Shown one piece after another: positions 1-64,000 of a DNA stretch of 64,000 nt (the stretch's first letter is position 1; each line of letters opens with the position of its first letter). This stretch comes from Paracoccus sediminicola (GTDB lineage: Bacteria; Pseudomonadota; Alphaproteobacteria; Rhodobacterales; Rhodobacteraceae). Under the pieces are notes generated by a model. The model was given only the letters and a program-made list of their open reading frames with translations. It was not told the origin of the DNA and made no database searches. Location: NCBI RefSeq assembly GCF_027912835.1, contig NZ_CP115768.1, forward strand, positions 1,178,001 to 1,242,000, given 5' to 3'. Made by a program: the position numbers and the translations under genes.

Positions 1-1
1 C

Positions 2-154
2 GGCCCCGAGCGGGCCGCGGCGATGTATCGCGATTATATCTCTATGAAACTCGGTGCGATCGAGTTGGGTGAGGCCGCGATGGCGGCGATCCGGTCCAAT
101 ATGGACGGGACCGGACGGGTCAGTAGCCCGGACGCGGGCCGGTTCTCACGGTAA
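2..154 (+). CDS. C-terminal end of an unrecognised protein (truncated by window start)
   Basis: An open frame runs in from the left edge and ends at a TAA at 152-154, giving 50 residues that include MYRDYISMKLGAIELGE and a polar tail ending in GRFSR. The residues are a balanced mix with no stop. I do not recognise the family. The opposite strand also has a short open frame here (34-237), but it has no ribosome binding site I can see and its composition looks like a shadow. The 86 bases between this stop and the next gene end hold nothing I can name. Confidence 0.45.
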   Translation, partial: GPERAAAMYRDYISMKLGAIELGEAAMAAIRSNMDGTGRVSSPDAGRFSR

Positions 155-240
155 TTGGCTTCGGCGTATAATTTGCGGACATGGCGCAAACTCCCTTCTG
201 ATGCCTCAAATATAGGCGCCAGGACGGGTTTGCGCAAGAA

Positions 241-768
241 TCAAGGTTTCAGCCCGACACGGCCGATCTCTTCGCGGCGCAGCGGGAACTTGTCGATTGC
301 CCGCGAAATCGCACGCACGCTCCACGGTGAGGGCTTGCGCTGCTTCACCTGCCCGTCCTTATCCATGATAATCAGAGAAAATCCGCGTGGGTTCAGTCGT
401 TTGCGCCAAAGACTTGACGCGCCTGGATCCGTGTCGGTGACAATCACCACATCGCGTTCGATCATCGGTTCAGGCCGGTCGCGCAATGCGTCGATCTGGG
501 TCGTATAGGCCGGATCGGCGGCGGTGTCGGAAAACACCACAACGGGTCGCGCGGTCCAGAGAAAATCCTCGGGTGCGACCTCGGCGGCATCCAGAATGCG
601 CAGCGTCCGGGGTTCGACCTCGGGGCGGGTCGGCCCACCGCTCGCCTGCGCCGCATCCACCTCGGCCGGAGAGGGTGGATTGATTCGCGACGGCGGCGCG
701 GAGTCGCCGCCATCCCCCATCGCTGCCACCACAAAAGCGCCAATCGTGATCGCCAGAATATGCCGCAT
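241..768 (-). CDS. DUF4174 domain-containing protein, exported
   Basis: The 175-residue product starts with a short hydrophobic segment (MRHILAITIGAFVVAAMG) that looks like a signal peptide, followed by a Pro/Ala-rich stretch. From about residue 60 to the end is the DUF4174 domain, with the family's pattern of LDAAEVAPEDFLW, a VVVFSDTAADP strand and an R-RGF-L-I-DKDG segment. DUF4174 proteins are small, probably periplasmic, and have no established function; the fold has been likened to thioredoxin, but no CxxC is present here. The ATG at 768 was chosen because GAGGTGAG lies directly before it; the frame stays open upstream to 1050, but that part lacks protein character. Confidence 0.8.
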   Translation of the reverse strand: MRHILAITIGAFVVAAMGDGGDSAPPSRINPPSPAEVDAAQASGGPTRPEVEPRTLRILDAAEVAPEDFLWTARPVVVFSDTAADPAYTTQIDALRDRPEPMIERDVVIVTDTDPGASSLWRKRLNPRGFSLIIMDKDGQVKQRKPSPWSVRAISRAIDKFPLRREEIGRVGLKP

Positions 769-905
769 TCTCACCTCGTTTGATCTGAATATAGTCCCCG
801 CGCCGGGCTGTGAAAGACGCTGCGCCAGAATGTCCGCCCTTAGCCGCGGGAATTTGATCGCTGCGCGGTGCAGACAAGCCCGCCAAGCTTGGATAGGTAT
901 CGGCC

Positions 906-1427
906 ATGACCATGCATCGCGCCCCTGCCCGCCTGCCCGAGGACTTCGCCGCCGCCATCGGCCACGCCGTGTCGGGCTTCGGCTTTCTCGAGGAAGCGCT
1001 GAAACGCGCCATTTTCGCACTCTCTCGCGACGGGCTCGGCGAAGCGCCAAGCGACCGGGCGCTGAATTCCTGGCTGCAGCGGATGGAGGATGTGGCCGAC
1101 GATTCGCTCGGCACGCTGATCGACCAGTTCATCAAGCAGATGCAGCGCGCCCGGGTAAAGGATCGCGACAGCCTGGCCGGTGCGCTGCGTCAGATCCGGC
1201 GCTCGCGCAACATGCTGTGCCACGCCTCGTGGAAGCCGGTGGCGGACAGCCCGCGCTGGCATCCCGCCTTTCTGAACACCAAGGGCGAAGCCTTTCCCGA
1301 CGATCTCGGCATCAAGGATATTGAGCGCATTCAGGACCAGACGCTCGACGCCGCCGCGCGTATCGTCGCCATCATGCGCGCCACCGGGATCGAGGGCGAA
1401 TGGGTCGGTCACGACGACGCCGATTGA
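906..1427 (+). CDS. Conserved hypothetical protein, helical
   Basis: This 173-residue protein is predicted to be almost entirely helical. It has a FGFLEEALKRAIFAL segment near the start, a middle region rich in Arg/Asp/Leu, and a RRSRNMLCHASWKP motif at about residues 98-112. The R-x6-H spacing there (RNMLCHASW) resembles the HEPN-like or RiboL-PSP-HEPN helical proteins, but I cannot assign the family firmly. It has no signal peptide or membrane segment. It is transcribed divergently from the DUF4174 gene across a 137-base gap and reads toward the homoserine dehydrogenase gene. The ATG at 906 has a weak ribosome binding site, and a second ATG lies two codons later. Confidence 0.7.
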   Translation: MTMHRAPARLPEDFAAAIGHAVSGFGFLEEALKRAIFALSRDGLGEAPSDRALNSWLQRMEDVADDSLGTLIDQFIKQMQRARVKDRDSLAGALRQIRRSRNMLCHASWKPVADSPRWHPAFLNTKGEAFPDDLGIKDIERIQDQTLDAAARIVAIMRATGIEGEWVGHDDAD

Positions 1428-1562
1428 GCGCCTGCGACCCGGCCGGTGCAAGGGTCCGCTGCGCAACGCGCTGAATTTTCGCCGCTCCTGACACGCTCAG
1501 CCGCGTTGCAACCGCGCGCGCGGCGCGCTAACAGGCGCAGCAAGCGAAACAACGAGGCTCTC

Positions 1563-2849
1563 ATGACCGCCCCTCTTCGGCTTGGCATCGCCGGGCTCGG
1601 CACTGTCGGGATCGGTGTCGTCAAGATCATCCAGAAACATGCCGATCTGATCGCAGCGCGTTCGGGCCGTCCGGTTGCCATCACCGCGATCAGCGCGCGC
1701 GACCGCCTGAAGAACCGCGATGCCGATCTGTCGGGTTACGAATGGGTCGATGATGCCTGCGCGCTGGCCGCGCGCGAAGATGTCGATGTTTATGTCGAGC
1801 TGATCGGCGGGGATGACGGTGTCGCCCGCGAGTCGGTTCAGCGGGCGCTGACAAGCGGCAAGGATGTGATCACCGCGAACAAGGCGCTTCTGGCAATGCA
1901 TGGTCACAGCCTGGCCGAGCTGGCCGAGGCCGAGGGCCGGGTCATCCGCTTCGAGGCGGCGGTGGCAGGCGGCATTCCGGTCATCAAGACGATGACGGAA
2001 TCGCTGGCCGGCAACCGGCTCGAACGGGTGATGGGCGTCATGAACGGCACCTGCAACTATATCCTGACGCGGATGGAAAGCGCGGGCCTCCCCTATGAGG
2101 CCGTGTTCGAAGAGGCGCGGCAACTGGGTTATCTGGAAGCCGACCCGACGCTGGATGTGGGCGGGATCGACGCGAGTCACAAGCTGGCGATCCTGTCCTC
2201 GATCGCCTTCGGCACGCGGGTGAATTTCGACGCGGTCGAGATCGAGGGGATCGAGCGGGTGTCGATCGACGATATCCGACGCGCCGCCGATATGGGGTAC
2301 CGGATCAAGCTGCTCGGGGTGGCGCAGATGACGGCGCGCGGGCTGGAGCAGCGCATGTCGCCCTGCCTTGTGCCCGCCGACAGCCCGATCGGACAGTTGC
2401 AGGGCGGCACGAATATGGTCGTGATCGAAGGCGATGCGGTCGGTCAGGTCGTGCTGCGCGGCGCCGGCGCGGGCGAGGGCCCGACGGCAAGCGCGGTGAT
2501 GTCCGACATTGTCGAGCTGGCGCGCGGCGTTCGGGTGCCGGTCTTCGGTCAGCCCGCCTCGGGCCTGACCCTCGCGCAGCCCGCCCGCACCGCCGTGCCC
2601 GCCGCCTATTATCTGCGGCTGGCCCTGCTGGACAAGCCGGGCGCTCTGGCCAAGGTGGCGAGCGTTCTTGGCGATGCCGGGATCTCGATTCACCGGATGC
2701 GGCAATATGACCACGAGGACGGCCCGGCCCCGGTGCTGATCGTCACCCACAAGACAACGCCCGACGCCATCGACCACGCCATCGAGTTGCTGCCGAAAAC
2801 CGGGGTCATCGCCGAGGATCCGGTCGAGCTGCGCATCGAGGAAGTCTGA
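1563..2849 (+). CDS. hom: Homoserine dehydrogenase
   Basis: Homoserine dehydrogenase reduces aspartate semialdehyde to homoserine with NAD(P)H in the threonine, methionine and isoleucine pathway, in the cytosol. The 428-residue product has the N-terminal dinucleotide-binding motif GLGTVGIGV at residues 11-19 and the catalytic domain with NGTCNYILTRM and a LGYLEADPTLDVGGIDASHKLA stretch (shortened here). A C-terminal ACT domain from about residue 350 (LDKPGALAKVASVLGDAG and IHRMRQ) suggests allosteric feedback by threonine, as known for the family. The length is typical of the monofunctional enzyme. The ATG at 1563 fits the family start; the frame is open from 1446, but that extension is Arg/Ala-rich and not conserved in character. 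Confidence 0.96.
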   Translation: MTAPLRLGIAGLGTVGIGVVKIIQKHADLIAARSGRPVAITAISARDRLKNRDADLSGYEWVDDACALAAREDVDVYVELIGGDDGVARESVQRALTSGKDVITANKALLAMHGHSLAELAEAEGRVIRFEAAVAGGIPVIKTMTESLAGNRLERVMGVMNGTCNYILTRMESAGLPYEAVFEEARQLGYLEADPTLDVGGIDASHKLAILSSIAFGTRVNFDAVEIEGIERVSIDDIRRAADMGYRIKLLGVAQMTARGLEQRMSPCLVPADSPIGQLQGGTNMVVIEGDAVGQVVLRGAGAGEGPTASAVMSDIVELARGVRVPVFGQPASGLTLAQPARTAVPAAYYLRLALLDKPGALAKVASVLGDAGISIHRMRQYDHEDGPAPVLIVTHKTTPDAIDHAIELLPKTGVIAEDPVELRIEEV

Positions 2850-2865
2850 AAACGCAGCCGCCGAA

Positions 2866-2882
2866 CGGGGGCGCTGCCCCCG
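2866..2882. repeat. GGGGGC-GCT-GCCCCC palindrome, REP-like
   Basis: A perfect hairpin with 7-base arms (CGGGGGC / GCCCCCG) and a GCT loop lies 16 bases after the hom stop codon. It has no T-tract, so it is at best a weak terminator. Near copies of the same core occur at 49045-49059 and 63398-63411. Confidence 0.55.
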
Positions 2883-2936
2883 CGCCCAGGGCATTTCCGC
2901 AGCGCGCATGGCGTTTTCGTGCTATAAGATCGGGAT

Positions 2937-3305
2937 ATGAGCAGAGGCTGGGTCAATGATTTCTGCGCGGAGTTTCCCGGAGCGGTGCATTCCGATCCCT
3001 GGGGCGGCGGCCATGATTGCTGGAAACTCGGTGAGCGGATCTTCGCGTTGATCGGCACGCGCGAGGACCGGGTCTCGGTGAAATGCGACACGCGCGAGAC
3101 CGCAACCATGCTGATCGAGGCGGGCGTCGCCTTTCGAGCGCCCTATATGCATCGCAGCTGGGTCGCCCTGCCTTGCAACGCGGCACGCGACGAGCTGGCG
3201 CATCGCATCATCCGCTCCTATTGCCTGATCCGCGAAAAGCTGCCCCGCACGATCCGCGACGGGCTGGCGCCGTTCGATCCCGCCGCTCTGCGCATGGAGT
3301 TCTGA
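2937..3305 (+). CDS. MmcQ/YjbR family protein
   Basis: The 122-residue product matches the MmcQ/YjbR family: an N-terminal W-x-D-x-CAEFPGA segment, a K-GERIFALIG strand, a VSVKCD strand and a C-terminal SYCLIREKLPRT helix. The fold (CyaY-like double wing) is known from structures, and the family is annotated as possible DNA-binding proteins, but the cellular role is unknown. No membrane or signal sequence is present. The gene is 87 bases after hom and converges on the ABC ATPase gene. Confidence 0.85.
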   Translation: MSRGWVNDFCAEFPGAVHSDPWGGGHDCWKLGERIFALIGTREDRVSVKCDTRETATMLIEAGVAFRAPYMHRSWVALPCNAARDELAHRIIRSYCLIREKLPRTIRDGLAPFDPAALRMEF

Positions 3306-3328
3306 GCGCGGCCAGATCCCGGCCGCGC
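3306..3328. terminator. GC-rich hairpin between convergent genes
   Basis: Eight-base perfect arms GCGCGGCC and GGCCGCGC enclose a 7-base loop. The hairpin lies between the stop codons of the YjbR-like gene (+) and the ABC ATPase gene (-). There is no T-tract on either side, so termination function is an inference from position only. Confidence 0.45.
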
Positions 3329-3336
3329 CCTGCGTC

Positions 3337-4533
3337 TCAGCGGAACAGGATCATCGTCGACGGGGACCAGCCGACCGAGACCCGTGTGCCGACATCCGGA
3401 ATATCCCGCCCGAAGACGTTGCGCATCGAGATGCGGACGGGTTCCGATGTGGTGCCGTCCTCTTCATCGAGCCGCACATCGTAATAGGTCATGTCGCCGT
3501 AATAGACGACCTCGTCGATGATCCCACCGCTCTGGCGCGGGGCGTTCTGTTGCTGTCCCTCGGGAAACACATTCACGGCCTCGGGGCGGAAGCCGATCAT
3601 CGGCGCGTCATCCGCCTCGCCTTTCTCGGCGATCTGGGCGGCGGGAATGTCGATCTCGCCCAGACCCTCCACATCGACACGCAACCCATCCGCGGCATCG
3701 GAAAGGATCGTCGCAGGCAGGAAATTCATCACCCCGATGAAATCCGCCACCCTCCGGCTGGACGGGCGCGCATAAAGCGTCTCGGGTTCGTCAAGCTGCG
3801 CGATACCACCCTCGAACATCACCGCGATACGGTCGGACATGACCAGCGCTTCCTCCTGGTCATGGGTGACCAGAACGAAGGTGATGCCGACCTGGCGTTG
3901 CAGCTTGATCAGCTCGACCTGCATCTGCTCGCGCATCTTGCGGTCGAGCGCCGAAAGCGGTTCGTCCAGCAGAAGCACCTTCGGCTTGAGGATCAGCGCA
4001 CGGGCCAGGGCGACGCGCTGCCGCTGCCCGCCGGACAGCGCATGGGCGGCACGCTGCCCATAGCCTGACAGACCGACCATGGCGAGCGCCTCGTCCACGG
4101 CGGCCGATTTCTCCGCCTTGGGCCGAGGATCGCGGCGCAGACCGAAGGCGACATTCTCGGCCACGCTCAGATGCGGAAAGATCGCATAGGACTGGAAAAC
4201 CATGTTGGTCGGACGCTTGTTCGCCGGGACCTGAACCATGTCCTTGTCGTCGATCAGAACCACCCCCTGCGAGATATCCTCGAACCCCGCAATGGTCCTG
4301 AGCAGCGTGGTCTTGCCACAGCCCGACGGCCCGAGCAGCGAAAAGAACTCGCCGGCGCGAATGGTCAGGTCGATGCCGCGCAGGGCGTGATACTCGCCGT
4401 AATATTTATGCACGCCGCGACACTCGATCATCGGCCGCGCCGCCTGCAACTCGGCATAGCGTCCGGCGGATCTGGCCTGCCGGGCCTTGCCGTCGCGCGC
4501 CGTGTCCTGAGAAGAAATCTGGCTGTCCGTCAC
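3337..4533 (-). CDS. potA: ABC transporter ATPase, polyamine (PotA/PotG) type
   Basis: This is the energising subunit of a spermidine/putrescine-type importer. Walker A is GPSGCGKTT at about residues 68-76, the Q-loop is in VFQSYAIFPH, the signature is LSGGQRQRVALARAL, Walker B is VLLLDEPLSALD and the switch His is in VLVTHDQEEAL. The C-terminal part (about 280-398) is a TOBE regulatory domain. I chose the GTG at 4533 because AGGATGA precedes it at a good distance; a TTG at 4590 would give 417 residues but lacks a site. It is the last gene of a minus-strand group with two Pot-type permeases, from which it is separated by two unrelated genes. The actual substrate is not shown by the sequence. 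Confidence 0.88.
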   Translation of the reverse strand: MTDSQISSQDTARDGKARQARSAGRYAELQAARPMIECRGVHKYYGEYHALRGIDLTIRAGEFFSLLGPSGCGKTTLLRTIAGFEDISQGVVLIDDKDMVQVPANKRPTNMVFQSYAIFPHLSVAENVAFGLRRDPRPKAEKSAAVDEALAMVGLSGYGQRAAHALSGGQRQRVALARALILKPKVLLLDEPLSALDRKMREQMQVELIKLQRQVGITFVLVTHDQEEALVMSDRIAVMFEGGIAQLDEPETLYARPSSRRVADFIGVMNFLPATILSDAADGLRVDVEGLGEIDIPAAQIAEKGEADDAPMIGFRPEAVNVFPEGQQQNAPRQSGGIIDEVVYYGDMTYYDVRLDEEDGTTSEPVRISMRNVFGRDIPDVGTRVSVGWSPSTMILFR

Positions 4534-4633
4534 TCGGTCATCCTGCGTTATGTCTCGAAAGCTGCGTGACTGCCGCCGCTTTTGGCTCAAGCTGATAATC
4601 TTGCGCGCGCTGCGTCAAGCGCAATTCCCAACC

Positions 4634-5473
4634 TCAATCGCCAGAGCCAGCGGTCCCGCCCGTTTTTCCGTCGCCAGGCGGAACGGCTGCGGCGCGTATG
4701 ACGGGATGTTCGAACAATCTCGATATGCTGAACTCACGGGCAAACTCGGCAAAATTACGAAAATGCGTTTCAGCATCGGCCGGATCGAACGGCGTCTCTA
4801 TATCGGCATAATGCTTACCCTTTTCGAGTGGCGCCGCCAGCGGTTCCGACAGCACCGCCTTGCCGCTCAGATAGGCGCTGAGCATCCGCGGATATTCGGT
4901 GTAAATGCCTTCGCCGATATGAAGGTTCACCACCGCCGAGGCGGGCCTGACCAATGCCGCCAGCTCCTCGCCAAATGTCCCGCGCCGCACACGCTCGATC
5001 GTCGAGACGCGCGACAATTCGCGCAGCCTCTCCTTGCGGCGCCCGGTCGGCGTGCCGAAAAAGATCGGATTGCCCGCGCCGGGAACGAATTCGGGCTGGT
5101 GATCGGGAAAGATATAGGGGCCGAAAATGAGCTTCGCGCGGAGCTCGTCCGAAGCAGATGCGTAGAGCGGCGCGTTGGATGGCGAAAGATCGAGCACGTG
5201 ATCGAAGCTGGAGAGCATATGCCCGACCCTGCGAACGGACAGGCGATTCCACAGCTTTTCGCCGGTTTCATCGAAGAACTGTTCGGTTTGAACCCCGACC
5301 GAGCGCCCTTCGAACTCCATTGGCGACAGCACATGTGCCCCGACATAGAGAACGAATTTCTCGGCGAGCGTCCCGGCGAAACCGGCCGCGATGTCCTCGC
5401 CCACCTGTGTCAATATCCTTCCCGGTGGCGTGACAACGGTCAGATCGCCGGAATGGAAAACGGAAATGGGCAT
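4634..5473 (-). CDS. Glycosyltransferase-like protein of unknown substrate
   Basis: The 279-residue product has no signal peptide. Its C-terminal half resembles the nucleotide-sugar-binding half of GT-B transferases: FGTPTGRRKERLREL, then LHIGEGIYTEYPRMLSAYLS and GKAVLSEPL, the pattern in which a conserved Glu sits in a helix after a VVNLH strand. The N-terminal half (VLYVGAHVL, SVGVQTEQFF) is shorter than a full GT-B domain. A CgeB-like or polysaccharide-related role is an inference. The start ATG directly abuts the TGA of the upstream hydrolase gene, so the two are co-translated. Base composition is lower in GC than the transporter genes on either side. Confidence 0.6.
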   Translation of the reverse strand: MPISVFHSGDLTVVTPPGRILTQVGEDIAAGFAGTLAEKFVLYVGAHVLSPMEFEGRSVGVQTEQFFDETGEKLWNRLSVRRVGHMLSSFDHVLDLSPSNAPLYASASDELRAKLIFGPYIFPDHQPEFVPGAGNPIFFGTPTGRRKERLRELSRVSTIERVRRGTFGEELAALVRPASAVVNLHIGEGIYTEYPRMLSAYLSGKAVLSEPLAAPLEKGKHYADIETPFDPADAETHFRNFAEFAREFSISRLFEHPVIRAAAVPPGDGKTGGTAGSGD

Positions 5474-6259
5474 TCAGCTGTCCTTCCGTGATTCGCGCAT
5501 GCGCTTATGTTCCTGGCCGGCCATCGGCAAAAGCCCGAATTCCGCGCGGTCGACAAGATTATCCCCCATGATCGCGGCATCAATGAGGTCATCCAGCACA
5601 CCGGCCTCTTTAAGCTGGCTGGGAAAGTTGTGATAGCCGTTGACGGTCAAGAGAACCTGCATCGATGGAAGGCGCATGAAACATTCCGCATGGCGACGGT
5701 CACGATTTGCCTCACCGCCAAACAGCGCGAAATATTTCGTGTCGCCCAGATCTTCTTCCATCACGGTGGGCCGTGCCTCCATATCGACATTGTGAAGAAA
5801 ACGCTGCCAGCGCCGATCCCTGACCACACTCGGATCGACGCTGAATTGCGGGCTGAACGCAACTGCCGTGTCGGCGTCGAGCAGTTTGGCGAATTTCAAT
5901 GCCGCATAGCCGCCCATGCTGAGCCCGAGCGTCGTCACGGATCGCGGCTCGATCATTCGACGAACGGTGAGGGCCAGCCCGACCCAGAGATCCCGCAGGG
6001 ATTCATGTGAGAACCAGCTTCGAAGATTATCCTTGATGAAGAGAACATGACGGCTGCCCGCGCCAGAGACAGAGCCGATGAACTCGTTCCCGGTCGGCAG
6101 ACCCCTGGAGATCTCTCGCCCCCGACCGATGGACGAGAACACACAGACCAGTTGATCGCCCCTGCCCGGCAGATAGCAAAGCTCCAGCGCTGCGGAAGAA
6201 TAAAGTGTCCGCACGCGAGGCTGCGCACTGCCGGGGTCTTTTTCGTGGTCAGGTGTCAA
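5474..6259 (-). CDS. Alpha/beta hydrolase-fold protein
   Basis: The 261-residue product carries a serine-hydrolase nucleophile elbow GLSMGGYAALKFAK at about residues 113-126, preceded by FSSIGRG and followed by an Asp/His-bearing C-terminal part (VNGYHNFPSQL, a likely catalytic His). It is probably a cytosolic esterase or acyltransferase; the substrate is unknown. The start is uncertain: the TTG at 6259 and a GTG at 6214 are both possible and neither has a convincing ribosome binding site. A hand count of 5521-5700 gives 100 G or C in 180 bases (56%), against 40 in 60 (67%) at 7381-7440 in the permease, so it was probably acquired separately from the importer. Confidence 0.65.
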   Translation of the reverse strand: MTPDHEKDPGSAQPRVRTLYSSAALELCYLPGRGDQLVCVFSSIGRGREISRGLPTGNEFIGSVSGAGSRHVLFIKDNLRSWFSHESLRDLWVGLALTVRRMIEPRSVTTLGLSMGGYAALKFAKLLDADTAVAFSPQFSVDPSVVRDRRWQRFLHNVDMEARPTVMEEDLGDTKYFALFGGEANRDRRHAECFMRLPSMQVLLTVNGYHNFPSQLKEAGVLDDLIDAAIMGDNLVDRAEFGLLPMAGQEHKRMRESRKDS

Positions 6260-6333
6260 GGAAGCGGGCCGTTAATCATGTTGGGCAAGTGTTATCCGAG
6301 GCCCCTTCGAGGCGCGATCTTCCGGCAGCGGCA

Positions 6334-7140
6334 TCAGATGAATCCGCCCGTGTCTTTCTGCCCCGTCCGCGCGACTCCTCTGCGGCGGAAATATTCCGCG
6401 GTGGCGAGCAGCAGGATCGAGATGGCGACCAGAACCGTGCCAAGCGCCATGATGACCGGAACGGATTTCGGGAAGCGGAGCTGGCTGAAGATATAGGTCG
6501 GCAGGGTCGGCTCGTTCCCGGCCAGGAAGAAGGCGATGATGAACTCGTCCAGCGAGATGGTAAAGCTCATCAGTAATGCCGAGATGATGCCCGGCATGAC
6601 CAGAGGCAGGATCACCAGCCGGAAGGCGCTCCACCGGGTTTCGCCCAGATCATAGGCGGCCTCTTCCAGCGATTGGTCGAGGCTGTTGAAGGCGGTGGAC
6701 AGAATGGCGATGGCATAGGGCATGCAGAGCAGCGTGTGACCGACGATGACGGTAAGGATCGACAGCTCGATCCCGATGGCCAGAAGCACCACCAGCAGTG
6801 ACATGGCGACGATGATCTCGGGCAGGACCAGCGGCACCATGATAAGCCCCATGATGCCGCCCTTGAACGGGAACTCGTATCGGGTCGATGCCCGCGCCGC
6901 GAAGATCCCCAGCGAGGTCGCCAGAAGCGCCGAGCTGACCGCGATGATCATCGAATTGGTGAAGGCGCGCCGCAGCGTCGCGTCGGCGACCATCTGGCTG
7001 AACCAGTCGGTGCTGAACCCTTTCAGCGGAAAGGCGATGATCGTGCCCGAGTTGAACGCGAAAAGCGGCAGCAGCAGGATCGGCGCATAGAGAAAGATCA
7101 GATAGGCGATGGCATAGATGCGCAATCCGCTGCCCTTCAT
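6334..7140 (-). CDS. potC: ABC transporter permease, PotC/PotI type
   Basis: This 268-residue inner-membrane protein has six predicted hydrophobic segments, beginning with IYAIAYLIFLYAPILLLPLFAF. The cytoplasmic EAA loop that docks on the ATPase is seen as EEAAYDLGETRWSAFRLVILPLVMPG (shown here in two halves: EEAAYDLGETRW and FRLVILPLVMPG). It forms the membrane channel of a polyamine-type importer with the permease encoded just upstream. Its ATG overlaps the TGA of that gene as ATGA (7137-7140), showing translational coupling. It lacks a binding-protein partner in the window. Confidence 0.9.
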   Translation of the reverse strand: MKGSGLRIYAIAYLIFLYAPILLLPLFAFNSGTIIAFPLKGFSTDWFSQMVADATLRRAFTNSMIIAVSSALLATSLGIFAARASTRYEFPFKGGIMGLIMVPLVLPEIIVAMSLLVVLLAIGIELSILTVIVGHTLLCMPYAIAILSTAFNSLDQSLEEAAYDLGETRWSAFRLVILPLVMPGIISALLMSFTISLDEFIIAFFLAGNEPTLPTYIFSQLRFPKSVPVIMALGTVLVAISILLLATAEYFRRRGVARTGQKDTGGFI

Positions 7141-8009
7141 GACGTCACCCTCAGGAATTTGCGGTTCAGGAAGACGAAGATCAGGCTCATCACGGCCACG
7201 ATCAGCATCGCCGTCACCGCCAGCGCCGAGCCCATCGGCTTGTTGTCGATGGCCAGCATATTGGCCTGCACCATATTCGCGATCAGAGGCACCTTGCCGC
7301 CGCCGATCAGCTCAGGCGTCACGTAATCGCCGATGGTGGGGATAAAGACGATCAGCGTCGCGGCGATCACGCCCGGCATGGCCAGCGGCAATGTCACGCG
7401 CCAGAAGGTCATCAGGCGCGATTCGCCAAGATCCCGCCCGGCCTCGAGAAGCGAGCGGTCTATCTTTTCCAGCGCCACATAGATCGGCAGGATCGCGAAG
7501 GGCGCATAGGCATGGGCCAGCGTGATGACCATCGCCTCGACATTGAAGAGCATGTTGCTGATCGGCTCGGAAATGATGTGAAGCTGAAGCAGAATCGAAT
7601 TGACCACCCCATTTTCGGCCAGCAGGGCTTTCCACAGGAAAACCCGGATCAGATAAGAGGTCCAGAACGGGATGGTGATGAGGAATATCCACATCGCCTT
7701 GCGCTCGGGCCGGACCATGAAGGACAGGAAATAGGCCACCGGAAAGGCCAGCAGCACGGTCGCCAGCGTCACCAGCACCGCCACCACAACCGACCGCAGC
7801 ATCACCTTGTGAAACACCGGATCGGCCAGCACCATCCGGTAGTTCTCCAGGGTGAATTCGCGGATGATCTCCAGATAGCCGTCCTTGAAAAAGGAATAGG
7901 CCAGGATCGTCATGACCGGCGCGGCGAGGATCAGCACCGCATAGATCAGCGGTGGCGCAACCATGGCGAGACCCTGCCGGGCTTCGGCGTCGAAACGTGT
8001 TGCGGACAT
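7137..8009 (-). CDS. potB: ABC transporter permease, PotB/PotH type
   Basis: This 290-residue inner-membrane protein starts with about 15 polar residues, then a first membrane segment APPLIYAVLILAAPVMTILA and five more. The EAA loop reads LEAGRDLGESRLMTF followed by WRVTLPLAMPGV. The ATG at 8009 has AAGGGAGG at the right distance; the frame is open for another 417 bases upstream, but that part is Arg/Ser-rich and lacks protein character. It is the first gene of the minus-strand group potB-potC-hydrolase-glycosyltransferase-potA. Upstream lies a 253-base divergent region shared with a TRAP binding-protein gene. Confidence 0.9.
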   Translation of the reverse strand: MSATRFDAEARQGLAMVAPPLIYAVLILAAPVMTILAYSFFKDGYLEIIREFTLENYRMVLADPVFHKVMLRSVVVAVLVTLATVLLAFPVAYFLSFMVRPERKAMWIFLITIPFWTSYLIRVFLWKALLAENGVVNSILLQLHIISEPISNMLFNVEAMVITLAHAYAPFAILPIYVALEKIDRSLLEAGRDLGESRLMTFWRVTLPLAMPGVIAATLIVFIPTIGDYVTPELIGGGKVPLIANMVQANMLAIDNKPMGSALAVTAMLIVAVMSLIFVFLNRKFLRVTS

Positions 8010-8046
8010 GCGGCCTCCCTTCGGGCGCGTTTCCCCGACAGTATAA

Positions 8047-9387
<1,341 letters not shown>

Positions 9388-9407
9388 GCGCGCGGTCCCT
9401 GATTGCC

Positions 9408-9435
9408 GAAAGGGCGCCCTGCGGGGCGCCCTTTC
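9408..9435 (+). terminator. Intrinsic terminator of the TRAP binding-protein gene
   Basis: Eleven-base perfect arms (GAAAGGGCGCC and GGCGCCCTTTC) with a 6-base loop lie 20 bases after the stop codon. Because the arms end in AAA/TTT it may work in both directions and also serve the convergent DinB-family gene. Confidence 0.75.
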
Positions 9436-9448
9436 TCGTTCCGGGCGA

Positions 9449-9964
9449 TCACATGCTGCTATAGGGCTCGGGCATGAAGGCGAGATCGGTCAGATCGTGC
9501 CGCGCCCCGGCGGCGGTCAGCATGGCGTGTATCTGGCCGCGGTGATGGGTCTGATGGTTGAAGAAATGCGTGACGAGCAGCCATTTCGGCTGCGAGCGAT
9601 GCGTGGCCGTGGCACCCGAATACCAATCGAGATCGCCCTCCAGCCACACCTCCGGCAACTCGCGCGCCCATTGCAGGATGCGCCGATCGAACGCGCGGCG
9701 GTTCTCGGTGAAGCGCGTCCAGTCTGCGATGAGATCGCCCGATTCGCTGATATCCTGTTCGGGCTTCGGTTCGTCGGCGAAGCGGCTGAACCACATTCGG
9801 TCACCCCACCAGAGATGCGAGAAGCTCCGCTCGATCGAACCGAAAAACGCACCTCGCTCACGCTGACGCTCCGCCGCGCTCAATCCGCTCGCCGCCCCGA
9901 GCATTCCGTCATTCTGCCAGAGATTATATCTCGCCATCTGGGTGACATAAGCCCTGTCGATCAT
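9449..9964 (-). CDS. DinB family protein
   Basis: The 171-residue product is a DinB-like four-helix bundle. The three metal-binding histidines typical of the family are visible: one in RSFSHLWWGD (about residue 50) and two in THFFNHQTHHRGQIHAM near residues 135-145. The start MARYNLWQN is also family-typical. Members include bacillithiol or mycothiol transferases and damage-induced proteins of unknown activity; the specific reaction cannot be read here. The ATG at 9964 follows GGAGAGG; a longer frame to 10054 lacks support. Confidence 0.85.
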   Translation of the reverse strand: MIDRAYVTQMARYNLWQNDGMLGAASGLSAAERQRERGAFFGSIERSFSHLWWGDRMWFSRFADEPKPEQDISESGDLIADWTRFTENRRAFDRRILQWARELPEVWLEGDLDWYSGATATHRSQPKWLLVTHFFNHQTHHRGQIHAMLTAAGARHDLTDLAFMPEPYSSM

Positions 9965-10130
9965 CGCGCCTCTCCGCCTGATCCGCTTCACGCCCATCTT
10001 AGACCGGCAAGCGCGTGTGAAACACCCGCCAATCCCGGCTTTCCCCCTTCCCATCCGCCCCGATCCCTGCTATGCGCCCGGCTTCGGCTTCACCCTTGGA
10101 GGAAGCCGCTCATGTTGAAAGGAAAATATC

Positions 10131-10811
10131 ATGGCCAAAGAGATCCCGGATCTGGTGGCCGAGGCACGCGCGGGGACAGGCAAGGGGGCCGCCCGCAAAG
10201 CTCGCCGCGAAGGCAAGGTGCCCGGCATCGTATATGGCGACGGCAAGGACCCGCTCGCCATTCAGTTCGACTTCAACCAGCTTCTGACCAAGCTGCGCGC
10301 CGGTCGTTTCATGTCCACGCTGTGGAACATGAAGGTCGAGGGCGAGGACGATGTCCGCGTCATCTGCCGCGCCGTCCAGAAGGATGTCGTGAAGGATCTG
10401 CCGACCCATATCGACTTCATGCGACTGCGCCGCACCTCGAAGGTGAACCTGTTCATTCAGGTCGAATTCATCAACGAGGAACTCGCGCCCGGCCTCAAGC
10501 GCGGCGGCACTCTGGTCACCGTGCGCCCGGAAGTCGAGCTGCGCGTGACCGCCGGCGACATCCCGGAAAGCATCGTTGTCGATCTGGAAGGCAAGGAAAT
10601 CGGCGATTCGATCCATATCGAGGACGTCAAACTGCCCTCGGGCGCAAAGCCGACCACGGACCGCAACTTCGTGATCGCCAATATCGCGGCGCCGTCGGCC
10701 CTTGTCTCCGAGGAATCGGAAGAGGATGCTGATGCCGCAGCCGCAGAGGGCGAAGGCGAGGCCACCGAGGCCGAAGGCGAAGAGACCGCCGAGGAAAACG
10801 CGGAAGAGTGA
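10131..10811 (+). CDS. rplY: 50S ribosomal protein L25 / general stress protein Ctc
   Basis: L25 of the long Ctc type binds 5S rRNA in the large ribosomal subunit. The 226-residue product has the N-terminal 5S-binding barrel (about residues 1-95, with [20 protein letters not shown] and the HIDFMRL strand) and the C-terminal TL5 domain (about 100-190, with [18 protein letters not shown] [20 protein letters not shown]). The last 30 residues are an acidic Glu/Ala tail, common in alphaproteobacterial versions. The ATG at 10131 follows AAAGGAAAATATC. A strong terminator follows the stop. Confidence 0.96.
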
Positions 10812-10837
10812 TCTTCCCGACCTGCGGACACAGAAAA

Positions 10838-10863
10838 GGCGGCGCCCCATGCGCCGCCTTTTT
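10838..10863 (+). terminator. Intrinsic terminator of rplY
   Basis: Eight-base arms GGCGGCGC and GCGCCGCC with a 5-base loop are followed by TTTTT and preceded by AAAA, a classical terminator 26 bases after the rplY stop that may also act on the convergent Fe-S scaffold gene. Confidence 0.88.
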
Positions 10864-10897
10864 CATGTGCTGGCAACCATCGCCACAACCGCCCGCG

Positions 10898-11341
10898 TCA
10901 GCCCGGGTCCGCCACCTCGTCCATCGCCGCGAGCGTCGCCTGCCAGCACAGCATGATCGAGGCGTGACGGTTGGGATAGTCGCGGGCCGGGATCAGCACC
11001 TCCAGCCCGTTCCAGGGGGCGTCAGGCACCGGGCCGTCCTCTTTCAGCATCGCGCGAAGCTGGTCCGCCCCGCGTGCGATGTCCTCGCGCGATGCGCCCA
11101 TCACCGCCTGCCCCAGCACCCCGGCCGAGGCCTGTCCAAGCGCGCAGGCACGGACCTCCTGAGCGAATCCGGCGATGCGCCCGTCCTCCATCCGCACATG
11201 CGCCGTCACCGTCGACCCGCATTGCGGAGAGCGTTTCATTGCGCTGCCCTGCGCATCGGCCAGCTTGCCCAGATGCGGAATATCCGCGGCGAGCGCAAGG
11301 ATCCGCTTGGAATAGAGCTGCATCATATCGGCGTCGGACAT
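10898..11341 (-). CDS. Iron-sulfur cluster assembly scaffold protein (NifU N-terminal/IscU-like)
   Basis: The 147-residue product resembles the IscU/SufU/NifU-N fold. Cysteines that could hold a nascent cluster are in SPQCGSTV (about residue 41), VRACALGQAS (about 70) and IMLCWQA (about 133), matching the three-Cys spacing of the family. It is thought to carry or deliver Fe-S clusters in the cytosol. It stands alone, divergent from hisI across 58 bases, and is not near any isc or suf genes in the window. Compared with true IscU it lacks the LPPVK chaperone-binding loop, so a divergent role is possible. Confidence 0.82.
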   Translation of the reverse strand: MSDADMMQLYSKRILALAADIPHLGKLADAQGSAMKRSPQCGSTVTAHVRMEDGRIAGFAQEVRACALGQASAGVLGQAVMGASREDIARGADQLRAMLKEDGPVPDAPWNGLEVLIPARDYPNRHASIMLCWQATLAAMDEVADPG

Positions 11342-11399
11342 GGTTTCCCCCGCGAGTATTAACGCCTAGATAGGCACCGAAAGGCTGAAAGGAAACCCG

Positions 11400-11756
11400 A
11401 TGTTCGACCCTGCCACGCTGCGTTTCGACGCCAACGGGCTGATCCCCGCCATTGCGCAGGACGCGGAAAGCGGTGACGTGCTGATGATGGCCTGGATGAA
11501 CGAAGAGTCGGTGCGCCGCAGTCTGGACAGCGGGCGCGTCACCTATTGGTCACGCTCGCGGCAAAGCTTCTGGGTCAAGGGCGAAAGCTCGGGCCATGTT
11601 CAGAAACTGATCGAACTGCGCGTCGATTGCGACAGCGACTGTCTTCTGGTTCTTGTCGAGCAGCAGGGCCCCGCCTGCCACACGAACCGCCGAAGCTGCT
11701 TCTACACGGCGATCCGCGACGGGAAAGAGGTCGAGATCCTCTCTCCCATCGGCTGA
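11400..11756 (+). CDS. hisI: Phosphoribosyl-AMP cyclohydrolase
   Basis: HisI opens the purine ring of phosphoribosyl-AMP in the third step of histidine synthesis, in the cytosol. The 118-residue product shows the full signature: [12 protein letters not shown], the [21 protein letters not shown] segment (shortened: [10 protein letters not shown]), [14 protein letters not shown] with metal-binding Asp and Cys residues, and [10 protein letters not shown]. It lacks the HisE pyrophosphohydrolase domain, as usual in alphaproteobacteria. AAAGGAAACCCG precedes the ATG at 11400. No other his gene is adjacent. Confidence 0.96.
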
Positions 11757-11770
11757 GTTCGGGCGCGGCC

Positions 11771-12736
11771 TCAGAAATCGACCTCGATGGCGACGCCTTG
11801 CTGCACCGCCAGATCGACCACCGCCGACGCGACGGCCAGATCCTGAAGCCCCACCCCGGTGCCGTCGAACAACGTGATCTGCTCGTCCGAGACGCGGCCC
11901 GGATTGCTGCCATTGATGACCGCGCCCAGTTGCGAGATATCCGTCTCGGAGATCAGACCCTGCGCCACGGCATGCTGCGCCTCGCCGAGCGTCACCGATT
12001 GCGCGACCTCATCGGTGAACACATCCGCACGAACCAGAAGCTGCGGATCGACCTCCTGCTTGCCCTTGGTGTCGGTGCCCATGCAGGCAATATGCGTGCC
12101 CGGCGAAACCTGATCCGCCTTGAGGATCGCATCGAAGGACGAGGTGATCGAGATAATCACATCGGCCTCGGTCATGCCGTCCAACTCGACCGCCTCGAAG
12201 GGGATGCCGGCCTCATCGGCGACCTCTTGCAGGTTCGACAGCATCTCGGGATGGAGGTTCCAGCCGATCGCCTTCTGGAAATCGCGCTGCTCAAGCGCTG
12301 CGCGCATCTGGAATTTCGCCTGATGCCCGGCCCCGATCATGCCAAGAACCTTTGCATCCTGCCGCGCCAGATGCCGGATCGACACCGAAGATGCCGCAGC
12401 CGTGCGCAGCGCCGTCAGCAGATTGCCGCCCACCATCGCCGCAGCCTTGCCGGTATCGGGATCGAACAGGAACACGGTCGACTGGTGGTTGATCAGCCCG
12501 CGCTTTTCCAGATTGTTCGGCCAATACCCGCCCGCCTTCAGCCCAAGCGTCAGCCCGGCGCGGTCGAAGCCGCCCTTGAAGCCGTAAAGCGCGTCCTCAT
12601 GCCCGATCGCCTCGCGGATGACGGGGAAGTTATAGGCATCCCCCGAAGCCATCGCGGCGAAGACCTTCTCGACCGCCTCGAAGGCCGCCTCGCGGGTCAT
12701 CAGATCGGCAATTTCGCGTTCGGGGACAATCAGCAT
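11771..12736 (-). CDS. bhcD: Iminosuccinate reductase of the beta-hydroxyaspartate cycle
   Basis: BhcD reduces iminosuccinate to L-aspartate with NADH, closing the beta-hydroxyaspartate cycle and regenerating the amino donor for BhcA. By sequence alone it is a member of the ornithine cyclodeaminase/mu-crystallin family (321 residues): substrate-binding region with GLKAGGYWPNN, Rossmann motif VLGMIGAGHQAKFQMRAAL at about 125-145, and SITSSFDAIL. The specific role is taken from its place as last gene of the bhcABCD operon. The ATG at 12736 has CGGAGC upstream; a TTG one codon earlier is unlikely. A 114-base gap with a strong hairpin separates it from bhcC, unlike the tight spacing of the other three genes. 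Confidence 0.92.
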   Translation of the reverse strand: MLIVPEREIADLMTREAAFEAVEKVFAAMASGDAYNFPVIREAIGHEDALYGFKGGFDRAGLTLGLKAGGYWPNNLEKRGLINHQSTVFLFDPDTGKAAAMVGGNLLTALRTAAASSVSIRHLARQDAKVLGMIGAGHQAKFQMRAALEQRDFQKAIGWNLHPEMLSNLQEVADEAGIPFEAVELDGMTEADVIISITSSFDAILKADQVSPGTHIACMGTDTKGKQEVDPQLLVRADVFTDEVAQSVTLGEAQHAVAQGLISETDISQLGAVINGSNPGRVSDEQITLFDGTGVGLQDLAVASAVVDLAVQQGVAIEVDF

Positions 12737-12808
12737 CAAAAAGCTCCGTATCAGTGTTCATGCGCCCCTGTGGAATGGCCGGATTGGCGGCCCGCACATG
12801 GGCAGAAA

Positions 12809-12829
12809 CCGGCGCCGCGCAGGCGCCGG
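12809..12829 (-). terminator. Intercistronic hairpin between bhcC and bhcD
   Basis: Eight-base perfect arms CCGGCGCC / GGCGCCGG with a 5-base loop lie in the only sizeable gap of the bhc operon; in the transcribed direction the hairpin is followed by TTTCT. It could be a partial terminator, a processing or stability element that sets bhcABC above bhcD, or simply a stable spacer. No promoter for bhcD alone is obvious. Confidence 0.55.
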
Positions 12830-12850
12830 AGTTTGTCGTTCAGCCGGGGA

Positions 12851-14014
12851 TCAGTAGGCCTTGCCGCGCGCCGATACCGGCCAGACGGATTCGACCTTGC
12901 CGCCGCGCACGCCCACATACCAGTCATGGACATTGGCGGTCGGGTCGCAATGGCCCGGCACAAGCTTCAGCTTCTCGCCCACTTTCAGAACCCCGTCCGG
13001 GTCCGCGATCACCCCGTGCTCATCCGAGCATTTCACATATTCCACATCGTCGCGGCCATAGATGAAGGGCAGCCCGCTATCGACCGACTGTGCCTTGAGC
13101 CCGGCATCGCAGATCGCCTTGTCCTCCTTGGCGTGGCTCATGACCTGGGTGAGGATGAAGAACGCGTTCTCCCATTCGCCCTGGTCGATCCGCTTGCCGT
13201 CCTTGTCGAGGATGCGGCCGTAATCGGCATCCATGAAAGCGTAAGAGCCGCATTGAAGCTCGTTGTAAACGCCCGAGTTGGATTCGAAGTAATAAGAGCC
13301 GGTGCCGCCGCCAGAGACCAGCTCGGGTTCAAGCCCGGCCTCCTTCAGCCCGTCCACCGCGTCCTTGACCATCGCAATCGCGGTGTCCAGCTTGGCCTTC
13401 CGGTCCTCATAGCTGTCGATATGCTGCATCGCGCCCTGATAGGCCTGGATGCCGGTGAATTTCAGACCCGGAGCGGCGTCGATGGCCTTGGCGATCTTGA
13501 CCACATCCTCGGTGGTGGTGACGCCGCAGCGCCCGGCGCCGCAGTCGATTTCCACGAAGCATTCCAGCGTGGTGCCGTGTTTCTGCGCGGCTTCGGACAG
13601 CGCCGAGACATTGTCGATGTCGTCCACGCAGACGATGATCCGGCTGCCCAGCTTGGGCAGCTGCGCGAGGCGGTCGATCTTCTTGGGATCGCGAACCTGA
13701 TTGCTGACCAGCACATCCTTGATGCCGCCGCGCACAAAGACTTCGGCCTCGCTGACCTTCTGGCAGCAGACCCCGACCGCGCCGCCCAGGCTTTCCTGAA
13801 GCTTCTGCACATCCACCGATTTATGCATCTTGCCGTGGCTGCGATGGCGCATCCCGTGCGCCTTGGCGTAATCGCCCATCTTCTTGATGTTGCGCTCGAG
13901 CGCGTCGAGATCCAGCACCAGGCAGGGCGTCTGGATATCCGCCTCGTCCATGCCCGGCTTGGCCGGAATGTCGAAGCCGACCTCGTAATCGTCGAATTTC
14001 GCGGGTGCGTTCAT
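12851..14014 (-). CDS. bhcC: beta-Hydroxyaspartate aldolase
   Basis: BhcC condenses glycine and glyoxylate to (2R,3S)-beta-hydroxyaspartate using PLP. The 387-residue product is a D-threonine aldolase-like fold-type III enzyme: the Schiff-base Lys is in RSHGKMHKS (K62), the glycine-rich phosphate site is in LVSGGGTGSYY, and the C-terminal metal site includes GHCDPTANVHDW, where family members bind a divalent metal. Annotation pipelines would call this a DSD1 or alanine racemase N-terminal domain protein; the operon context decides. It starts three bases after the bhcB stop. Confidence 0.94.
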   Translation of the reverse strand: MNAPAKFDDYEVGFDIPAKPGMDEADIQTPCLVLDLDALERNIKKMGDYAKAHGMRHRSHGKMHKSVDVQKLQESLGGAVGVCCQKVSEAEVFVRGGIKDVLVSNQVRDPKKIDRLAQLPKLGSRIIVCVDDIDNVSALSEAAQKHGTTLECFVEIDCGAGRCGVTTTEDVVKIAKAIDAAPGLKFTGIQAYQGAMQHIDSYEDRKAKLDTAIAMVKDAVDGLKEAGLEPELVSGGGTGSYYFESNSGVYNELQCGSYAFMDADYGRILDKDGKRIDQGEWENAFFILTQVMSHAKEDKAICDAGLKAQSVDSGLPFIYGRDDVEYVKCSDEHGVIADPDGVLKVGEKLKLVPGHCDPTANVHDWYVGVRGGKVESVWPVSARGKAY

Positions 14015-14017
14015 GAC

Positions 14018-14989
14018 TCAGTCTCCTTTCATCCAGGGCAGCCGGTCGAGATCGACATTGCCCCCGGTCACGATAATGCCGACGCGCTTTCCGGCGAAGG
14101 CATCCTTGTTCTTCAGAATGGTGGCGAGCGGCACGGCGCTCGACGGCTCCATCACGATGCGCAGATATTTCCAGATCAGCTTCATCGCATCGACGATTTC
14201 CTCTTCCGAGGCTGTGTAGATCTCCGAGACATGGTTCGACACGAAATGCCAGGTCAGATCCTTCAGCGGCACCAGCAGACCGTCCGCTACCGATTTCGGC
14301 GCATCATCGGCGATGATCTTGCCGGCCTTGAAGCTGCGATAGGCATCGTCGGCGGTTTCCGGCTCTGCCGCGATGACCTTCGTCTCAGGGGCGAGCGTGG
14401 CCAGCGTCAGGCAGGTGCCCGAGATCATTCCGCCGCCGCCGATCGGGGCCACGACCATATCCAGCCCGCCGGTCTGTTCCATCAGCTCCTTCGAGCAGGT
14501 CCCCTGCCCGGCGATCACGCGGGGGTCGTTATAGGGATGAACGAAATCGCCCCCGGTTTCGGCCTGAACCTTGGCAAATGCCTCTTCGCGGGACGAGGTC
14601 GAGGGCTCGCATTCGGTGATCTTGCCCCCGAAGCGTCGCACCGTGTCCTTCTTGGCCTGAGGCGCAGTGCGCGGCATCACCACGTTGCAGGGAATGCCCC
14701 GCAGCATGGCGGCGTAGGACAGGCACGAGGCGTGGTTGCCCGAGGAATGGGTCGCAACCCCCTTCTTCGCCTGTTCGTCACCCAGCCCGAACACCGCATT
14801 CGCGGCGCCGCGCACCTTGAACGCGCCGGGCTCCTGAAAATTCTCGCATTTGAAGAACAGATCGGCGCCGGTCAGCTCGTTCAGGTAATCCGACTGGCGC
14901 ACCGGGGTCAGGCGGATATGCGGGCGGATCAGCTCATGCGCCGCCAGCATATCCTCGTAGCTTGGGATCTTTACGGTCTCATCCAGCAT
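14018..14989 (-). CDS. bhcB: beta-Hydroxyaspartate dehydratase
   Basis: BhcB removes water from beta-hydroxyaspartate to give iminosuccinate, with PLP. The 323-residue product belongs to the serine/threonine dehydratase (fold-type II) family: PLP Lys in EPGAFKVRGAANAV (K58), SSGNHASCLSYAA in the substrate loop, and the phosphate-binding PIGGGGMISGTCL. It has no ACT domain, which argues against a biosynthetic threonine deaminase. The true start is the ATG at 14989, whose last base is the first base of the bhcA TGA (TGATG overlap). A much longer frame reaching 15625 on this strand is a shadow of bhcA. Confidence 0.94.
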   Translation of the reverse strand: MLDETVKIPSYEDMLAAHELIRPHIRLTPVRQSDYLNELTGADLFFKCENFQEPGAFKVRGAANAVFGLGDEQAKKGVATHSSGNHASCLSYAAMLRGIPCNVVMPRTAPQAKKDTVRRFGGKITECEPSTSSREEAFAKVQAETGGDFVHPYNDPRVIAGQGTCSKELMEQTGGLDMVVAPIGGGGMISGTCLTLATLAPETKVIAAEPETADDAYRSFKAGKIIADDAPKSVADGLLVPLKDLTWHFVSNHVSEIYTASEEEIVDAMKLIWKYLRIVMEPSSAVPLATILKNKDAFAGKRVGIIVTGGNVDLDRLPWMKGD

Positions 14990-16176
14990 CACGCGGCCTT
15001 TCGCATTTGAACAGGATTGCTGCGATAGTAATCCTGCGCGGCCGCGACGCCAGAGCCAAGTTTGATATCGAGGCCCAGATCGGCCATGCACATTTCGGCC
15101 GTGGCCAGCCCCGACAGCGTCATCACATCGGTGAGACTGCCCAGATGGCCGATGCGGAAGACCTTGCCGGCCACCTCGCCCAGCCCGACGCCGAAGGCCA
15201 CGCCATAGGCTTGCGCCGCATGGGTGACGATCTCGGTGGCGTTGAAGCCTTCCGGCGTGCGCACGGCGCTGACCGTGTCGGAATAGACATCGGGCGAGAC
15301 CGCGCAAAGCTCCAGCCCCCAGCCACGCACCGCGGCGCGGACGCCCTCGGCGATGCGGTGATGGCGGGCAAAGACATGCTCCAGCCCCTCGGCCAGCAAC
15401 ATCCCGCAGGCCTGGTTCAGCCCGTTCAGCAGCCCCACCGCGGGCGTATAGGGATACGCGTTGTTGGCATAGGCTTTTTCCATGTCGCGCACATCGAAGA
15501 AGGTGCGCGGCAGCGTCGCCGCCTCGGTCGCCGCCATCGCCTTTTCGCTGAACCCGATAATGGCCAGCCCCGGCGGCAGCATGAATCCTTTCTGCGAGCC
15601 GGTCACGGCGACATCGACGCCCCATTCGTCGAAGCGGAAATCCATCGAGGCGATCGAGGACACCCCGTCCACGAACAGCATCGCCGGATGCTCCGACGCA
15701 TCGAGCGCGCGGCGCACTGCGGCAATGTCGGATTTCACCCCGGTCGCGGTCTCGTTATGCGTTGCCAGCACGACCTTGATCTCGTGGTTCTTATCCGCGC
15801 TGAGGATCTCTTCATAGCGATCCGCAGGAAGCCCGGCGCCCCAGGGCGTTTCGACGATCTCGACCTCCAGCCCGTGACGCTGGCACATGTCGATCCAGCG
15901 ATGGCTGAACATGCCGTTGCGCGCCGCCAGAACCTTGTCGCCTGCCGAAAGCGTGTTGCTGAGCGCGGTTTCCCAGCCGCCAGTGCCGGTCGAGGGGAAG
16001 ATGAAGATCTCGGCACTGTCGCTTTTCAGGATCTTGCGCACGCTCTCGCGCGCCGGATGCAGGATCTGCCCGAAGAGCGGCGAGCGATGGTCGATCGTCG
16101 GCATATCGCAGGCCTTGCGCAGGCTTTCCGGGATATTCGTGGGACCGGGAATGAAAACCGGGTTCTGAAAACTCAT
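14989..16176 (-). CDS. bhcA: Aspartate-glyoxylate aminotransferase
   Basis: BhcA transfers the amino group of L-aspartate to glyoxylate, giving oxaloacetate (the cycle's product) and glycine. The 395-residue product is a class V PLP aminotransferase close to serine-glyoxylate aminotransferases: substrate loop FIPGPTNIPESLR, PSTGTGGWETALSN for cofactor binding, and the PLP lysine in VTGSQKGFMLPPG (K196). The operon with bhcBCD identifies it as BhcA and not as a serine-cycle enzyme. It is the first gene of the operon; GGAAGGAG lies before the ATG at 16176. Confidence 0.95.
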   Translation of the reverse strand: MSFQNPVFIPGPTNIPESLRKACDMPTIDHRSPLFGQILHPARESVRKILKSDSAEIFIFPSTGTGGWETALSNTLSAGDKVLAARNGMFSHRWIDMCQRHGLEVEIVETPWGAGLPADRYEEILSADKNHEIKVVLATHNETATGVKSDIAAVRRALDASEHPAMLFVDGVSSIASMDFRFDEWGVDVAVTGSQKGFMLPPGLAIIGFSEKAMAATEAATLPRTFFDVRDMEKAYANNAYPYTPAVGLLNGLNQACGMLLAEGLEHVFARHHRIAEGVRAAVRGWGLELCAVSPDVYSDTVSAVRTPEGFNATEIVTHAAQAYGVAFGVGLGEVAGKVFRIGHLGSLTDVMTLSGLATAEMCMADLGLDIKLGSGVAAAQDYYRSNPVQMRKAA

Positions 16177-16300
16177 GGGCTCGCTCCTTCCGTGATGCCC
16201 TCCAGCCTAGGCCACAGGCCGGGATCGATATATTTTTTTGGATTCGCATCACCCGACGGCAACTCAGCGTAAAAATTATTTATTGTCAGTGCCTTATATT

Positions 16301-16337
16301 TTTCATATCATGAATAGTGTTTTCACTTAAAATGAAA
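16301..16337. promoter_or_regulatory. AT-rich bhcA-bhcR control region with two TTTCA/TGAA(A/T) inverted repeats
   Basis: The 169 bases between the divergent genes are much richer in A and T than the surroundings (16230-16345). Two inverted repeats use the same half-sites: TTTCA-5-TGAAT at 16301-16315 (containing TTCAT-ATC-ATGAA) and TTTCA-7-TGAAA at 16321-16337. The left half-sites are exactly 20 bases apart, about two helical turns. The second overlaps the bhcR ribosome binding site. They are good candidates for BhcR binding and autoregulation; glyoxylate is the known effector of BhcR in Paracoccus denitrificans. Confidence 0.5.
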
Positions 16338-16345
16338 GAGTTTTG

Positions 16346-17194
16346 ATGGAATCTCAAGACAATGATGGGGACCCCCCGCGCCGACCTCGTGGCCGGCCTC
16401 GCGGATGGGAGGATAAGAGCGATCAGAACATCATCAAATCGCTCGACCGCGCGATGGAGGTGTTCGAGTTTCTCAGCGCCGCGCAGGGGCTGACCCTTGG
16501 CAGCATCGCCGAAGATATGGGCCAGTCCCCGGCGACGGTCTATCGCATTCTCGTGACGCTGGAACGGCGCGGCCTGGTGGAATTCGATGCCGAAGCGCAG
16601 CTTTGGCATATCGGACCCCGCGCCTTCGTCATCGGCGCCCGCTATCTGCGCCGCACCAGCCTTGTCGAGCGCGCCCGGCCGATCCTGCGGCAATTGATGG
16701 AAGACACCGGCGAAACCGCCAATCTCGGTGTCGAAACCGACGGCGCGGTGCTGTTCGTGAGCCAGGTCGAGACCCATGCCAGCATCCGGGCCTTTTTCCC
16801 GCCCGGCACGCTCTCGCCGATGCATGCCTCCGGGATCGGCAAGGCGCTGCTTGCCGGCATGGCAGAACCCCGCGCCGCGCGCATCATCGCCGCGCAGGGG
16901 CTCGAAGCCTTTACCGAACACAGCCTTATAACGCCCGAACGTCTGGCGCGCGACCTGTCGCTCAGCCGGGCGCGCGGTTACGCCGTGGATAACGAGGAAA
17001 AGACGCTCGGAATGCGCTGCATTGCCGCGCCGGTTTTCGACATGCATGGCGAGGCCGCGGCGGGGATCTCGGTCTCGGGGCCGACGAGCCGGATCGGACC
17101 GGACCAGATCGAGCCGCTCAGCCGTCCGGTGATCGCGGCGGCCCGCGCGCTGACCGCGGCGATTGGCGGCGTCGTCACACCCCGATCCGGCTGA
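16346..17194 (+). CDS. bhcR: IclR family regulator of the beta-hydroxyaspartate cycle
   Basis: The 282-residue regulator has a basic N-terminal arm (PRRPRGRPRGW, AT-hook-like), an IclR winged helix-turn-helix at about residues 28-90 (SLDRAMEVFEFL, GLTLGSIAEDMGQSPATVYRIL in two pieces) and a C-terminal effector domain (about 105-275) with HASGIGKALLAG and RGYAVDNEE, typical of the family. Divergent placement from bhcA identifies it as BhcR. The ATG at 16346 is chosen; a TTG one codon earlier is possible. A four-codon frame (16332-16346) ends in a TGA that overlaps this ATG. Its end overlaps the end of the convergent LysR gene by 20 bases. Confidence 0.93.
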   Translation: MESQDNDGDPPRRPRGRPRGWEDKSDQNIIKSLDRAMEVFEFLSAAQGLTLGSIAEDMGQSPATVYRILVTLERRGLVEFDAEAQLWHIGPRAFVIGARYLRRTSLVERARPILRQLMEDTGETANLGVETDGAVLFVSQVETHASIRAFFPPGTLSPMHASGIGKALLAGMAEPRAARIIAAQGLEAFTEHSLITPERLARDLSLSRARGYAVDNEEKTLGMRCIAAPVFDMHGEAAAGISVSGPTSRIGPDQIEPLSRPVIAAARALTAAIGGVVTPRSG

Positions 17195-18128
17195 CCCGCG
17201 GCCCTGCCGAGCCAGGGTCTGCCCCGTCCTGCCTCATGGCCTTGACCGCTCGCCCGGCCACGAAATCGACCAGAAGACGCATCTTCGGATCCTGCAATCG
17301 CCGATGCGGGTAAAGACAGCCAAAGATCGAGGCGACGGGCGGCGTCTCCGGCAGGATCTCGACCAGCCGACCCGCAGCCAGATGCCCCGCCACATCAAAG
17401 CGCGGCTTGTTCACGATCCCGGCACCGGCAAGCGCCCAGCCGGTCAGCACATCGCTGTCATCGGCATCGAACCGGCCCCGCACCTCCAGCTTGCGCGGAC
17501 CTTCGGGCGTGTCGAGCACCCAGAAATATTCCGGTGAACGCGGATAGCGCAGCAGCAGGCAGTTATGGCGGCTCATCAGGTCATCGGGGGTCTGCGGCGT
17601 GCCATGCTGCGCCAGATAGGACGGCGCGGCGCAAAGAACGCGCGGGCAATCGGCGAATTTGCGCAGCTTCAGGCTCGAATCGGGCGGCGTGCCCACGAAA
17701 AACGCCAGGTCGATCCCGTCGGCAAGAATATCCACCTTGCGATCCGACATCCTCATACGGATCTCGGTCTCCGCGTGGCGCTCGGCGAATTCCGGGATCA
17801 GCGGCGCGATGATCCGCCGGCCAAGACCCAGCGGCGCGGTCACCCGGATCACCCCGCGCGGCACGCCCGAGAACTGCGCCGCGACGGATTCGGCATGTTC
17901 CACCGCCGCCAGCACCCGGCGGGCCTCGTCATAGAAGCTCTTGCCCAGTTCGGTCGGGGTCAGCGATCGGGTGGTGCGGTTGAACAGCCGCGCGCCTAGA
18001 TGCTGTTCCAGCTCCTTGATGCGCTTGCTGGCAACGGCAGGGGTCAGCCGCAGGTCGCGCCCGCCCGAGGTAATGCTGCCGAGTTCGACCACGCGGACAA
18101 AGACCCGCAGGCTTTCGAGATAGGACAT
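17175..18128 (-). CDS. LysR family transcriptional regulator
   Basis: The 317-residue product has the LysR winged helix-turn-helix at residues 1-60 (MSYLESLRVFVRVVELGSI, then LTPAVASKRIKELEQHLGARLFNRTTR in two parts) and a periplasmic-binding-like effector domain from about residue 90. The branch resembles the CrgA/DsdC-like group with the RGVIRVTAPLGLGRRIIAPLIPEF pattern (shortened: RGVIRVTAPLGLG). ATG at 18128 has AGAAGGAA upstream. It is divergent from xdhA across 162 bases that contain a perfect palindrome, so it probably regulates itself and may control the purine operon. The effector is unknown. Confidence 0.9.
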   Translation of the reverse strand: MSYLESLRVFVRVVELGSITSGGRDLRLTPAVASKRIKELEQHLGARLFNRTTRSLTPTELGKSFYDEARRVLAAVEHAESVAAQFSGVPRGVIRVTAPLGLGRRIIAPLIPEFAERHAETEIRMRMSDRKVDILADGIDLAFFVGTPPDSSLKLRKFADCPRVLCAAPSYLAQHGTPQTPDDLMSRHNCLLLRYPRSPEYFWVLDTPEGPRKLEVRGRFDADDSDVLTGWALAGAGIVNKPRFDVAGHLAAGRLVEILPETPPVASIFGCLYPHRRLQDPKMRLLVDFVAGRAVKAMRQDGADPGSAGPRVSRIGV

Positions 18129-18164
18129 GAGCGGCGTTCCTTCTGGGATCGGACCCACTCTATG

Positions 18165-18187
18165 ACTTTCAACAGTCTGTTGAAAGT
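18165..18187. promoter_or_regulatory. Perfect 10-bp-arm palindrome in the lysR-xdhA intergenic region
   Basis: Arms ACTTTCAACA and TGTTGAAAGT flank a GTC centre, with no mismatch over 23 bases. It lies 37 bases upstream of the LysR ATG and 104 bases upstream of xdhA. Such a long perfect palindrome in a divergent region next to a LysR gene is a strong candidate operator, probably of the adjacent regulator. An RNA hairpin role is less likely because it has no T-tract. Confidence 0.65.
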
Positions 18188-18290
18188 ATTTCCCGACACA
18201 CACCGTTTTTCGAGTCAGTCACCTTGGCTAGGCTTGTGTTAGATTTGATATTCAACGCCAGCACCGCCCGAGCCAGCACAGGATCGAGAC

Positions 18291-19754
18291 ATGCCGCATT
18301 CCTCCGATATCCGTTTTCTGCTCAATGACGAGGAGATCACGCTCTCTGAACTGCCCGCGACCCGGACCCTGCTGGACTATCTTCGCATCGAGCGCCGGCT
18401 GACCGGCACCAAGGAGGGCTGCGCCGAGGGAGATTGCGGGGCCTGCACGGTGCTGATCGGGCGGTTGCAGAACGGCGCGCTGCGCTATGAGACGGTGAAT
18501 GCCTGCATCCGCTTCCTCGCCTCGCTGAACGGCTGCCACATCGTCACCGTCGAACATCTCTGCGGGCCCGACGGCCGCCTGCATCCGGTCCAGCAAGCCA
18601 TGGTCGAGCATCATGGCAGCCAGTGCGGCTTCTGCACGCCGGGTTTCGTCATGTCGCTTTATGCATTGTGGATGGAGACACCGCAGCCCAGCGAAACGCA
18701 GATCGAGACCGCGCTTCAGGGCAATCTCTGCCGCTGCACCGGCTATGCGCCGATCATCCGGGCGGCGCTCGCCGTAAATGAATACGACACCCCCGCGAAT
18801 GACTATCTCACCCGCGAGCGCGAGACGCTGACAGCCCGACTGGACGCCATGCGCCAGAACGGGCGGATCGAAACCGGACCCGAGGATGACCGCGCGATCC
18901 TGCCGGCGGATCTGGACGATCTGGGCAAGGTTCTGGGCGCGCATCCCAAGGCAACCATCGTCGCCGGCTCGACCGATGTCGGGCTGTGGGTGACGAAATT
19001 CCTGCGCCCGATCTCTCCGGTCGTGTTCATCACTCATCTGGAAGAGCTGAAATCGGTCGAGCTCACCGACGAGGCGCTGACCATCGGCGCGGGCGTCACC
19101 TATAGCGAGGCCGAGGCGGCGATGCGCGAGGCGTTCCCGCATCTCGGACCCTATTGGGAGCGCATCGCCGGCTGGCAGGTCCGCAACATGGGCACGATCG
19201 GCGGCAATATCGCCAATGGCTCGCCCATCGGGGACACGCCGCCGGTGCTGATCGCGCTCGGCGCGGAGGTCACGCTGCAAAAGGCCGAGGGGCGCCGCAG
19301 CCTGGCGCTGGAGGATTTCTTCATAGATTACGGCGAGCAGGATCGCGAGAGCGGCGATTTCGTCGCCAGCATTCGCATCCCGCGCCCGGCACCGGGGCAG
19401 ATCGACGCGGCCTACAAGATCTCGAAGCGGCGCGACGAGGATATTTCCTCGGTCGCCGCCGGGTTCAGCCTCACCGTGCAGCAGGGGCGCATTTCTGCCG
19501 CGCGGCTGGCCTTTGGCGGCATGGCGGCCACACCGAAACGCGCCGCCGCAGCCGAGGCCGCGCTTGTCGGACAGGAGTGGAACGAAGCCGCCTTCGAGGC
19601 GGCGGCAGAGGCACTTTCGCAGGATTTCGAGCCGCTCTCCGACTGGCGCGCCAGCGCCGAATACCGGATGCTGGTCGCGCAGAACCTGCTGCGCCGCTTC
19701 TTTCTGGAACATGACGCCGACACCTCCGGCAAGCCCCGGCTGGAGGTCGCCTGA
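18291..19754 (+). CDS. xdhA: Xanthine dehydrogenase, small subunit (Fe-S and FAD)
   Basis: XdhA passes electrons from the molybdenum subunit through two [2Fe-2S] clusters to FAD and NAD+. The 487-residue product has the plant-type cluster motif KEGCAEGDCGACTV at about residues 40-53, the second cluster motifs CGFCTPGF (about 113) and LCRCTGYAP (about 148), and an FAD domain from about 200 with GTIGGNIANGSPIGD. The C-terminal CO-dehydrogenase flavoprotein domain ends at about 470. It overlaps the ATG of xdhB as TGATG. Confidence 0.96.
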   Translation: MPHSSDIRFLLNDEEITLSELPATRTLLDYLRIERRLTGTKEGCAEGDCGACTVLIGRLQNGALRYETVNACIRFLASLNGCHIVTVEHLCGPDGRLHPVQQAMVEHHGSQCGFCTPGFVMSLYALWMETPQPSETQIETALQGNLCRCTGYAPIIRAALAVNEYDTPANDYLTRERETLTARLDAMRQNGRIETGPEDDRAILPADLDDLGKVLGAHPKATIVAGSTDVGLWVTKFLRPISPVVFITHLEELKSVELTDEALTIGAGVTYSEAEAAMREAFPHLGPYWERIAGWQVRNMGTIGGNIANGSPIGDTPPVLIALGAEVTLQKAEGRRSLALEDFFIDYGEQDRESGDFVASIRIPRPAPGQIDAAYKISKRRDEDISSVAAGFSLTVQQGRISAARLAFGGMAATPKRAAAAEAALVGQEWNEAAFEAAAEALSQDFEPLSDWRASAEYRMLVAQNLLRRFFLEHDADTSGKPRLEVA

Positions 19755-22099
19755 TGGAAGATCATCGCATGAATGAACAGCGCCGCGCGCGAGGCACCGC
19801 GCATCAGAGCATCGAACATGACAGCGCCATCAAGCATGTCACCGGGCGGGCTGAATATACCGATGACATCACCGAACCGCAGGGCACGCTTCACGCCTAT
19901 CTCGGCGTGGCGGATGTGGCGCATGGTCGGATCACGGCGATGGATCTGAGTGCGGTGCGCAAGGCACAGGGCGTCATCGCCGTGCTGACCGCCGCCGATA
20001 TTCCCGGCGTCAACGATATCAGCCCCGGCGGGCGGCAGGACGAGCCGGTCTTCCCCGAAGAGCTGGTCGAATATCATGGCCAGCCGCTTTTCGCGGTGGT
20101 CGCCGAAACCCGCGATCTCGCCCGGCGCGCCGCCGAGAAGGCCGAGATCGGATACGACCCCCTGCCCCATGCGCTCGACCCGATCAGCGCGCGCGAGGCC
20201 GGTTACCCGACCGTGACCGAACCGCTGACCCTGCAACGCGGCGATATCGGCGCGGGACGGCAGGGCGCGGCGCATCGCATCAAGGGCCGCATCGCCGTGG
20301 GCGGTCAGGATCACATGTATCTGGAAGGGCAGATCGCCTTCGCCATTCCCGGCGAGGATGAGGATGTGATCGTGAATTGCTCGACCCAGCATCCCAGCGA
20401 GGCGCAGCATATGGTCGCCCATGTGCTCGGCGTGCCGTCGCATTCGGTCACCATCAATGTCCGCCGCATGGGTGGCGGGTTCGGCGGCAAGGAAAGCCAG
20501 ATGAACATCTTCGCGGTCGTCGCCGCGATGGCCGCCAAAAAGCTGAACCGTCCGGTGAAGATCCGCCCCGACCGCGATCAGGACATGACCGCGACCGGCA
20601 AGCGCCATGATTTCGTGATCGACTATGACGTGGCCTTCGACGATGACGGCGTGATCCAGGCCGTCGAAAGCCATCTGGCAGCGCGCTGCGGATATTCCTC
20701 GGATCTCTCGGGGCCGGTGACCGACCGGGCGCTGTTCCATGCCGACAACGCCTATTTCTATCCGCATGTGCGGCTGACCTCCTGCCCGCAAAAGACCAAC
20801 ACCGTTTCGAACACGGCGTTTCGCGGCTTTGGCGGGCCGCAGGGCGTCATGGTCGCCGAACGCATGATCGAGGAAATCGCCTATGCGCTCGGCCGGGACA
20901 CGCTGGAGATCCGCAAGGCCAATTTCTATGGCGGCGAGGGGCGCGACCTGACGCCCTATCACCAGAAGGTCGAGGACAATATCCTCGGCCAGATCGTCCG
21001 GGAGCTGGAGGAAAGCAGCGATTACCAGGCCCGCCGCGACGCGGTGCTGCGCCACAATGCCGAGGGCGGGATCATCCGGCGCGGGATCGCCATGACCCCG
21101 GTGAAATTCGGCATCTCTTTTACGGCGACGCATTTCAACCAGGCCGGATCGCTGCTGCATATCTACAGCGACGGCTCGATCTCCCTCAATCACGGCGGGA
21201 CCGAGATGGGCCAGGGGCTGAACACCAAGGTCGCGCAGGTCGTGGCGGATGTGTTCCAGGTGGATTTCGACCGGATCAAGATCACCCGCACCACCACCGA
21301 GAAAGTGCCGAACACCTCGGCCACTGCGGCATCGAGCGGCTCGGATCTGAATGGCATGGCGGCGCTCGATGCGGCCGAGCAGATCAAGGCGCGACTCGTC
21401 GCCTTCGCCGCCGAACGCTGGCAGATCGCGCCGGATCGGATCCGATTCATCGACAATGCCGTTCATATCGGCGACGAGATCCTGCCCTTCGCCAAGCTCA
21501 TCCACGAGGCTTATGTCGCACGGATCCACCTGTCCGCCGCGGGCTTCTATAAGACGCCGAAAATCCATTGGGACCGCGCCGCGGGCAAGGGCCGGCCCTT
21601 CTATTACTACGCCTATGGCGCGGCCTGTTCCGAGGTGTCCGTCGATACGCTGACCGGCGAGTACCGGATCGAACGCAGCGATATCCTGCATGATGTGGGC
21701 CGCTCGCTGAACCCGGCCATCGACAAGGGGCAGGTCGAGGGTGCCTTCGTGCAGGGTGTCGGCTGGCTGACCAGCGAAGAGCTGTGGTGGGACGACAAGG
21801 GCCGGCTGAGGACCCATGCGCCCTCTACCTACAAGATCCCGCTGGCCAGCGACCGGCCGCGTATCTTCAACGTCGCCCTCGCCGACTGGTCGGAGAATCG
21901 CGAGATGACGATCAAGCGGTCGAAAGCCGTGGGCGAGCCGCCCTTCATGCTGGGGATCTCGGTCTTCGAGGCGATCTCGATGGCGGTGGCGAGCGTGGCG
22001 GATTATCGCGAATGCCCGCGCCTCGATTCGCCTGCCACGCCCGAACGGGTGCTGTTGGCGGTGGATCGGCTGAAACGCCGGACCGGCGGAAGGAGCTGA
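19754..22099 (+). CDS. xdhB: Xanthine dehydrogenase, molybdopterin-binding large subunit
   Basis: XdhB holds the molybdenum cofactor and hydroxylates hypoxanthine and xanthine to urate in the cytosol. The 781-residue product has an N-terminal aldehyde oxidase a/b hammerhead (about 25-135) and the large Moco domain with RRMGGGFGGKESQ, FRGFGGPQG, GGTEMGQGLNTKV, and a C-terminal AVGEPPFMLG whose Glu is the catalytic base in this family. An Arg in the FRGFGGPQG region is the substrate Arg position of xanthine dehydrogenases and supports a purine substrate. It overlaps xdhA by one base, and xdhC follows three bases after its stop. Confidence 0.96.
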   Translation: MEDHRMNEQRRARGTAHQSIEHDSAIKHVTGRAEYTDDITEPQGTLHAYLGVADVAHGRITAMDLSAVRKAQGVIAVLTAADIPGVNDISPGGRQDEPVFPEELVEYHGQPLFAVVAETRDLARRAAEKAEIGYDPLPHALDPISAREAGYPTVTEPLTLQRGDIGAGRQGAAHRIKGRIAVGGQDHMYLEGQIAFAIPGEDEDVIVNCSTQHPSEAQHMVAHVLGVPSHSVTINVRRMGGGFGGKESQMNIFAVVAAMAAKKLNRPVKIRPDRDQDMTATGKRHDFVIDYDVAFDDDGVIQAVESHLAARCGYSSDLSGPVTDRALFHADNAYFYPHVRLTSCPQKTNTVSNTAFRGFGGPQGVMVAERMIEEIAYALGRDTLEIRKANFYGGEGRDLTPYHQKVEDNILGQIVRELEESSDYQARRDAVLRHNAEGGIIRRGIAMTPVKFGISFTATHFNQAGSLLHIYSDGSISLNHGGTEMGQGLNTKVAQVVADVFQVDFDRIKITRTTTEKVPNTSATAASSGSDLNGMAALDAAEQIKARLVAFAAERWQIAPDRIRFIDNAVHIGDEILPFAKLIHEAYVARIHLSAAGFYKTPKIHWDRAAGKGRPFYYYAYGAACSEVSVDTLTGEYRIERSDILHDVGRSLNPAIDKGQVEGAFVQGVGWLTSEELWWDDKGRLRTHAPSTYKIPLASDRPRIFNVALADWSENREMTIKRSKAVGEPPFMLGISVFEAISMAVASVADYRECPRLDSPATPERVLLAVDRLKRRTGGRS

Positions 22100-22102
22100 G
22101 CG

Positions 22103-22954
22103 ATGTATGCGCTGAACCGCCTCATCAGCTTTCTGAACGAAGCCGGCCCTGTCGCCCGGCTGCGGCTGACCCGTGTGCGCGGCTCGTCCCCGCGCGAAGC
22201 TGGGACCGAGATGTTCGTCAGCGCGACCGGGCTGTCGGGCACGATCGGCGGCGGACAGCTGGAACAGCGCGCCATCGACGCCGCCCGTGAAATGCTGGCG
22301 AAAGGCGACATCGCCTGCCATCTGGACCTGCCGCTCGGACCCGAGATCGGGCAATGCTGCGGCGGCCGCGTCGAGATTTCCGTGCAGCGGATGCGCATGG
22401 CGGACAAGGCCGCCGCCATCTCGGCCGCGCGACGCGCCCATGACAGCCTGCCCTCGGTCTATGTGCTCGGGGCGGGCCATGTCGGGCGGGCGCTGGCCGA
22501 TCTGCTTCAGCATCTGCCGGTGCGCACGGTGCTGGCCGATCAGCGTCAGGGCGAGCTGGCCCTGTCGGGCGCGATGGTCGAAAAGCGGCTCTGCGCGATC
22601 CCGGAATTCGAGATCCAGTCCGCGCCGCCGGGCAGCGCCTTCGTGGTGCTGACCCATGACCATGCGCTGGATTTCCTGCTGACCGCCGCGGCGCTCGAAC
22701 GCGGCGATGCGCGCTATGTCGGCATGATCGGATCGGCCACCAAGCGGGCAAAGTTCCGAAGCTGGTGCGCACGGCAATGCGACGGGCTGTCGGACGCCGC
22801 GCTGACCTGCCCGATCGGCTCGGGCGGCAGTCGCGACAAGCGCCCCGAGATCATCGCCGCCATGGTCGCGGCAGAGCTGATGACCGCGCTGACCCCGGCC
22901 GCGCAGCACATGCAGCCGGATCGCGCGAGGGAGATCCGGCTGGCAACGCGATAG
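22103..22954 (+). CDS. xdhC: Xanthine dehydrogenase accessory protein XdhC
   Basis: XdhC binds the molybdenum cofactor and inserts its sulfurated form into XdhB. The 283-residue product shows the XdhC/CoxI N-terminal domain (RVRGSSPREAGTEMFV), the conserved GQCCGGRVEI motif at about residues 82-91, and a C-terminal Rossmann domain with VYVLGAGHVGRALADLL at about 118-134 and YVGMIGSATKRAKF. Genes for this protein regularly follow xdhB. An AGGAGCTGAGCG ribosome binding site overlaps the xdhB stop codon. Confidence 0.95.
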   Translation: MYALNRLISFLNEAGPVARLRLTRVRGSSPREAGTEMFVSATGLSGTIGGGQLEQRAIDAAREMLAKGDIACHLDLPLGPEIGQCCGGRVEISVQRMRMADKAAAISAARRAHDSLPSVYVLGAGHVGRALADLLQHLPVRTVLADQRQGELALSGAMVEKRLCAIPEFEIQSAPPGSAFVVLTHDHALDFLLTAAALERGDARYVGMIGSATKRAKFRSWCARQCDGLSDAALTCPIGSGGSRDKRPEIIAAMVAAELMTALTPAAQHMQPDRAREIRLATR

Positions 22955-23036
22955 CGGGGCGGCGCCGGGCCGCACCAACCGACACATGACAACAAGGGCC
23001 CGGCAGGAGACCGGCCCGCCATCCATGGGAGGGACA

Positions 23037-24338
23037 ATGATGGACAGGATTTTCGGCCTCAGGGCCAATGGCACCAGCCTGAGGACAGAGGTGATCGCGG
23101 GGGCGACCACCTTCCTGACCATGGCCTATATCATCTTCGTCAACCCGGAGATCCTGTCGTCGACCGGGATGGACCGCGATGCGGTCTTCGTCGCCACCTG
23201 CCTCGCCGCCGCGCTCGGCTCGGCGATCATGGCGCTGTGGGCGAACTGGCCCATCGGCATGGCGCCGGGGATGGGGCTGAACGCCTTTTTCGCCTTTACC
23301 GTGGTCGGCGCGCTCGGTTTTACCTGGCAACAGGCGCTGGGTGCGGTGTTCATCTCGGGTCTGGTCTTTCTGTTCCTGTCGGTCACCGGCATCCGGCGCT
23401 GGCTGATCGCCGGGATCCCCAGCTCGATGCGCAGCGCGATTGCGGCGGGGATCGGGATGTTTCTCGGGCTGATCGCGCTGACCAGCTCGGGCATCGTGGT
23501 GGCGAATCCCGCAACCTATGTCGCGCTCGGGGATCTGACCCAGACCGGCCCGCTTCTGGCCGTGGCCGGGTTCTTCATCACCGCAGCGCTCGACGCGCTG
23601 AAAATCCGCGGCGCGATCCTGATCGGGATCCTGGTCATCACGCTGGCCTCGATCCTGCTCGGGGCGAGCGCGTTCGGTGGCCTCATGTCGATGCCGCCCT
23701 CGATCGCGCCGACCTTCATGCAGCTCGACCTGGCCGGGGCGCTGACGGCGGGGATCTTCCACGTTATCCTGGTGATGGTGCTGGTCGAGGTGTTCGACGC
23801 GACCGGCACGCTGATCGGCGTCGCCAAGCGCGCCGGGCTGCTGACCGAGGGGCCGGCCCATACCAACAAGGGCCTCAGCCGCGCGCTGATGGCGGATTCG
23901 ACCGCGATCCTCGCCGGCTCGATGCTGGGCACCAGCTCGACCACCGCCTATGTCGAAAGCGCTTCGGGCGTTCAGGCGGGCGGGCGGACGGGGCTGACCG
24001 CGCTCGTCGTCGCCGTGCTGTTCCTGCTGGCGATGTTCTTCGCGCCGTTGGCGGGTTCGGTCCCGGCCTATGCGACCGCGCCCGCGCTGCTCTACGTGGC
24101 CTGCCTGATGGTGCGTGAATTTTCGGAAATCGCATGGGAGGATGTGACCGAGGCGGCGCCGGCCGTGCTGACCGCGCTGATGATGCCTTTTACCTATTCC
24201 ATCGCCAACGGTCTGGCCTTCGGCTTTATCAGCTATGCGCTGATCAAGCTGCTGACCGGACGCGCGCGCGACGTCCATATCGCGACCTGGGTGGTGGCGG
24301 GTCTGTTCGTGATCCGCTTCGCCTTCTTCGCCGAATGA
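23037..24338 (+). CDS. NCS2 family purine permease (guanine/hypoxanthine type)
   Basis: This 433-residue inner-membrane protein has 12-14 predicted membrane segments and the AzgA/GhxP/AdeQ-type signatures: TEVIAGATTFLTMAYIIFVNP in two parts (TEVIAGATTFLTM, YIIFVNPEIL), GMGLNAFFAFTVV, and a second-half motif VEVFDATGTLIGVA followed by LGTSSTTAYVESASGV. It imports purine bases with protons. Position between xdhC and guaD supports guanine or hypoxanthine as substrate. The ATG at 23037 follows GGGAGGGACA; the frame opens 17 codons earlier without a site. Confidence 0.93.
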   Translation: MMDRIFGLRANGTSLRTEVIAGATTFLTMAYIIFVNPEILSSTGMDRDAVFVATCLAAALGSAIMALWANWPIGMAPGMGLNAFFAFTVVGALGFTWQQALGAVFISGLVFLFLSVTGIRRWLIAGIPSSMRSAIAAGIGMFLGLIALTSSGIVVANPATYVALGDLTQTGPLLAVAGFFITAALDALKIRGAILIGILVITLASILLGASAFGGLMSMPPSIAPTFMQLDLAGALTAGIFHVILVMVLVEVFDATGTLIGVAKRAGLLTEGPAHTNKGLSRALMADSTAILAGSMLGTSSTTAYVESASGVQAGGRTGLTALVVAVLFLLAMFFAPLAGSVPAYATAPALLYVACLMVREFSEIAWEDVTEAAPAVLTALMMPFTYSIANGLAFGFISYALIKLLTGRARDVHIATWVVAGLFVIRFAFFAE

Positions 24339-24440
24339 CCGCAAGCTGAGACAAGAACCCCCTGTCTGGGGCACTGGTGCGGATCACCGGACCCTCCGCG
24401 TGATCCGCATATTTTCTGACCAGAGAACCGGGACCAGAGC

Positions 24441-25748
24441 ATGACCGACACAGCCCCGCCCCGCCTTTTGCGCGGACGCATCCTGAACTTCTCCGCCCTG
24501 CCCCGCGACGACACGGATCGCGCGGCCTATCGCTATATCGAGGATGGCGCGATCCTGATCTCGGGCGGAATGATCGAGGCTGTGGGCGACTATGCCGAGA
24601 TCGCGCCACGCGCCGGCGCGGCGCAGATCGTCAATCACCATCCGCATCTGATGATGGCCGGTTTCATCGATACGCATCTGCATTTCCCGCAGGTGCAGGT
24701 GATCGCAAGCTGGGGGGCGCAGCTTCTCGACTGGCTGAACAATTACACTTTTCCCGAGGAAACCCGCTTCGTCGATCCCGATCATTGCGCCGAGATGGCC
24801 CGGCATTTCTTCGATCTGCTCACCAGCCACGGCACGACCACCGCGGTCGCCTTCTGCTCGGTGCACAGATCATCCGCCGAGGCATATTTCACCGAGGCCG
24901 CCCGCCGGAACATGCGGATGATCGGCGGCAAGGTGATGATGGACCGCAACGCCCCCGACGGGCTGCGCGACACGGCGCAATCGGGCTATGACGACAGCAA
25001 GGAACTGATCGAGAAATGGCACGGCAAAGGGCGCGGGCTTTATGCGATCTCGCCGCGTTTCGCGATCACCTCGACACCCGAGCAGCTCGAGATGGCCGGC
25101 GCGCTCGCCGCGGAATATCCCGACTGCCATATCCAGACCCATCTGAGCGAAAATCACGACGAAATCGCCTATACCGCGTCGCTTTATCCCGATGCGCCGG
25201 ATTATCTGGGCATCTATGAACGCTTCGGGCTGATCGGGCCGAAGGCGCTGATGGGGCATTCGATTCACCTGACCGAGCGAGAGATCGCGGTCATGGCCGA
25301 GACCGGCACCAAGGCGGTGTTCTGCCCGACCTCTAATCTTTTCCTGGGCAGCGGGCTGTTCGACGATGCCGGGCTGCGCGCGCGGGGCATCACCAACGCC
25401 ATCGCCACGGATATCGGCGGCGGCAGCAGCTATTCCATGCTTCAGACGCTGGATCAGGGCTACAAGATCCTCCAGCTTCAGGGTCAGAAGCTGCATCCTT
25501 TGGGCGCGTTCCACTGGGTCACGCGGGGCAATGCCGTGGCGCTGGGGCTGGAGGACCGGATCGGCACGCTCGATGCCGGGACCGAGGCGGATATCGTGGT
25601 GCTGGACGCACGCGCCACCCCCGCGATGGAACTGCGCATGGCGCGGGCCAAAACGCTGTCGGAAGAGCTGTTCATCCTGCAAACGCTCGGTGACGATCGT
25701 GCCATCGCGGAAACCTATATCGCCGGGGCGCCGGTCAAGAAGGGTTAG
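24441..25748 (+). CDS. guaD: Guanine deaminase
   Basis: GuaD hydrolyses guanine to xanthine and ammonia with a zinc ion, in the cytosol. The 435-residue amidohydrolase has the metal motif FIDTHLHFPQ (about residues 73-82), the guanine-deaminase-specific WGAQLLDWLNNYTFPEE (WGAQLLDWLNNYTF shown), QTHLSENHDE, HSIHL and the late Asp in ATDIGGGSSYSMLQT. The family length is normal. It ends the plus-strand run xdhABC-permease-guaD, giving a complete guanine to urate route. Confidence 0.95.
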   Translation: MTDTAPPRLLRGRILNFSALPRDDTDRAAYRYIEDGAILISGGMIEAVGDYAEIAPRAGAAQIVNHHPHLMMAGFIDTHLHFPQVQVIASWGAQLLDWLNNYTFPEETRFVDPDHCAEMARHFFDLLTSHGTTTAVAFCSVHRSSAEAYFTEAARRNMRMIGGKVMMDRNAPDGLRDTAQSGYDDSKELIEKWHGKGRGLYAISPRFAITSTPEQLEMAGALAAEYPDCHIQTHLSENHDEIAYTASLYPDAPDYLGIYERFGLIGPKALMGHSIHLTEREIAVMAETGTKAVFCPTSNLFLGSGLFDDAGLRARGITNAIATDIGGGSSYSMLQTLDQGYKILQLQGQKLHPLGAFHWVTRGNAVALGLEDRIGTLDAGTEADIVVLDARATPAMELRMARAKTLSEELFILQTLGDDRAIAETYIAGAPVKKG

Positions 25749-25772
25749 CGCGGCGCAGGCGGCGCAGATGCC

Positions 25773-26621
25773 TCAGCCGGTGGCGGGCAGACCCAGCATG
25801 GCCCGTATCTCTGCCGGGCTGGCCCCGTCTTGCCGCAGCGCCCGCAGGCTCCGCGCATCGTCGCGCTTGGCGAGGCGCTTGCCGTCCTGATCGCGGATCA
25901 GCCGGTGGTGGTGATATTCGGGCGTGTCCAGATCCAGCAGACGTTGCAGCAGCACATGGATCCAGCTCGATTCGAACAAATCCATGCCGCGCGTGACCAG
26001 CGTGATCCCCTGCGCCGCATCGTCCAGCACCACCGAGAGGTGATAGGACGTGCCCATCCCCCGCCGCGCCAAGATCACATCGCCGATCCCGGTCAGGAAG
26101 GCTTCGCGCGACAGCACATGCACCCGCCCGTCGCGGAAGCTCAGCATATTGTCGCGGATCAGATCGAAGGCGCGGCCCGCATCCAGCCGGATCACATCGC
26201 CCTCGCGCAGATCGCGCATCGGCCGGCCCCGGCAGCATCCGGGATAGATCAGCCCGTCCGGCCCGTGTAGCGGAGCGCCCTCTTGCGGGGCGGACAGCGC
26301 GGCCCTGATATCGCCGCGCGTGCAGGAACAGGGGTAGGTCACGCCCAGATCGCCCAGATAGGACAGTGCGTCGCGATAGACCGCCATCCGGTCGGATTGC
26401 CGCATCACCGGCTGCCGCCAGCTCAGACCCAGCCAGCCCAGATCCTCGAAAATCGCGGTCTCGAATTCCGGCTTGCAGCGCTCGCGGTCGATATCCTCGA
26501 TGCGCAGCAGAAACCGGCCCGGCCCGGCCTTTCCCGCCGAGACGAGCGCCGAGAACGCATGGCCCAGATGCAGCAGCCCGGTGGGCGACGGCGCAAAGCG
26601 GGTTACTGCGCCGCCAGCCAT
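25773..26621 (-). CDS. gluQ: Glutamyl-Q tRNA(Asp) synthetase
   Basis: GluQ activates glutamate and attaches it to queuosine in the anticodon of tRNA(Asp). The 282-residue product is a GluRS catalytic core without an anticodon-binding domain. It begins with [20 protein letters not shown] (HIGH-like HLGH), has the zinc motif YPCSCTR followed by YPGCC, and a KMSKS-like [12 protein letters not shown]. Its first 19 bases overlap the end of trmFO, so the two tRNA-modification genes are co-transcribed. Confidence 0.93.
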
Positions 26622-27937
26622 GAGGTGAAATCTTCCTTGGCGCGGTTGGTATAGGCCGGATAGCGGTCCTTGCGGCCCCGCCTGCCGCCCTTGGCCTCGA
26701 CCGGCGGGAACAGGCCGAAATTCACGTTCATCGGCTGGAAGGTTTTAGCCTCGGCCCCGCCGGTGATGTGGTGGATCAGCGCGCCCATCGCCGTGGTGCC
26801 CGGCGGCGGGGCCAGATCCCGGCCCTGCGCCTCGGCGGCGGCCATCCGTCCGGCCAAGAGCCCCATCGCAGCACTTTCGACATAGCCCTCGACCCCGGTG
26901 ACCTGCCCCGCAAAGCGCAGATGCGGGCGCGCGCGCAGCCGCATCCGGTCATCCAACAGCGTGGGCGAGTTCAGGAAGGAATTGCGATGGATCCCGCCGA
27001 GCCGCGCGAAGCTGGCATTTTGCAGACCCGGAATCATGCGGAACACCTCTGTCTGTGCGCCGTATTTCATCTTGGTCTGGAACCCGACGATATTATAGAG
27101 CGTCCCGAGCGTGTTATCCCGGCGCAGCTGCACCACCGCATAGGGTTTTTCCTGCGGCTTATGGGCATTGGTCAGCCCGACCGGCTTCATCGGGCCGTGG
27201 CGCAGCGTCTCGCGGCCGCGTTCGGTCATCACCTCGATGGGCAGGCAGCCGTCGAAATAACCGGCGGTTTCGCCCTCGTGGAACTCGGTCTTGTCGGCGG
27301 CCAGAAGCGCGTCGATGAACGCCTCGTATTCCTCGCGCGTCATCGGGCAGTTGATATAGGCGGTGCGCTCTTCCTCGGTCTCGCCCTTGTCATAGCGGGA
27401 TTGGCGCCAGGCGATGTCCATGTCGATCGTGTCGGCATAGACGATGGGGGCGATGGCATCGAAGAAGGCGAGCGCATCCGCCCCCGTCTCGGCCCGGATC
27501 GCATCGCCGAGTGCGGCCGAGGTCAGCGGTCCGGTGGCGATGATCCAGCGACCTTCGGTGGGAAGCGCGGTGATTTCGCCGGTTTCGACGGTGATCAGCG
27601 GCTCGGCGCGCAAAGCGGCGGTGACATCGGCGGCGAAGGCCTCGCGGTCGACGGCGAGCGCGCCGCCCGCAGGCAGCTTGTGGCGGTCGGCCATCGCCAT
27701 GATCAGACCGTTCGCCTGCCGCATCTCCCAATGAAGCTGACCGACGGCGTTGTTCTGGTCGTCATCCGAGCGGAAGGAATTCGAGCAGACCATTTCCGCG
27801 AAATCGCTGGTCTTATGGGCGAAGGTCTCGACGGTTGGGCGCATTTCATGAAGCACGACCGGGATGCCGGCGCGGCTGACCTGCCACGCGGCCTCTGAAC
27901 CGGCCAGACCGGCGCCGATGATGTGAACGGGTTCCAT
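26603..27937 (-). CDS. trmFO: Methylenetetrahydrofolate-tRNA-(uracil-54-C5)-methyltransferase
   Basis: TrmFO makes m5U54 in the T-loop of tRNAs using methylenetetrahydrofolate and FADH2. The 444-residue product has the FAD-binding start [27 protein letters not shown] with a conserved Cys, ATGPLTS, and the C-terminal NVNFGLFPP segment typical of the family. The ATG at 27937 is the family start; a frame twelve codons longer lacks a site. It is the first gene of a two-gene group with gluQ. Confidence 0.95.
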
Positions 27938-28195
27938 GGGCGCGGAGCTAATGCTTGTTGCGGGGCGGTGCAAGAATATGTGTCGTGTCCTCGCCCGGAA
28001 TCAAGGGCCGCAGGCCCGCCGGGCAGCGTCCGACCGCCCCCTCGGGCGGACGCTTTGGTGCCGGTTCGCGCCAGACCGGTCTTCAGCGGGATTGAGGCAT
28101 AAAGCGCATCACGGGCATGGCCGATACGTCCACCCGACGGTCGGACACTGCCCTCTGCTCCCCAGCTGCATGAAGGATCACTGTCCACAGCAAAA
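27938..28195. other. Intergenic region trmFO-hsp20, no gene seen
   Basis: Together with the hsp20 terminator this is the longest stretch without a gene in the window (314 bases). It holds a hairpin at about 28028-28058 (CCGCCC-CCTC-GGGCGG nested within GCGT/ACGC arms) followed by TTTGGT on the plus strand, and a second inverted repeat CCGGT/ACCGG at about 28062-28082. No tRNA, 6S or tmRNA signature is visible and no frame looks coding. A small structured RNA is possible but unsupported. Confidence 0.35.
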
Positions 28196-28200
28196 CGCAA

Positions 28201-28226
28201 AAAGGCGCGGGTTTTCCCCGCGCCTT
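28201..28226 (-). terminator. Intrinsic terminator of the hsp20 gene
   Basis: On the minus strand, arms GGCGCGGG and CCCGCGCC with a short loop are followed by TTTTTGCG, 26 bases after the hsp20 stop codon. It has both a strong stem and a T-tract. Confidence 0.88.
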
Positions 28227-28251
28227 CCGTCAGCCCGTCAGTCCGATCGGA

Positions 28252-28710
28252 TCAGGAATCCAGCTTCTCGACGCGCTTCGCGCCCTCAACCCGTTCAATC
28301 GCGATCTGGCGGGGCTTCAGAGCCTCGGGTACTTCGCGGATCAGGTCGATATGCAGCATGCCGTCCTGATGCGACGCGCCCTCGACACGGATATGCTCGG
28401 CCAGGGTAAAGCGGCGCTCGAAGGCGCGGGTGGCGATGCCGCGATGCAGGAAGCTGCGGTCGTCATCCTCTTCGGCCTTCTTGGCCGACACGATCACCGA
28501 ACCGTCCCGCAGTTCGACATTCAGATCGTCGGCAGCAAACCCGGCCACGGCGATCGAGATGCGGTAAGAATCTTCGCCGGTTTTCTCGATATTGTAGGGG
28601 GGATAGGACTGGGTGGCGCTGTCGGCAGACAGGGCCCGGTCCATCAGATCGGCCATACGGTCGAAACCGACCGAGGCACGGTAAAGCGGTGCGCGATCAA
28701 AGCTACGCAT
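28252..28710 (-). CDS. Small heat shock protein, Hsp20 family
   Basis: The 152-residue protein holds unfolding proteins during heat stress in the cytosol. Its alpha-crystallin domain spans about residues 35-130, with PPYNIEKTGEDSYRISIAVAGF (shown in part), a GSVIVSAKK strand and FERRFTLAEHI, ending in an EVPEALKPRQIAI tail with the dimer-docking I-x-I-like motif (IAI). The N-terminal MRSFDRAPLYRASVGFDRM is the usual IbpA-like start in alphaproteobacteria. The ATG at 28710 is preceded by AAAGGA at 8-9 bases; an in-frame ATG three codons earlier sits directly on that site. Its leader may be a thermosensor. Confidence 0.93.
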   Translation of the reverse strand: MRSFDRAPLYRASVGFDRMADLMDRALSADSATQSYPPYNIEKTGEDSYRISIAVAGFAADDLNVELRDGSVIVSAKKAEEDDDRSFLHRGIATRAFERRFTLAEHIRVEGASHQDGMLHIDLIREVPEALKPRQIAIERVEGAKRVEKLDS

Positions 28711-28767
28711 GTCATACATCCTTTCGAAGCGATGCCTATATGTGACGCCCCCGGCAATCCGGGCGGC
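28711..28767 (-). promoter_or_regulatory. ROSE-like RNA thermometer candidate in the hsp20 leader
   Basis: In the transcribed direction the leader contains GCCGCCCGG-ATTG-CCGGGGGC (28747-28767), a stable hairpin, and then AUCGCUUCGAAAGGAU (28718-28733), in which UCGCU fits the UYGCU signature of ROSE elements and can pair imperfectly with the Shine-Dalgarno AAGGA, including the G opposite G seen in ROSE hairpins. ROSE elements are known in leaders of rhizobial small heat shock genes, where they open on heating. This is a visual match, not a fold calculation. Confidence 0.5.
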
Positions 28768-28865
28768 TTGTGACAGGACCCGTTGCGGCGTCCCGTGCCT
28801 TGAATCTGGGATGGAATTTCGCGCTTTCAAGGGCCTGCGCGGCAGCGTCGGCGGCCTCGGCGCGA

Positions 28866-30155
28866 TCACATCGCCGTGATCGCAGGAGGTTTCGGGCCGC
28901 CCGTCGCCCAGTCCAGCAACTCGACCGTGTGGACCACCGGCGTGCCGGTGCCAGAGCCGATCTGGACCATGCAGCCGATATTCCCCGCCGCGATGATCTG
29001 CGGCGCGGTCGCCTCGATCGTGGCCAGCTTGCGGCGTTTGAGCTCGCCCGACAATTCGGGTTGCAGCATGTTATAGGTCCCCGCCGAACCGCAGCAAAGA
29101 TGGGGATCGGCAGGCTCGACCACCTCGAACCCGGCCTTGCGCAAAAGGCTTTGCGGCGCGGCCTTGATCTGCTGGCCATGTTGCAGGGAGCATGCCGAGT
29201 GATAGGCCACACGCGCGGGCTGCGGCTGTGTTTCGGGCAGGCCATGGGTGGCGAGGAACTCGGTCACATCGCGGGCCAGCGAAGCGATGCGTGCGGCATC
29301 GGGCTCGGTCTCGTCTCCGGCGAAAAGATGGCCGTAATCCTTGATCGTGGTGCCGCAGCCCGACGTGTTGATGATGACCGCATCGAGCGGCGCGTCGCGA
29401 TCCGCCGCGATCAGGCTGGCAATGGCGGCGCGGGCCGAGGCGCGCCCGTCATCCTCGCGCCCCATATGCAGGGTCATCGCGCCGCAGCAGCCGAAATCCT
29501 TCGGGATCACCACCTCGCATCCGGCCCGGCGCAGAAGGCGGATGGTGGCGTCGTTGATGTCGGTGTTCAGCGCCCGCTGCGCACAGCCGATCATCAGCGC
29601 GACGCGGGCGCGTTTTTCGGCGGTGGGGGCGAAGATCTGGGCTTCGTCGTTGGGGCTGCGCTTCGGCAGCGAAGGCGGGGCCATCTCCAGCATTGCGCGC
29701 AGCCTTGCATCGGGCATCAGGCGGCGGAAGGGCCGGGCGAGCCTTGCCCCGAACATGGCCAGCCGGAACCGGCCCTGATGGGGCAGCACCCGGGCCAGCA
29801 TCCAGCGGATCGCGCGGTCGCGCCACGGGCGGCGATAAGTCTCCGCGATATGTTTCTTGCCGACCTCAAGCAGATGGGCGTAATGCACGCCCGAGGGGCA
29901 GGTCGTCATGCAGGCCAGACAGCCCAGGCAGCGGTCGATATGGGTGACGGTTTTCTCATCGGCGGGACGGCCGGATTCCAACATCTCCTTCATCAGATAG
30001 ATGCGGCCTCGCGGGCTGTCGAGCTCATCCCCGCGGATGAGGAATGTCGGGCAAGTAGCTGTGCAGAAACCGCAATGCACGCAGGCACGCAGGATCTTGT
30101 TGGCCTCGGCCAGATCCGGGTCCTGCAATTGTTCGGCGGTGAATTCGGTTCTCAT
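28866..30155 (-). CDS. glcF: Glycolate oxidase, iron-sulfur subunit GlcF
   Basis: GlcF carries electrons from the flavin subunits of glycolate oxidase to the membrane quinone pool. The 429-residue product has two [4Fe-4S] motifs near the start, CVHCGFCTATCP (about residues 25-36) and CLGCLACMTTCP (about 75-86), and two CCG domains, with DFGCCGAM and LCCGSAG. Its ATG overlaps the stop of glcE as ATGA. It is the last of glcD-glcE-glcF. The glyoxylate made by this complex is the substrate of the bhc pathway encoded about 13 kb away. Confidence 0.95.
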   Translation of the reverse strand: MRTEFTAEQLQDPDLAEANKILRACVHCGFCTATCPTFLIRGDELDSPRGRIYLMKEMLESGRPADEKTVTHIDRCLGCLACMTTCPSGVHYAHLLEVGKKHIAETYRRPWRDRAIRWMLARVLPHQGRFRLAMFGARLARPFRRLMPDARLRAMLEMAPPSLPKRSPNDEAQIFAPTAEKRARVALMIGCAQRALNTDINDATIRLLRRAGCEVVIPKDFGCCGAMTLHMGREDDGRASARAAIASLIAADRDAPLDAVIINTSGCGTTIKDYGHLFAGDETEPDAARIASLARDVTEFLATHGLPETQPQPARVAYHSACSLQHGQQIKAAPQSLLRKAGFEVVEPADPHLCCGSAGTYNMLQPELSGELKRRKLATIEATAPQIIAAGNIGCMVQIGSGTGTPVVHTVELLDWATGGPKPPAITAM

Positions 30156-31189
30156 GCGGCCCCCTGAAGCACGCCGCGCGGGTCGAATCCGGCGCGGATC
30201 CCGGCGTTGAGCCGCGCGACCATCGGATCGGTTTCGGGCAGCGTGACGGGCGCGCCGCGTTCGCAGACCGCCCGCGCACCCGGCGGCAGATCGGGGCGCC
30301 AGCCTGCCGGCGCGGCGGCCCGGATCAGCGCGCCGCCCCAATCGACGACATGCGCGCCCGGAAGCTGCGCCAGGACGGCCCCGGCCTGCGAGGGCCGCAG
30401 CACAATGCGCCAGAGCGCCCCTTCGCCCAGGGCCGCGTCATCGCGCAGTGCGGCGAAATCCTCATCGCCCTCGGCTGTGTCGATCCCGGCGCGCCCCCCA
30501 AGCGCCGCGCGCAGCCTTTCGGCGCGATATTCGACCGATCCGGCCAGACCTTCGAGGCGCAGGATCACCGTGCCGTCGGTCAGCCGCCCGGCCCCGGTCA
30601 CGTCGAACGGGCTGGTCAGCGCCGTGGTCATCGCGGCAATCGCGCCCGCATCGTCCAGCCCGCTCAGCTGCAACGTCGCGCGCACCGGCGGGACCGGGGC
30701 GGTTTTCAGCGCCAGCTCGGTGATCGCGCCGAGCGTTCCGCGCGAGCCAGCCGCGAGCTTCACCAGATCATAGCCGGTGACGTTCTTCATCACCCGCCCG
30801 CCATTGCGGATGATCTCTCCCTCGCCGGTCACCATGCGGATGCCCAGCATCGCGTCGCGGCAGGCCCCGGCGCTGACCCGGCGCGGGCCAGAGGCATTCG
30901 CCGCCGCCACCCCGCCGATGGTAGAACCCTCGCGCGGGTCCGGTTCGAAGGCGAGCATCTGGTTTTCGGCGGCGAGTGCGGCCTGAAGATCCGTCAGTAG
31001 CGTGCCCGCGCGGACCACCAGCGTTAGCGCCTCGGGTTCGTAAAGCGTGATGCCCGACAGCCCGCGCATGTCGATGCGCGCGCCCTGCCCTTCGCCGGGC
31101 CGCAGCCGCGTCGCGCCGCCGGTGATCGAGACCGGGCCGGAGGCGGCGCGGATCATCGCGGAAAGATCGTCTTCGCTGTCAGGCCGCAT
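30152..31189 (-). CDS. glcE: Glycolate oxidase, FAD-binding subunit GlcE
   Basis: GlcE is the second flavin-type subunit of glycolate oxidase. The 345-residue product is a shortened FAD_binding_4 (PCMH) protein: VSITGGATRLRPG, MLAFEPDPREGSTIGGVAAANASGP (shown as EPDPREGSTIGGVAAANA), and VMKNVTGYDLVKLAAGSRGTLG (VTGYDLVKLAAGS) are all GlcE signatures. It starts inside the last 11 bases of glcD and ends overlapping the start of glcF, so the three subunits are translationally coupled. Confidence 0.94.
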   Translation of the reverse strand: MRPDSEDDLSAMIRAASGPVSITGGATRLRPGEGQGARIDMRGLSGITLYEPEALTLVVRAGTLLTDLQAALAAENQMLAFEPDPREGSTIGGVAAANASGPRRVSAGACRDAMLGIRMVTGEGEIIRNGGRVMKNVTGYDLVKLAAGSRGTLGAITELALKTAPVPPVRATLQLSGLDDAGAIAAMTTALTSPFDVTGAGRLTDGTVILRLEGLAGSVEYRAERLRAALGGRAGIDTAEGDEDFAALRDDAALGEGALWRIVLRPSQAGAVLAQLPGAHVVDWGGALIRAAAPAGWRPDLPPGARAVCERGAPVTLPETDPMVARLNAGIRAGFDPRGVLQGAA

Positions 31190-32633
31190 CCTGCCCCCTC
31201 GCCTCGCGCCGCGACGCGCTTTCTGCCAGCGGAAAGACCTTGGCCGGGTTCAGCAGCCATTGCGGGTCGAACACATCCTTGACGCGCATCTGGGCTTCGA
31301 GATCGGCGGGTGCATATTGATCCGTCATCAGCTCGCGCTTCTCGACGCCGACGCCGTGTTCGCCGGTCAGGCAGCCGCCCACCTCAACACAAAGCCGGAG
31401 AATTTCCGCGCCCAGATCCTCGCAACGTTCCAGATCGCCGGGCGCATTGGCGTCATAGAGGATCAGCGGGTGCATATTGCCGTCTCCGGCATGAAAGACA
31501 TTGGCGACGCGCAGCCCGGCCTGGGCGGTCAATTCCCCGATCCGGTTCAGCACATGGGGAAGCTGGCTGACCGGGATGGTGCCGTCGAGGCACATATAGT
31601 CGCTGATCACCCCCATCGCGCCGAAGGCGGATTTGCGGCCCAGCCAGATCCGGCGGGATTCCTCTGCCGACCCGGATTCGCGGAATTCCAGCGGGTCGAA
31701 TCCCTGCGCGATCTCGCGGATCAGGCGCAGCTGTTCGTCGATCTCGGGTTCCGAGCCCTCGACCTCGACGATCAGCAGCGCCTCGCAATCGGGATAGCCC
31801 GCGCCGCAGAAATCCTCGGTCGCGGCGATGCAGGGGCGGTCCATATATTCGATGGCGACGGGCAGGATGCCCGAGCGGATGATGGCGGCGACGCAGGCGC
31901 CTGCGGTTTCGGCGCTGTCGAAGGCGATCAGCACCGGGCGCGCGCCCTCGGGGCTGGGCAGGATGCGCAGCGTGGCCTCGGTGACGATGCCGAGCTGGCC
32001 TTCCGAGCCGCAGATCACGCCCAGCAGGTCCAGATCCGCGCCCTCGCCCATCGGCCCGCCGAGTTCGACGATCGAGCCATCCATCAGCACCACCGTCGCG
32101 CCCAGTAGGTTGTTCGTCGTGACCCCGTATTTCAGGCAATGCGCGCCGCCGGAATTCATCGCGATATTGCCACCGATGGCGCAGGCCAACTGGCTGGAGG
32201 GATCGGGCGCATAGAAAAAGCCCTGCCCCTCGACCGCGCCGGTCACGGACAGGTTGGTACGCCCGGTCTGGACCCGGATCAGCCGGTCTTCAGTGCTGGT
32301 TTCCAGCACCTGCGTCATGCGCGACAGCCCGATCACCACCGCATCCGCCGTCGGCATCGACCCGCCCGCGAGGCTGGTCCCGGCCCCGCGCGGCACTACG
32401 GGCACCCCGGATTCGTTGCAGATGCGGAGCACCGCCGAGACCTCTTCGGTCGTCGAGGGCAACACCACCGCCAGCGGCGCGCAGCGATAGGCCGACAGCG
32501 CGTCGCATTCATAGGCGAGCGTTTCGGCCGGGTCGGTGATGACGGCGGCCTTGTCGGCCACGGCATCGCTTAGCCTCGCGGCAATGGCATCGCGCCGGGC
32601 GATGATCGCGGCGTTGGGCGCTGGCATTTCCAT
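31179..32633 (-). CDS. glcD: Glycolate oxidase, FAD-linked catalytic subunit GlcD
   Basis: GlcD oxidises glycolate to glyoxylate. The 484-residue product has the PCMH-type FAD motif VPRGAGTSLAGGS (about residues 81-93), DPSSQLACAIGGNIAMNSGG and a C-terminal FAD oxidase domain with VFHAGDGNMHP and GGCLTGEHGVGVEKRE, the last containing the catalytic-site His in this family. The ATG at 32633 follows GGGAGG by 7 bases; a longer frame to 32822 is Arg/Ser-rich and unsupported. It is the first gene of glcDEF and is divergent from a DUF599 gene. Confidence 0.95.
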   Translation of the reverse strand: MEMPAPNAAIIARRDAIAARLSDAVADKAAVITDPAETLAYECDALSAYRCAPLAVVLPSTTEEVSAVLRICNESGVPVVPRGAGTSLAGGSMPTADAVVIGLSRMTQVLETSTEDRLIRVQTGRTNLSVTGAVEGQGFFYAPDPSSQLACAIGGNIAMNSGGAHCLKYGVTTNNLLGATVVLMDGSIVELGGPMGEGADLDLLGVICGSEGQLGIVTEATLRILPSPEGARPVLIAFDSAETAGACVAAIIRSGILPVAIEYMDRPCIAATEDFCGAGYPDCEALLIVEVEGSEPEIDEQLRLIREIAQGFDPLEFRESGSAEESRRIWLGRKSAFGAMGVISDYMCLDGTIPVSQLPHVLNRIGELTAQAGLRVANVFHAGDGNMHPLILYDANAPGDLERCEDLGAEILRLCVEVGGCLTGEHGVGVEKRELMTDQYAPADLEAQMRVKDVFDPQWLLNPAKVFPLAESASRREARGQDAA

Positions 32634-32814
32634 ATCGGCACCTCCCGAAGATGATCGCGCCTCCGCGATCCCGGTGCGGCGGGTCGGCCTGCCGGAATCG
32701 GACGGCGCGGGTGACTGCGCGGCGACATCGCCGCCTCTCCCTCGCGCAGACACAATGGTTAATGCGTGGCGGAAGAACTGGCAACCATGGCGCGCAAGCC
32801 CTATCAGATGGATC

Positions 32815-33528
32815 ATGACCATACCTGATCACTTCTGGGTGCTGAGCCCCGCCGATATTGCGGCGCTGCTGTGGCTGTTCGGTGCATGGCTGGGCATCGG
32901 CTATCTCGTGCAGAACCCGCCCGCGCGCCGCCCCTCGGTGAGCCTGCTGATGGTGAATTACCGCCATGAGTGGATGCGGCAATTCATCACCCGACAGCCG
33001 CGTATCTTCGACAGCGCGATTCTCGGGACGCTGCGTGAGGGGACGACCTTCTTCGCCTCGGCCTGCCTGATCGCAATTGGCGGCGGCATGGCGCTTGTCG
33101 GCAATCCCGAACAGCTGCGCCAGGTGGCCGGAGGGCTGGAGCTGGGTCAGGCGCCCGCCGTGCTGTGGCAGGTCAAGGTCATCACCGCGCTGTTTTTCGT
33201 CGCCAATGCGCTGCTGAAATTCATCTGGTCGCACCGGCTCTTCGGCTATTGCGCGATCCTCATGGCATCGGTGCCGAATGACATGTCGGACCCCCTGGCG
33301 CTGCCCCGCGCGCATCAGGCCGCCGAGATCAACGTGACCGCCGCCAAGAGCTTCAATATCGGGCTGCGCAATATCTATTTCGCGCTCGCCGCGCTTGGCT
33401 GGCTGATCGGCCCGGCCGGGCTGGCGCTGACCACCACGGCGGTGCTGGCGCTGACCTGGCGGCGCGAATTTGCGTCGCAGTCCCGCAATGTGATCCTGCG
33501 CAACCTGCCGCCGATCGGAAAGATCTGA
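32815..33528 (+). CDS. DUF599 family membrane protein
   Basis: This 237-residue protein has four predicted membrane segments, starting with DIAALLWLFGAWLGIGYLV, and the DUF599 pattern SVSLLMVNYRHEWM (shown), REGTTFFASACLIAIGG, VKVITALFFVANALLKFIWS, and RNIYFALAALGWLIGP. No function is established for the family. It is the first gene of a probable operon with a membrane-linked hydrolase and a cytochrome P450, since it overlaps the next start as TGATG. Confidence 0.85.
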   Translation: MTIPDHFWVLSPADIAALLWLFGAWLGIGYLVQNPPARRPSVSLLMVNYRHEWMRQFITRQPRIFDSAILGTLREGTTFFASACLIAIGGGMALVGNPEQLRQVAGGLELGQAPAVLWQVKVITALFFVANALLKFIWSHRLFGYCAILMASVPNDMSDPLALPRAHQAAEINVTAAKSFNIGLRNIYFALAALGWLIGPAGLALTTTAVLALTWRREFASQSRNVILRNLPPIGKI

Positions 33529-34697
33529 TGCGCCGCAGGGTGCTGTATATCCCCGGCTATGATCCGATGCCCCCGCGCCGCTACCGCGAGCTGTTTCGCC
33601 GCGAGGGTGCGGCGCAGGCGGCGATTTCGGGCTACGCGCTCGCGCCGCTGAAACGCCGGGACGAGACCGGCTTCGGCTGGGGTGCGATGACGGTCACCGA
33701 GGGAGAGCGGGCCGAGGCGGAATTCGAGGTTCTGGTCTGGTCGGATATCGTCGCCGGCTCGATGGGCCGGTCGATCGCGGCGACATATGGCCAGCTTGTC
33801 CGCACCGCATGGGCGTATATCGGATCGGGCGCGCTTTGGCGACTGATGCGGCTGCGGCGCGGGCCGGTGCTGGCCGCGCTTTATCCCATCGTGGTGCTGC
33901 TGGCGCAGGCGCTGAGCGCGGTGCTGGCCGGTGCCGTGGCGGGCTGGCTGACAGCCGGGCTGGCGAGCTGGTGGCTGGGGCTGCCGGTCGCCGCCGCCGT
34001 GGCGGTTCTCGTGCTGCGGCAGTGGCGGCGGCTGGATGGGCGCATCTTCGCCTATTACCTGATGCATGATTACGCCTTTACCGCGCAGAATGGCGGCGCC
34101 TACCCGCCCGCGCTGGACGAGCGCATCGCGGAGTTTTCCGGGCGCGTGGCCGAGGTCTCGGCGCAGGGCTGGGACGAGGTGCTGGTGATCGGTCACAGCT
34201 CGGGCGCCTATATCGCCGTCTCGGTGCTGGCCGGGCTGGCCAGAGAGGGGCGGCTGGCGGCGAATGTCTCGCTTCTGACGCTGGGTCATGTGGTGCCGAT
34301 GGCGTCCTTCCTGCCCCGCGCCGACGCGCTGCGCCGCGATCTGCACAATCTTGCGGCGGCGGGCATGCCATGGGTCGATGTGACCGCGCCGGGGGATGCG
34401 TGCAGCTTTGCGCTCTGCGATCCGGTGGCGGTGTCACGATGCGTGCCGGAGGGCGGCGGCGGGCCCCTGGTGATCTCGGCGGCCTTCACGCATACCCTCA
34501 GCCCGGAGAAGCAGCGCGCACTGCGCGGGCGGTGGTTCCGGCTGCATTTCCAGTATCTTTGCGCCTTCGACCGGCCCGGCCTCCATGACTATTTTCAGAT
34601 CACCGCCGGGCCGCAGCGCCTGGCCGAGCGTTTCGCCACGCGCGGCCATTCGCCGGGCCGGATCGCCCGCCCCGCGAATCGCTGGAGCCATCCGTGA
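33528..34697 (+). CDS. Alpha/beta hydrolase-like membrane protein
   Basis: The 389-residue product begins MRRRVLYIPGYDPMPPRRYRE, a strand-plus-oxyanion pattern seen in alpha/beta hydrolases. Two membrane segments lie at about residues 110-165 (LAALYPIVVLLAQALSAVLA and WWLGLPVAAAVAVLVL). The nucleophile elbow is VLVIGHSSGAYIAVS (Ser at about 225), and a His near the C-terminus (GLHDYFQIT) could complete a triad. It is likely a membrane-bound esterase or lipase of unknown substrate. It overlaps DUF599 and the following P450 by 1 and 4 bases. Confidence 0.72.
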   Translation: MRRRVLYIPGYDPMPPRRYRELFRREGAAQAAISGYALAPLKRRDETGFGWGAMTVTEGERAEAEFEVLVWSDIVAGSMGRSIAATYGQLVRTAWAYIGSGALWRLMRLRRGPVLAALYPIVVLLAQALSAVLAGAVAGWLTAGLASWWLGLPVAAAVAVLVLRQWRRLDGRIFAYYLMHDYAFTAQNGGAYPPALDERIAEFSGRVAEVSAQGWDEVLVIGHSSGAYIAVSVLAGLAREGRLAANVSLLTLGHVVPMASFLPRADALRRDLHNLAAAGMPWVDVTAPGDACSFALCDPVAVSRCVPEGGGGPLVISAAFTHTLSPEKQRALRGRWFRLHFQYLCAFDRPGLHDYFQITAGPQRLAERFATRGHSPGRIARPANRWSHP

Positions 34698-36045
34698 AAC
34701 CGCCCAAGCCGCAGACCACCGAGACCCGGCGCGGCATCCTGCGCTATGCGCGCGGTTTCCGCCGCGATCTTCTGTCGGCGCTGCCTGCACGGCTCTACCG
34801 GGCATGGATGGCCGAATTCCGGCGCGGGCCGATCCACAGCTTCTTCTGCAACGACCCCGATCTGGTCAGCCTCGTGCTGCGTGAACGCCCGGAGGATTTC
34901 CCGAAATCCGAGAGGCTGCGAACCGGGCTGGCGCCGCTTCTGGGGCGGTCGGTCTTTGTCACAAATGGCGCGGAATGGGCGCGGCAGCGGCGCATCATCG
35001 ACCCGGCCTTCGAGGGGGGCGGCTGCGCGAGGCGTTTCCGCATATGCACGAGGCGGCGCGCGCGGCGGTGGCAAGGCTGGGTCCTGGCGGCGAGATGGAT
35101 GCCGAGCCGCTCACCGCGCATGTCGCGGCGGATGTGATCTTTCGCACGCTGTTCTCGATCCCCATCGAGGACCGGATCGCCGCCGAGGTCTTTGCCGCCT
35201 TCCGCGCCCATCAGGAGGCGCAGCCCATCGTCAACGCCGCCGCCCTTCTGCCCTGGCCGCGCTGGCTGCCCCGCCCGCATTCACGCCGCACCCGCGCCAC
35301 GGCGCGGCAGATCCGCGGCCTCATCGAAGCGCTGGTAACGCGGCGGGCGGCAGAGATCGAAAGCGGGGGCGCGCCGGACGATCTCGCGACCAAGATCATG
35401 ACCACGCCGGACCCTGAGACCGGGCGCCGCTTTGCGCCTGCCGAGATGGTCGATCAGGTCGCGATCTTCTTTCTCGCCGGGCATGAAACCAGCGCTTCGG
35501 CGCTTGCCTGGGCGCTGTGGCTGCTGGCGTCCAACCCCGACTGGCAGCAGCGCGTAGCCATAGAGGCGCGCGAGTTTCTGACCGAAAATCCAACTTTTTC
35601 AGATATATCGAAGCTCAATCTCAGCCGGTCTGCCTTCCGCGAGGCGCTGCGGCTTTACCCGCCCGTGCCGATGATGGTGCGCGAGGCCGCCTGCCCCGCC
35701 CGGTTTCGGGATCGCGCCGTGCCGCGTGGCGCGCAGATCGTGATCTCGCCCTGGCATCTGCACCGGCATGCGCGGCTGTGGGAGGCGCCGGATCATTTCG
35801 ATCCGGGCCGCTGGGACACGGAGAAGGCGCGCGACTGCGCGCGCCGCGCCTATCTGCCGTTCTCGGCGGGGGCGCGGGTCTGCCCCGGCGCGGGATTCGC
35901 GATGATGGAGGGGCCGCTGATCCTGTCGATGATCCTGCGCGACTACCGGATCGAGACGACCCCGGAAACACCGGTCCCCGTGGCCCGGCTGACCGTTCGC
36001 GGCCGGGACGGGATCAGGATCAGGCTTTCACCGCGCGATCCCTGA
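34694..36045 (+). pseudogene. Cytochrome P450 with a one-base frameshift
   Basis: Two overlapping frames together give one P450 of about 450 residues. The first (from ATG 34694) ends its homology in ARQRRIIDPAFEGG; the second resumes with RLREAFPHMHEAARAAVARL and contains the rest: I-helix AGHETSASAL, the ExxR helix FREALRLYP, and the heme loop FSAGARVCPGAG with its Cys ligand. The switch falls in a run of six G at 35014-35019; seven G would restore the frame. The break may be a real mutation or a sequencing error in the homopolymer. The ATG overlaps the upstream stop, and the 3' end overlaps the convergent pyrH by 26 bases. Substrate is unknown. Confidence 0.85.
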
Positions 36046-36787
36046 TCTCCGAGCGGTCCATGACGCGGGTATAGGTGCCCTCGCCTGCAAGGATGCCGCG
36101 GAAACCGCCCGGCTCGTCCAGCGAAAACACGATGATCGGCAGTTTGTTATCCCGCGCGAGCGCAATCGCCGAGGCATCCATCACGCCAAGATTCTTTTGC
36201 AGCGCCTCGTCATAGGTGACATCGTCATAGCGCTTGGCATCGGGAAATTTTTTCGGGTCCTTGTCATAGACCCCGTCGACCTTCGTGCCCTTGAAGATCG
36301 CTTCGCAGTTCATCTCGTTCGCGCGCAGCGTGGCGGCGGTGTCGGTGGTGAAATAGGGATTGCCGGTCCCGGCGGCGAAGATGATTACGCGCTTCTTTTC
36401 AAGATGGCGGACGGCGCGGCGGCGGATATAGGGCTCGGCCACCTCGTCCATGCGGATCGCGGTGATCACGCGGGTGTGGATGCCTTTCGCTTCCAGCGCG
36501 GATTGCATGGCCAGCGCGTTCATCACCGTTGCCAGCATCCCCATGTAATCGGCGGTTGTCCGCTCCATCCCCTGGGCGGAGCCTTGCAGTCCGCGGAAGA
36601 TATTGCCGCCGCCGATGACCATGCAGACCTCGACGCCCATCTTGTGCACCGATTCGACCTCATCGGCGATGCGGGCGATGGTCGGCGGGTGCAGCCCATA
36701 GCCCTGATCGCCCATCAGCGCCTCGCCGGAGATCTTCAGCATGACACGATCATAGCTGGTCGGGGTTTTGGAATTCGTCTCGCTCAT
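36020..36787 (-). CDS. pyrH: Uridylate kinase (UMP kinase)
   Basis: PyrH phosphorylates UMP to UDP with ATP, in the cytosol. The 255-residue product is of the bacterial amino-acid-kinase type: [11 protein letters not shown] at the start, IGGGNIFRG for the phosphate loop, [30 protein letters not shown] and [11 protein letters not shown]. Genes for elongation factor Ts, frr or uppS, its usual neighbours, are not in the window. The stop lies inside the last bases of the convergent P450 gene. No clear terminator separates the two. Confidence 0.96.
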
Positions 36788-36868
36788 CGCCTTCGCCCTT
36801 CCAGCGGTTCAACTGCGGCGCAAAATGTCGCAAAAGGGAATCGGATTCAACCGCTCGAAAGGATCAGT

Positions 36869-37759
36869 ATGGGGCTCGACAAGGCAGAGGCGCTGCGCCG
36901 GATCGATCCCGAGCGCCATGTTGTGATCGCCGGGCCGACCGCCTCGGGCAAGTCGGCGCTGGCGCTGGCCATCGCCGAAGCGCAGGGCGGGACGGTGGTG
37001 AATGCCGATGCGATGCAGATCTGGTCCTGCTGGCGGGTGCTGACCGCGCGGCCCGACCCCGAGGAAGAGGCCGCCGCTCCGCATGCGCTTTACGGCCATG
37101 TCGATCCGGGCGCGGCCTATTCGGTCGGCGACTGGCTGCGCGAGGTCGAAACGCTGGAAGGTCGGCGGATCATCGTTGGCGGGACCGGGCTTTATTTGTC
37201 GGCGCTGACCGAAGGATTGGCCCATATCCCCCCGGTGCCGCCGGAAATCCGGGCGCAGGGCGATGAGTGGCTGGCCGCTGGCGGGCTGGCCGAGATGGTC
37301 GCGGCGCTCGATGCGGCGACGCGCGACAAGATCGACACCAACAACCCCGCCCGCGTGCAACGCGCCTGGGAGGTGCTGGAGGCCACCGGACGCGGCATCG
37401 TGGACTGGCAGCGCGACACGCCGCCGCCGATCCTGCCCGCGGATCGGGCGCAGTGTCTGGTGCTGAGCTCGGATCGCGACTGGCTGGCCGGACGGATCGA
37501 GCGGCGCTTCTGGCAGATGTGGGAGCGGGGCGCGGTCGAAGAGGTCGAGGCGATGCTGCCCCAATGGGACGAGCGCGCGCAATGGACCCGCGCCATCGGT
37601 GCCCCCGAGATCGCCGCCTATCTGCGCGGCGATCTGGATGCCGATACGGCGCGGAAGCGTGCCGTGATCGCCTCGCGGCAATATGCGAAATCGCAGCGCA
37701 TCTGGTTTCGCAGCCGGATGAAGGGATGGGAACGGATGCGGGTCGGCCCGGCGGGGTGA
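36869..37759 (+). CDS. miaA: tRNA dimethylallyltransferase
   Basis: MiaA adds the dimethylallyl group to A37 of tRNAs reading codons that begin with U. The 296-residue product has the P-loop VIAGPTASGKSALALA at about residues 21-36, NADAMQIWSCWRVLTARP (the usual DSMQVYRGLDIGTAKP region, here with Ala-Met-Gln-Ile-Trp), GGTGLYLSAL and the C-terminal AIGAPEIAAYL. The Trp-Ser-Cys-Trp variation is common in Rhodobacteraceae. The ATG at 36869 follows AAAGGATCAGT. It is divergent from pyrH. The 139 bases after its stop hold nothing I recognise. Confidence 0.95.
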   Translation: MGLDKAEALRRIDPERHVVIAGPTASGKSALALAIAEAQGGTVVNADAMQIWSCWRVLTARPDPEEEAAAPHALYGHVDPGAAYSVGDWLREVETLEGRRIIVGGTGLYLSALTEGLAHIPPVPPEIRAQGDEWLAAGGLAEMVAALDAATRDKIDTNNPARVQRAWEVLEATGRGIVDWQRDTPPPILPADRAQCLVLSSDRDWLAGRIERRFWQMWERGAVEEVEAMLPQWDERAQWTRAIGAPEIAAYLRGDLDADTARKRAVIASRQYAKSQRIWFRSRMKGWERMRVGPAG

Positions 37760-37898
37760 GGCCGCTGTCTCTGGGCGAGGCTGCGGCTGCGGCGGTCCTA
37801 TGACGCGGCCCCGGCCGTTATTGCAACGCGATCCGGGCTGAAAGCGCGCTCGTCCGCATCTCTGCGACCGATGGCGGGCACGGCCCGGCCGTGGCGGG

Positions 37899-38672
37899 TC
37901 AGCCCTGCTCAGGCGGCGATCCGAAGGCCGCGCGATTGCCCTTGAACCCCTGCGCCACGACGAATTTCTCGGACGAATCGGACCGCGAGGCCGGGGGCTT
38001 CACATTCGCCACCTTTTCGAAATTCTGCTTGAGCATGGTTTGCAGCGATTGCTCCGCCCCGCCGGCAAGCACCTTGGCCACGAAGGTCCCGCCCTCGGAC
38101 AGCACATCGAAGGCAAGCTGCGCGGCCGCCTCGACAAGCGCCACGATGCGCAGATGGTCGGTGCCCTTATGCCCCGAAGACGAGGCCGCCATGTCTGACA
38201 TCACCACATCCGCCTCGCCGCCGAGCCACGCCTTGACCTTGTCGTCGGCGCCCTCTTCTAGGAAATCCAGCACATGGATCTCGGCGCCGGGGATCGGGTC
38301 GACCTCCTGAATATCGACGCCGATGATGCGGCCCTGCGCCTTGCCCTGCTTTTCGCCAAGCGCATTGATGCGCGGCACCGCCACCTGCAGCCAGCCGCCG
38401 GGCGCGCAGCCCAGATCGACGACCCGCGCGCCGGGCACCAGGAAGCGATATTTGTCGTCCAGTTCGAGGATCTTGTAGGCCGCGCGCCCGCGATAGCCCT
38501 CGCGCTTGGCGCGCTGCACATAGGGATCGTTCAGCTGCCGCTCGAGCCACAGCGTCGAGCTGAGCTTGCGCCCCTTGGCCGATTTCACCCGCACGCGCAG
38601 ATCGCGCTGACCCCGTCCCGAGGATTTGCGTTCCCGCGGCCCTTTTTCGCCGCCGCCCGATTTGCGTGCCAT
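37899..38672 (-). CDS. rlmE: 23S rRNA (uridine-2552-2'-O)-methyltransferase
   Basis: RlmE (RrmJ/FtsJ) methylates U2552 in the A-loop of 23S rRNA. The 257-residue product has a basic N-terminal tail of about 30 residues, the [15 protein letters not shown] segment with the first catalytic Lys, the SAM site [15 protein letters not shown], and [19 protein letters not shown] with the catalytic Asp. The ATG overlaps the TGA of the upstream phosphatase gene as TGATG, giving a two-gene unit. Confidence 0.95.
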
Positions 38673-39793
38673 CAGGCCACTCCGTTCAGCTCGTCATCCG
38701 TGATCGCCCCATCGCGCACCATCTGGGCATAAAGCAACCCCTCGCGCAGTCCGCGATCGGCGACGGATAGCCGCCGCGTCGGCCAGATCCGCATCAATGT
38801 CTGAAGGATGGCCGCGCCGGACATGATGAGGGCGTGACGCTCGCGCCCGATCCGGGGATCGGCGCGGCGTCCTTCTGGGCCGAGCGCGAGATAACGCTGG
38901 ATCACCCGGTCGATCTGGGCGGTGGTCATGGTCAGCCCGTCCACCTTGGTCCGGTCATAGCGTTTCAGCCCCAGATGGCTGGCGGCGACAGTGGTCACGG
39001 TGCCAGAGGTGCCGATGATCTGGAAACCGCGCTCCGGCGCGCCCTGCGCATAGGGGGCGAAATCGGCAAGCATTTCCTCGAAATACCAGCTCATCAGCGC
39101 GAAGCGGCCCGGATCGTCGGTCACATCGGCGAACTGATCGCGCAGCGTCGCCACGCCGAGCGGCACGCTGATCCAGTCCACCACCCGTGCCCCGCCGCTG
39201 GCAGAAGGGGTAAAGCTGTCGCCCAGCTTCATGATCGCGCGGGAGCGTTCGCGAGGTTCGACATCCGAAAGATCGATCCAGACCAGCTCTGTCGAGCCGC
39301 CGCCGATATCCACCACCAGAAGCTGTTCCGAGCGCTGATTCACCAGCGGCGCGCAAGAGATCACCGCAAGCCGTGCCTCTTCCTCGGCGCCGATCACCTC
39401 GATGGGCAGGCCGGTTTCGCGCCGGATCAGCCGCATGAAGTCGCGGCTGTTGCGCGCGCGGCGACAGGCCTCGGTCGCAACGAGGCGCATCTTCTTGACG
39501 CGATGCTGTTCCAGCTTGCGGCGGCAGACCTGCAGGGCATGCACGGTGCGCGACATTGAGGCGCGCGAAAGCCGCCCCGACGCCTCGAGCCCGTGGCCAA
39601 GCTGGACCGGCTTCGAAAAGCTGTCGATCACCTGAAACTGACTGCCCGTCGGGCGGGCGATCAGCATCCGGCAACTATTTGTTCCCAAATCCAAAGCCGC
39701 ATAGAGCGGCCCGGATTCGGACTGGCGGGTGCCTGACGGCTCGACCGGTTGTTTCGGGAACGCGTCCGCACCCGCGGGACGCCTGGGCGCCAT
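38672..39793 (-). CDS. Ppx/GppA family phosphatase
   Basis: The 373-residue product is a sugar-kinase/HSP70-fold phosphatase of the exopolyphosphatase/guanosine pentaphosphatase family. It shows [42 protein letters not shown] and [13 protein letters not shown]. It has only the catalytic two-domain core and no C-terminal HD domain, so it is shorter than E. coli Ppx; hydrolysis of pppGpp or polyphosphate is inferred. ATG at 39793 has GGAGG 8 bases before it, preferred over upstream TTG and GTG codons. It is followed directly by rlmE. Confidence 0.9.
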
Positions 39794-39848
39794 GGTCACG
39801 CCCTCCGATATCAAGTTATCCCCAAGGTAACGAGCCGCGCGCCCCGGT

Positions 39849-40970
39849 TCAAGAGGCGCCGCGGCCGCTGCCGTCGGAAGAGGCGGCGGCGACCGGATCG
39901 TCCTTGCCGCTGCCGAAAAGCCCGGCCAGGCCGCGCGACACGAGATTGCCGACTTTCGGCCGCGGCTGCGCGATGAAGGGCAGCGGGCGGCAAACCTCCA
40001 TCGCGGCGATGCCGACGCGGGCGGTCAGCGCGCCGTTCACGATCCCCTCGCCGAAGCGGCGTGAGAGCTTCGACAGCATCCCGCCCCCGGCAACGGTGTG
40101 GATCAGATCGTCCCCCGCGGCGACCGCGCCGGTCGCCACCAGATGGGTCATCACGGTGCGCGCCAGCCGCCAGCCGCCCACCGCCCCCGCACGGCCGCCA
40201 TAGATCTCGGCCATGCGCCGGATCATCCGCAGATTGGCCAGCAGCGCCGCCGCCACATCGGCGAATGTCAGCGGGATCAGCGCGGTGGCGGTGGCGACGG
40301 TGCGGCTCGCCGCCTCGATCTCGCGCCGCGCCTCCTGATCCAGAGGCGCCATGAGCTGGGTCTCGGCCAGCATCAGCAGGGTTTTCGCATCGAGCGCATC
40401 CCGCCCACGCTCGGCCATATTGGCGCGACCCCATTTCATTTCCGGGCGCTCGGCATAGATCCTGTCAAGCTGCGCCGCCACCTGCCGCGCGCCCTCGAGA
40501 TCGGATTTCGAAAGCGCCAGCCCGGCCTCGCGATGGATATGGTCGATCTGGGCGAATCGGCCCCAGGCCCTGTATTCGCGCCAGGCCATCGCCAGCACGG
40601 CCACGGTGAACAGTGCAAACAACCCCACCCCGATCCAGCCGAGCACCGGCCATCTCTCCATCAACCCGCTGATATAGTTCAGCGCCGAGACCGAGATCAG
40701 AAAGGTGAACAGCGCCACGCCGGTATTGAAGAAAAACCGCGTCAGCTTCGACGGGCCGCGCCCGGCAAGCCGTGTCACCAGCTCCATCGTGCGCGGGCGC
40801 GGCAGGGCCGAGACCCGATCCTCGATGGGGGGCGCATCGGCGGGGTTGGCATCACCCTGCCCCTGATCGTCCCTCGGCGCGGATCTTGGACCGGCGCGGC
40901 GTTGCTGCGCCTGAGGCTGATCCTCATCCAGTTCGATCAGAACCGGGCCCTGCCGGCGTCGTTCGGTCAT
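39849..40970 (-). CDS. YcjF family membrane protein (DUF697/TIGR01620)
   Basis: The 373-residue product has a disordered Pro/Arg/Asp-rich N-terminus (about 1-70), two membrane segments (TRFFFNTGVALFTFLISVSA and PVLGWIGVGLFALFTVAVLA) and a DUF697-like C-terminal domain with RTVATATALIPLTFADVAAAL and GGGMLSKLSRRFGEG. YcjF is linked to stress and envelope functions, without a defined activity. It overlaps ycjX as ATGA (40967-40970), the usual pairing. Confidence 0.88.
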   Translation of the reverse strand: MTERRRQGPVLIELDEDQPQAQQRRAGPRSAPRDDQGQGDANPADAPPIEDRVSALPRPRTMELVTRLAGRGPSKLTRFFFNTGVALFTFLISVSALNYISGLMERWPVLGWIGVGLFALFTVAVLAMAWREYRAWGRFAQIDHIHREAGLALSKSDLEGARQVAAQLDRIYAERPEMKWGRANMAERGRDALDAKTLLMLAETQLMAPLDQEARREIEAASRTVATATALIPLTFADVAAALLANLRMIRRMAEIYGGRAGAVGGWRLARTVMTHLVATGAVAAGDDLIHTVAGGGMLSKLSRRFGEGIVNGALTARVGIAAMEVCRPLPFIAQPRPKVGNLVSRGLAGLFGSGKDDPVAAASSDGSGRGAS

Positions 40971-42346
40971 AGCCGGTCTCCGATCAGAAACTCGGCGGCC
41001 CGGTCGAGCCTGATATGCGGCGGGCCATCGCCGTGGCGGGCGGTATCGGCGGCGGGGCGGAAATTCATGATCGCATAGTCTCCATCCAGCCATTCTGTCT
41101 CGCCCTGACGAGCCGGGGTCAGCAGCGCCGCGGGATCCTCGGGAAGCTCGCCGGGATAAAAGGCCGCCTTGCGCCCGTCCATCAGCGTGCCACGCACGGC
41201 GGGAAGCTCTTCCCCATCCTGCCGGATCACATCCTCGGTGGTAGCGCGCAGCGCGGCAATCGCAATCGCCTCGGTCCGGGCCCCGGCGAAATCAGCGCGG
41301 TCGCGCGCCTCGCGCAGCAGCGCGGTGACGATACGGGTCAGGCGCTGATGCTGGCTGTGATGCAGATGGTCGGCCTTGGTCGCGGCAAACAGGATCCGGT
41401 CCACCCGTCGCAGCCCCAGAAGCTGCGCCAGCCACCCCGTGCGCCCCGGATTGAAGGCGGACAGGATATCCGCCATCGCCCGGCGCAGATCCTCAAGCGC
41501 CTGCGGACCGGCATGGATCGCGCCCAGCACATCGGCCAGCACCACCTGCCGGTCGATCTTGGCGAAATGGTTGCGGAAGAACGGCTTCACGATGCGCGAT
41601 TTATAGGCGTCATAACGCCGCGCGAATTCCCGGCGCAGCGGCGACTTCCCCTCGAAAGGCGGCATCGGCGCAAAGGTCAGCGCCGGAGATCCCGCCATCT
41701 CTCCGGGCAGGATGAAGCGGCCGGGCGTGCAGTCCGAAAACCCGGCTTCTCGGGCGATATTGAGATGTTCGGTATAGCTGGCGGCAAGACGCTGCGCCGT
41801 CGATTCAGAAAACTTCGCCGAAAGATCGACCTCGTTCAGCGCCGCGAGATAGGCATCCGCGCCGGGACGCCCGGCCATCCGGGCCAGCACCTCTTCGGAC
41901 CATTCATCATAGCTGCGCTCCATCAGGCGCAGGTCCAAAAGCCATTCGCCGGGGTAATCGACAATGTCCAGATGCACGGTCTGCTGGCCGCGCAACCCCC
42001 CGAGCATCCCCTTTGGCTGCACCCGCAGCGAGAGGCGCAGCTGCGAAATATGGCGGGTGCCGTCGGGCCAGTAGGGCTCGGGACCGGTCAGCGCGCCGAG
42101 ATAGCGCTCGAATTCGAAGCGCGGCACCGTGTCGTCGGGCTGGGGTTGCAGCCATGCCGAACGGATCGAGCCGTCCGCAGCGGCGCGCAGCGCAGTCATC
42201 CGCCCGCGATCCATGAGATTCGCCACCAGCGAGGTGATGAACACCGTCTTGCCGGCGCGGCTCAGCCCGGTGACGCCCAGCCGGATGACCGGATCGCCCA
42301 TGCCGATGCCGCGCATCAGCCCATCTGTGAAATCGGAAAGTCCCAT
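40967..42346 (-). CDS. YcjX family GTP-binding protein
   Basis: This 459-residue protein is the DUF463/YcjX stress-linked P-loop protein. The Walker A motif is GLSRAGKTVFITSL at about residues 28-41, DIVDYPGEWLLDL matches the switch region, and FAATKADHLHHSQH holds the TKxD specificity motif of GTPases. It stands upstream of the YcjF-like gene and is divergent from hrpB. Its cellular role is poorly known; in enterobacteria the pair belongs to the phage-shock regulon neighbourhood, but no psp genes are seen here. Confidence 0.92.
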   Translation of the reverse strand: MGLSDFTDGLMRGIGMGDPVIRLGVTGLSRAGKTVFITSLVANLMDRGRMTALRAAADGSIRSAWLQPQPDDTVPRFEFERYLGALTGPEPYWPDGTRHISQLRLSLRVQPKGMLGGLRGQQTVHLDIVDYPGEWLLDLRLMERSYDEWSEEVLARMAGRPGADAYLAALNEVDLSAKFSESTAQRLAASYTEHLNIAREAGFSDCTPGRFILPGEMAGSPALTFAPMPPFEGKSPLRREFARRYDAYKSRIVKPFFRNHFAKIDRQVVLADVLGAIHAGPQALEDLRRAMADILSAFNPGRTGWLAQLLGLRRVDRILFAATKADHLHHSQHQRLTRIVTALLREARDRADFAGARTEAIAIAALRATTEDVIRQDGEELPAVRGTLMDGRKAAFYPGELPEDPAALLTPARQGETEWLDGDYAIMNFRPAADTARHGDGPPHIRLDRAAEFLIGDRL

Positions 42347-42470
42347 CTGCCCGCCATATGTTTCCCGGTTAACCCCCTGCCCCGGCGCAGAGTTTCATAT
42401 CGGGCGCAACGCGGCGCGGTTCAAGCATTTCCGCTGGCAGGGCTGGCCGCGCCGGGCGATAAGGCGGGGC

Positions 42471-44873
42471 ATGAGCGACCGCCTTCCCATCGACGACGCC
42501 CTGCCCGCCCTGCGCCGCGCCATGGCGGAACATGGCCGCGCCGTGCTGATCGCGCCGCCCGGTGCGGGCAAGACGACTCGGGTGCCCTTGTCGCTGATGG
42601 ATCAGATCGCGGGCCGGATCGTGATGCTGGAGCCGCGCCGCCTCGCCGCCCGCGCCGCCGCCGAGCGGCTGGCCGAGGGGCTGGGGCAGCGCGTCGGCGG
42701 CGATGTTGGCTTTCGCATCCGGGGCGAGGCCGTGGCGGGCAAGCGCATCGAGGTAGTGACCGAGGGCATCCTGACCCGGATGCTGCAATCGGACCCCTCG
42801 CTGGAGGGGATCGGCTGCGTGATCTTCGACGAGTTTCACGAGCGCAGCCTGAATGCCGATCTGGGACTGGCGCTGACCTGGGAATCGCGCGGCGCGCTGC
42901 GCTTGGACCTGGCGATTCTGGTCATGTCGGCGACACTCGATGCCGGCCCGGTCGCCGCGCTGCTGAATGACGCGCCGGTGGTCGAAAGCATGGGCCGCGC
43001 CTATCCCGTCGAGACGCGTTACCTGCCCCGCCCGCTGCGCGGAGATGCGCGTTTCGATCTGGAGGCCGCGAAGCTGATTGCACAGGCCGAAGCGGAAACC
43101 CGCGACGAGCCCGGCGGCACGATCCTCGTCTTCCTTCCCGGCGAGGGCGAGATCCGGCGCGTCGCCGCCAGCCTCTCGGATCTGCCGGTCGAGATCGCGC
43201 CGCTTTACGGAGCCATGGATTTCAAGGCGCAGCGGGCCGCGCTTGCGCCGCCGGGCGAGACGCGGCGCATCGTGCTGGCGACGGCGATCGCGGAGACCTC
43301 GCTGACCATTCCCGGCGTGCGGGTGGTGGTCGATGGCGGCCGGGCGCGGCGGGCGCGGTTCGATCCTGGCTCGGGCATGTCGCGGCTGGTGACCGAAAAG
43401 CTCTCCCGCGCCGAGGCTGAACAGCGCCGGGGCCGCGCAGGCCGCGTCGCGCCCGGCATCTGCTATCGCATGTGGGCGCGGGCCGAGGAAGGCGCGCTGC
43501 CTGAATACGCGCCTCCGGAAATCGCCGTGGCCGATCTGACCGGGCTGGCACTGGAACTGGCGAATTGGGGCAGCGATGGCACCGATCTGGCCTTTCTGAC
43601 CCCACCGCCAGAGGCCGCGATGGCCGAGGCGCGGGCGCTGCTGCGCGATCTGGGCGCGCTTGATGCGCAGGACCGGATCACCCCGCATGGGCGCGATCTG
43701 GCGGCGCTGCCCGTCCATCCGCGCCTCGCGCATATGCTGGCGGTGGCGGGGCGACAGGCGGCCGATCTGGCGGCGCTGATCGAGGATCGCGACCCGCTGC
43801 GCGGTGTCGGCGCGGATCTGGCGCTGCGTCTGCGGGCGCTGCGCGAACCGGCGCGGCACGGTGCCGCGCGCGGCGCGTTGGAGCGGGTCAGGCAAGAGGC
43901 CGGGCGGCTGCGGCGGCTGACGCAGGATCGGCCCGCCATGTCGCCCGGCGCGATGGCGGCACTTGCCTATCCCGACCGGATCGGGCTGCGGCGGGCGGGG
44001 GATCAGCCGCGCTATCTTCTGTCCGGCGGGCGCGGCGCGGTGCTGCCCGAGGGCGACAGCCTCGCGGCCGAACGGCTGATCGTCGTCACCGATCTGGACG
44101 GCACGGGCCGCGAATCCCGTATCCGTCTGGCGCTGCCGGTCACCGAGGCCGAGTTGCGCGACCTCTTCGCAGACCGCATCGAGACGGTAGAGGCCGTGGA
44201 GTGGGAGCCGCGGCAGGGCCGCATCCTCGCCCGTGAGCGCGAAAAGCTGGGGGCGCTGACACTGGCCGAGCGCAATCTGGACGCGCCGGACGAGACGGCG
44301 CTGGCGCAGGCGGCGTGGCAGGGCGTGCAGACCGAAGGGCTGTTCTGGACCCCGAAAGCCGCGCGGCTGCGGGCGCGGATCCGGCTGATGCAGGATGGGC
44401 CGGATGTCTCGGATGAGGGCCTGCTCGCGAATGGCGACTGGCTGATGCCGTTTCTGGGCAAGGTCCGGAATCGCGGCGATCTGCGCTCGCTGGATCTGAC
44501 CCAGCCGCTGATGAACCTGCTGGGATGGGAGGGGCAGCAGGCCCTGAACCGGCTGGCCCCGGCGCAATACACCACGCCTCTGGGCCGTCAGGTGCCGATC
44601 GATTACGATGCCGAGACGCCTTCGGTCGAGCTGCGACTGCAAGAGCTGTTCGGGGTGACCGCGCATCCGACAGTCGGGGGCCAGCCCCTGCGGATCAGCT
44701 TGCTGTCGCCGGGTCAGAAACCCATTGCGGTGACGACAGATCTGCCGGGGTTCTGGGCCGGTTCCTATGCCGAGGTGCGCAAGGAAATGCGCGGGCGCTA
44801 TCCCAAGCACCCTTGGCCCGAGGACCCGACCGAGGCCGATCCGACTTTGCGCGCCAAGCCGCGCGGGCGCTGA
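42471..44873 (+). CDS. hrpB: ATP-dependent helicase HrpB
   Basis: HrpB is a DExH-box RNA helicase of the DEAH/RHA group with unknown substrate. The 800-residue product has motif I APPGAGKTTRVPLSL at about residues 29-43, motif II FDEFHERSL, motif III MSATLDAG, motif VI QRRGRAGRVAPG and the C-terminal HrpB-specific domain ending in RYPKHPWPEDP. The ATG at 42471 follows AAGGCGGGGC; a frame open to 42129 on this strand is a shadow of ycjX. Confidence 0.94.
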   Translation: MSDRLPIDDALPALRRAMAEHGRAVLIAPPGAGKTTRVPLSLMDQIAGRIVMLEPRRLAARAAAERLAEGLGQRVGGDVGFRIRGEAVAGKRIEVVTEGILTRMLQSDPSLEGIGCVIFDEFHERSLNADLGLALTWESRGALRLDLAILVMSATLDAGPVAALLNDAPVVESMGRAYPVETRYLPRPLRGDARFDLEAAKLIAQAEAETRDEPGGTILVFLPGEGEIRRVAASLSDLPVEIAPLYGAMDFKAQRAALAPPGETRRIVLATAIAETSLTIPGVRVVVDGGRARRARFDPGSGMSRLVTEKLSRAEAEQRRGRAGRVAPGICYRMWARAEEGALPEYAPPEIAVADLTGLALELANWGSDGTDLAFLTPPPEAAMAEARALLRDLGALDAQDRITPHGRDLAALPVHPRLAHMLAVAGRQAADLAALIEDRDPLRGVGADLALRLRALREPARHGAARGALERVRQEAGRLRRLTQDRPAMSPGAMAALAYPDRIGLRRAGDQPRYLLSGGRGAVLPEGDSLAAERLIVVTDLDGTGRESRIRLALPVTEAELRDLFADRIETVEAVEWEPRQGRILAREREKLGALTLAERNLDAPDETALAQAAWQGVQTEGLFWTPKAARLRARIRLMQDGPDVSDEGLLANGDWLMPFLGKVRNRGDLRSLDLTQPLMNLLGWEGQQALNRLAPAQYTTPLGRQVPIDYDAETPSVELRLQELFGVTAHPTVGGQPLRISLLSPGQKPIAVTTDLPGFWAGSYAEVRKEMRGRYPKHPWPEDPTEADPTLRAKPRGR

Positions 44874-44894
44874 GCCGGCGCGATCAGGCCAGGA

Positions 44895-46157
44895 TCACAA
44901 CCCGACAAGGGCGCGGGCAAACTCCTCGGGCTCGAACGCGTCGAGATCGTCGATCTGTTCGCCCACCCCGATGGCGTGGATCGGCAGCCCGAACCGGTCG
45001 GCAAGCGCCACCAGCACCCCGCCCCGCGCCGTGCCGTCCAGCTTGGTCATCACCAACCCCGACACATCGGCAAGCTTGCGGAAGGTTTCGACCTGCGACA
45101 GCGCGTTCTGCCCGGTCGTCGCATCCAGCACCAGAAGCGTGTTATGCGGCGCAGAGGGGTCCTTCTTGCGGATGACGCGGACGATCTTGGCAAGTTCTTC
45201 CATCAGATCGGCGCGGTTCTGCAAGCGCCCCGCCGTGTCGATCATCAGCAGATCCGCGCCCTCTGCCTCGGCCTTCGTCATGGCGTCAAAGGCAAGGCTC
45301 GCGGGGTCCGACCCCTCGGGCGCGGTCATCACCGGCACGCCGGCGCGCTGCCCCCAGACCTGCAATTGTTCCACCGCCGCGGCGCGGAACGTGTCGCCCG
45401 CCGCGATCACCACATGCTTGCCCGCCGCCTTGAACTGGCTGGCAAGCTTGCCGATGGTCGTGGTCTTGCCCGAACCGTTCACCCCGACCACGAGCACCAC
45501 CTGAGGGGTCTTCGGATAGATCGGCAGAGGCTTGGCGACCGGGGTCATGATGCGGGTGATCTCATTCGACAGCAGCGTCTTGAGTTCCGTGGCCGAGACC
45601 CGCCGGCCCATGCGCCCTTCGGCGATATTCGCGGTGACGCGCAGCGCCGTGTCCACACCCATATCGGCGGCGACGAGCGTATCCTCGAGATCCTCGAGCA
45701 TTTCGTCATCAAGCTCGCGCCGCGGCTCGGCCGGGGCGGCTTGCTTGCCGCCGAAGATCCGGCCCATGAAGCCCGGCCGCTTTTCGGTCTCTGCCCCCGC
45801 TGCGGGTGGTTCCGGCGCAGCACTGGGCATAGGAATCGGCTGGGGCGTCGCGCCGGGCCTTGCGCCGAGAGGCGCGGCGGGCGGTTCGGGCTTCGGCGGT
45901 TCTGGTTTGGGCGGCTCTGGTCTGGGCGGTGCAGGCCTGGGCGGCTCCGGTGTCGGCAGCACCGCCTCGGGCGGCTCGGGCGTCGGGGGTGGCGGCGCGC
46001 TGCGCCCGGCATCATCCTGCGGCGGCGCATCGGGCGCGCCATGTTCTGCACCGCGTTCCGGCTCGGGCGAGCCTTCTGCGACCAGATCGTCGAGGCCCTG
46101 CCCGATCTTCGAGGATGATTTGGTCAGCCGCTCGCGCAGCTTCGAAAAAAATGACAT
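44895..46157 (-). CDS. ftsY: Signal recognition particle receptor FtsY
   Basis: FtsY docks SRP-ribosome complexes at the inner membrane and is a GTPase. The 420-residue product starts with an amphipathic helix (SFFSKLRERLTKSSSKIGQGL), then a disordered Pro/Glu linker (about residues 31-126) with repeated EPPKPEPP units, the four-helix N domain (about 130-200) and the NG GTPase domain with GVNGSGKTTTIGKLA, DTFRAAAVEQL, DTAGRLQNR and TKLDGTARGG. I chose ATG 46157; a GTG two codons earlier is possible. It converges on hrpB. Confidence 0.95.
   Translation of the reverse strand: MSFFSKLRERLTKSSSKIGQGLDDLVAEGSPEPERGAEHGAPDAPPQDDAGRSAPPPPTPEPPEAVLPTPEPPRPAPPRPEPPKPEPPKPEPPAAPLGARPGATPQPIPMPSAAPEPPAAGAETEKRPGFMGRIFGGKQAAPAEPRRELDDEMLEDLEDTLVAADMGVDTALRVTANIAEGRMGRRVSATELKTLLSNEITRIMTPVAKPLPIYPKTPQVVLVVGVNGSGKTTTIGKLASQFKAAGKHVVIAAGDTFRAAAVEQLQVWGQRAGVPVMTAPEGSDPASLAFDAMTKAEAEGADLLMIDTAGRLQNRADLMEELAKIVRVIRKKDPSAPHNTLLVLDATTGQNALSQVETFRKLADVSGLVMTKLDGTARGGVLVALADRFGLPIHAIGVGEQIDDLDAFEPEEFARALVGL
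45880..45954. repeat. Five 15-bp degenerate tandem repeats coding the FtsY linker
   Basis: Five copies of a GGCGG(C/T)...15-base unit run in tandem inside ftsY (on the minus strand they encode EPPKP/EPPRP-type units). The unit number sets the length of the linker between the membrane-targeting helix and the NG domain, so it may vary between strains. Confidence 0.75.
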
Positions 46158-46223
46158 AGGCACACCCCAGGATTTCGTCCCGGAACCTAAGCCTTCGGGG
46201 CGCGAAGGGAAAGGGGCGCGCGC

Positions 46224-46694
46224 TCAGCGCTCGACGATCTTCGCAAGCTGCTCGGCCACCGCCGCCCAGCCTTCATGGAAGCCCATCTGCTCGTGACGGT
46301 CGCAAGCCTCGGCGCCGTGATGCAGCACCTTCGCCGTATAGCGCGTGCCGCCATCTTCGGGCTCGAAGCTGATCTCGGCCGTCATGAAGGGCTCTGCGCC
46401 GGGGCGGAAACCGGGGTCGAGCGCGTCGGTAAAGATGAGCCTGCGGTTTTCCTCAGCCAGAAGCACGCAGCCGGGGCTTGATATCTCGCTGCCATCGGGC
46501 AGCAGCATGGTGACCTGAAACCGCCCGCCGGGATGCGGCTCGATCACCGCCTCTGGCACCCTCACCGGATCGGGGGCAAACCACCGGACCAGCAATTCGG
46601 GCGTTGTCCACGCCTTCCACAACGCCTCGGGCGGCGCGGCATAGTGACGGGTCAGGACAAGGTCGATACCCTCGCGGCGTGTCTCTGTGGTCAT
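46224..46694 (-). CDS. SRPBCC/AHSA1 domain protein
   Basis: The 156-residue product is a START-like (SRPBCC) protein of the AHSA1/CalC branch, beginning with LVLTRHYAAPPEALWKAWTTPELLVRWF (shown as RHYAAPPEALWKAWT) and ending with a QMGFHEGWAAVAEQLAKIV helix. These fold around a hydrophobic cavity; ligand and role are unknown. Its start is one base after the stop of a lone RAM-domain gene, so the two may be co-translated. Confidence 0.87.
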   Translation of the reverse strand: MTTETRREGIDLVLTRHYAAPPEALWKAWTTPELLVRWFAPDPVRVPEAVIEPHPGGRFQVTMLLPDGSEISSPGCVLLAEENRRLIFTDALDPGFRPGAEPFMTAEISFEPEDGGTRYTAKVLHHGAEACDRHEQMGFHEGWAAVAEQLAKIVER

Positions 46695-46695
46695 C

Positions 46696-46932
46696 TCAGA
46701 ACGCCTTGAACGTCATGGTGGTCAGCGTGCGCATGATCCCGTCAATGTCGAACAGGTTCTCGCTCAGATAGCGCCCGACATCCTCGTCCTCGGGGATATA
46801 GACCTTCGCCATGAGATCGTACTCGCCCGAGGTGGAATACAGCTCGGACACGATCTCGCGGTCATAGATCGCATCGGCGACGGCATAGGTCCGGCCGGGG
46901 ACGCAGCGGAACTGCACGAATACGGGGCGCAT
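46696..46932 (-). CDS. Stand-alone Lrp/AsnC ligand-binding (RAM) domain protein
   Basis: The 78-residue product is only the RAM effector domain of Lrp/AsnC regulators, with VFVQFRCVPGRTYAVADAI, SGEYDLMAKVY and an RTLTTMTFKAF end. It lacks the DNA-binding half. Such stand-alone RAM proteins bind amino acids and can modulate Lrp-type regulators; that role is inferred. It reads into the AHSA1 gene one base later. Confidence 0.87.
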   Translation of the reverse strand: MRPVFVQFRCVPGRTYAVADAIYDREIVSELYSTSGEYDLMAKVYIPEDEDVGRYLSENLFDIDGIMRTLTTMTFKAF

Positions 46933-46962
46933 ATGGGGCCTCTTTGTGATTGCGCGGCAAGA

Positions 46963-48339
46963 TTAGCGCGCCGTCGCCTCGCGGGTCCAGTCCCCGCGCG
47001 CCAGCCCGCCATAGAAACGGCGCAGCATCAGCACCGAGGCGACGCCGAGCCCCGCCATCAGCCCGATCCACAACCCCGACGGGCCGATCCCCAGCGGGAA
47101 GGCGAACAGATAGGCCGCAGGCAGGCCGACCACCCAATAGGAGATCGCGGCCAGCCACATCGGCACCCGCGTGTCCTGCACCCCGCGCAACAGACCCAGC
47201 CCCTGCACCTGAAGCGCATCGACAAGCTGGAACAGCGCCGCCCAGAACATCAGCCCGACAGCGATGCGCATGATCTCGGCTGCGTCCGGGTCTCCGGGTT
47301 TGAGATACAGCGCAATCATCGGCTGAGGCAGGAAGATGAACAGCAGACCGGTCAGCAGCGCGAACGCGACCGACAGCCAGATCACCGTGGCGCTCGCATC
47401 GCGCAGCATCTGCGCATCGCCAAGCCCCCGCGCCCGTCCGGCACGGATCGTGCCGGCATTCGACATGCCAAGATGGAACATGAAGGCGATCGAGGCGAGT
47501 TGCAGCGCGATGCCATGCGCGGCGAGTTCCTTTGTGCCGAACCAACCCATCATGATATTGGTGCCGACGAACATCCCGACCTCGGCCACCAATGTCAGCC
47601 CGACCGGCAGGCCAAGCCGGAAAATCGCCCGGAAGGCCGGCCAGTCGGGGCGCCAGAAACGCTGCATGAGGTTGATCGGCCGGGCCTGCGGCAGCCAGAG
47701 CGCATAGGCCAGGATCGCCAGCAGCGTCAGATATTGTGTGAAGATCGATGCAATCGCCGCACCGCGCACGCCCAGTTCCGGCGCGCCCAGATTGCCGAAG
47801 ATGAACATCCAGTTGAGGAAGATGTTCAGCGGAATCCCGGCCACGGTCAGCCACAGCACGACCTGCGTCCGCTCCATCGCGGCGAGATAGGAATTCAGCA
47901 CCATCGCCCACAGCGTCGCCGCCGCGCCCCAGCCCGCGATGCGCAGATATTGCTGCGACAATTCCGAGACCAGATCGGCCTGTCCGAGCGCCAGCAGGAT
48001 CGGTTCGGAAAACCACAGCACCGGCATGATGAGCAGGGAATGGAACGCCGACAGCCACAGCGCCATCCGGGTGGCGCGGCGCACCTCGGTATTGTCCTCG
48101 CGGGCATTGGCGGTGGCCAGCAGCCCCATCACCCCGATCCCGTAGCCCGAACCGAGCATGATCAGAATGAACAGCACGGAGGTTGCGAGGATCAGCGCGG
48201 CGAGTTCTTCGACCCCGTATTTCCCGATCATCACCGTGTCGATGATGTTGATGCCCATACGCGCCAGATGCCCGCCGACAAGCGGCAGGCCGAGCGACAG
48301 CGTCGCAATCAGATGGGGGCGATAACGGGCGTGATCCAT
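46963..48339 (-). CDS. MATE family multidrug exporter (NorM-like)
   Basis: This 458-residue inner-membrane protein has 12 predicted segments in two halves, each starting with a MatE-type pattern: LSLGLPLVGGHLARMGINIIDTVMIGKYG (partly shown as LGLPLVGGHLARMGINI) and FRLGLPVGLTLVAEVGMF in the second half. It probably expels cationic compounds in exchange for H+ or Na+. It lies 30 bases upstream of the RAM-domain gene on the same strand and may be co-transcribed with it. Confidence 0.92.
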   Translation of the reverse strand: MDHARYRPHLIATLSLGLPLVGGHLARMGINIIDTVMIGKYGVEELAALILATSVLFILIMLGSGYGIGVMGLLATANAREDNTEVRRATRMALWLSAFHSLLIMPVLWFSEPILLALGQADLVSELSQQYLRIAGWGAAATLWAMVLNSYLAAMERTQVVLWLTVAGIPLNIFLNWMFIFGNLGAPELGVRGAAIASIFTQYLTLLAILAYALWLPQARPINLMQRFWRPDWPAFRAIFRLGLPVGLTLVAEVGMFVGTNIMMGWFGTKELAAHGIALQLASIAFMFHLGMSNAGTIRAGRARGLGDAQMLRDASATVIWLSVAFALLTGLLFIFLPQPMIALYLKPGDPDAAEIMRIAVGLMFWAALFQLVDALQVQGLGLLRGVQDTRVPMWLAAISYWVVGLPAAYLFAFPLGIGPSGLWIGLMAGLGVASVLMLRRFYGGLARGDWTREATAR

Positions 48340-48379
48340 GCCGGGCGATTAGCCCTGCCTCACGCCAGAGGCAAGAGGC

Positions 48380-49045
48380 TCAGACCGTCTCGTCAAACAG
48401 CGCCGCAGCGGCAGCGGCGATGCGCCGGTCGGCCTCGGTTTCCGGTCCGGTGGCGCGGGGGCGGAAGCGCAGGCGAAAAGCGGCCAGCCGGGTCTCGGGG
48501 CCGGTTTCGGGATAGCCGATGCGGCTGAGACTGTCTTGCAGCGGCAGATCCGCGCCCGGCGCATCGGGATGCAGCGCCAGCCCCTGCCGCGCCAGCCGCG
48601 CCCAATCAAAGCGCGGGCCGGGATCGAATTTCCGCCCCGGCGCCAGGTCGGAATGGCCGATCACCCCGGCAGGGCTGATGGACCAGCGATCCATGATTCC
48701 GCGCAGCAGATCATCGAGCGCGTCCATCTGCGCGGCGGCGAAGGGACGGTTTCCGGGATTGGCAAGCTCGATCCCGACAGATCGCGAATTCACATCCTCT
48801 CGCCCCTGCCAGGCCCCGGCCCCGGCATGCCAGGCGCGGCGGTCCTCGGGAATGAGCGCCTCGCTGGTCCCATCCTCGTCGATGAGCCAATGCGCGCTGA
48901 CCTCTGCCGCCGGATCGCAGAGCCGGGCGCGGGCCGAAGCGCAATCGCCCATGCCCGTATAGTGGATCACGATCAGCGCGGGACGCGCGCCGTCGCGCCG
49001 CTCGCCGTGGTTCGGGCTTGGGAACGATGACGGCACGGTCGTCAA
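48380..49045 (-). CDS. N-acetylmuramoyl-L-alanine amidase (Amidase_2/AmpD-like)
   Basis: The enzyme cleaves the bond between muramic acid and the peptide stem. The 221-residue product has the Amidase_2 zinc-site pattern: VIHYTGM, SAHWLIDEDG, WHAGAGAWQG, SVGIELANPG and IGHSDLAPGRKFDPG with the last zinc His and Asp. No signal peptide is seen, so recycling of muropeptides in the cytosol (as AmpD) is more likely than wall digestion, by inference. The start is unsure: the TTG at 49045 has GAGGGG nine bases upstream within a palindromic repeat, and a GTG at 49036 is an alternative. Confidence 0.88.
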   Translation of the reverse strand: MTTVPSSFPSPNHGERRDGARPALIVIHYTGMGDCASARARLCDPAAEVSAHWLIDEDGTSEALIPEDRRAWHAGAGAWQGREDVNSRSVGIELANPGNRPFAAAQMDALDDLLRGIMDRWSISPAGVIGHSDLAPGRKFDPGPRFDWARLARQGLALHPDAPGADLPLQDSLSRIGYPETGPETRLAAFRLRFRPRATGPETEADRRIAAAAAALFDETV

Positions 49046-49059
49046 GGGGCGCTGCCCCT
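49045..49059. repeat. GGGGC-GCT-GCCCC palindrome, REP-like
   Basis: AGGGGC-GCT-GCCCCT lies at the 5' end of the amidase gene, followed by a CACCCCGGGATATTTCGACC stretch (49078-49097). The core matches the palindromes at 2866-2882 and 63398-63411. I recall sequences like these recurring between genes of Rhodobacteraceae, but only the copies in this window are seen here. Confidence 0.5.
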
Positions 49060-49121
49060 CGGCCCGTGCCGGGCCTCACCCCGGGATATTTCGACCAGGG
49101 TGAGCCGGGCTCGTGCCGCGC

Positions 49122-49844
49122 TCAAAGCCGGGCGATGCGGTAGGGCGCGGGGTCCCAGCCGCAGACGAAGCCATCGCCGTCCGGGTCCATGCCGTAAGGA
49201 TCTGCCTGCGGGCCGCCCGCGGTGAGGAACATGAGCTGCGCCGCCTCCGGGTTCGGCATCCGCGCACAGGCCCGCGCAGCCGTCGCGGCAGAGCCTCCGT
49301 CGCGGGTGAAGGCGGCGGTGCCGGGCGCGTGGCGCTGGGTCAGCGCATAGCGGGTGAGCGCATCGGTCTGCGTGGCGCGGGCCGCCTGCGGCGTGGCCGG
49401 GCGCACCTCGACCGAAGAACTGTCCAGGCGCTGCCCGGTCTCGGGGTCGTAGTAATAGCCGCCGCCTCCGCCGCCGATGACCACACGGCCACGCGCGGGC
49501 CGCGCCAGAATATCGGGCTGACCTTCGGAGGTTTCGACATAGGCGGGCCGCCCGGTCACCGAGGCGGTGGTGCGCGCGGTCAGCTTGGCGGTGTCACGCT
49601 CGACGATCTGCCAGAAGGTCGGGCCCGCGATCTCTTCGGCGGTGGGCGCCTTGAAGGGGCGGGCGCGCGGAATCACCTGCGGAACCGGCCCCTCGCCAGT
49701 CAGAGCGGCCTCGCGCGCCAGCAGATACTCGCCGTAAGGCGTGCCGCCCTCGAGTTCGTATTTCGGATCGTCCAGCGTGCGGCTGCCCTCGATGCAGCCC
49801 GACAGCCCGAGGGCACAAGCCATGAAAATTGCAGCGTTCCTCAT
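49122..49844 (-). CDS. Lipoprotein with a C-terminal excalibur-like motif
   Basis: The 240-residue product starts with a type II signal (MRNAAIFMACALGLSGC) whose lipobox LSGC places Cys17 as the lipidated residue. The middle is rich in Ala/Thr/Arg with a GGGGGGYYYDPETGQ segment. The last 20 residues, DPDGDGFVCGWDPAPYR, resemble the excalibur DxDxDGxxC pattern, which may bind calcium. I do not recognise the rest. ATG at 49844 follows GGAGGG. The protein is likely held in the envelope; its partner and role are unknown. Confidence 0.72.
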   Translation of the reverse strand: MRNAAIFMACALGLSGCIEGSRTLDDPKYELEGGTPYGEYLLAREAALTGEGPVPQVIPRARPFKAPTAEEIAGPTFWQIVERDTAKLTARTTASVTGRPAYVETSEGQPDILARPARGRVVIGGGGGGYYYDPETGQRLDSSSVEVRPATPQAARATQTDALTRYALTQRHAPGTAAFTRDGGSAATAARACARMPNPEAAQLMFLTAGGPQADPYGMDPDGDGFVCGWDPAPYRIARL

Positions 49845-49872
49845 ACCGTGCCCTCCGTCGATTGCCGTCACC

Positions 49873-51354
49873 TTACCACCAGCGATCCGGTTTGGAAGCG
49901 AAACCTGCCGCGCGTTCAAGCGCATAGGCATGGTTGAGCAGATCGCCCTCCTCGAAAGGCCGCCCGATCAGTTGCAGCCCGAGCGGCAGCCCCTGAGCGT
50001 CCAGCCCGACCGGCACCGATATCCCCGGCAGGCCGGCGAGGTTCACGGTCACTGTGAACACATCGTTGAGATACATCTCGACCGGGTCCTTTTCGGCCAT
50101 ATCGCCCAGGCCGAAGGCGGCCGAGGGCGTGGCCGGGGTCAGGATCGCATCGACGCCCTCCGCGTATGCCTGATCGAAATCGCGCTTGATCAGCGCGCGG
50201 ACGCGACGGGCACGGTTGTAATAGGCGTCATAGAACCCCGCCGACAGCACATAGGTGCCGATCATCACCCGGCGCTGCACCTCGGGTCCGAAGCCCTCGG
50301 CGCGGGTCTTTTCATACATCTCGACGATGCCGTCGCCCTGCGCCAGCGCCGCGCGGTGGCCATAACGCACCCCGTCATAGCGGGCGAGATTCGACGATGC
50401 TTCGGCCGGGGCGATCACGTAATAGGCTGGCAGCGCGTATTTCGTATGCGGCAGGCTGATCTCGACAATCTCGGCCCCGGCATCGCGCAGCATGTCAGCG
50501 CCTTTCTGCCAGAGCGCGTCGATTTCATCCGACAGCCCATCCATGCGGTATTCCCGCGGGATGCCGATCTTCTTGCCACGAATATCCCCGGTGAGCGCGG
50601 CCTCATAATCCGGGACCGCGATCTCGGCGCAGGTGGAATCCTTGTCGTCGACCGACGCCATCGCGCCCAGCATGATCGCCGCGTCGCGCACCGTCTTGGT
50701 CATTGGCCCGGCCTGATCCAGCGACGAGGCGAAGGCGATCGTGCCCCAGCGGCTGATCCGGCCATAGGTCGGCTTCAGCCCCACCGTGCCGGTGAAGGCC
50801 GCAGGCTGGCGGATGGAACCGCCGGTATCGGTGCCGGTCGCGGCAAGGCACAGATCCGCCGCCACCGCCGCCGCCGACCCGCCAGAGGAACCGCCGGGCG
50901 TCAGCTCGCGCCCATCGGTCTTCCACGGGTTCACCGCCTTGCCGTAGACGCTGGTTTCATTGGAGGAACCCATCGCGAATTCGTCCATATTCAGCTTGCC
51001 CAGCATCACCGCGCCCGCATCCCAGAGATTCTGCGTCACCGTCGATTCATATGGCGGGTTGAAGCCCTCGAGAATGCGGCTCGCGGCCTGGGTCGGCACG
51101 CCACGGGTGCAGAACAGATCCTTCACACCCAGCGGGATCCCGGTCATCGCCGCGCCGTCGCCGGCCCGGATGCGCTGATCGGCGACCTTGGCCATTTCCC
51201 GCGCAAGATCGGCGGTGTCGTGGACAAAGGCGTTGAGCACCGAGGCGCCCTCGATCGCATTCAGGCAGGCCTCGGTCAGCTCGGATGAGCTGAGCTTGCC
51301 CGCGCGCATCGCGTCGCGGGCCTCGGCGATGGTCAACTGGTTCAGATCGCTCAT
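49873..51354 (-). CDS. gatA: Aspartyl/glutamyl-tRNA amidotransferase subunit A
   Basis: GatA is the glutaminase of GatCAB, which converts Glu-tRNA(Gln) and Asp-tRNA(Asn) to the amidated forms. The 493-residue product has the amidase signature: [10 protein letters not shown] with the triad Lys, [18 protein letters not shown] with the first Ser, and [14 protein letters not shown] with the nucleophile Ser. The ATG overlaps the gatC stop as ATGA. The gatB gene is not in the window. Confidence 0.97.
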
Positions 51355-51638
51355 TCGACCACCTTCGGCACGGCAAAGAACCCCTCGCGGGCATCGGGCG
51401 CATTGGCCAGCACCTTGTCGGGCTGGCCGCCATCGGTGACGACATCTTCGCGGCGCTTGAGACGCATCGGCGTGACGCCGGTCATCGGTTCGACGCCCTC
51501 GACATCGACCTCGTTCAGCTGCTCCATGAAATGCAGGATGGAGTTCAGCTCTGTCGCGAGCGCGGGAAGATGCGACTCCTCGACCGCGATCCGGGCCAGA
51601 TGGGCGACCTTGCGCGCCTCGTCTTCAGTGATCGACAT
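51351..51638 (-). CDS. gatC: Aspartyl/glutamyl-tRNA amidotransferase subunit C
   Basis: GatC clamps GatA and GatB together. The 95-residue product has the family pattern [38 protein letters not shown] (partly shown) and LRRREDVV-like [11 protein letters not shown]. It is the first gene of gatCA; its stop overlaps gatA by four bases. GGAGC precedes the ATG at 51638. Confidence 0.95.
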
Positions 51639-51706
51639 GGAAGCTCCTTTAATCTGGCGCCGGGTTTAGCCGCGCCCGCAACAGGCTGCAAGCGCGGCCG
51701 GAACGC

Positions 51707-52396
51707 TCAGGGTTCGAAGGGCACCATCACCTCGGGCTCGATCAGCTTCGCGTCGAGTGCCTTGAGCGGCGCGGTGTCGGGGAACAGGAAGTCGAAGCTG
51801 CGGTAATGGGAGCATATGACAGTCTTGAAATCGAACCAGCGCTTCGCCGCATAGGCCGCCCGCGCCGGGTCCATGGTGAAGTGCCCGCCCACGCAGAGAA
51901 TGCCGATATCGGGTTTGTGCAGATCCCCCATCCATTCCATGTCGGCCATAATGTCCGTATCGCCCGAGAAATAGATCGTCCTGCCCTCGCCTTCGATCAT
52001 ATAGCCGGATTCGTGGCCCGCATAGACCGGCATGCCGTCCTCGCCCGCCATCGAAGAAGAATGCGTCGCATTGACCATGGTCACCTTGACCCCGGCCAGA
52101 TCGACGGTGCCGCCCTTGTTGAAGCCGATCGTTTCGATGCCGTGCTGTTCTTCCCAGACACCCATCAGATCGAAGATTCCGGCCACGGGAATGCCCAGCT
52201 CTTTCGCGATCCCGACCGCTTCGGAGGCGTGGTCGAAATGACCGTGGGTGATCAGAATATGGGTCGCGCCCTTCAGTGCCGCGTCCCGCTTGTCCTGCGG
52301 AAACACCGGGTTGTTCTCCAGCCAGGGGTCGATGAGGATCACCGCCTCTCCGATTTCCAGTCGCCAGCTTGCATGGCCGATCCAGCTCAAACGCAT
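51707..52396 (-). CDS. UPF0173 metal-dependent hydrolase (metallo-beta-lactamase fold)
   Basis: The 229-residue product is a metallo-beta-lactamase-fold enzyme. It starts WIGHASWRLEIGEAVILIDPWLENNP (shown in part), then has the HxHxDH metal motif in LITHGHFDHASEA at about 53-65, IYFSGDTD, and LCVGGHFTMDP. The family (YtkL-like) has no known substrate. The ATG at 52396 is chosen because GGAGGAACTCAGG precedes it; an ATG five codons earlier has no site. Confidence 0.9.
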   Translation of the reverse strand: MRLSWIGHASWRLEIGEAVILIDPWLENNPVFPQDKRDAALKGATHILITHGHFDHASEAVGIAKELGIPVAGIFDLMGVWEEQHGIETIGFNKGGTVDLAGVKVTMVNATHSSSMAGEDGMPVYAGHESGYMIEGEGRTIYFSGDTDIMADMEWMGDLHKPDIGILCVGGHFTMDPARAAYAAKRWFDFKTVICSHYRSFDFLFPDTAPLKALDAKLIEPEVMVPFEP

Positions 52397-52483
52397 CCTG
52401 AGTTCCTCCATCTGTTATCTGCAACGAGGCTAGCATCGCCGCCCGCGTTTCAAAACCGCCGCGCGCAAGTTTCCGCGACAGGG

Positions 52484-52498
52484 TTAACCTGACGTTAA
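52484..52498. promoter_or_regulatory. Candidate CtrA binding site (TTAA-N7-TTAA)
   Basis: TTAACCTGACGTTAA fits the full alphaproteobacterial CtrA consensus (TTAA, seven bases, TTAA) and is also a perfect TTAAC-CTGAC-GTTAA palindrome. It lies 54 bases before the ATG of the Hint-domain gene and about 90 before the divergent hydrolase. It sits in a short AT-rich island that is a likely promoter. Binding is inferred from sequence only. Confidence 0.5.
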
Positions 52499-52551
52499 GG
52501 AATTTTGGCTTGGTTGGCGCAAAAGTTTTCAGCCGCGGGGAACTGGCCAGC

Positions 52552-53664
52552 ATGGCTTATCAGATCAATGCCTATACATTCGATACACCTTTGATTGAGA
52601 AGCATAACCGGCCCTTCTTGAAGGCTGAGGGCATTTCCTTCGCAGACGCGAAGGAGACGCTCATCTATCTCGACGATGAGTATAATATTTTCAACGTCAC
52701 ATCTCGCTTCAAACCGTCCGGGCAGGCGCTGCTGAAAGAGGTGGAGCTGGGCGGTGAGATCCTGCCGGAGGGGACGATCCTCACTTATCACGTTCACAGA
52801 GCGTCGACTTTGGTAAATGTCGACACGAAACAGCTTTACTATGCCTTTTTCCCAGTCACCGCCGGAAAGAGAGATGTCGAGCCTAACGATTTCGGCGACA
52901 ACACCACGGTGTTGATCATTCCCAAGGAAGGCAGTCCGCCATTCGATCCGAAAGGCATTTATGATTACAGTAGTCCTAACATCCGGAATCCACTCCGGAT
53001 GGAGCCGGTCAGCATCCCGCCTGGCTATCTCTCCGCGCCCTGTTTCGCCTCCGGCACGCTGATCGACACCGCTCTGGGTCCGCGCCCGGTCGAGACGATC
53101 CGGGCGGGCGATCGGGTGGTTACAAGGGATCGCGGCATCCGGCCCGTCCTGTGGGCAGGCGGGCGGCAGCTGAGCGCGCGGCATCTGGACATCGCGCCGA
53201 ATCTGCGTCCGGTGCGGATACGGGCCGGCGCGCTCGGTCCGGGCTGTCCGGCGCAGGATCTGACCTTGTCGCCGCAGCATCGGGTGCTGATCCGTTCCCG
53301 GCTCGCGCGCGATCTTGCCGGCAGCGATGAGACGCTGGTGGCGGCAAAACATCTTTGTGCGCTGCCCGGCGTCTCGGTCACAAACCCGGCCTGCGGGGTA
53401 AGCTATCACCATCTCCTGTTCGATCGGCATGAGATCCTCAGCTCGAATGGCTGTTGGACCGAGTCGCTCTATACCGGTCCGCAGGCGCTCAAATCGGTGC
53501 CGGCCGGAGCGCGGCGTGAGATCCGGGCGCTGTTTCCCGAGCTTTTCGCGCAGGATGCGCCGCTGCGCCCCGGCGCGCGGCAGTTCCTCGACGGGCGGCA
53601 GAGCCGGGCGCTGATCCGACGTCACATGAGCTGCAATGCGGCGCTCTATCGCTGCGATTCCTGA
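52552..53664 (+). CDS. Hint-domain protein with an unknown N-terminal domain
   Basis: The 370-residue product is a Rhodobacteraceae-type Hedgehog/intein (Hint) protein. The Hint module begins at Cys164 in SAPCFASGTLIDTALG, followed by RPVETIRAGDRVVTRDRG, and includes TLSPQHRVLIRS and a final stretch to about 310. The first 160 residues, with KHNRPFLKAEGIS, IYLDDEYNIFNV and YYAFFPVTAGKRDV, form a beta-rich domain I do not recognise. No signal peptide is visible, so export, if any, would be by type I or another path. Hint domains can self-cleave; the function here is unknown. Confidence 0.78.
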   Translation: MAYQINAYTFDTPLIEKHNRPFLKAEGISFADAKETLIYLDDEYNIFNVTSRFKPSGQALLKEVELGGEILPEGTILTYHVHRASTLVNVDTKQLYYAFFPVTAGKRDVEPNDFGDNTTVLIIPKEGSPPFDPKGIYDYSSPNIRNPLRMEPVSIPPGYLSAPCFASGTLIDTALGPRPVETIRAGDRVVTRDRGIRPVLWAGGRQLSARHLDIAPNLRPVRIRAGALGPGCPAQDLTLSPQHRVLIRSRLARDLAGSDETLVAAKHLCALPGVSVTNPACGVSYHHLLFDRHEILSSNGCWTESLYTGPQALKSVPAGARREIRALFPELFAQDAPLRPGARQFLDGRQSRALIRRHMSCNAALYRCDS

Positions 53665-53678
53665 GACTGGCATGAAAA

Positions 53679-53705
53679 GACCCGGCCCGCGCGGCGGACC
53701 GGGTC
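53679..53705. terminator. Hairpin between convergent Hint and 5'-nucleotidase genes
   Basis: Seven-base arms GACCCGG and CCGGGTC enclose a GC-rich loop. It is 14 bases after the Hint stop and 18 bases beyond the stop of the convergent 5'-nucleotidase gene, and is preceded by AAAA, so it may act on the minus-strand transcript. Confidence 0.5.
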
Positions 53706-53723
53706 ATGTCATGGCGCCGGTAG

Positions 53724-55619
53724 TTACTGGGCGCTGTCGCCCTCGGTCTCGGCGCTTTGCGCAGCGTCGTCGGTGCTAGCGCTGTCCTCGGCCTCTTCGG
53801 TGACGTCGTCGGCGGCGTCGTCAGTGCCAGCCTCTTCCGAGCCGGGCTCTGCCGATTCCGTCGCGTCGTCGCTGCCCGAAGTTTCGGCTTCGGCGCTGTC
53901 ATCGGATGCGGTGCTTTCGGCAGAAGAGGCTTCGCCTTCGGCGGGGGTCTCTTCGCTTTCGGCGGCATCGTCTGCGGCGCTGCCTTCGCCCGCATCCGCC
54001 CCGGCCTCTTCCCCGATCACGGTGATCCGGCCATCGGTTTCAGCGGTGAAGTCAGGCCCCTGCTCGGCCAGATATTCCGCCAGCACATCGGCGAGATCCG
54101 GGCCGAAATCATAGGCTTTCGTTCCATTGGTCGCGAACATGTCGTAACCGTCCCCGCCGCCGCGCATATAGTTGTTCGAGACGACGCCATATTCGGCCTG
54201 GCTGTCGATCGGACCCCATTCCCCGTCGGTCATCACCTGCACATCGCTGATCCGTTGGCCAATCTCGGCCGAGGGATCGACGGTGTATCGAAGACCCGCG
54301 ACCTGCGAGAAGCGGCCGCCCTCCTCTTCAAAGGCGCTGGCTCCGTTTTCCAGCGCCGCCACGACATCGCCGCCCTTCAGCATGAAGGTCGAGAGCGTAT
54401 TCTGGAACGGCAGCACGGAAATCACCTCGCCCATCGAGATCGGCCCGGCATCGATCGAGGCGCGAAGACCGCCGCCATTCTGAATCGCGATCTGAATGCC
54501 CTGATCGGCGACGCGGGCCAGCATCGCATCGGCCACCAGCGAGCCCATCGCGCATTCGCGGAACCGGCAATCGGCGCGGTCGGCATTGATCGGCGAGGCG
54601 GTCTCGGCGACGATCTCCTCCTGCATCTCGGCGATGGGCGCGCCCAGCTCTTCGATGCGGGCGGTGATCTGCGGATCGGGCTCGATCGAGCCGTCGATCA
54701 GAATCGGCTCGCCCTCGGCGGCGGTGACGACGCCGTTATCGTCGAAGGTCAGGGTCAGATGGCCCAGATATTTGCCATAGGCATAAGCCTGCACGACCGG
54801 CACCTGAACGCCATCGGCGCCATCGACCATGAACGGGTAAGGCCCCTCGGCACTGTCATCGGTGTTCGACAGGAAGGTGTTGGTGTGGCCGCCGACAACC
54901 GCGTCGAGACCGGGAACGTTGGCCGCGATCTCTTGCTCGCCCTGAAATCCGATATGGGTGACGGCGATGATCTTGTCGATGCCCTCAGCGGTCATCTCTT
55001 CGACATCGGCGGCGATCCCGTCGACCTGGCTCTGGAAGATCAGCGCATCGCCGGGAGAGCTGATCTCGGGCGTGTCGATGGTGGTGCCGCCGACGATGCC
55101 GATACGCTCTCCGCCGAGCTCGATCACGGCCGAACCCTTCAGCTTGTCGGCCAGAATGTTCGACTGGCTGGCGTCGATATTGGCAGAAAGCACGGGGAAT
55201 TCGGCGGCGTCGATCAGCGCCGAGACCGCCTCGGGGCCATCGTCGAATTCATGGTTGCCGACCGCCATCGCGTCATAGCCGAGCCGGTTCATGAACTCGG
55301 CCGCGGCCTCGCCCTTATAAGTGGTGTAGAACAGGCTGCCCTGGAACTGGTCGCCGCCATCGAGCAGCAGAACCGGTTCGCCGGCCTCTTCATACTGAGC
55401 GCGCAGCTCGGCGATCTTGGTGGCCAGCCGCGCGGTGCCGCCAAAGCATTCGCCCGCCGCCTCGGTTTCGTCATCGCAGGTCGAATCATATTTGTTGATC
55501 GCCTCGATGCGGCTGTGAAAATCGTTGGTGTGCAGGATATGCAGCTTGGTTTCGGCCTGCGCCGCACCCGCGGTCAGGGCGAGCGTGGCAGCAGTGGCCA
55601 TCAGGCGGGACTTGGTCAT
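53724..55619 (-). CDS. Periplasmic 5'-nucleotidase with an acidic low-complexity tail
   Basis: The 631-residue enzyme has a signal peptide (MTKSRLMATAATLALTAGAAQA), a metallophosphoesterase domain with LHTNDFHSRIE, LLDGGDQFQGS, VGNHEFDDG, VTHIGFQ and VGGHTNTF, and a 5'-nucleotidase C-terminal domain with QNGGGLRASID and YMRGGGDGYDMF. It removes phosphate from extracellular nucleotides. The last 95 residues (537-631) contain only A, D, E, G, P, Q, S, T and V, with no basic or aromatic residue and no sorting motif. Such a tail may be a linker or a calcium-loving extracellular module; this is inferred. Confidence 0.92.
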   Translation of the reverse strand: MTKSRLMATAATLALTAGAAQAETKLHILHTNDFHSRIEAINKYDSTCDDETEAAGECFGGTARLATKIAELRAQYEEAGEPVLLLDGGDQFQGSLFYTTYKGEAAAEFMNRLGYDAMAVGNHEFDDGPEAVSALIDAAEFPVLSANIDASQSNILADKLKGSAVIELGGERIGIVGGTTIDTPEISSPGDALIFQSQVDGIAADVEEMTAEGIDKIIAVTHIGFQGEQEIAANVPGLDAVVGGHTNTFLSNTDDSAEGPYPFMVDGADGVQVPVVQAYAYGKYLGHLTLTFDDNGVVTAAEGEPILIDGSIEPDPQITARIEELGAPIAEMQEEIVAETASPINADRADCRFRECAMGSLVADAMLARVADQGIQIAIQNGGGLRASIDAGPISMGEVISVLPFQNTLSTFMLKGGDVVAALENGASAFEEEGGRFSQVAGLRYTVDPSAEIGQRISDVQVMTDGEWGPIDSQAEYGVVSNNYMRGGGDGYDMFATNGTKAYDFGPDLADVLAEYLAEQGPDFTAETDGRITVIGEEAGADAGEGSAADDAAESEETPAEGEASSAESTASDDSAEAETSGSDDATESAEPGSEEAGTDDAADDVTEEAEDSASTDDAAQSAETEGDSAQ

Positions 55620-55802
55620 GGAACTCTCCTTGGCAGGGACGTCATGCAAACGTCACAATCTCGACACATTGGCGCGTGCTCCGGGATGCGTCAAACGTTC
55701 ATCGCATAGCCGGTCAACACGACGGCGTTGTGACGGTGGTCCGGTTGGCGTCGGGTCAATCCGGGGCTTGACCCCGCCGGCGCATCGGCACAGATACGCG
55801 CC

Positions 55803-56138
55803 ATGCTTGTCTACAAGGTCCTCCGAGACGCCGAATGGCGTGATTTCCAGCGTGACGGCGCCACCGAAGGCGCGCCGGTGGATCTGGCTGACGGTTACAT
55901 CCATTTCTCCACCGCCGAGACCCTTCAGGAGACGCTCGACAAGCATTTTGCCGGCGAGGACGGTCTGTGGCTGATCGCCTGCGAGGCCGACGCGCTGGGC
56001 GCCAAGCTGACATGGGAAGAATCGCGCGGCGGGCTTCTGTTCCCGCATCTCTATCGGGCGCTTTCTCTGGCGGATGTCGCCTGGTGGCGGGCTTTGCCGC
56101 TCGGCCCGGATGGCCACGAGACGGGGGTCGCGCCATGA
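55803..56138 (+). CDS. DUF952 domain-containing protein
   Basis: The 111-residue product is a DUF952 protein, with [40 protein letters not shown] and a C-terminal [16 protein letters not shown]. The fold is related to ADP-ribosyltransferase-like proteins, but the activity is not established. It overlaps the pyrD start as ATGA, a pairing that is common in alphaproteobacteria. Confidence 0.9.
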
Positions 56139-57205
56139 GGATCATCGAGCGGATCGGCGTGGAGGCGCTGCACCGGATGGAGCCCGAGCGGGCGCATGAT
56201 CTGTCCATCGCGGCGCTGTCGCGCGGGCTGGTGCCGATGCCGGGCGCGCCGGTCAGCTCGCCGCGCCTGCGGACGCGGCTGGCGGGGATGGATCTTCCCA
56301 ACCCGGTCGGGCTGGCAGCGGGTTATGACAAGAACGGCCGCGCCTGCGCGGCGCTGATGCGGGCGGGTTTCGGCTTTATCGAATGCGGCGCGGCGACACC
56401 GCGTCCGCAGACCGGAAATGACAAGCCCCGCCTCTTCCGGCTGAGCGGCAGCGAGGCGATCATCAACCGTTTCGGCTTCAACAACGAAGGTGCCGCGGTG
56501 ATTGCACAACGTCTCGCGGCGCGTCCGGCGGGCGTCCCGGTCGGGCTGAATATCGGCGCCAATCGCGACAGCGAGGACCGCGCGGCCGATTTCGCCGAGG
56601 TGGTCCGAGTGGCCGGCGAGACCGCAGATTTCCTGACCGTGAATGTCTCTTCGCCCAATACCGAACGCCTGCGCGAGCTTCAGGGCGCCGAGGCGCTTGC
56701 CGCGCTGTTGAAAGGCGTGATGGCGGCGCGCGATTCGCTGCCGGTGCGGCGGCCCGTGTTTCTCAAGATCGCGCCCGATCTCGATGAGAACGCGCTCGCC
56801 GATCTGGCCAATGTGGCGAAATCGGTCGGGGTGGACGCGATCATCGCGACCAATACCACGCTGTCACGCGATGGCGTGACCGACCCGCAATCGGCCCAGC
56901 CGGGCGGGATGTCCGGGCGGCCGCTTTTCGCACGCTCGACGCGGGTTCTGGCGCAGATTTACCGGATGACCGGCGGGCATGTGCCGCTGATCGGCGTTGG
57001 CGGCATCAACAGCGTCGAGGATGCCTGGCAGAAGATCCGCGCCGGGGCGAGCGCGGTGCAGCTTTATACAGCGTTGATCTATCATGGGTTTTCGCGCGCC
57101 GCCGAGATTGCCCGCGGGCTCGATCAGCGGGCCGAGCGCGAGGGTCTGGCGAGCCTGTCGGAACTCACCGGCACCGGCGCAGAGGAATGGGCGCGCGCCC
57201 GCTGA
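56135..57205 (+). CDS. pyrD: Dihydroorotate dehydrogenase (quinone), class 2
   Basis: PyrD oxidises dihydroorotate to orotate at the inner membrane, passing electrons to quinone, in pyrimidine synthesis. The 356-residue product has the class 2 N-terminal helix (residues 1-30, with [15 protein letters not shown]), [10 protein letters not shown] for [34 protein letters not shown] with the catalytic Ser, and [21 protein letters not shown]. Class 2 with Ser as base is supported by the NVSSPNT motif. It follows the DUF952 gene with a 4-base overlap. Confidence 0.96.
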
Positions 57206-57317
57206 GGCAGCGCGCCTGACCGGCCGGTGGATCGGCCGAGGCTTTCGGCGCATTTCGCAATTCCCCCCTGCCTCGTTTCCGCCTAACCTGATCCGCGATA
57301 TTCTGGCGGAGTTCTTC

Positions 57318-57977
57318 ATGCTGACCATTCACGGTGTCACCCGGTCCCGCGCGTCGCGCATCATCTGGCTCTGCCATGAGATCGGCCTGCCCTTCCGGCA
57401 AGAGCCCGTCATCCAGGCCTATCGCGTGGCCGACCCCGAAGCGGCTGAGGCGCCGCTGAACACCGACAGCCCTGCCTTTCGCCGCATCGCCCCGGCCGGG
57501 GCGATCCCGGTGATCGAGGATGACGGGCTGGTTCTGTCGGAATCCTATGCGATCACGCTTTATCTCGCCCGCAAACACAGCGCCCCGCTCGGCCCCTCCG
57601 ACGCCGCCGAGGACGCGCTGATGATGCAGTGGAGCTTCTACGCCGCAACCGCGGTCGAGCCGGATGCGCTGACCCTGCTGTTCCTGCACGGGCGCGGATC
57701 GGCGCAGAGCGGCGACGATCAGGCCCTCATCGCCAATGCCGCCGAGCGGCTGATCCGACCGTTCCGTGTGATCGAGGATCGCGTCGCCAGTCAGGGCCAG
57801 CTTGTTGCGGGACGTTTTACCGTCGCCGATATCAACATGGCCGAAACGATCCGATATGCGCAGGGCTATGCGCCGCTGATGGACCAGTTCCCCGGCATCG
57901 CGCAATGGCTGGCCGATGCGCAGGCCCGCCCGGCATTTCAGAAGATGTGGGAGGCGCGGCTGTCCGAGCCGGAATAG
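57318..57977 (+). CDS. Glutathione S-transferase family protein
   Basis: The 219-residue product has an N-terminal thioredoxin-like domain (LTIHGVTRSRASRIIWLCHE, PAGAIPVIEDDGLVLSESYAI with the glutathione-binding ES) and an all-helical C-terminal domain (about 90-215, FTVADINMAE for the conserved N-capping box). Ser in the TRSRAS segment fits a Ser-type GST. The substrate is unknown. GGCGGAG precedes the ATG at 57318. Confidence 0.9.
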   Translation: MLTIHGVTRSRASRIIWLCHEIGLPFRQEPVIQAYRVADPEAAEAPLNTDSPAFRRIAPAGAIPVIEDDGLVLSESYAITLYLARKHSAPLGPSDAAEDALMMQWSFYAATAVEPDALTLLFLHGRGSAQSGDDQALIANAAERLIRPFRVIEDRVASQGQLVAGRFTVADINMAETIRYAQGYAPLMDQFPGIAQWLADAQARPAFQKMWEARLSEPE

Positions 57978-58008
57978 ACATTGAAATACACATTTCATCA
58001 TGCAATGT
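57978..58008. promoter_or_regulatory. Nested inverted repeats before the toxin-antitoxin pair
   Basis: An outer repeat ACATTG/CAATGT (57978-57983 and 58003-58008) encloses GAAAT-ACAC-ATTTC (57983-57996). The region lies just after the GST stop and 25 bases before the antitoxin ATG. Phd-type antitoxins repress their own promoter at palindromes, so this is a candidate operator. It is AT-rich relative to its surroundings. Confidence 0.5.
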
Positions 58009-58032
58009 ATCGTCCGATGGAAAGGACACCGC

Positions 58033-58281
58033 ATGACCCGTCTGCTGACCAACCATATCTGCACCATGACCGAGCTGCGCGAGCCGCATAAGGTGCTCGA
58101 ACGCTCGGGCGGCAAGCCGGTGGCGATCCTGAAGAACTCGCAGTTGGTGGGCTATCTGGTGCCGGAAGAGGCGACCGAGACGGCGCCGCACCGATATGCC
58201 ACGCGCGAAGAGGTGATGGAGGCGCTGCAGCGCACCGAGGCGCAAGCGCAGCCGGTGCTGGATTACCTGCGCGACAAGTGA
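58033..58281 (+). CDS. phd: Type II antitoxin, Phd/YefM family
   Basis: The 82-residue product fits the Phd/YefM fold: an N-terminal TMTELREPHKVLERSGGKPVAILKN (shown as TMTELREPHKVLERSG) with the DNA-binding ribbon-helix core, KNSQLVGYLVPEE, and a charged C-terminal tail that would wrap the toxin. The ATG at 58033 follows AAAGGACACCGC; an ATG 11 codons earlier is less likely. It overlaps the toxin start as GTGA, the usual coupling that makes antitoxin before toxin. Confidence 0.88.
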   Translation: MTRLLTNHICTMTELREPHKVLERSGGKPVAILKNSQLVGYLVPEEATETAPHRYATREEVMEALQRTEAQAQPVLDYLRDK

Positions 58282-58670
58282 GCGACCGGATGCGCGAATG
58301 GCTGCTGCCCTCGCCCGATATGGTCGAGATGATCCACGATGCCGTGCTGAACCCTGGCGAGCTTGCCGGCATGGCGCGCGACAAGTCGCTGGAAGGCATG
58401 CTTGCCCGAGTCGAGAACCGTCTCGCCTATGGCATGGTCGAGGATGTTTTCGGGCTCGTCGCGGTCTATGCCAAGGCGATCTCGCAAGGGCATTGCTTCA
58501 ACGACGCGAACAAGCGGACCGCCTATCGCGTGATGCAGATCGTTCTGGACATGAATGGCGCGCGGGAACCGGATGTCGCGCCGGAGGTGATCGGCGACAA
58601 GATCATCGCCCTCGCTCAGGGCCGGATCGACGATGGCGATCTGGCGGAATGGCTGCGCGCCCATCGCTGA
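58278..58670 (+). CDS. doc: Type II toxin, death-on-curing (Doc) family
   Basis: Doc toxins phosphorylate EF-Tu and halt translation. The 130-residue product has the Fic/Doc motif in HCFNDANKRTAYRVM (HxFxDANKR) at about residues 74-88, and the preceding AKAISQG and VEDVFGLVAVYAKAI helix. The GTG at 58278 overlaps the antitoxin stop; an ATG four codons in is possible. All key residues seem intact, so the toxin may be active. Doc without plasmid genes near it suggests a chromosomal copy. Confidence 0.9.
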   Translation: MSDRMREWLLPSPDMVEMIHDAVLNPGELAGMARDKSLEGMLARVENRLAYGMVEDVFGLVAVYAKAISQGHCFNDANKRTAYRVMQIVLDMNGAREPDVAPEVIGDKIIALAQGRIDDGDLAEWLRAHR

Positions 58671-58687
58671 CCGCTACCCCTTGCGGC

Positions 58688-58726
58688 GGGCCGTCTCGGC
58701 GCCACAAAGCCTTGCCGAGACAGCCC
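58688..58726 (+). terminator. Hairpin after the toxin gene
   Basis: Eight-base arms GTCTCGGC (58693-58700) and GCCGAGAC (58714-58721), extended by GGGC/GCCC after one mismatch, lie 18 bases after the doc stop. No T-tract follows, so termination is plausible but not proved. Confidence 0.5.
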
Positions 58727-58766
58727 GCTTCATGAGATAAGCGCGGAAACCAAAAGCGAGCAGAGC

Positions 58767-60734
58767 ATGGCCGACGACCTATTCCCCACCACGACGGAGG
58801 ACACCAGCTATTCCGCCGCCTCGATCGAGGTGCTGGAGGGGCTGGAGCCGGTGCGCAAACGTCCCGGCATGTATATCGGCGGCACCGATGAACGCGCGCT
58901 GCACCATCTGGTCGCAGAGATCCTCGACAACTCGATGGACGAAGCCGTCGCGGGCCATGCCACCCGTATCGAGGTCGAACTGCACGCAGATTACAGCGTC
59001 ACTATTCGCGATAACGGGCGCGGCATCCCGATCGATCCGCATCCGAAATTCCCCGGCAAATCCGCGCTTGAGGTGATCCTCTGCACGCTCCATGCGGGCG
59101 GGAAATTCTCGGGCGATGCCTATCAGACTTCGGGCGGGTTGCACGGCGTCGGGGCCTCGGTGGTCAACGCGCTGTCGGACCGGCTCGTGGTGCAGGTGGC
59201 GCGCAATAAGGAGCTGTTCGAGCAGAGCTTTTCGCGCGGGATCCCGCAGGGCCCGGCGGAAAAGATCGGCGCGGCCCCGAACCGGCGCGGCACCACCGTC
59301 ACCTTCCATGCCGATGAGGAAATCTTCGGCCATCACCGTTTCAAGCCCGCGCGGCTGCTGAAGATGGTGAAATCCAAGGCCTATCTGTTCTCCGGCGTCG
59401 AAATCCGCTGGAAATCCGAGATCGACGATGGCGAAACCCCGCTCGAGGCCACGTTCCACTTTCCCGGCGGCCTCGCCGATTATCTGACCGAGACGCTGGA
59501 TGGTGTGACCACCTATGCCGACCGTCCGTTCTCGGGCAATGTCGATTTCAAGGAACGTTTCGGCGTTCCCGGCAAGGTCGATTGGGCGATCAACTGGACG
59601 CCGTCGCGTGACGGCTTCATCCAGTCCTATTGCAACACCGTCCCCACGCCCGAGGGCGGCACGCATGAGGCCGGGTTCTGGGCCGCGATCCTGAAAGGGG
59701 TCCGCGCTTACGGCGAACTCGCCAACAACAAGAAGGCCGCCCAGATCACCCGCGAAGATCTGATCACCGGCGGCTGCGCGCTTGTGTCCTGCTTCATCCG
59801 CGAACCGGAATTCGTCGGCCAGACTAAGGACCGGCTGGCCACGACCGAGGCGCAGAGGCTGGTCGAAGGCGCGGTGCGCGACCATTTCGACAACTGGCTG
59901 GCCAGCGATCCGAAATCGGCGGGCGCGATCCTCGACTTCCTGATCCTGCGCGCCGAGGAACGGCTGCGCCGCCGTCAGGAAAAGGAAACGCAGCGCAAGA
60001 CCGCGACGCAAAAGCTGCGCCTGCCCGGCAAGCTGGTCGATTGCAGTGCCAAGAACCGCGCCGGGACCGAGATCTTCATCGTCGAAGGGGACTCGGCCGG
60101 CGGCTCGGCCAAGCAGGCACGCGACCGCAATACGCAGGCGCTCCTGCCGCTGAAGGGCAAGATCCTGAACGTGCTGGGCGCGGCCTCGGGCAAGCTGGGT
60201 TCGAACCAGGAGATCAACGATCTCTGTCAGGCGCTCGGCGTCGGGATGGGCACGAAGTTCAACGTGGATGATCTGCGCTATGACAAGATCATCATCATGA
60301 CCGATGCCGATGTGGATGGCGCGCATATCGCCTCGCTGCTGATGACGTTCTTCTTCACCCAGATGCGGCCGCTGATCGACAAGGGGCATCTCTATCTCGC
60401 CTGCCCGCCGCTCTACCGGCTGACCCAGGGCTCGGAGCGGGTCTATGTCGCCGATGAGGCCGAAAAAGAGGCGATGATGGCCAAGGGACTTGGCGGGCGC
60501 GGCAAGATCGACGTGCAGCGCTTCAAGGGTCTGGGCGAGATGGATGCGAAGGATCTGAAAGAAACCACGATGAACCCCAGGACGCGCAAGCTGATCCGGG
60601 TGAGCATCGATGATGACGCCGCTGGCGAAACCGGCGATCTGGTCGAGCGGCTGATGGGCAAGAAGCCCGAGCTGCGCTTTCAGTATATCCAGGAAAACGC
60701 CCGCTTCGTCGAGGATGACGGGCTGGATGTCTGA
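58767..60734 (+). CDS. parE: DNA topoisomerase IV subunit B
   Basis: ParE is the ATPase half of topoisomerase IV, which unlinks daughter chromosomes. The 655-residue product shows the GHKL ATPase with [19 protein letters not shown] and [15 protein letters not shown], the Toprim motifs [17 protein letters not shown] and [13 protein letters not shown], and the C-terminal [18 protein letters not shown]. The sequence PLKGKILNV is typical of ParE and GyrB; the length and [16 protein letters not shown] pattern favour ParE. It is unrelated in role to the upstream toxin-antitoxin genes. Confidence 0.94.
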
Positions 60735-60848
60735 TCGCCGCCGCGATGGGTGAGCGCCGGGCAATGTATCGCCAGCCCGGTCCGCGATGCGCGTAATGAT
60801 CGCCACCTGCCTTTGCCAACTCAATCTGCCTTGCCGAGTATCCTGATC

Positions 60849-61544
60849 GTGACGACCGCCCCGCCGCTTTCGCTGACCGATGACCATGTCCGCCGCGCCA
60901 CGCGTCAGATCGTGGGCGCGCGGCACAGGCTGGAATGGCATTTGCTGGAGGACCGTGACCTCGACGCCATCGCGGCGCGGCTGACCAGGGGAAGGCAGCG
61001 GCCCATCCCGATCTTCGCCTATGGATCGCTGATCTGGAACCCGGATTTCGCCGTGCACCGCCGGACCCGCGCCACGGCGCTTGGCTGGCACCGGCAGTTC
61101 AATATCTCTCTGGACCATTTCCGCGGCTCGCCCGCGCAGCTTGGCCTGATGCTGGCCCTGGCCCGGGGCGGCCGCTGCGAGGGGCTGGTGCTGGAAATCG
61201 CTCCGGGGACGGAACGCGAGTCGCTGCGTTCGATCCTACGGCGCGAGCTTGTGGCCCATGAATTGTCGCGCAACGCCTCTTGGATCGAGGTCGAGACGGC
61301 TCAGGGGCGCAGCGAAGCGCTGACCTTCTATGCCGGGCCCGTCGATACGGATCTGGCCGATCTGACGATCGCGGAACAGGCGATGCGGCTGGCGCGGGCC
61401 TGCGGCCCGGCGGGTTCGGGCGCGGAGTATCTGCTGCGCACCGCGCGCGGGCTGCGCGAGGCGGGGATCGTCGATCCCTATATCTGGGAGCTTCAGGCGC
61501 GGGTCGCCGCGGAAATCGACAGCTGGACCGGCCAGCCGGAGTAA
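60849..61544 (+). CDS. Glutathione-specific gamma-glutamylcyclotransferase (ChaC-like)
   Basis: ChaC cleaves glutathione to 5-oxoproline and cysteinylglycine. The product (231 residues from a GTG at 60849) has the family motif IFAYGSLIWNPDF, RATALGWHRQFNI, FRGSPAQLGLMLALARGGRCEGLVLEI (part shown) and a C-terminal SGAEYLLRTARGLREAGIVDPYIWEL (part shown). The start is uncertain: the frame opens at 60750 and no start has a strong ribosome binding site; GTG 60849 gives the shortest plausible protein. Its stop is two bases from the convergent PAP2 stop. Confidence 0.88.
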   Translation: MTTAPPLSLTDDHVRRATRQIVGARHRLEWHLLEDRDLDAIAARLTRGRQRPIPIFAYGSLIWNPDFAVHRRTRATALGWHRQFNISLDHFRGSPAQLGLMLALARGGRCEGLVLEIAPGTERESLRSILRRELVAHELSRNASWIEVETAQGRSEALTFYAGPVDTDLADLTIAEQAMRLARACGPAGSGAEYLLRTARGLREAGIVDPYIWELQARVAAEIDSWTGQPE

Positions 61545-61546
61545 GA

Positions 61547-62062
61547 TCAGAAACCGAGCCCGATGGAAAAACTGGCGCCGTCTGTTCCGATGCCGAAATC
61601 CGCCGCGCCGAAGCTGAACCCGATCAATGCACCGGCCATGACCTGGTGCGGATTATGGGCGCGGGCCTGCACCCTGCTCCATGCCGCGAGTCCGGCGGTG
61701 CCATAGGCGGCGGCGCCCGCAGCGGTATTGTCTTCGAAGCATTTTCCGGCGAGATCCGCGGCGCCGAAAAACGCCGCTGCGCTGTGGCCCGAGGGGAAGC
61801 CGAGCCCCTCGCCATTCGGGCGCAGCGAGATCGGCCTGCCGTCTAGCGCGCGCTTCATCACATAGGTCACCGCGACATGGGAAAGGCCGCGAACGGCGAA
61901 ATCCTCGAGCCGGTCCTCACGCTCGGCGCAGACCGCCGCGGCCAGCGGAAGGGCATATTTCATACCCGTTCCGAATTGCTCGAAAGGATCGGCATTGGCG
62001 GGCAGCGGGGCAGCGCCGAGCGCGGCGATCCCGGCAATGGCGCTGAGCGAGGCAAGCCGCAT
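61547..62062 (-). CDS. PAP2 family phosphatase, exported
   Basis: The 171-residue product has a signal peptide (MRLASLSAIAGIAALGAAPLPANA) and then a PAP2-like phosphatase domain: KRALDGRP (motif 1), PSGHSAAAF (motif 2, with the catalytic His), and SRVQARAHNPHQV (motif 3). In motif 3 the usual Asp of SRxxxxxHxxxD is Gln, while the His nucleophile is kept. The ATG at 62062 is chosen, seven bases after the clpX stop, so it is probably co-transcribed with clpX. A longer start would overlap clpX. Confidence 0.78.
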   Translation of the reverse strand: MRLASLSAIAGIAALGAAPLPANADPFEQFGTGMKYALPLAAAVCAEREDRLEDFAVRGLSHVAVTYVMKRALDGRPISLRPNGEGLGFPSGHSAAAFFGAADLAGKCFEDNTAAGAAAYGTAGLAAWSRVQARAHNPHQVMAGALIGFSFGAADFGIGTDGASFSIGLGF

Positions 62063-62069
62063 CGGCGCG

Positions 62070-63332
<1,263 letters not shown>

Positions 63333-63397
63333 GCTTCGTCCTTAGTCCTGGGCGGGCGAGCCCTGCGGGCACCCCCAGATTTGGTCGGCCCATGTTA

Positions 63398-63411
63398 GGG
63401 GTGCTGCCCCC
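63398..63411. repeat. GGGGTGCTGCCCC palindrome-like copy
   Basis: A third, less perfect copy of the GGGGC-GCT-GCCCC element lies in the 128-base gap between clpP and clpX, with one G-T pair. No other feature is seen in that gap. Confidence 0.4.
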
Positions 63412-63460
63412 ATGTCTCAATCCCCAAACCGCATCGCCGGGCACTTGGCCCGGCGCCGGA

Positions 63461-64000
63461 TCACTTCGATTCGGGATCGGCCTTGCCGCGCGGGCTCAGC
63501 ACTTCGTCGATGAGCCCCCATTCCTTCGCCTCTTCGGGCGACATGAAGCGATCACGCTCGAGCGCCTCCTCGACGGCTTTCAGCGTCTGTCCGGTATGGT
63601 GCACATAGATTTCGTTCAGGCGCTGCTTGAGCTTTTCGGTCTCGCGCGCATGGATCAGGATGTCGGTCGCCTGGCCCTGGAACCCACCCGAGGGCTGGTG
63701 AACCATGATGCGACTGTTGGGCAGCGCGTAACGCTGGCCCTTTTCGCCCGCGCAGAGCAGCAGCGATCCCATCGAAGACGCCTGCCCGATCACCAGCGTC
63801 GAGACGCGCGGGCGGATATACTGCATCGTGTCATAGATCGACAGCCCCGAGGTTACCACGCCGCCGGGGCTGTTGATATACATCGAGATTTCCTTGGACG
63901 GGTTTTCCGCCTCAAGGAACAGAAGCTGCGCGCAGATCAGCGTCGACATGCCGTCATGCACCGGCCCCGAAACGAAGATGATCCGCTCCTTCAGCAGCCG
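63461..64000 (-). CDS. clpP: ATP-dependent Clp protease proteolytic subunit (start outside window)
   Basis: ClpP is the serine-protease barrel that works with ClpX. The visible 179 residues begin [18 protein letters not shown], missing about 30 N-terminal residues beyond the window edge. The catalytic Ser is in [11 protein letters not shown], the His in [12 protein letters not shown], and the Asp in [28 protein letters not shown] is the substrate-channel signature. The frame is continuous to base 64000 with no defect. Confidence 0.96.

Follow-up and report, generated by a model that had tools for sequence, protein, structure and literature searches.

Two questions are raised by a five-gene locus of Paracoccus sediminicola: whether it encodes a working beta-hydroxyaspartate cycle (BHAC), a pathway reportedly defined in a 2019 Nature paper, and from which metabolites the glyoxylate for such a cycle would be drawn. 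Within the window (the whole 64,000-nucleotide stretch of DNA analysed), gene content and order point to a functional BHAC operon whose glyoxylate most likely derives from purines as well as glycolate, a prediction from sequence to which we assign a probability of about 0.88. The pathway is already known, and the P. sediminicola operon is a further instance of it. The locus comprises the following features:

11771..12736, minus strand: bhcD, iminosuccinate reductase, 321 aa (NF045643; structure 6rqa)
12851..14014, minus strand: bhcC, 3-hydroxy-D-aspartate aldolase, 387 aa (NF045642; structure 6qkb; K62)
14018..14989, minus strand: bhcB, beta-hydroxyaspartate dehydratase, 323 aa (NF045641; K58, GGGG motif)
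14989..16176, minus strand: bhcA, L-aspartate--glyoxylate aminotransferase, 395 aa (NF045640; K196 in an SQK motif)
16177..16345, no strand: bhcR-bhcA intergenic region with candidate BhcR sites (conserved inverted repeat)
16346..17194, plus strand: bhcR, divergent IclR-type regulator, 282 aa (NF045644; ligand residues)

The order bhcA-B-C-D with a divergent IclR gene, as claimed in the earlier note, was recovered with matching coordinates and orientation: bhcABCD lies on the minus strand (11771-16176) and bhcR on the plus strand (16346-17194), and all five frames are intact, with no internal stops. The genes are tightly packed, with a 1-nt overlap between bhcA and bhcB (TGATG), 3 nt between bhcB and bhcC, and 114 nt between bhcC and bhcD. 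Judged by start codon and spacing, ATG at 12736 is the more likely start of bhcD over TTG at 12739, as is ATG at 16346 for bhcR over TTG at 16343. The bhcC-bhcD spacer contains a perfect 8-bp inverted repeat; a terminator or attenuator was considered there and rejected, as the spacer folds no better than shuffled sequences (z -0.60; 52 of 200 shuffles do as well).

Each protein scores above the cut-off of its own curated Bhc equivalog model in NCBIfam, namely BhcA (NF045640, 754.8 bits, cut-off 650), BhcB (NF045641, 570.8 bits, cut-off 550), BhcC (NF045642, 776.2 bits, cut-off 690), BhcD (NF045643, 592.6 bits, cut-off 500), and BhcR (NF045644, 400.3 bits, cut-off 350), which bears out the identities proposed earlier; BhcB, BhcD, and BhcR were scanned with one or two additional N-terminal residues. 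The BhcC model has a single match in the genome. The top solved structure for BhcC is 6qkb, 'D-3-hydroxyaspartate aldolase' (721 bits; next match 337), and that for BhcD is 6rqa, 'iminosuccinate reductase' (470; next match 153), both of which we take to be P. denitrificans proteins; for BhcA and BhcB, none of the structure matches listed (60 of 118 for BhcB) is named as a Bhc enzyme. The pyridoxal phosphate (PLP)-type motif lysines (BhcA K196, BhcB K58, BhcC K62) and the GMIGAGHQ motif of BhcD, starting at residue 132, are presumably the cofactor-binding residues, and all are in place, as the earlier note had held. The proteins belong to the superfamilies of serine-glyoxylate aminotransferase, threonine dehydratase, D-threonine aldolase, and ornithine cyclodeaminase, and generic models also match them at lower scores, which would allow the genes to encode ordinary members of these groups with roles unrelated to the BHAC. 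However, among the matches listed (25 of 38 families for BhcB), no generic model, whether for aminotransferases, dehydratases, racemases, dehydrogenases, or IclR-type regulators, reaches its own cut-off, and the operon is conserved: the A-B-C-D order is kept in 98 of the 105 same-family loci chosen for BhcC, such that the arrangement is not due to chance, and bhcR is matched in 95 of the 105. We therefore regard unrelated roles as highly improbable; no evidence against the bhc identity was found, and the enzyme functions are predicted on this basis.

By analogy with P. denitrificans, from which the four reactions and the activator role of BhcR are transferred, BhcA would aminate glyoxylate to glycine, and BhcC would join glycine to a second glyoxylate, giving 3-hydroxyaspartate. 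BhcB would then dehydrate 3-hydroxyaspartate to iminosuccinate, which BhcD would reduce to aspartate for reuse by BhcA; the net outcome would be the conversion of two glyoxylate to oxaloacetate with no loss of CO2. BhcR is predicted to sense glyoxylate and to turn on the operon from the shared intergenic region. The P. sediminicola locus has in common with the P. denitrificans BHAC (bhcA, Pden_3921; bhcR, Pden_3922, in the accessible part of PMC11323563) all five protein families, the divergent regulator, and the regulator pocket. Compared by eye with the published residue table for P. denitrificans BhcR, all five oxygen-binding positions (Gly160, Ile161, Asp212, Ser239, and Ser241, IclR numbering) are identical, as are three of the four residues of a patch that reads Ser/Ala/Ser/Met rather than Thr/Ala/Ser/Met, with Ser for Thr at 143. 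An alignment also matches the BhcR effector domain to the corresponding domains of IclR and AllR. In the intergenic region, a candidate BhcR site, TGAAA-N5-TTTCA with one mismatch, lies at 16311-16325, and TTTCA-N7-TGAAA is also present. Allowing one mismatch, the TGAAA-N5-TTTCA repeat is present in 79 of 96 bhcR-bhcA intergenic regions; 52 of the 96 have an exact copy (shuffles: mean 3.0, maximum 8).

On the bhcR side, the P. sediminicola operon is followed by xdhABC, a permease, and guaD:

17175..18128, minus strand: LysR-type regulator, adjoining bhcR and xdhA (PF03466, PF00126)
18291..19754, plus strand: xdhA, xanthine dehydrogenase small subunit (TIGR02963, 680.5 bits, cut-off 467)
19754..22099, plus strand: xdhB, xanthine dehydrogenase molybdopterin subunit (TIGR02965, 1311.5 bits, cut-off 849.5)
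22103..22954, plus strand: xdhC, xanthine dehydrogenase accessory protein (TIGR02964, 266.8 bits, cut-off 161.6)
22986..24338, plus strand: nucleobase permease, xanthine/uracil family (PF00860, 180.3 bits, cut-off 27; no match to NCBIfam models at E 1e-10)
24441..25748, plus strand: guaD, guanine deaminase, final gene of the block (TIGR02967, 559.1 bits, cut-off 375.4)

Homologues of the LysR-type regulator in relatives adjoin xdhA or puuD. Together with bhc, these genes, including the purine-type permease, form a 14-kb block flanked by hisI and gluQRS, two genes that adjoin directly in a genome of the same genus that lacks bhcC (G023); the block suggests that bhc may move as a cassette with purine genes. 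In the XdhA tree, the window protein groups with other genera, apart from G023; only this tree informs on transfer, because in the xdhB and guaD trees the window falls in no starred group. The presence of a single block between hisI and gluQRS and the placement of XdhA would also be expected if bhc and the purine genes merely travelled together, through permissive sites or shared horizontally transferred segments, and were metabolically uncoupled. Among the 20 largest direct repeat families and 25 longest inverted pairs, there were only weak similarities flanking the block and no convincing element ends, and its GC content (0.625-0.685 in 2-kb steps vs. 0.601-0.695 in the surroundings) is not unusual.

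Glycolate oxidase genes are located outside the block, 12.7 kb from bhcA within the same window (glcDEF, 28866..32561):

28866-30155, minus strand: glcF, glycolate oxidase (GlcF model, 430.8 bits, cut-off 333)
30152-31156, minus strand: glcE (best match a glycolate oxidase model, 213.7, under the cut-off of 284)
31179-32561, minus strand: glcD (best matches glycolate oxidase models, 499.5 of 897 and 434.7 of 567.9, under the cut-offs)

The earlier note was silent on both glcDEF and the purine-degradation neighbours. Elsewhere, the genome encodes ureidoglycolate lyase (AllA), HIU hydrolase, a PuuD-type urate oxidase, a PuuE that carries an OHCU decarboxylase domain, and an AllE that also scores above the cut-off of a bifunctional allantoicase/ureidoglycine aminohydrolase model. 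The hiuH-puuE-allE-allA cluster lies approximately 1.78 Mb from bhc along the contig, together with malate synthase G, and puuD is at a separate locus again, away from both bhc and the ureide cluster; these distances, and the presence of glcDEF in the window, count against a purine role. Of the eight candidates for glyoxylate carboligase, all scored, none exceeded the cut-off (best 338.4 bits vs. 711.2). The genome may also encode a divergent isocitrate lyase: a single frame of 552 aa contains three partial matches above the Pfam cut-off, the best at 71.5 bits, and further matches fall in shorter proteins; G023 has no isocitrate lyase match.

Purine degradation yields glyoxylate at its end, and glyoxylate is the substrate of the BHAC. 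Purine-derived glyoxylate would arise via guaD and xdhABC beside bhc and via the distant puuD and hiuH-puuE-allE-allA, and glycolate-derived glyoxylate via glcDEF; most likely the cycle handles both, the purine role being suggested by gene neighbourhood. Purines are also named as a glyoxylate source in the accessible part of PMC11323563. That paper also links the BHAC to glycolate oxidase and describes GlcR and BhcR as regulators that work in series, and this, like the proximity of glcDEF, would fit a bhc operon that serves glycolate only, as in P. denitrificans, with incidental purine neighbours. However, glcDEF was near bhcC in none of 105 same-family loci (within 9.4 kb) and none of 80 named loci (within 8 kb), whereas purine or ureide genes were near bhcC in 44 of the 105 and 48 of the 80, respectively, in several different arrangements. 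On these counts, we consider an exclusive role in glycolate use rather unlikely.

The same neighbourhoods bear on uncoupled co-travel. Ureide genes flank bhc on one or both sides in orders that vary between loci, and in four loci (L046, L083, L171, and L206) an NCS1-type permease sits within the operon, between bhcC and bhcD. Both observations, and the established biochemistry by which the end product of one pathway is the substrate of the other, argue against metabolic independence, which we view as improbable. The linkage is nonetheless variable: in 61 of the 105 loci there was no purine or ureide gene within 9.4 kb of bhcC, although some of these stretches ended early at contig ends. On the BhcC tree, purine linkage comes and goes: the linked/unlinked label changes 31 times, against a mean of 34.3 for shuffled labels, and 68 of 500 shuffles gave a count as low, so that the label is barely clustered beyond the shuffled expectation. 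BhcC exceeds its cut-off in 126 of 295 same-family genomes, and AllA occurs in 119 of these 126 vs. 154 of the 169 others (hand tally), without tracking bhcC; near-universal (273 of 295 genomes), ureidoglycolate lyase was set aside as uninformative on coupling. The unlinked loci, the distribution of AllA, and the near-shuffled tree label all weigh against the purine reading.

A comparable tie between glyoxylate assimilation and purine or allantoin breakdown is seen in Pseudomonas aeruginosa PA1498-PA1502, a gcl cluster inducible by allantoin (accessible part of PMC12694930). There, glyoxylate carboligase and tartronate semialdehyde reductase lead to pyruvate, whereas P. sediminicola has the BHAC and no carboligase above the cut-off. 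In the family sample, a canonical glyoxylate carboligase was found at E 1e-150 in 0 of 295 genomes, with up to four candidates scored in each genome and a positive result for the E. coli control. BhcR resembles E. coli AllR in being an IclR-family glyoxylate-sensing regulator that governs glyoxylate use. The E. coli allantoin regulon, which we take to include gcl, serves a pathway other than the BHAC. AllR is a repressor, unlike the activator BhcR of P. denitrificans (accessible part of PMC11323563). Clustering of bhc with purine genes is not described in the accessible parts of PMC11323563 or PMC11166783, and no description was found in the literature searched, mostly without subscription papers; we do not claim that it is absent from print.

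P. sediminicola adds one more genome to those with a known, ecologically important route for glyoxylate assimilation without carbon loss. Less expected is the placement of bhc among purine-breakdown genes, here and in many relatives. We lean towards the view that in many lineages of the family the BHAC is a dedicated end module of purine degradation, wired into urate/allantoin clusters as a carboligase-free outlet for glyoxylate, which moves as a cassette with purine genes and the spread of which may owe partly to purine carbon and nitrogen beyond algal glycolate. The recurrence of bhc in purine and ureide clusters, with no canonical carboligase found in the family sample, provides a testable idea: that purines from nucleic acids would feed the BHAC, in addition to glycolate from algae.

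The earlier note's five reading frames, described there as a complete bhcABCD operon with a divergent bhcR, are correctly placed, contain no internal stops, and have the order and orientation claimed; its Bhc identities also hold, as each of the five proteins scores above the curated NCBIfam equivalog cut-off of its own Bhc family.

11771–16176, minus strand: bhcABCD, the genes of the beta-hydroxyaspartate cycle (BHAC)
12737–12850: bhcC–bhcD spacer, 114 nt
16346–17194, plus strand: bhcR, divergent IclR-type regulator

Among the matches listed, the models for pyridoxamine-pyruvate transaminase, threonine dehydratase, alanine dehydrogenase, cyclodeaminase, IclR, and AllR all fall below their own cut-offs for the Bhc proteins. 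Compared by sequence with solved structures, BhcC comes closest to 6qkb (D-3-hydroxyaspartate aldolase) and BhcD to 6rqa (iminosuccinate reductase). The structure matches listed for BhcA and BhcB include none that bears the name of a Bhc enzyme; the best are 6pk1 (serine-glyoxylate aminotransferase) and 6lut (probable serine racemase), respectively. The operon front is compact (bhcA and bhcB overlap by 1 base; bhcB and bhcC are 3 nt apart). An 8-bp inverted repeat without mismatches (CCGGCGCC/GGCGCCGG) lies in the bhcC–bhcD spacer, whose overall folding is no better than that of shuffled sequences. Judged by these sequence tests of family membership, the window encodes an intact BHAC, a pathway that is already known.

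The BhcC model matches 193 of 295 same-family genomes at E ≤ 0.001, and 126, including the source genome, exceed the cut-off. Among named records, the nearest BhcC proteins, from Tropicimonas marinistellae and a few others, share 90% identity with that of the window, which points to a Rhodobacteraceae-type bacterium as its source. In a contig titled Spirulina subsalsa (L093), BhcB and BhcC are 88% and 85% identical to those of the window; assembly contamination seems a more likely explanation than a transfer to a cyanobacterium. The genes bhcBCD occur in the EDTA degrader Chelativorans multitrophicus DSM 9103 (L099); glyoxylate is also released by EDTA breakdown. In three retrieved loci (L221, L222, and L209), BhcC exceeds the curated cut-off with no bhcA, bhcB, or bhcD match within 9.4 kb; in L221 and L222 the gene (about 9400–10560) lies in a ureide cluster, adjoining allE. 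These lone aldolases may have another role, or their partner genes may lie elsewhere.

For 80 named bhc loci, selected by similarity to the BhcC of the window, the surrounding reading frames were clustered, and recurrent neighbors were named by NCBIfam or Pfam from one representative each; ureide genes were the commonest recurrent neighbors besides bhc. A purine/ureide gene lies within 8 kb in 48 of the 80, and the glycolate oxidase genes glcDEF lie within 8 kb in none. A second set, intended to keep similarity to the window out of the choice of loci, drew on the 125 other genomes above the BhcC cut-off: 105 of them gave stretches of up to 20 kb, some shortened where the contig ended on the other side (shortest, 10.8 kb); the 20 genomes left out have bhcC less than 8 kb from the contig start. 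As scored by tblastn (allE, allA, puuE, hiuH, puuD, xdhA/B/C, guaD, and 8-oxoguanine deaminase), at least one listed gene occurs in 44 of these 105 loci: allE in 36, allA in 34, puuE and hiuH in 32 each, puuD in 28, guaD in 5, and xdhB and xdhC in 3 each. By arithmetic, 20 kb is ~0.5% of a 4-Mb genome, so that one or two loci would be expected by chance. None of the 105 stretches contains glcDEF. The A-B-C-D order is present in 98 loci, and a bhcR match in 95. An NCS1-type permease gene, for whose product the nearest models are allantoin permeases, below cut-off, separates bhcC from bhcD within the operon in L046 (9325–10770), L083, L171, and L206.

Position of purine/ureide genes relative to bhc (106 rows, including the window)
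allE upstream and others downstream: 22
downstream only: 12
allE upstream only: 7
all upstream: 2
xdh/guaD upstream only: 2 (one is the window)
none: 61

A BhcC tree built by a quick method has support on 18 of its 103 inner branches; the supported branches by themselves require at least 11 changes of the unlinked state, in which purine/ureide genes are absent near bhcC, a count that cannot tell gain from loss. Clustering of the linked/unlinked label barely exceeds that of shuffled labels (31 changes vs. a shuffled mean of 34.3; 68 of 500 shuffles gave as few). The bhc-purine connection is a strong pattern of gene position and makes a good hypothesis; no description of it was found in the open-access literature searched, a search that did not extend to the 2019 founding paper.

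On the bhcR side of the window follow, in order, a LysR-type gene, xdhA, xdhB, xdhC, a xanthine/uracil-family permease gene, and guaD, and beyond these gluQRS, trmFO, a small heat-shock gene, glcF, glcE, and glcD. GlcE and GlcD match glycolate oxidase models best, yet below the curated cut-offs. Beyond glcD, a cytochrome P450-like frame (35095–36045), with matches far below cut-off that begin mid-profile, may be a truncated gene or have a misplaced start. In G023, a same-genus genome with no BhcC match, hisI adjoins gluQRS; in the window, bhcDCBA, bhcR, lysR, xdhABC, the permease gene, and guaD stand between them (about 14 kb, 11757–25772), and the segment trmFO-gluQRS-hisI lies reversed with respect to rplY. 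In G023, the xdh-guaD genes instead adjoin allA, hiuH, and puuD. In an XdhA tree of 12 proteins, a branch with 100% support separates the window, with Tritonibacter, Aliiroseovarius, and others, from G023, with Paracoccus; xdhB and guaD trees gave no supported group containing the window. Acquisition of the block as one unit is suggested rather than proven, because the comparison set for these trees consists almost wholly of bhc-linked loci; the adjacency of hisI and gluQRS in G023 could possibly reflect loss there rather than gain in the lineage of the window.

Aligned to E. coli IclR and compared with the residue table of PMC11323563, the window BhcR has the same residues at the five oxygen-binding positions as Paracoccus denitrificans BhcR and likewise lacks the IclR patch that holds the pyruvate methyl group (Ser, Ala, Ser, Met vs. 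Thr, Ala, Ser, Met in P. denitrificans). Of 96 bhcR–bhcA intergenic regions, taken from the window and 95 relatives (ends approximate, from alignment), 52 contain an exact copy of the inverted repeat TGAAA-N5-TTTCA (20 dinucleotide shuffles: mean 3.0, maximum 8) and 79 contain one with at most a single mismatch (mean 6.7, maximum 10). The window has a one-mismatch copy at 16311–16325, a candidate BhcR site; its 64 kb hold two such matches vs. 0.34 expected (at least two in 5 of 100 shuffles).

Near 2.97 Mb of the source genome, genes for ureidoglycolate lyase, HIU hydrolase, PuuE (carrying an OHCU decarboxylase domain), AllE (also passing the bifunctional allantoicase/ureidoglycine aminohydrolase model), xanthine permease, and malate synthase G occur together, the cluster (L238) comprising allE, xanthine permease, malate synthase, lysR, hiuH, puuE, and allA; a PuuD-type urate oxidase is encoded at 0.67 Mb. 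The position of malate synthase G inside the ureide cluster suggests that glyoxylate derived from purines has a second outlet. With all candidates scored, neither this genome nor G023 has a glyoxylate carboligase above the cut-off, and none of the 295 genomes reaches E 1e-150 (up to four candidates scored per genome), a level that the E. coli control does reach. Given the ureide genes, the urate oxidase, and no carboligase above cut-off, the genome can probably form glyoxylate from both purines and glycolate, and its visible outlets are probably the BHAC and malate synthase. Of these two, only the BHAC allows net assimilation of glyoxylate alone, which is established biochemistry (PMC11323563); this fits a related bacterium that, according to PMC7574528, has glycolate oxidase without the aldolase and uses glycolate for energy only.
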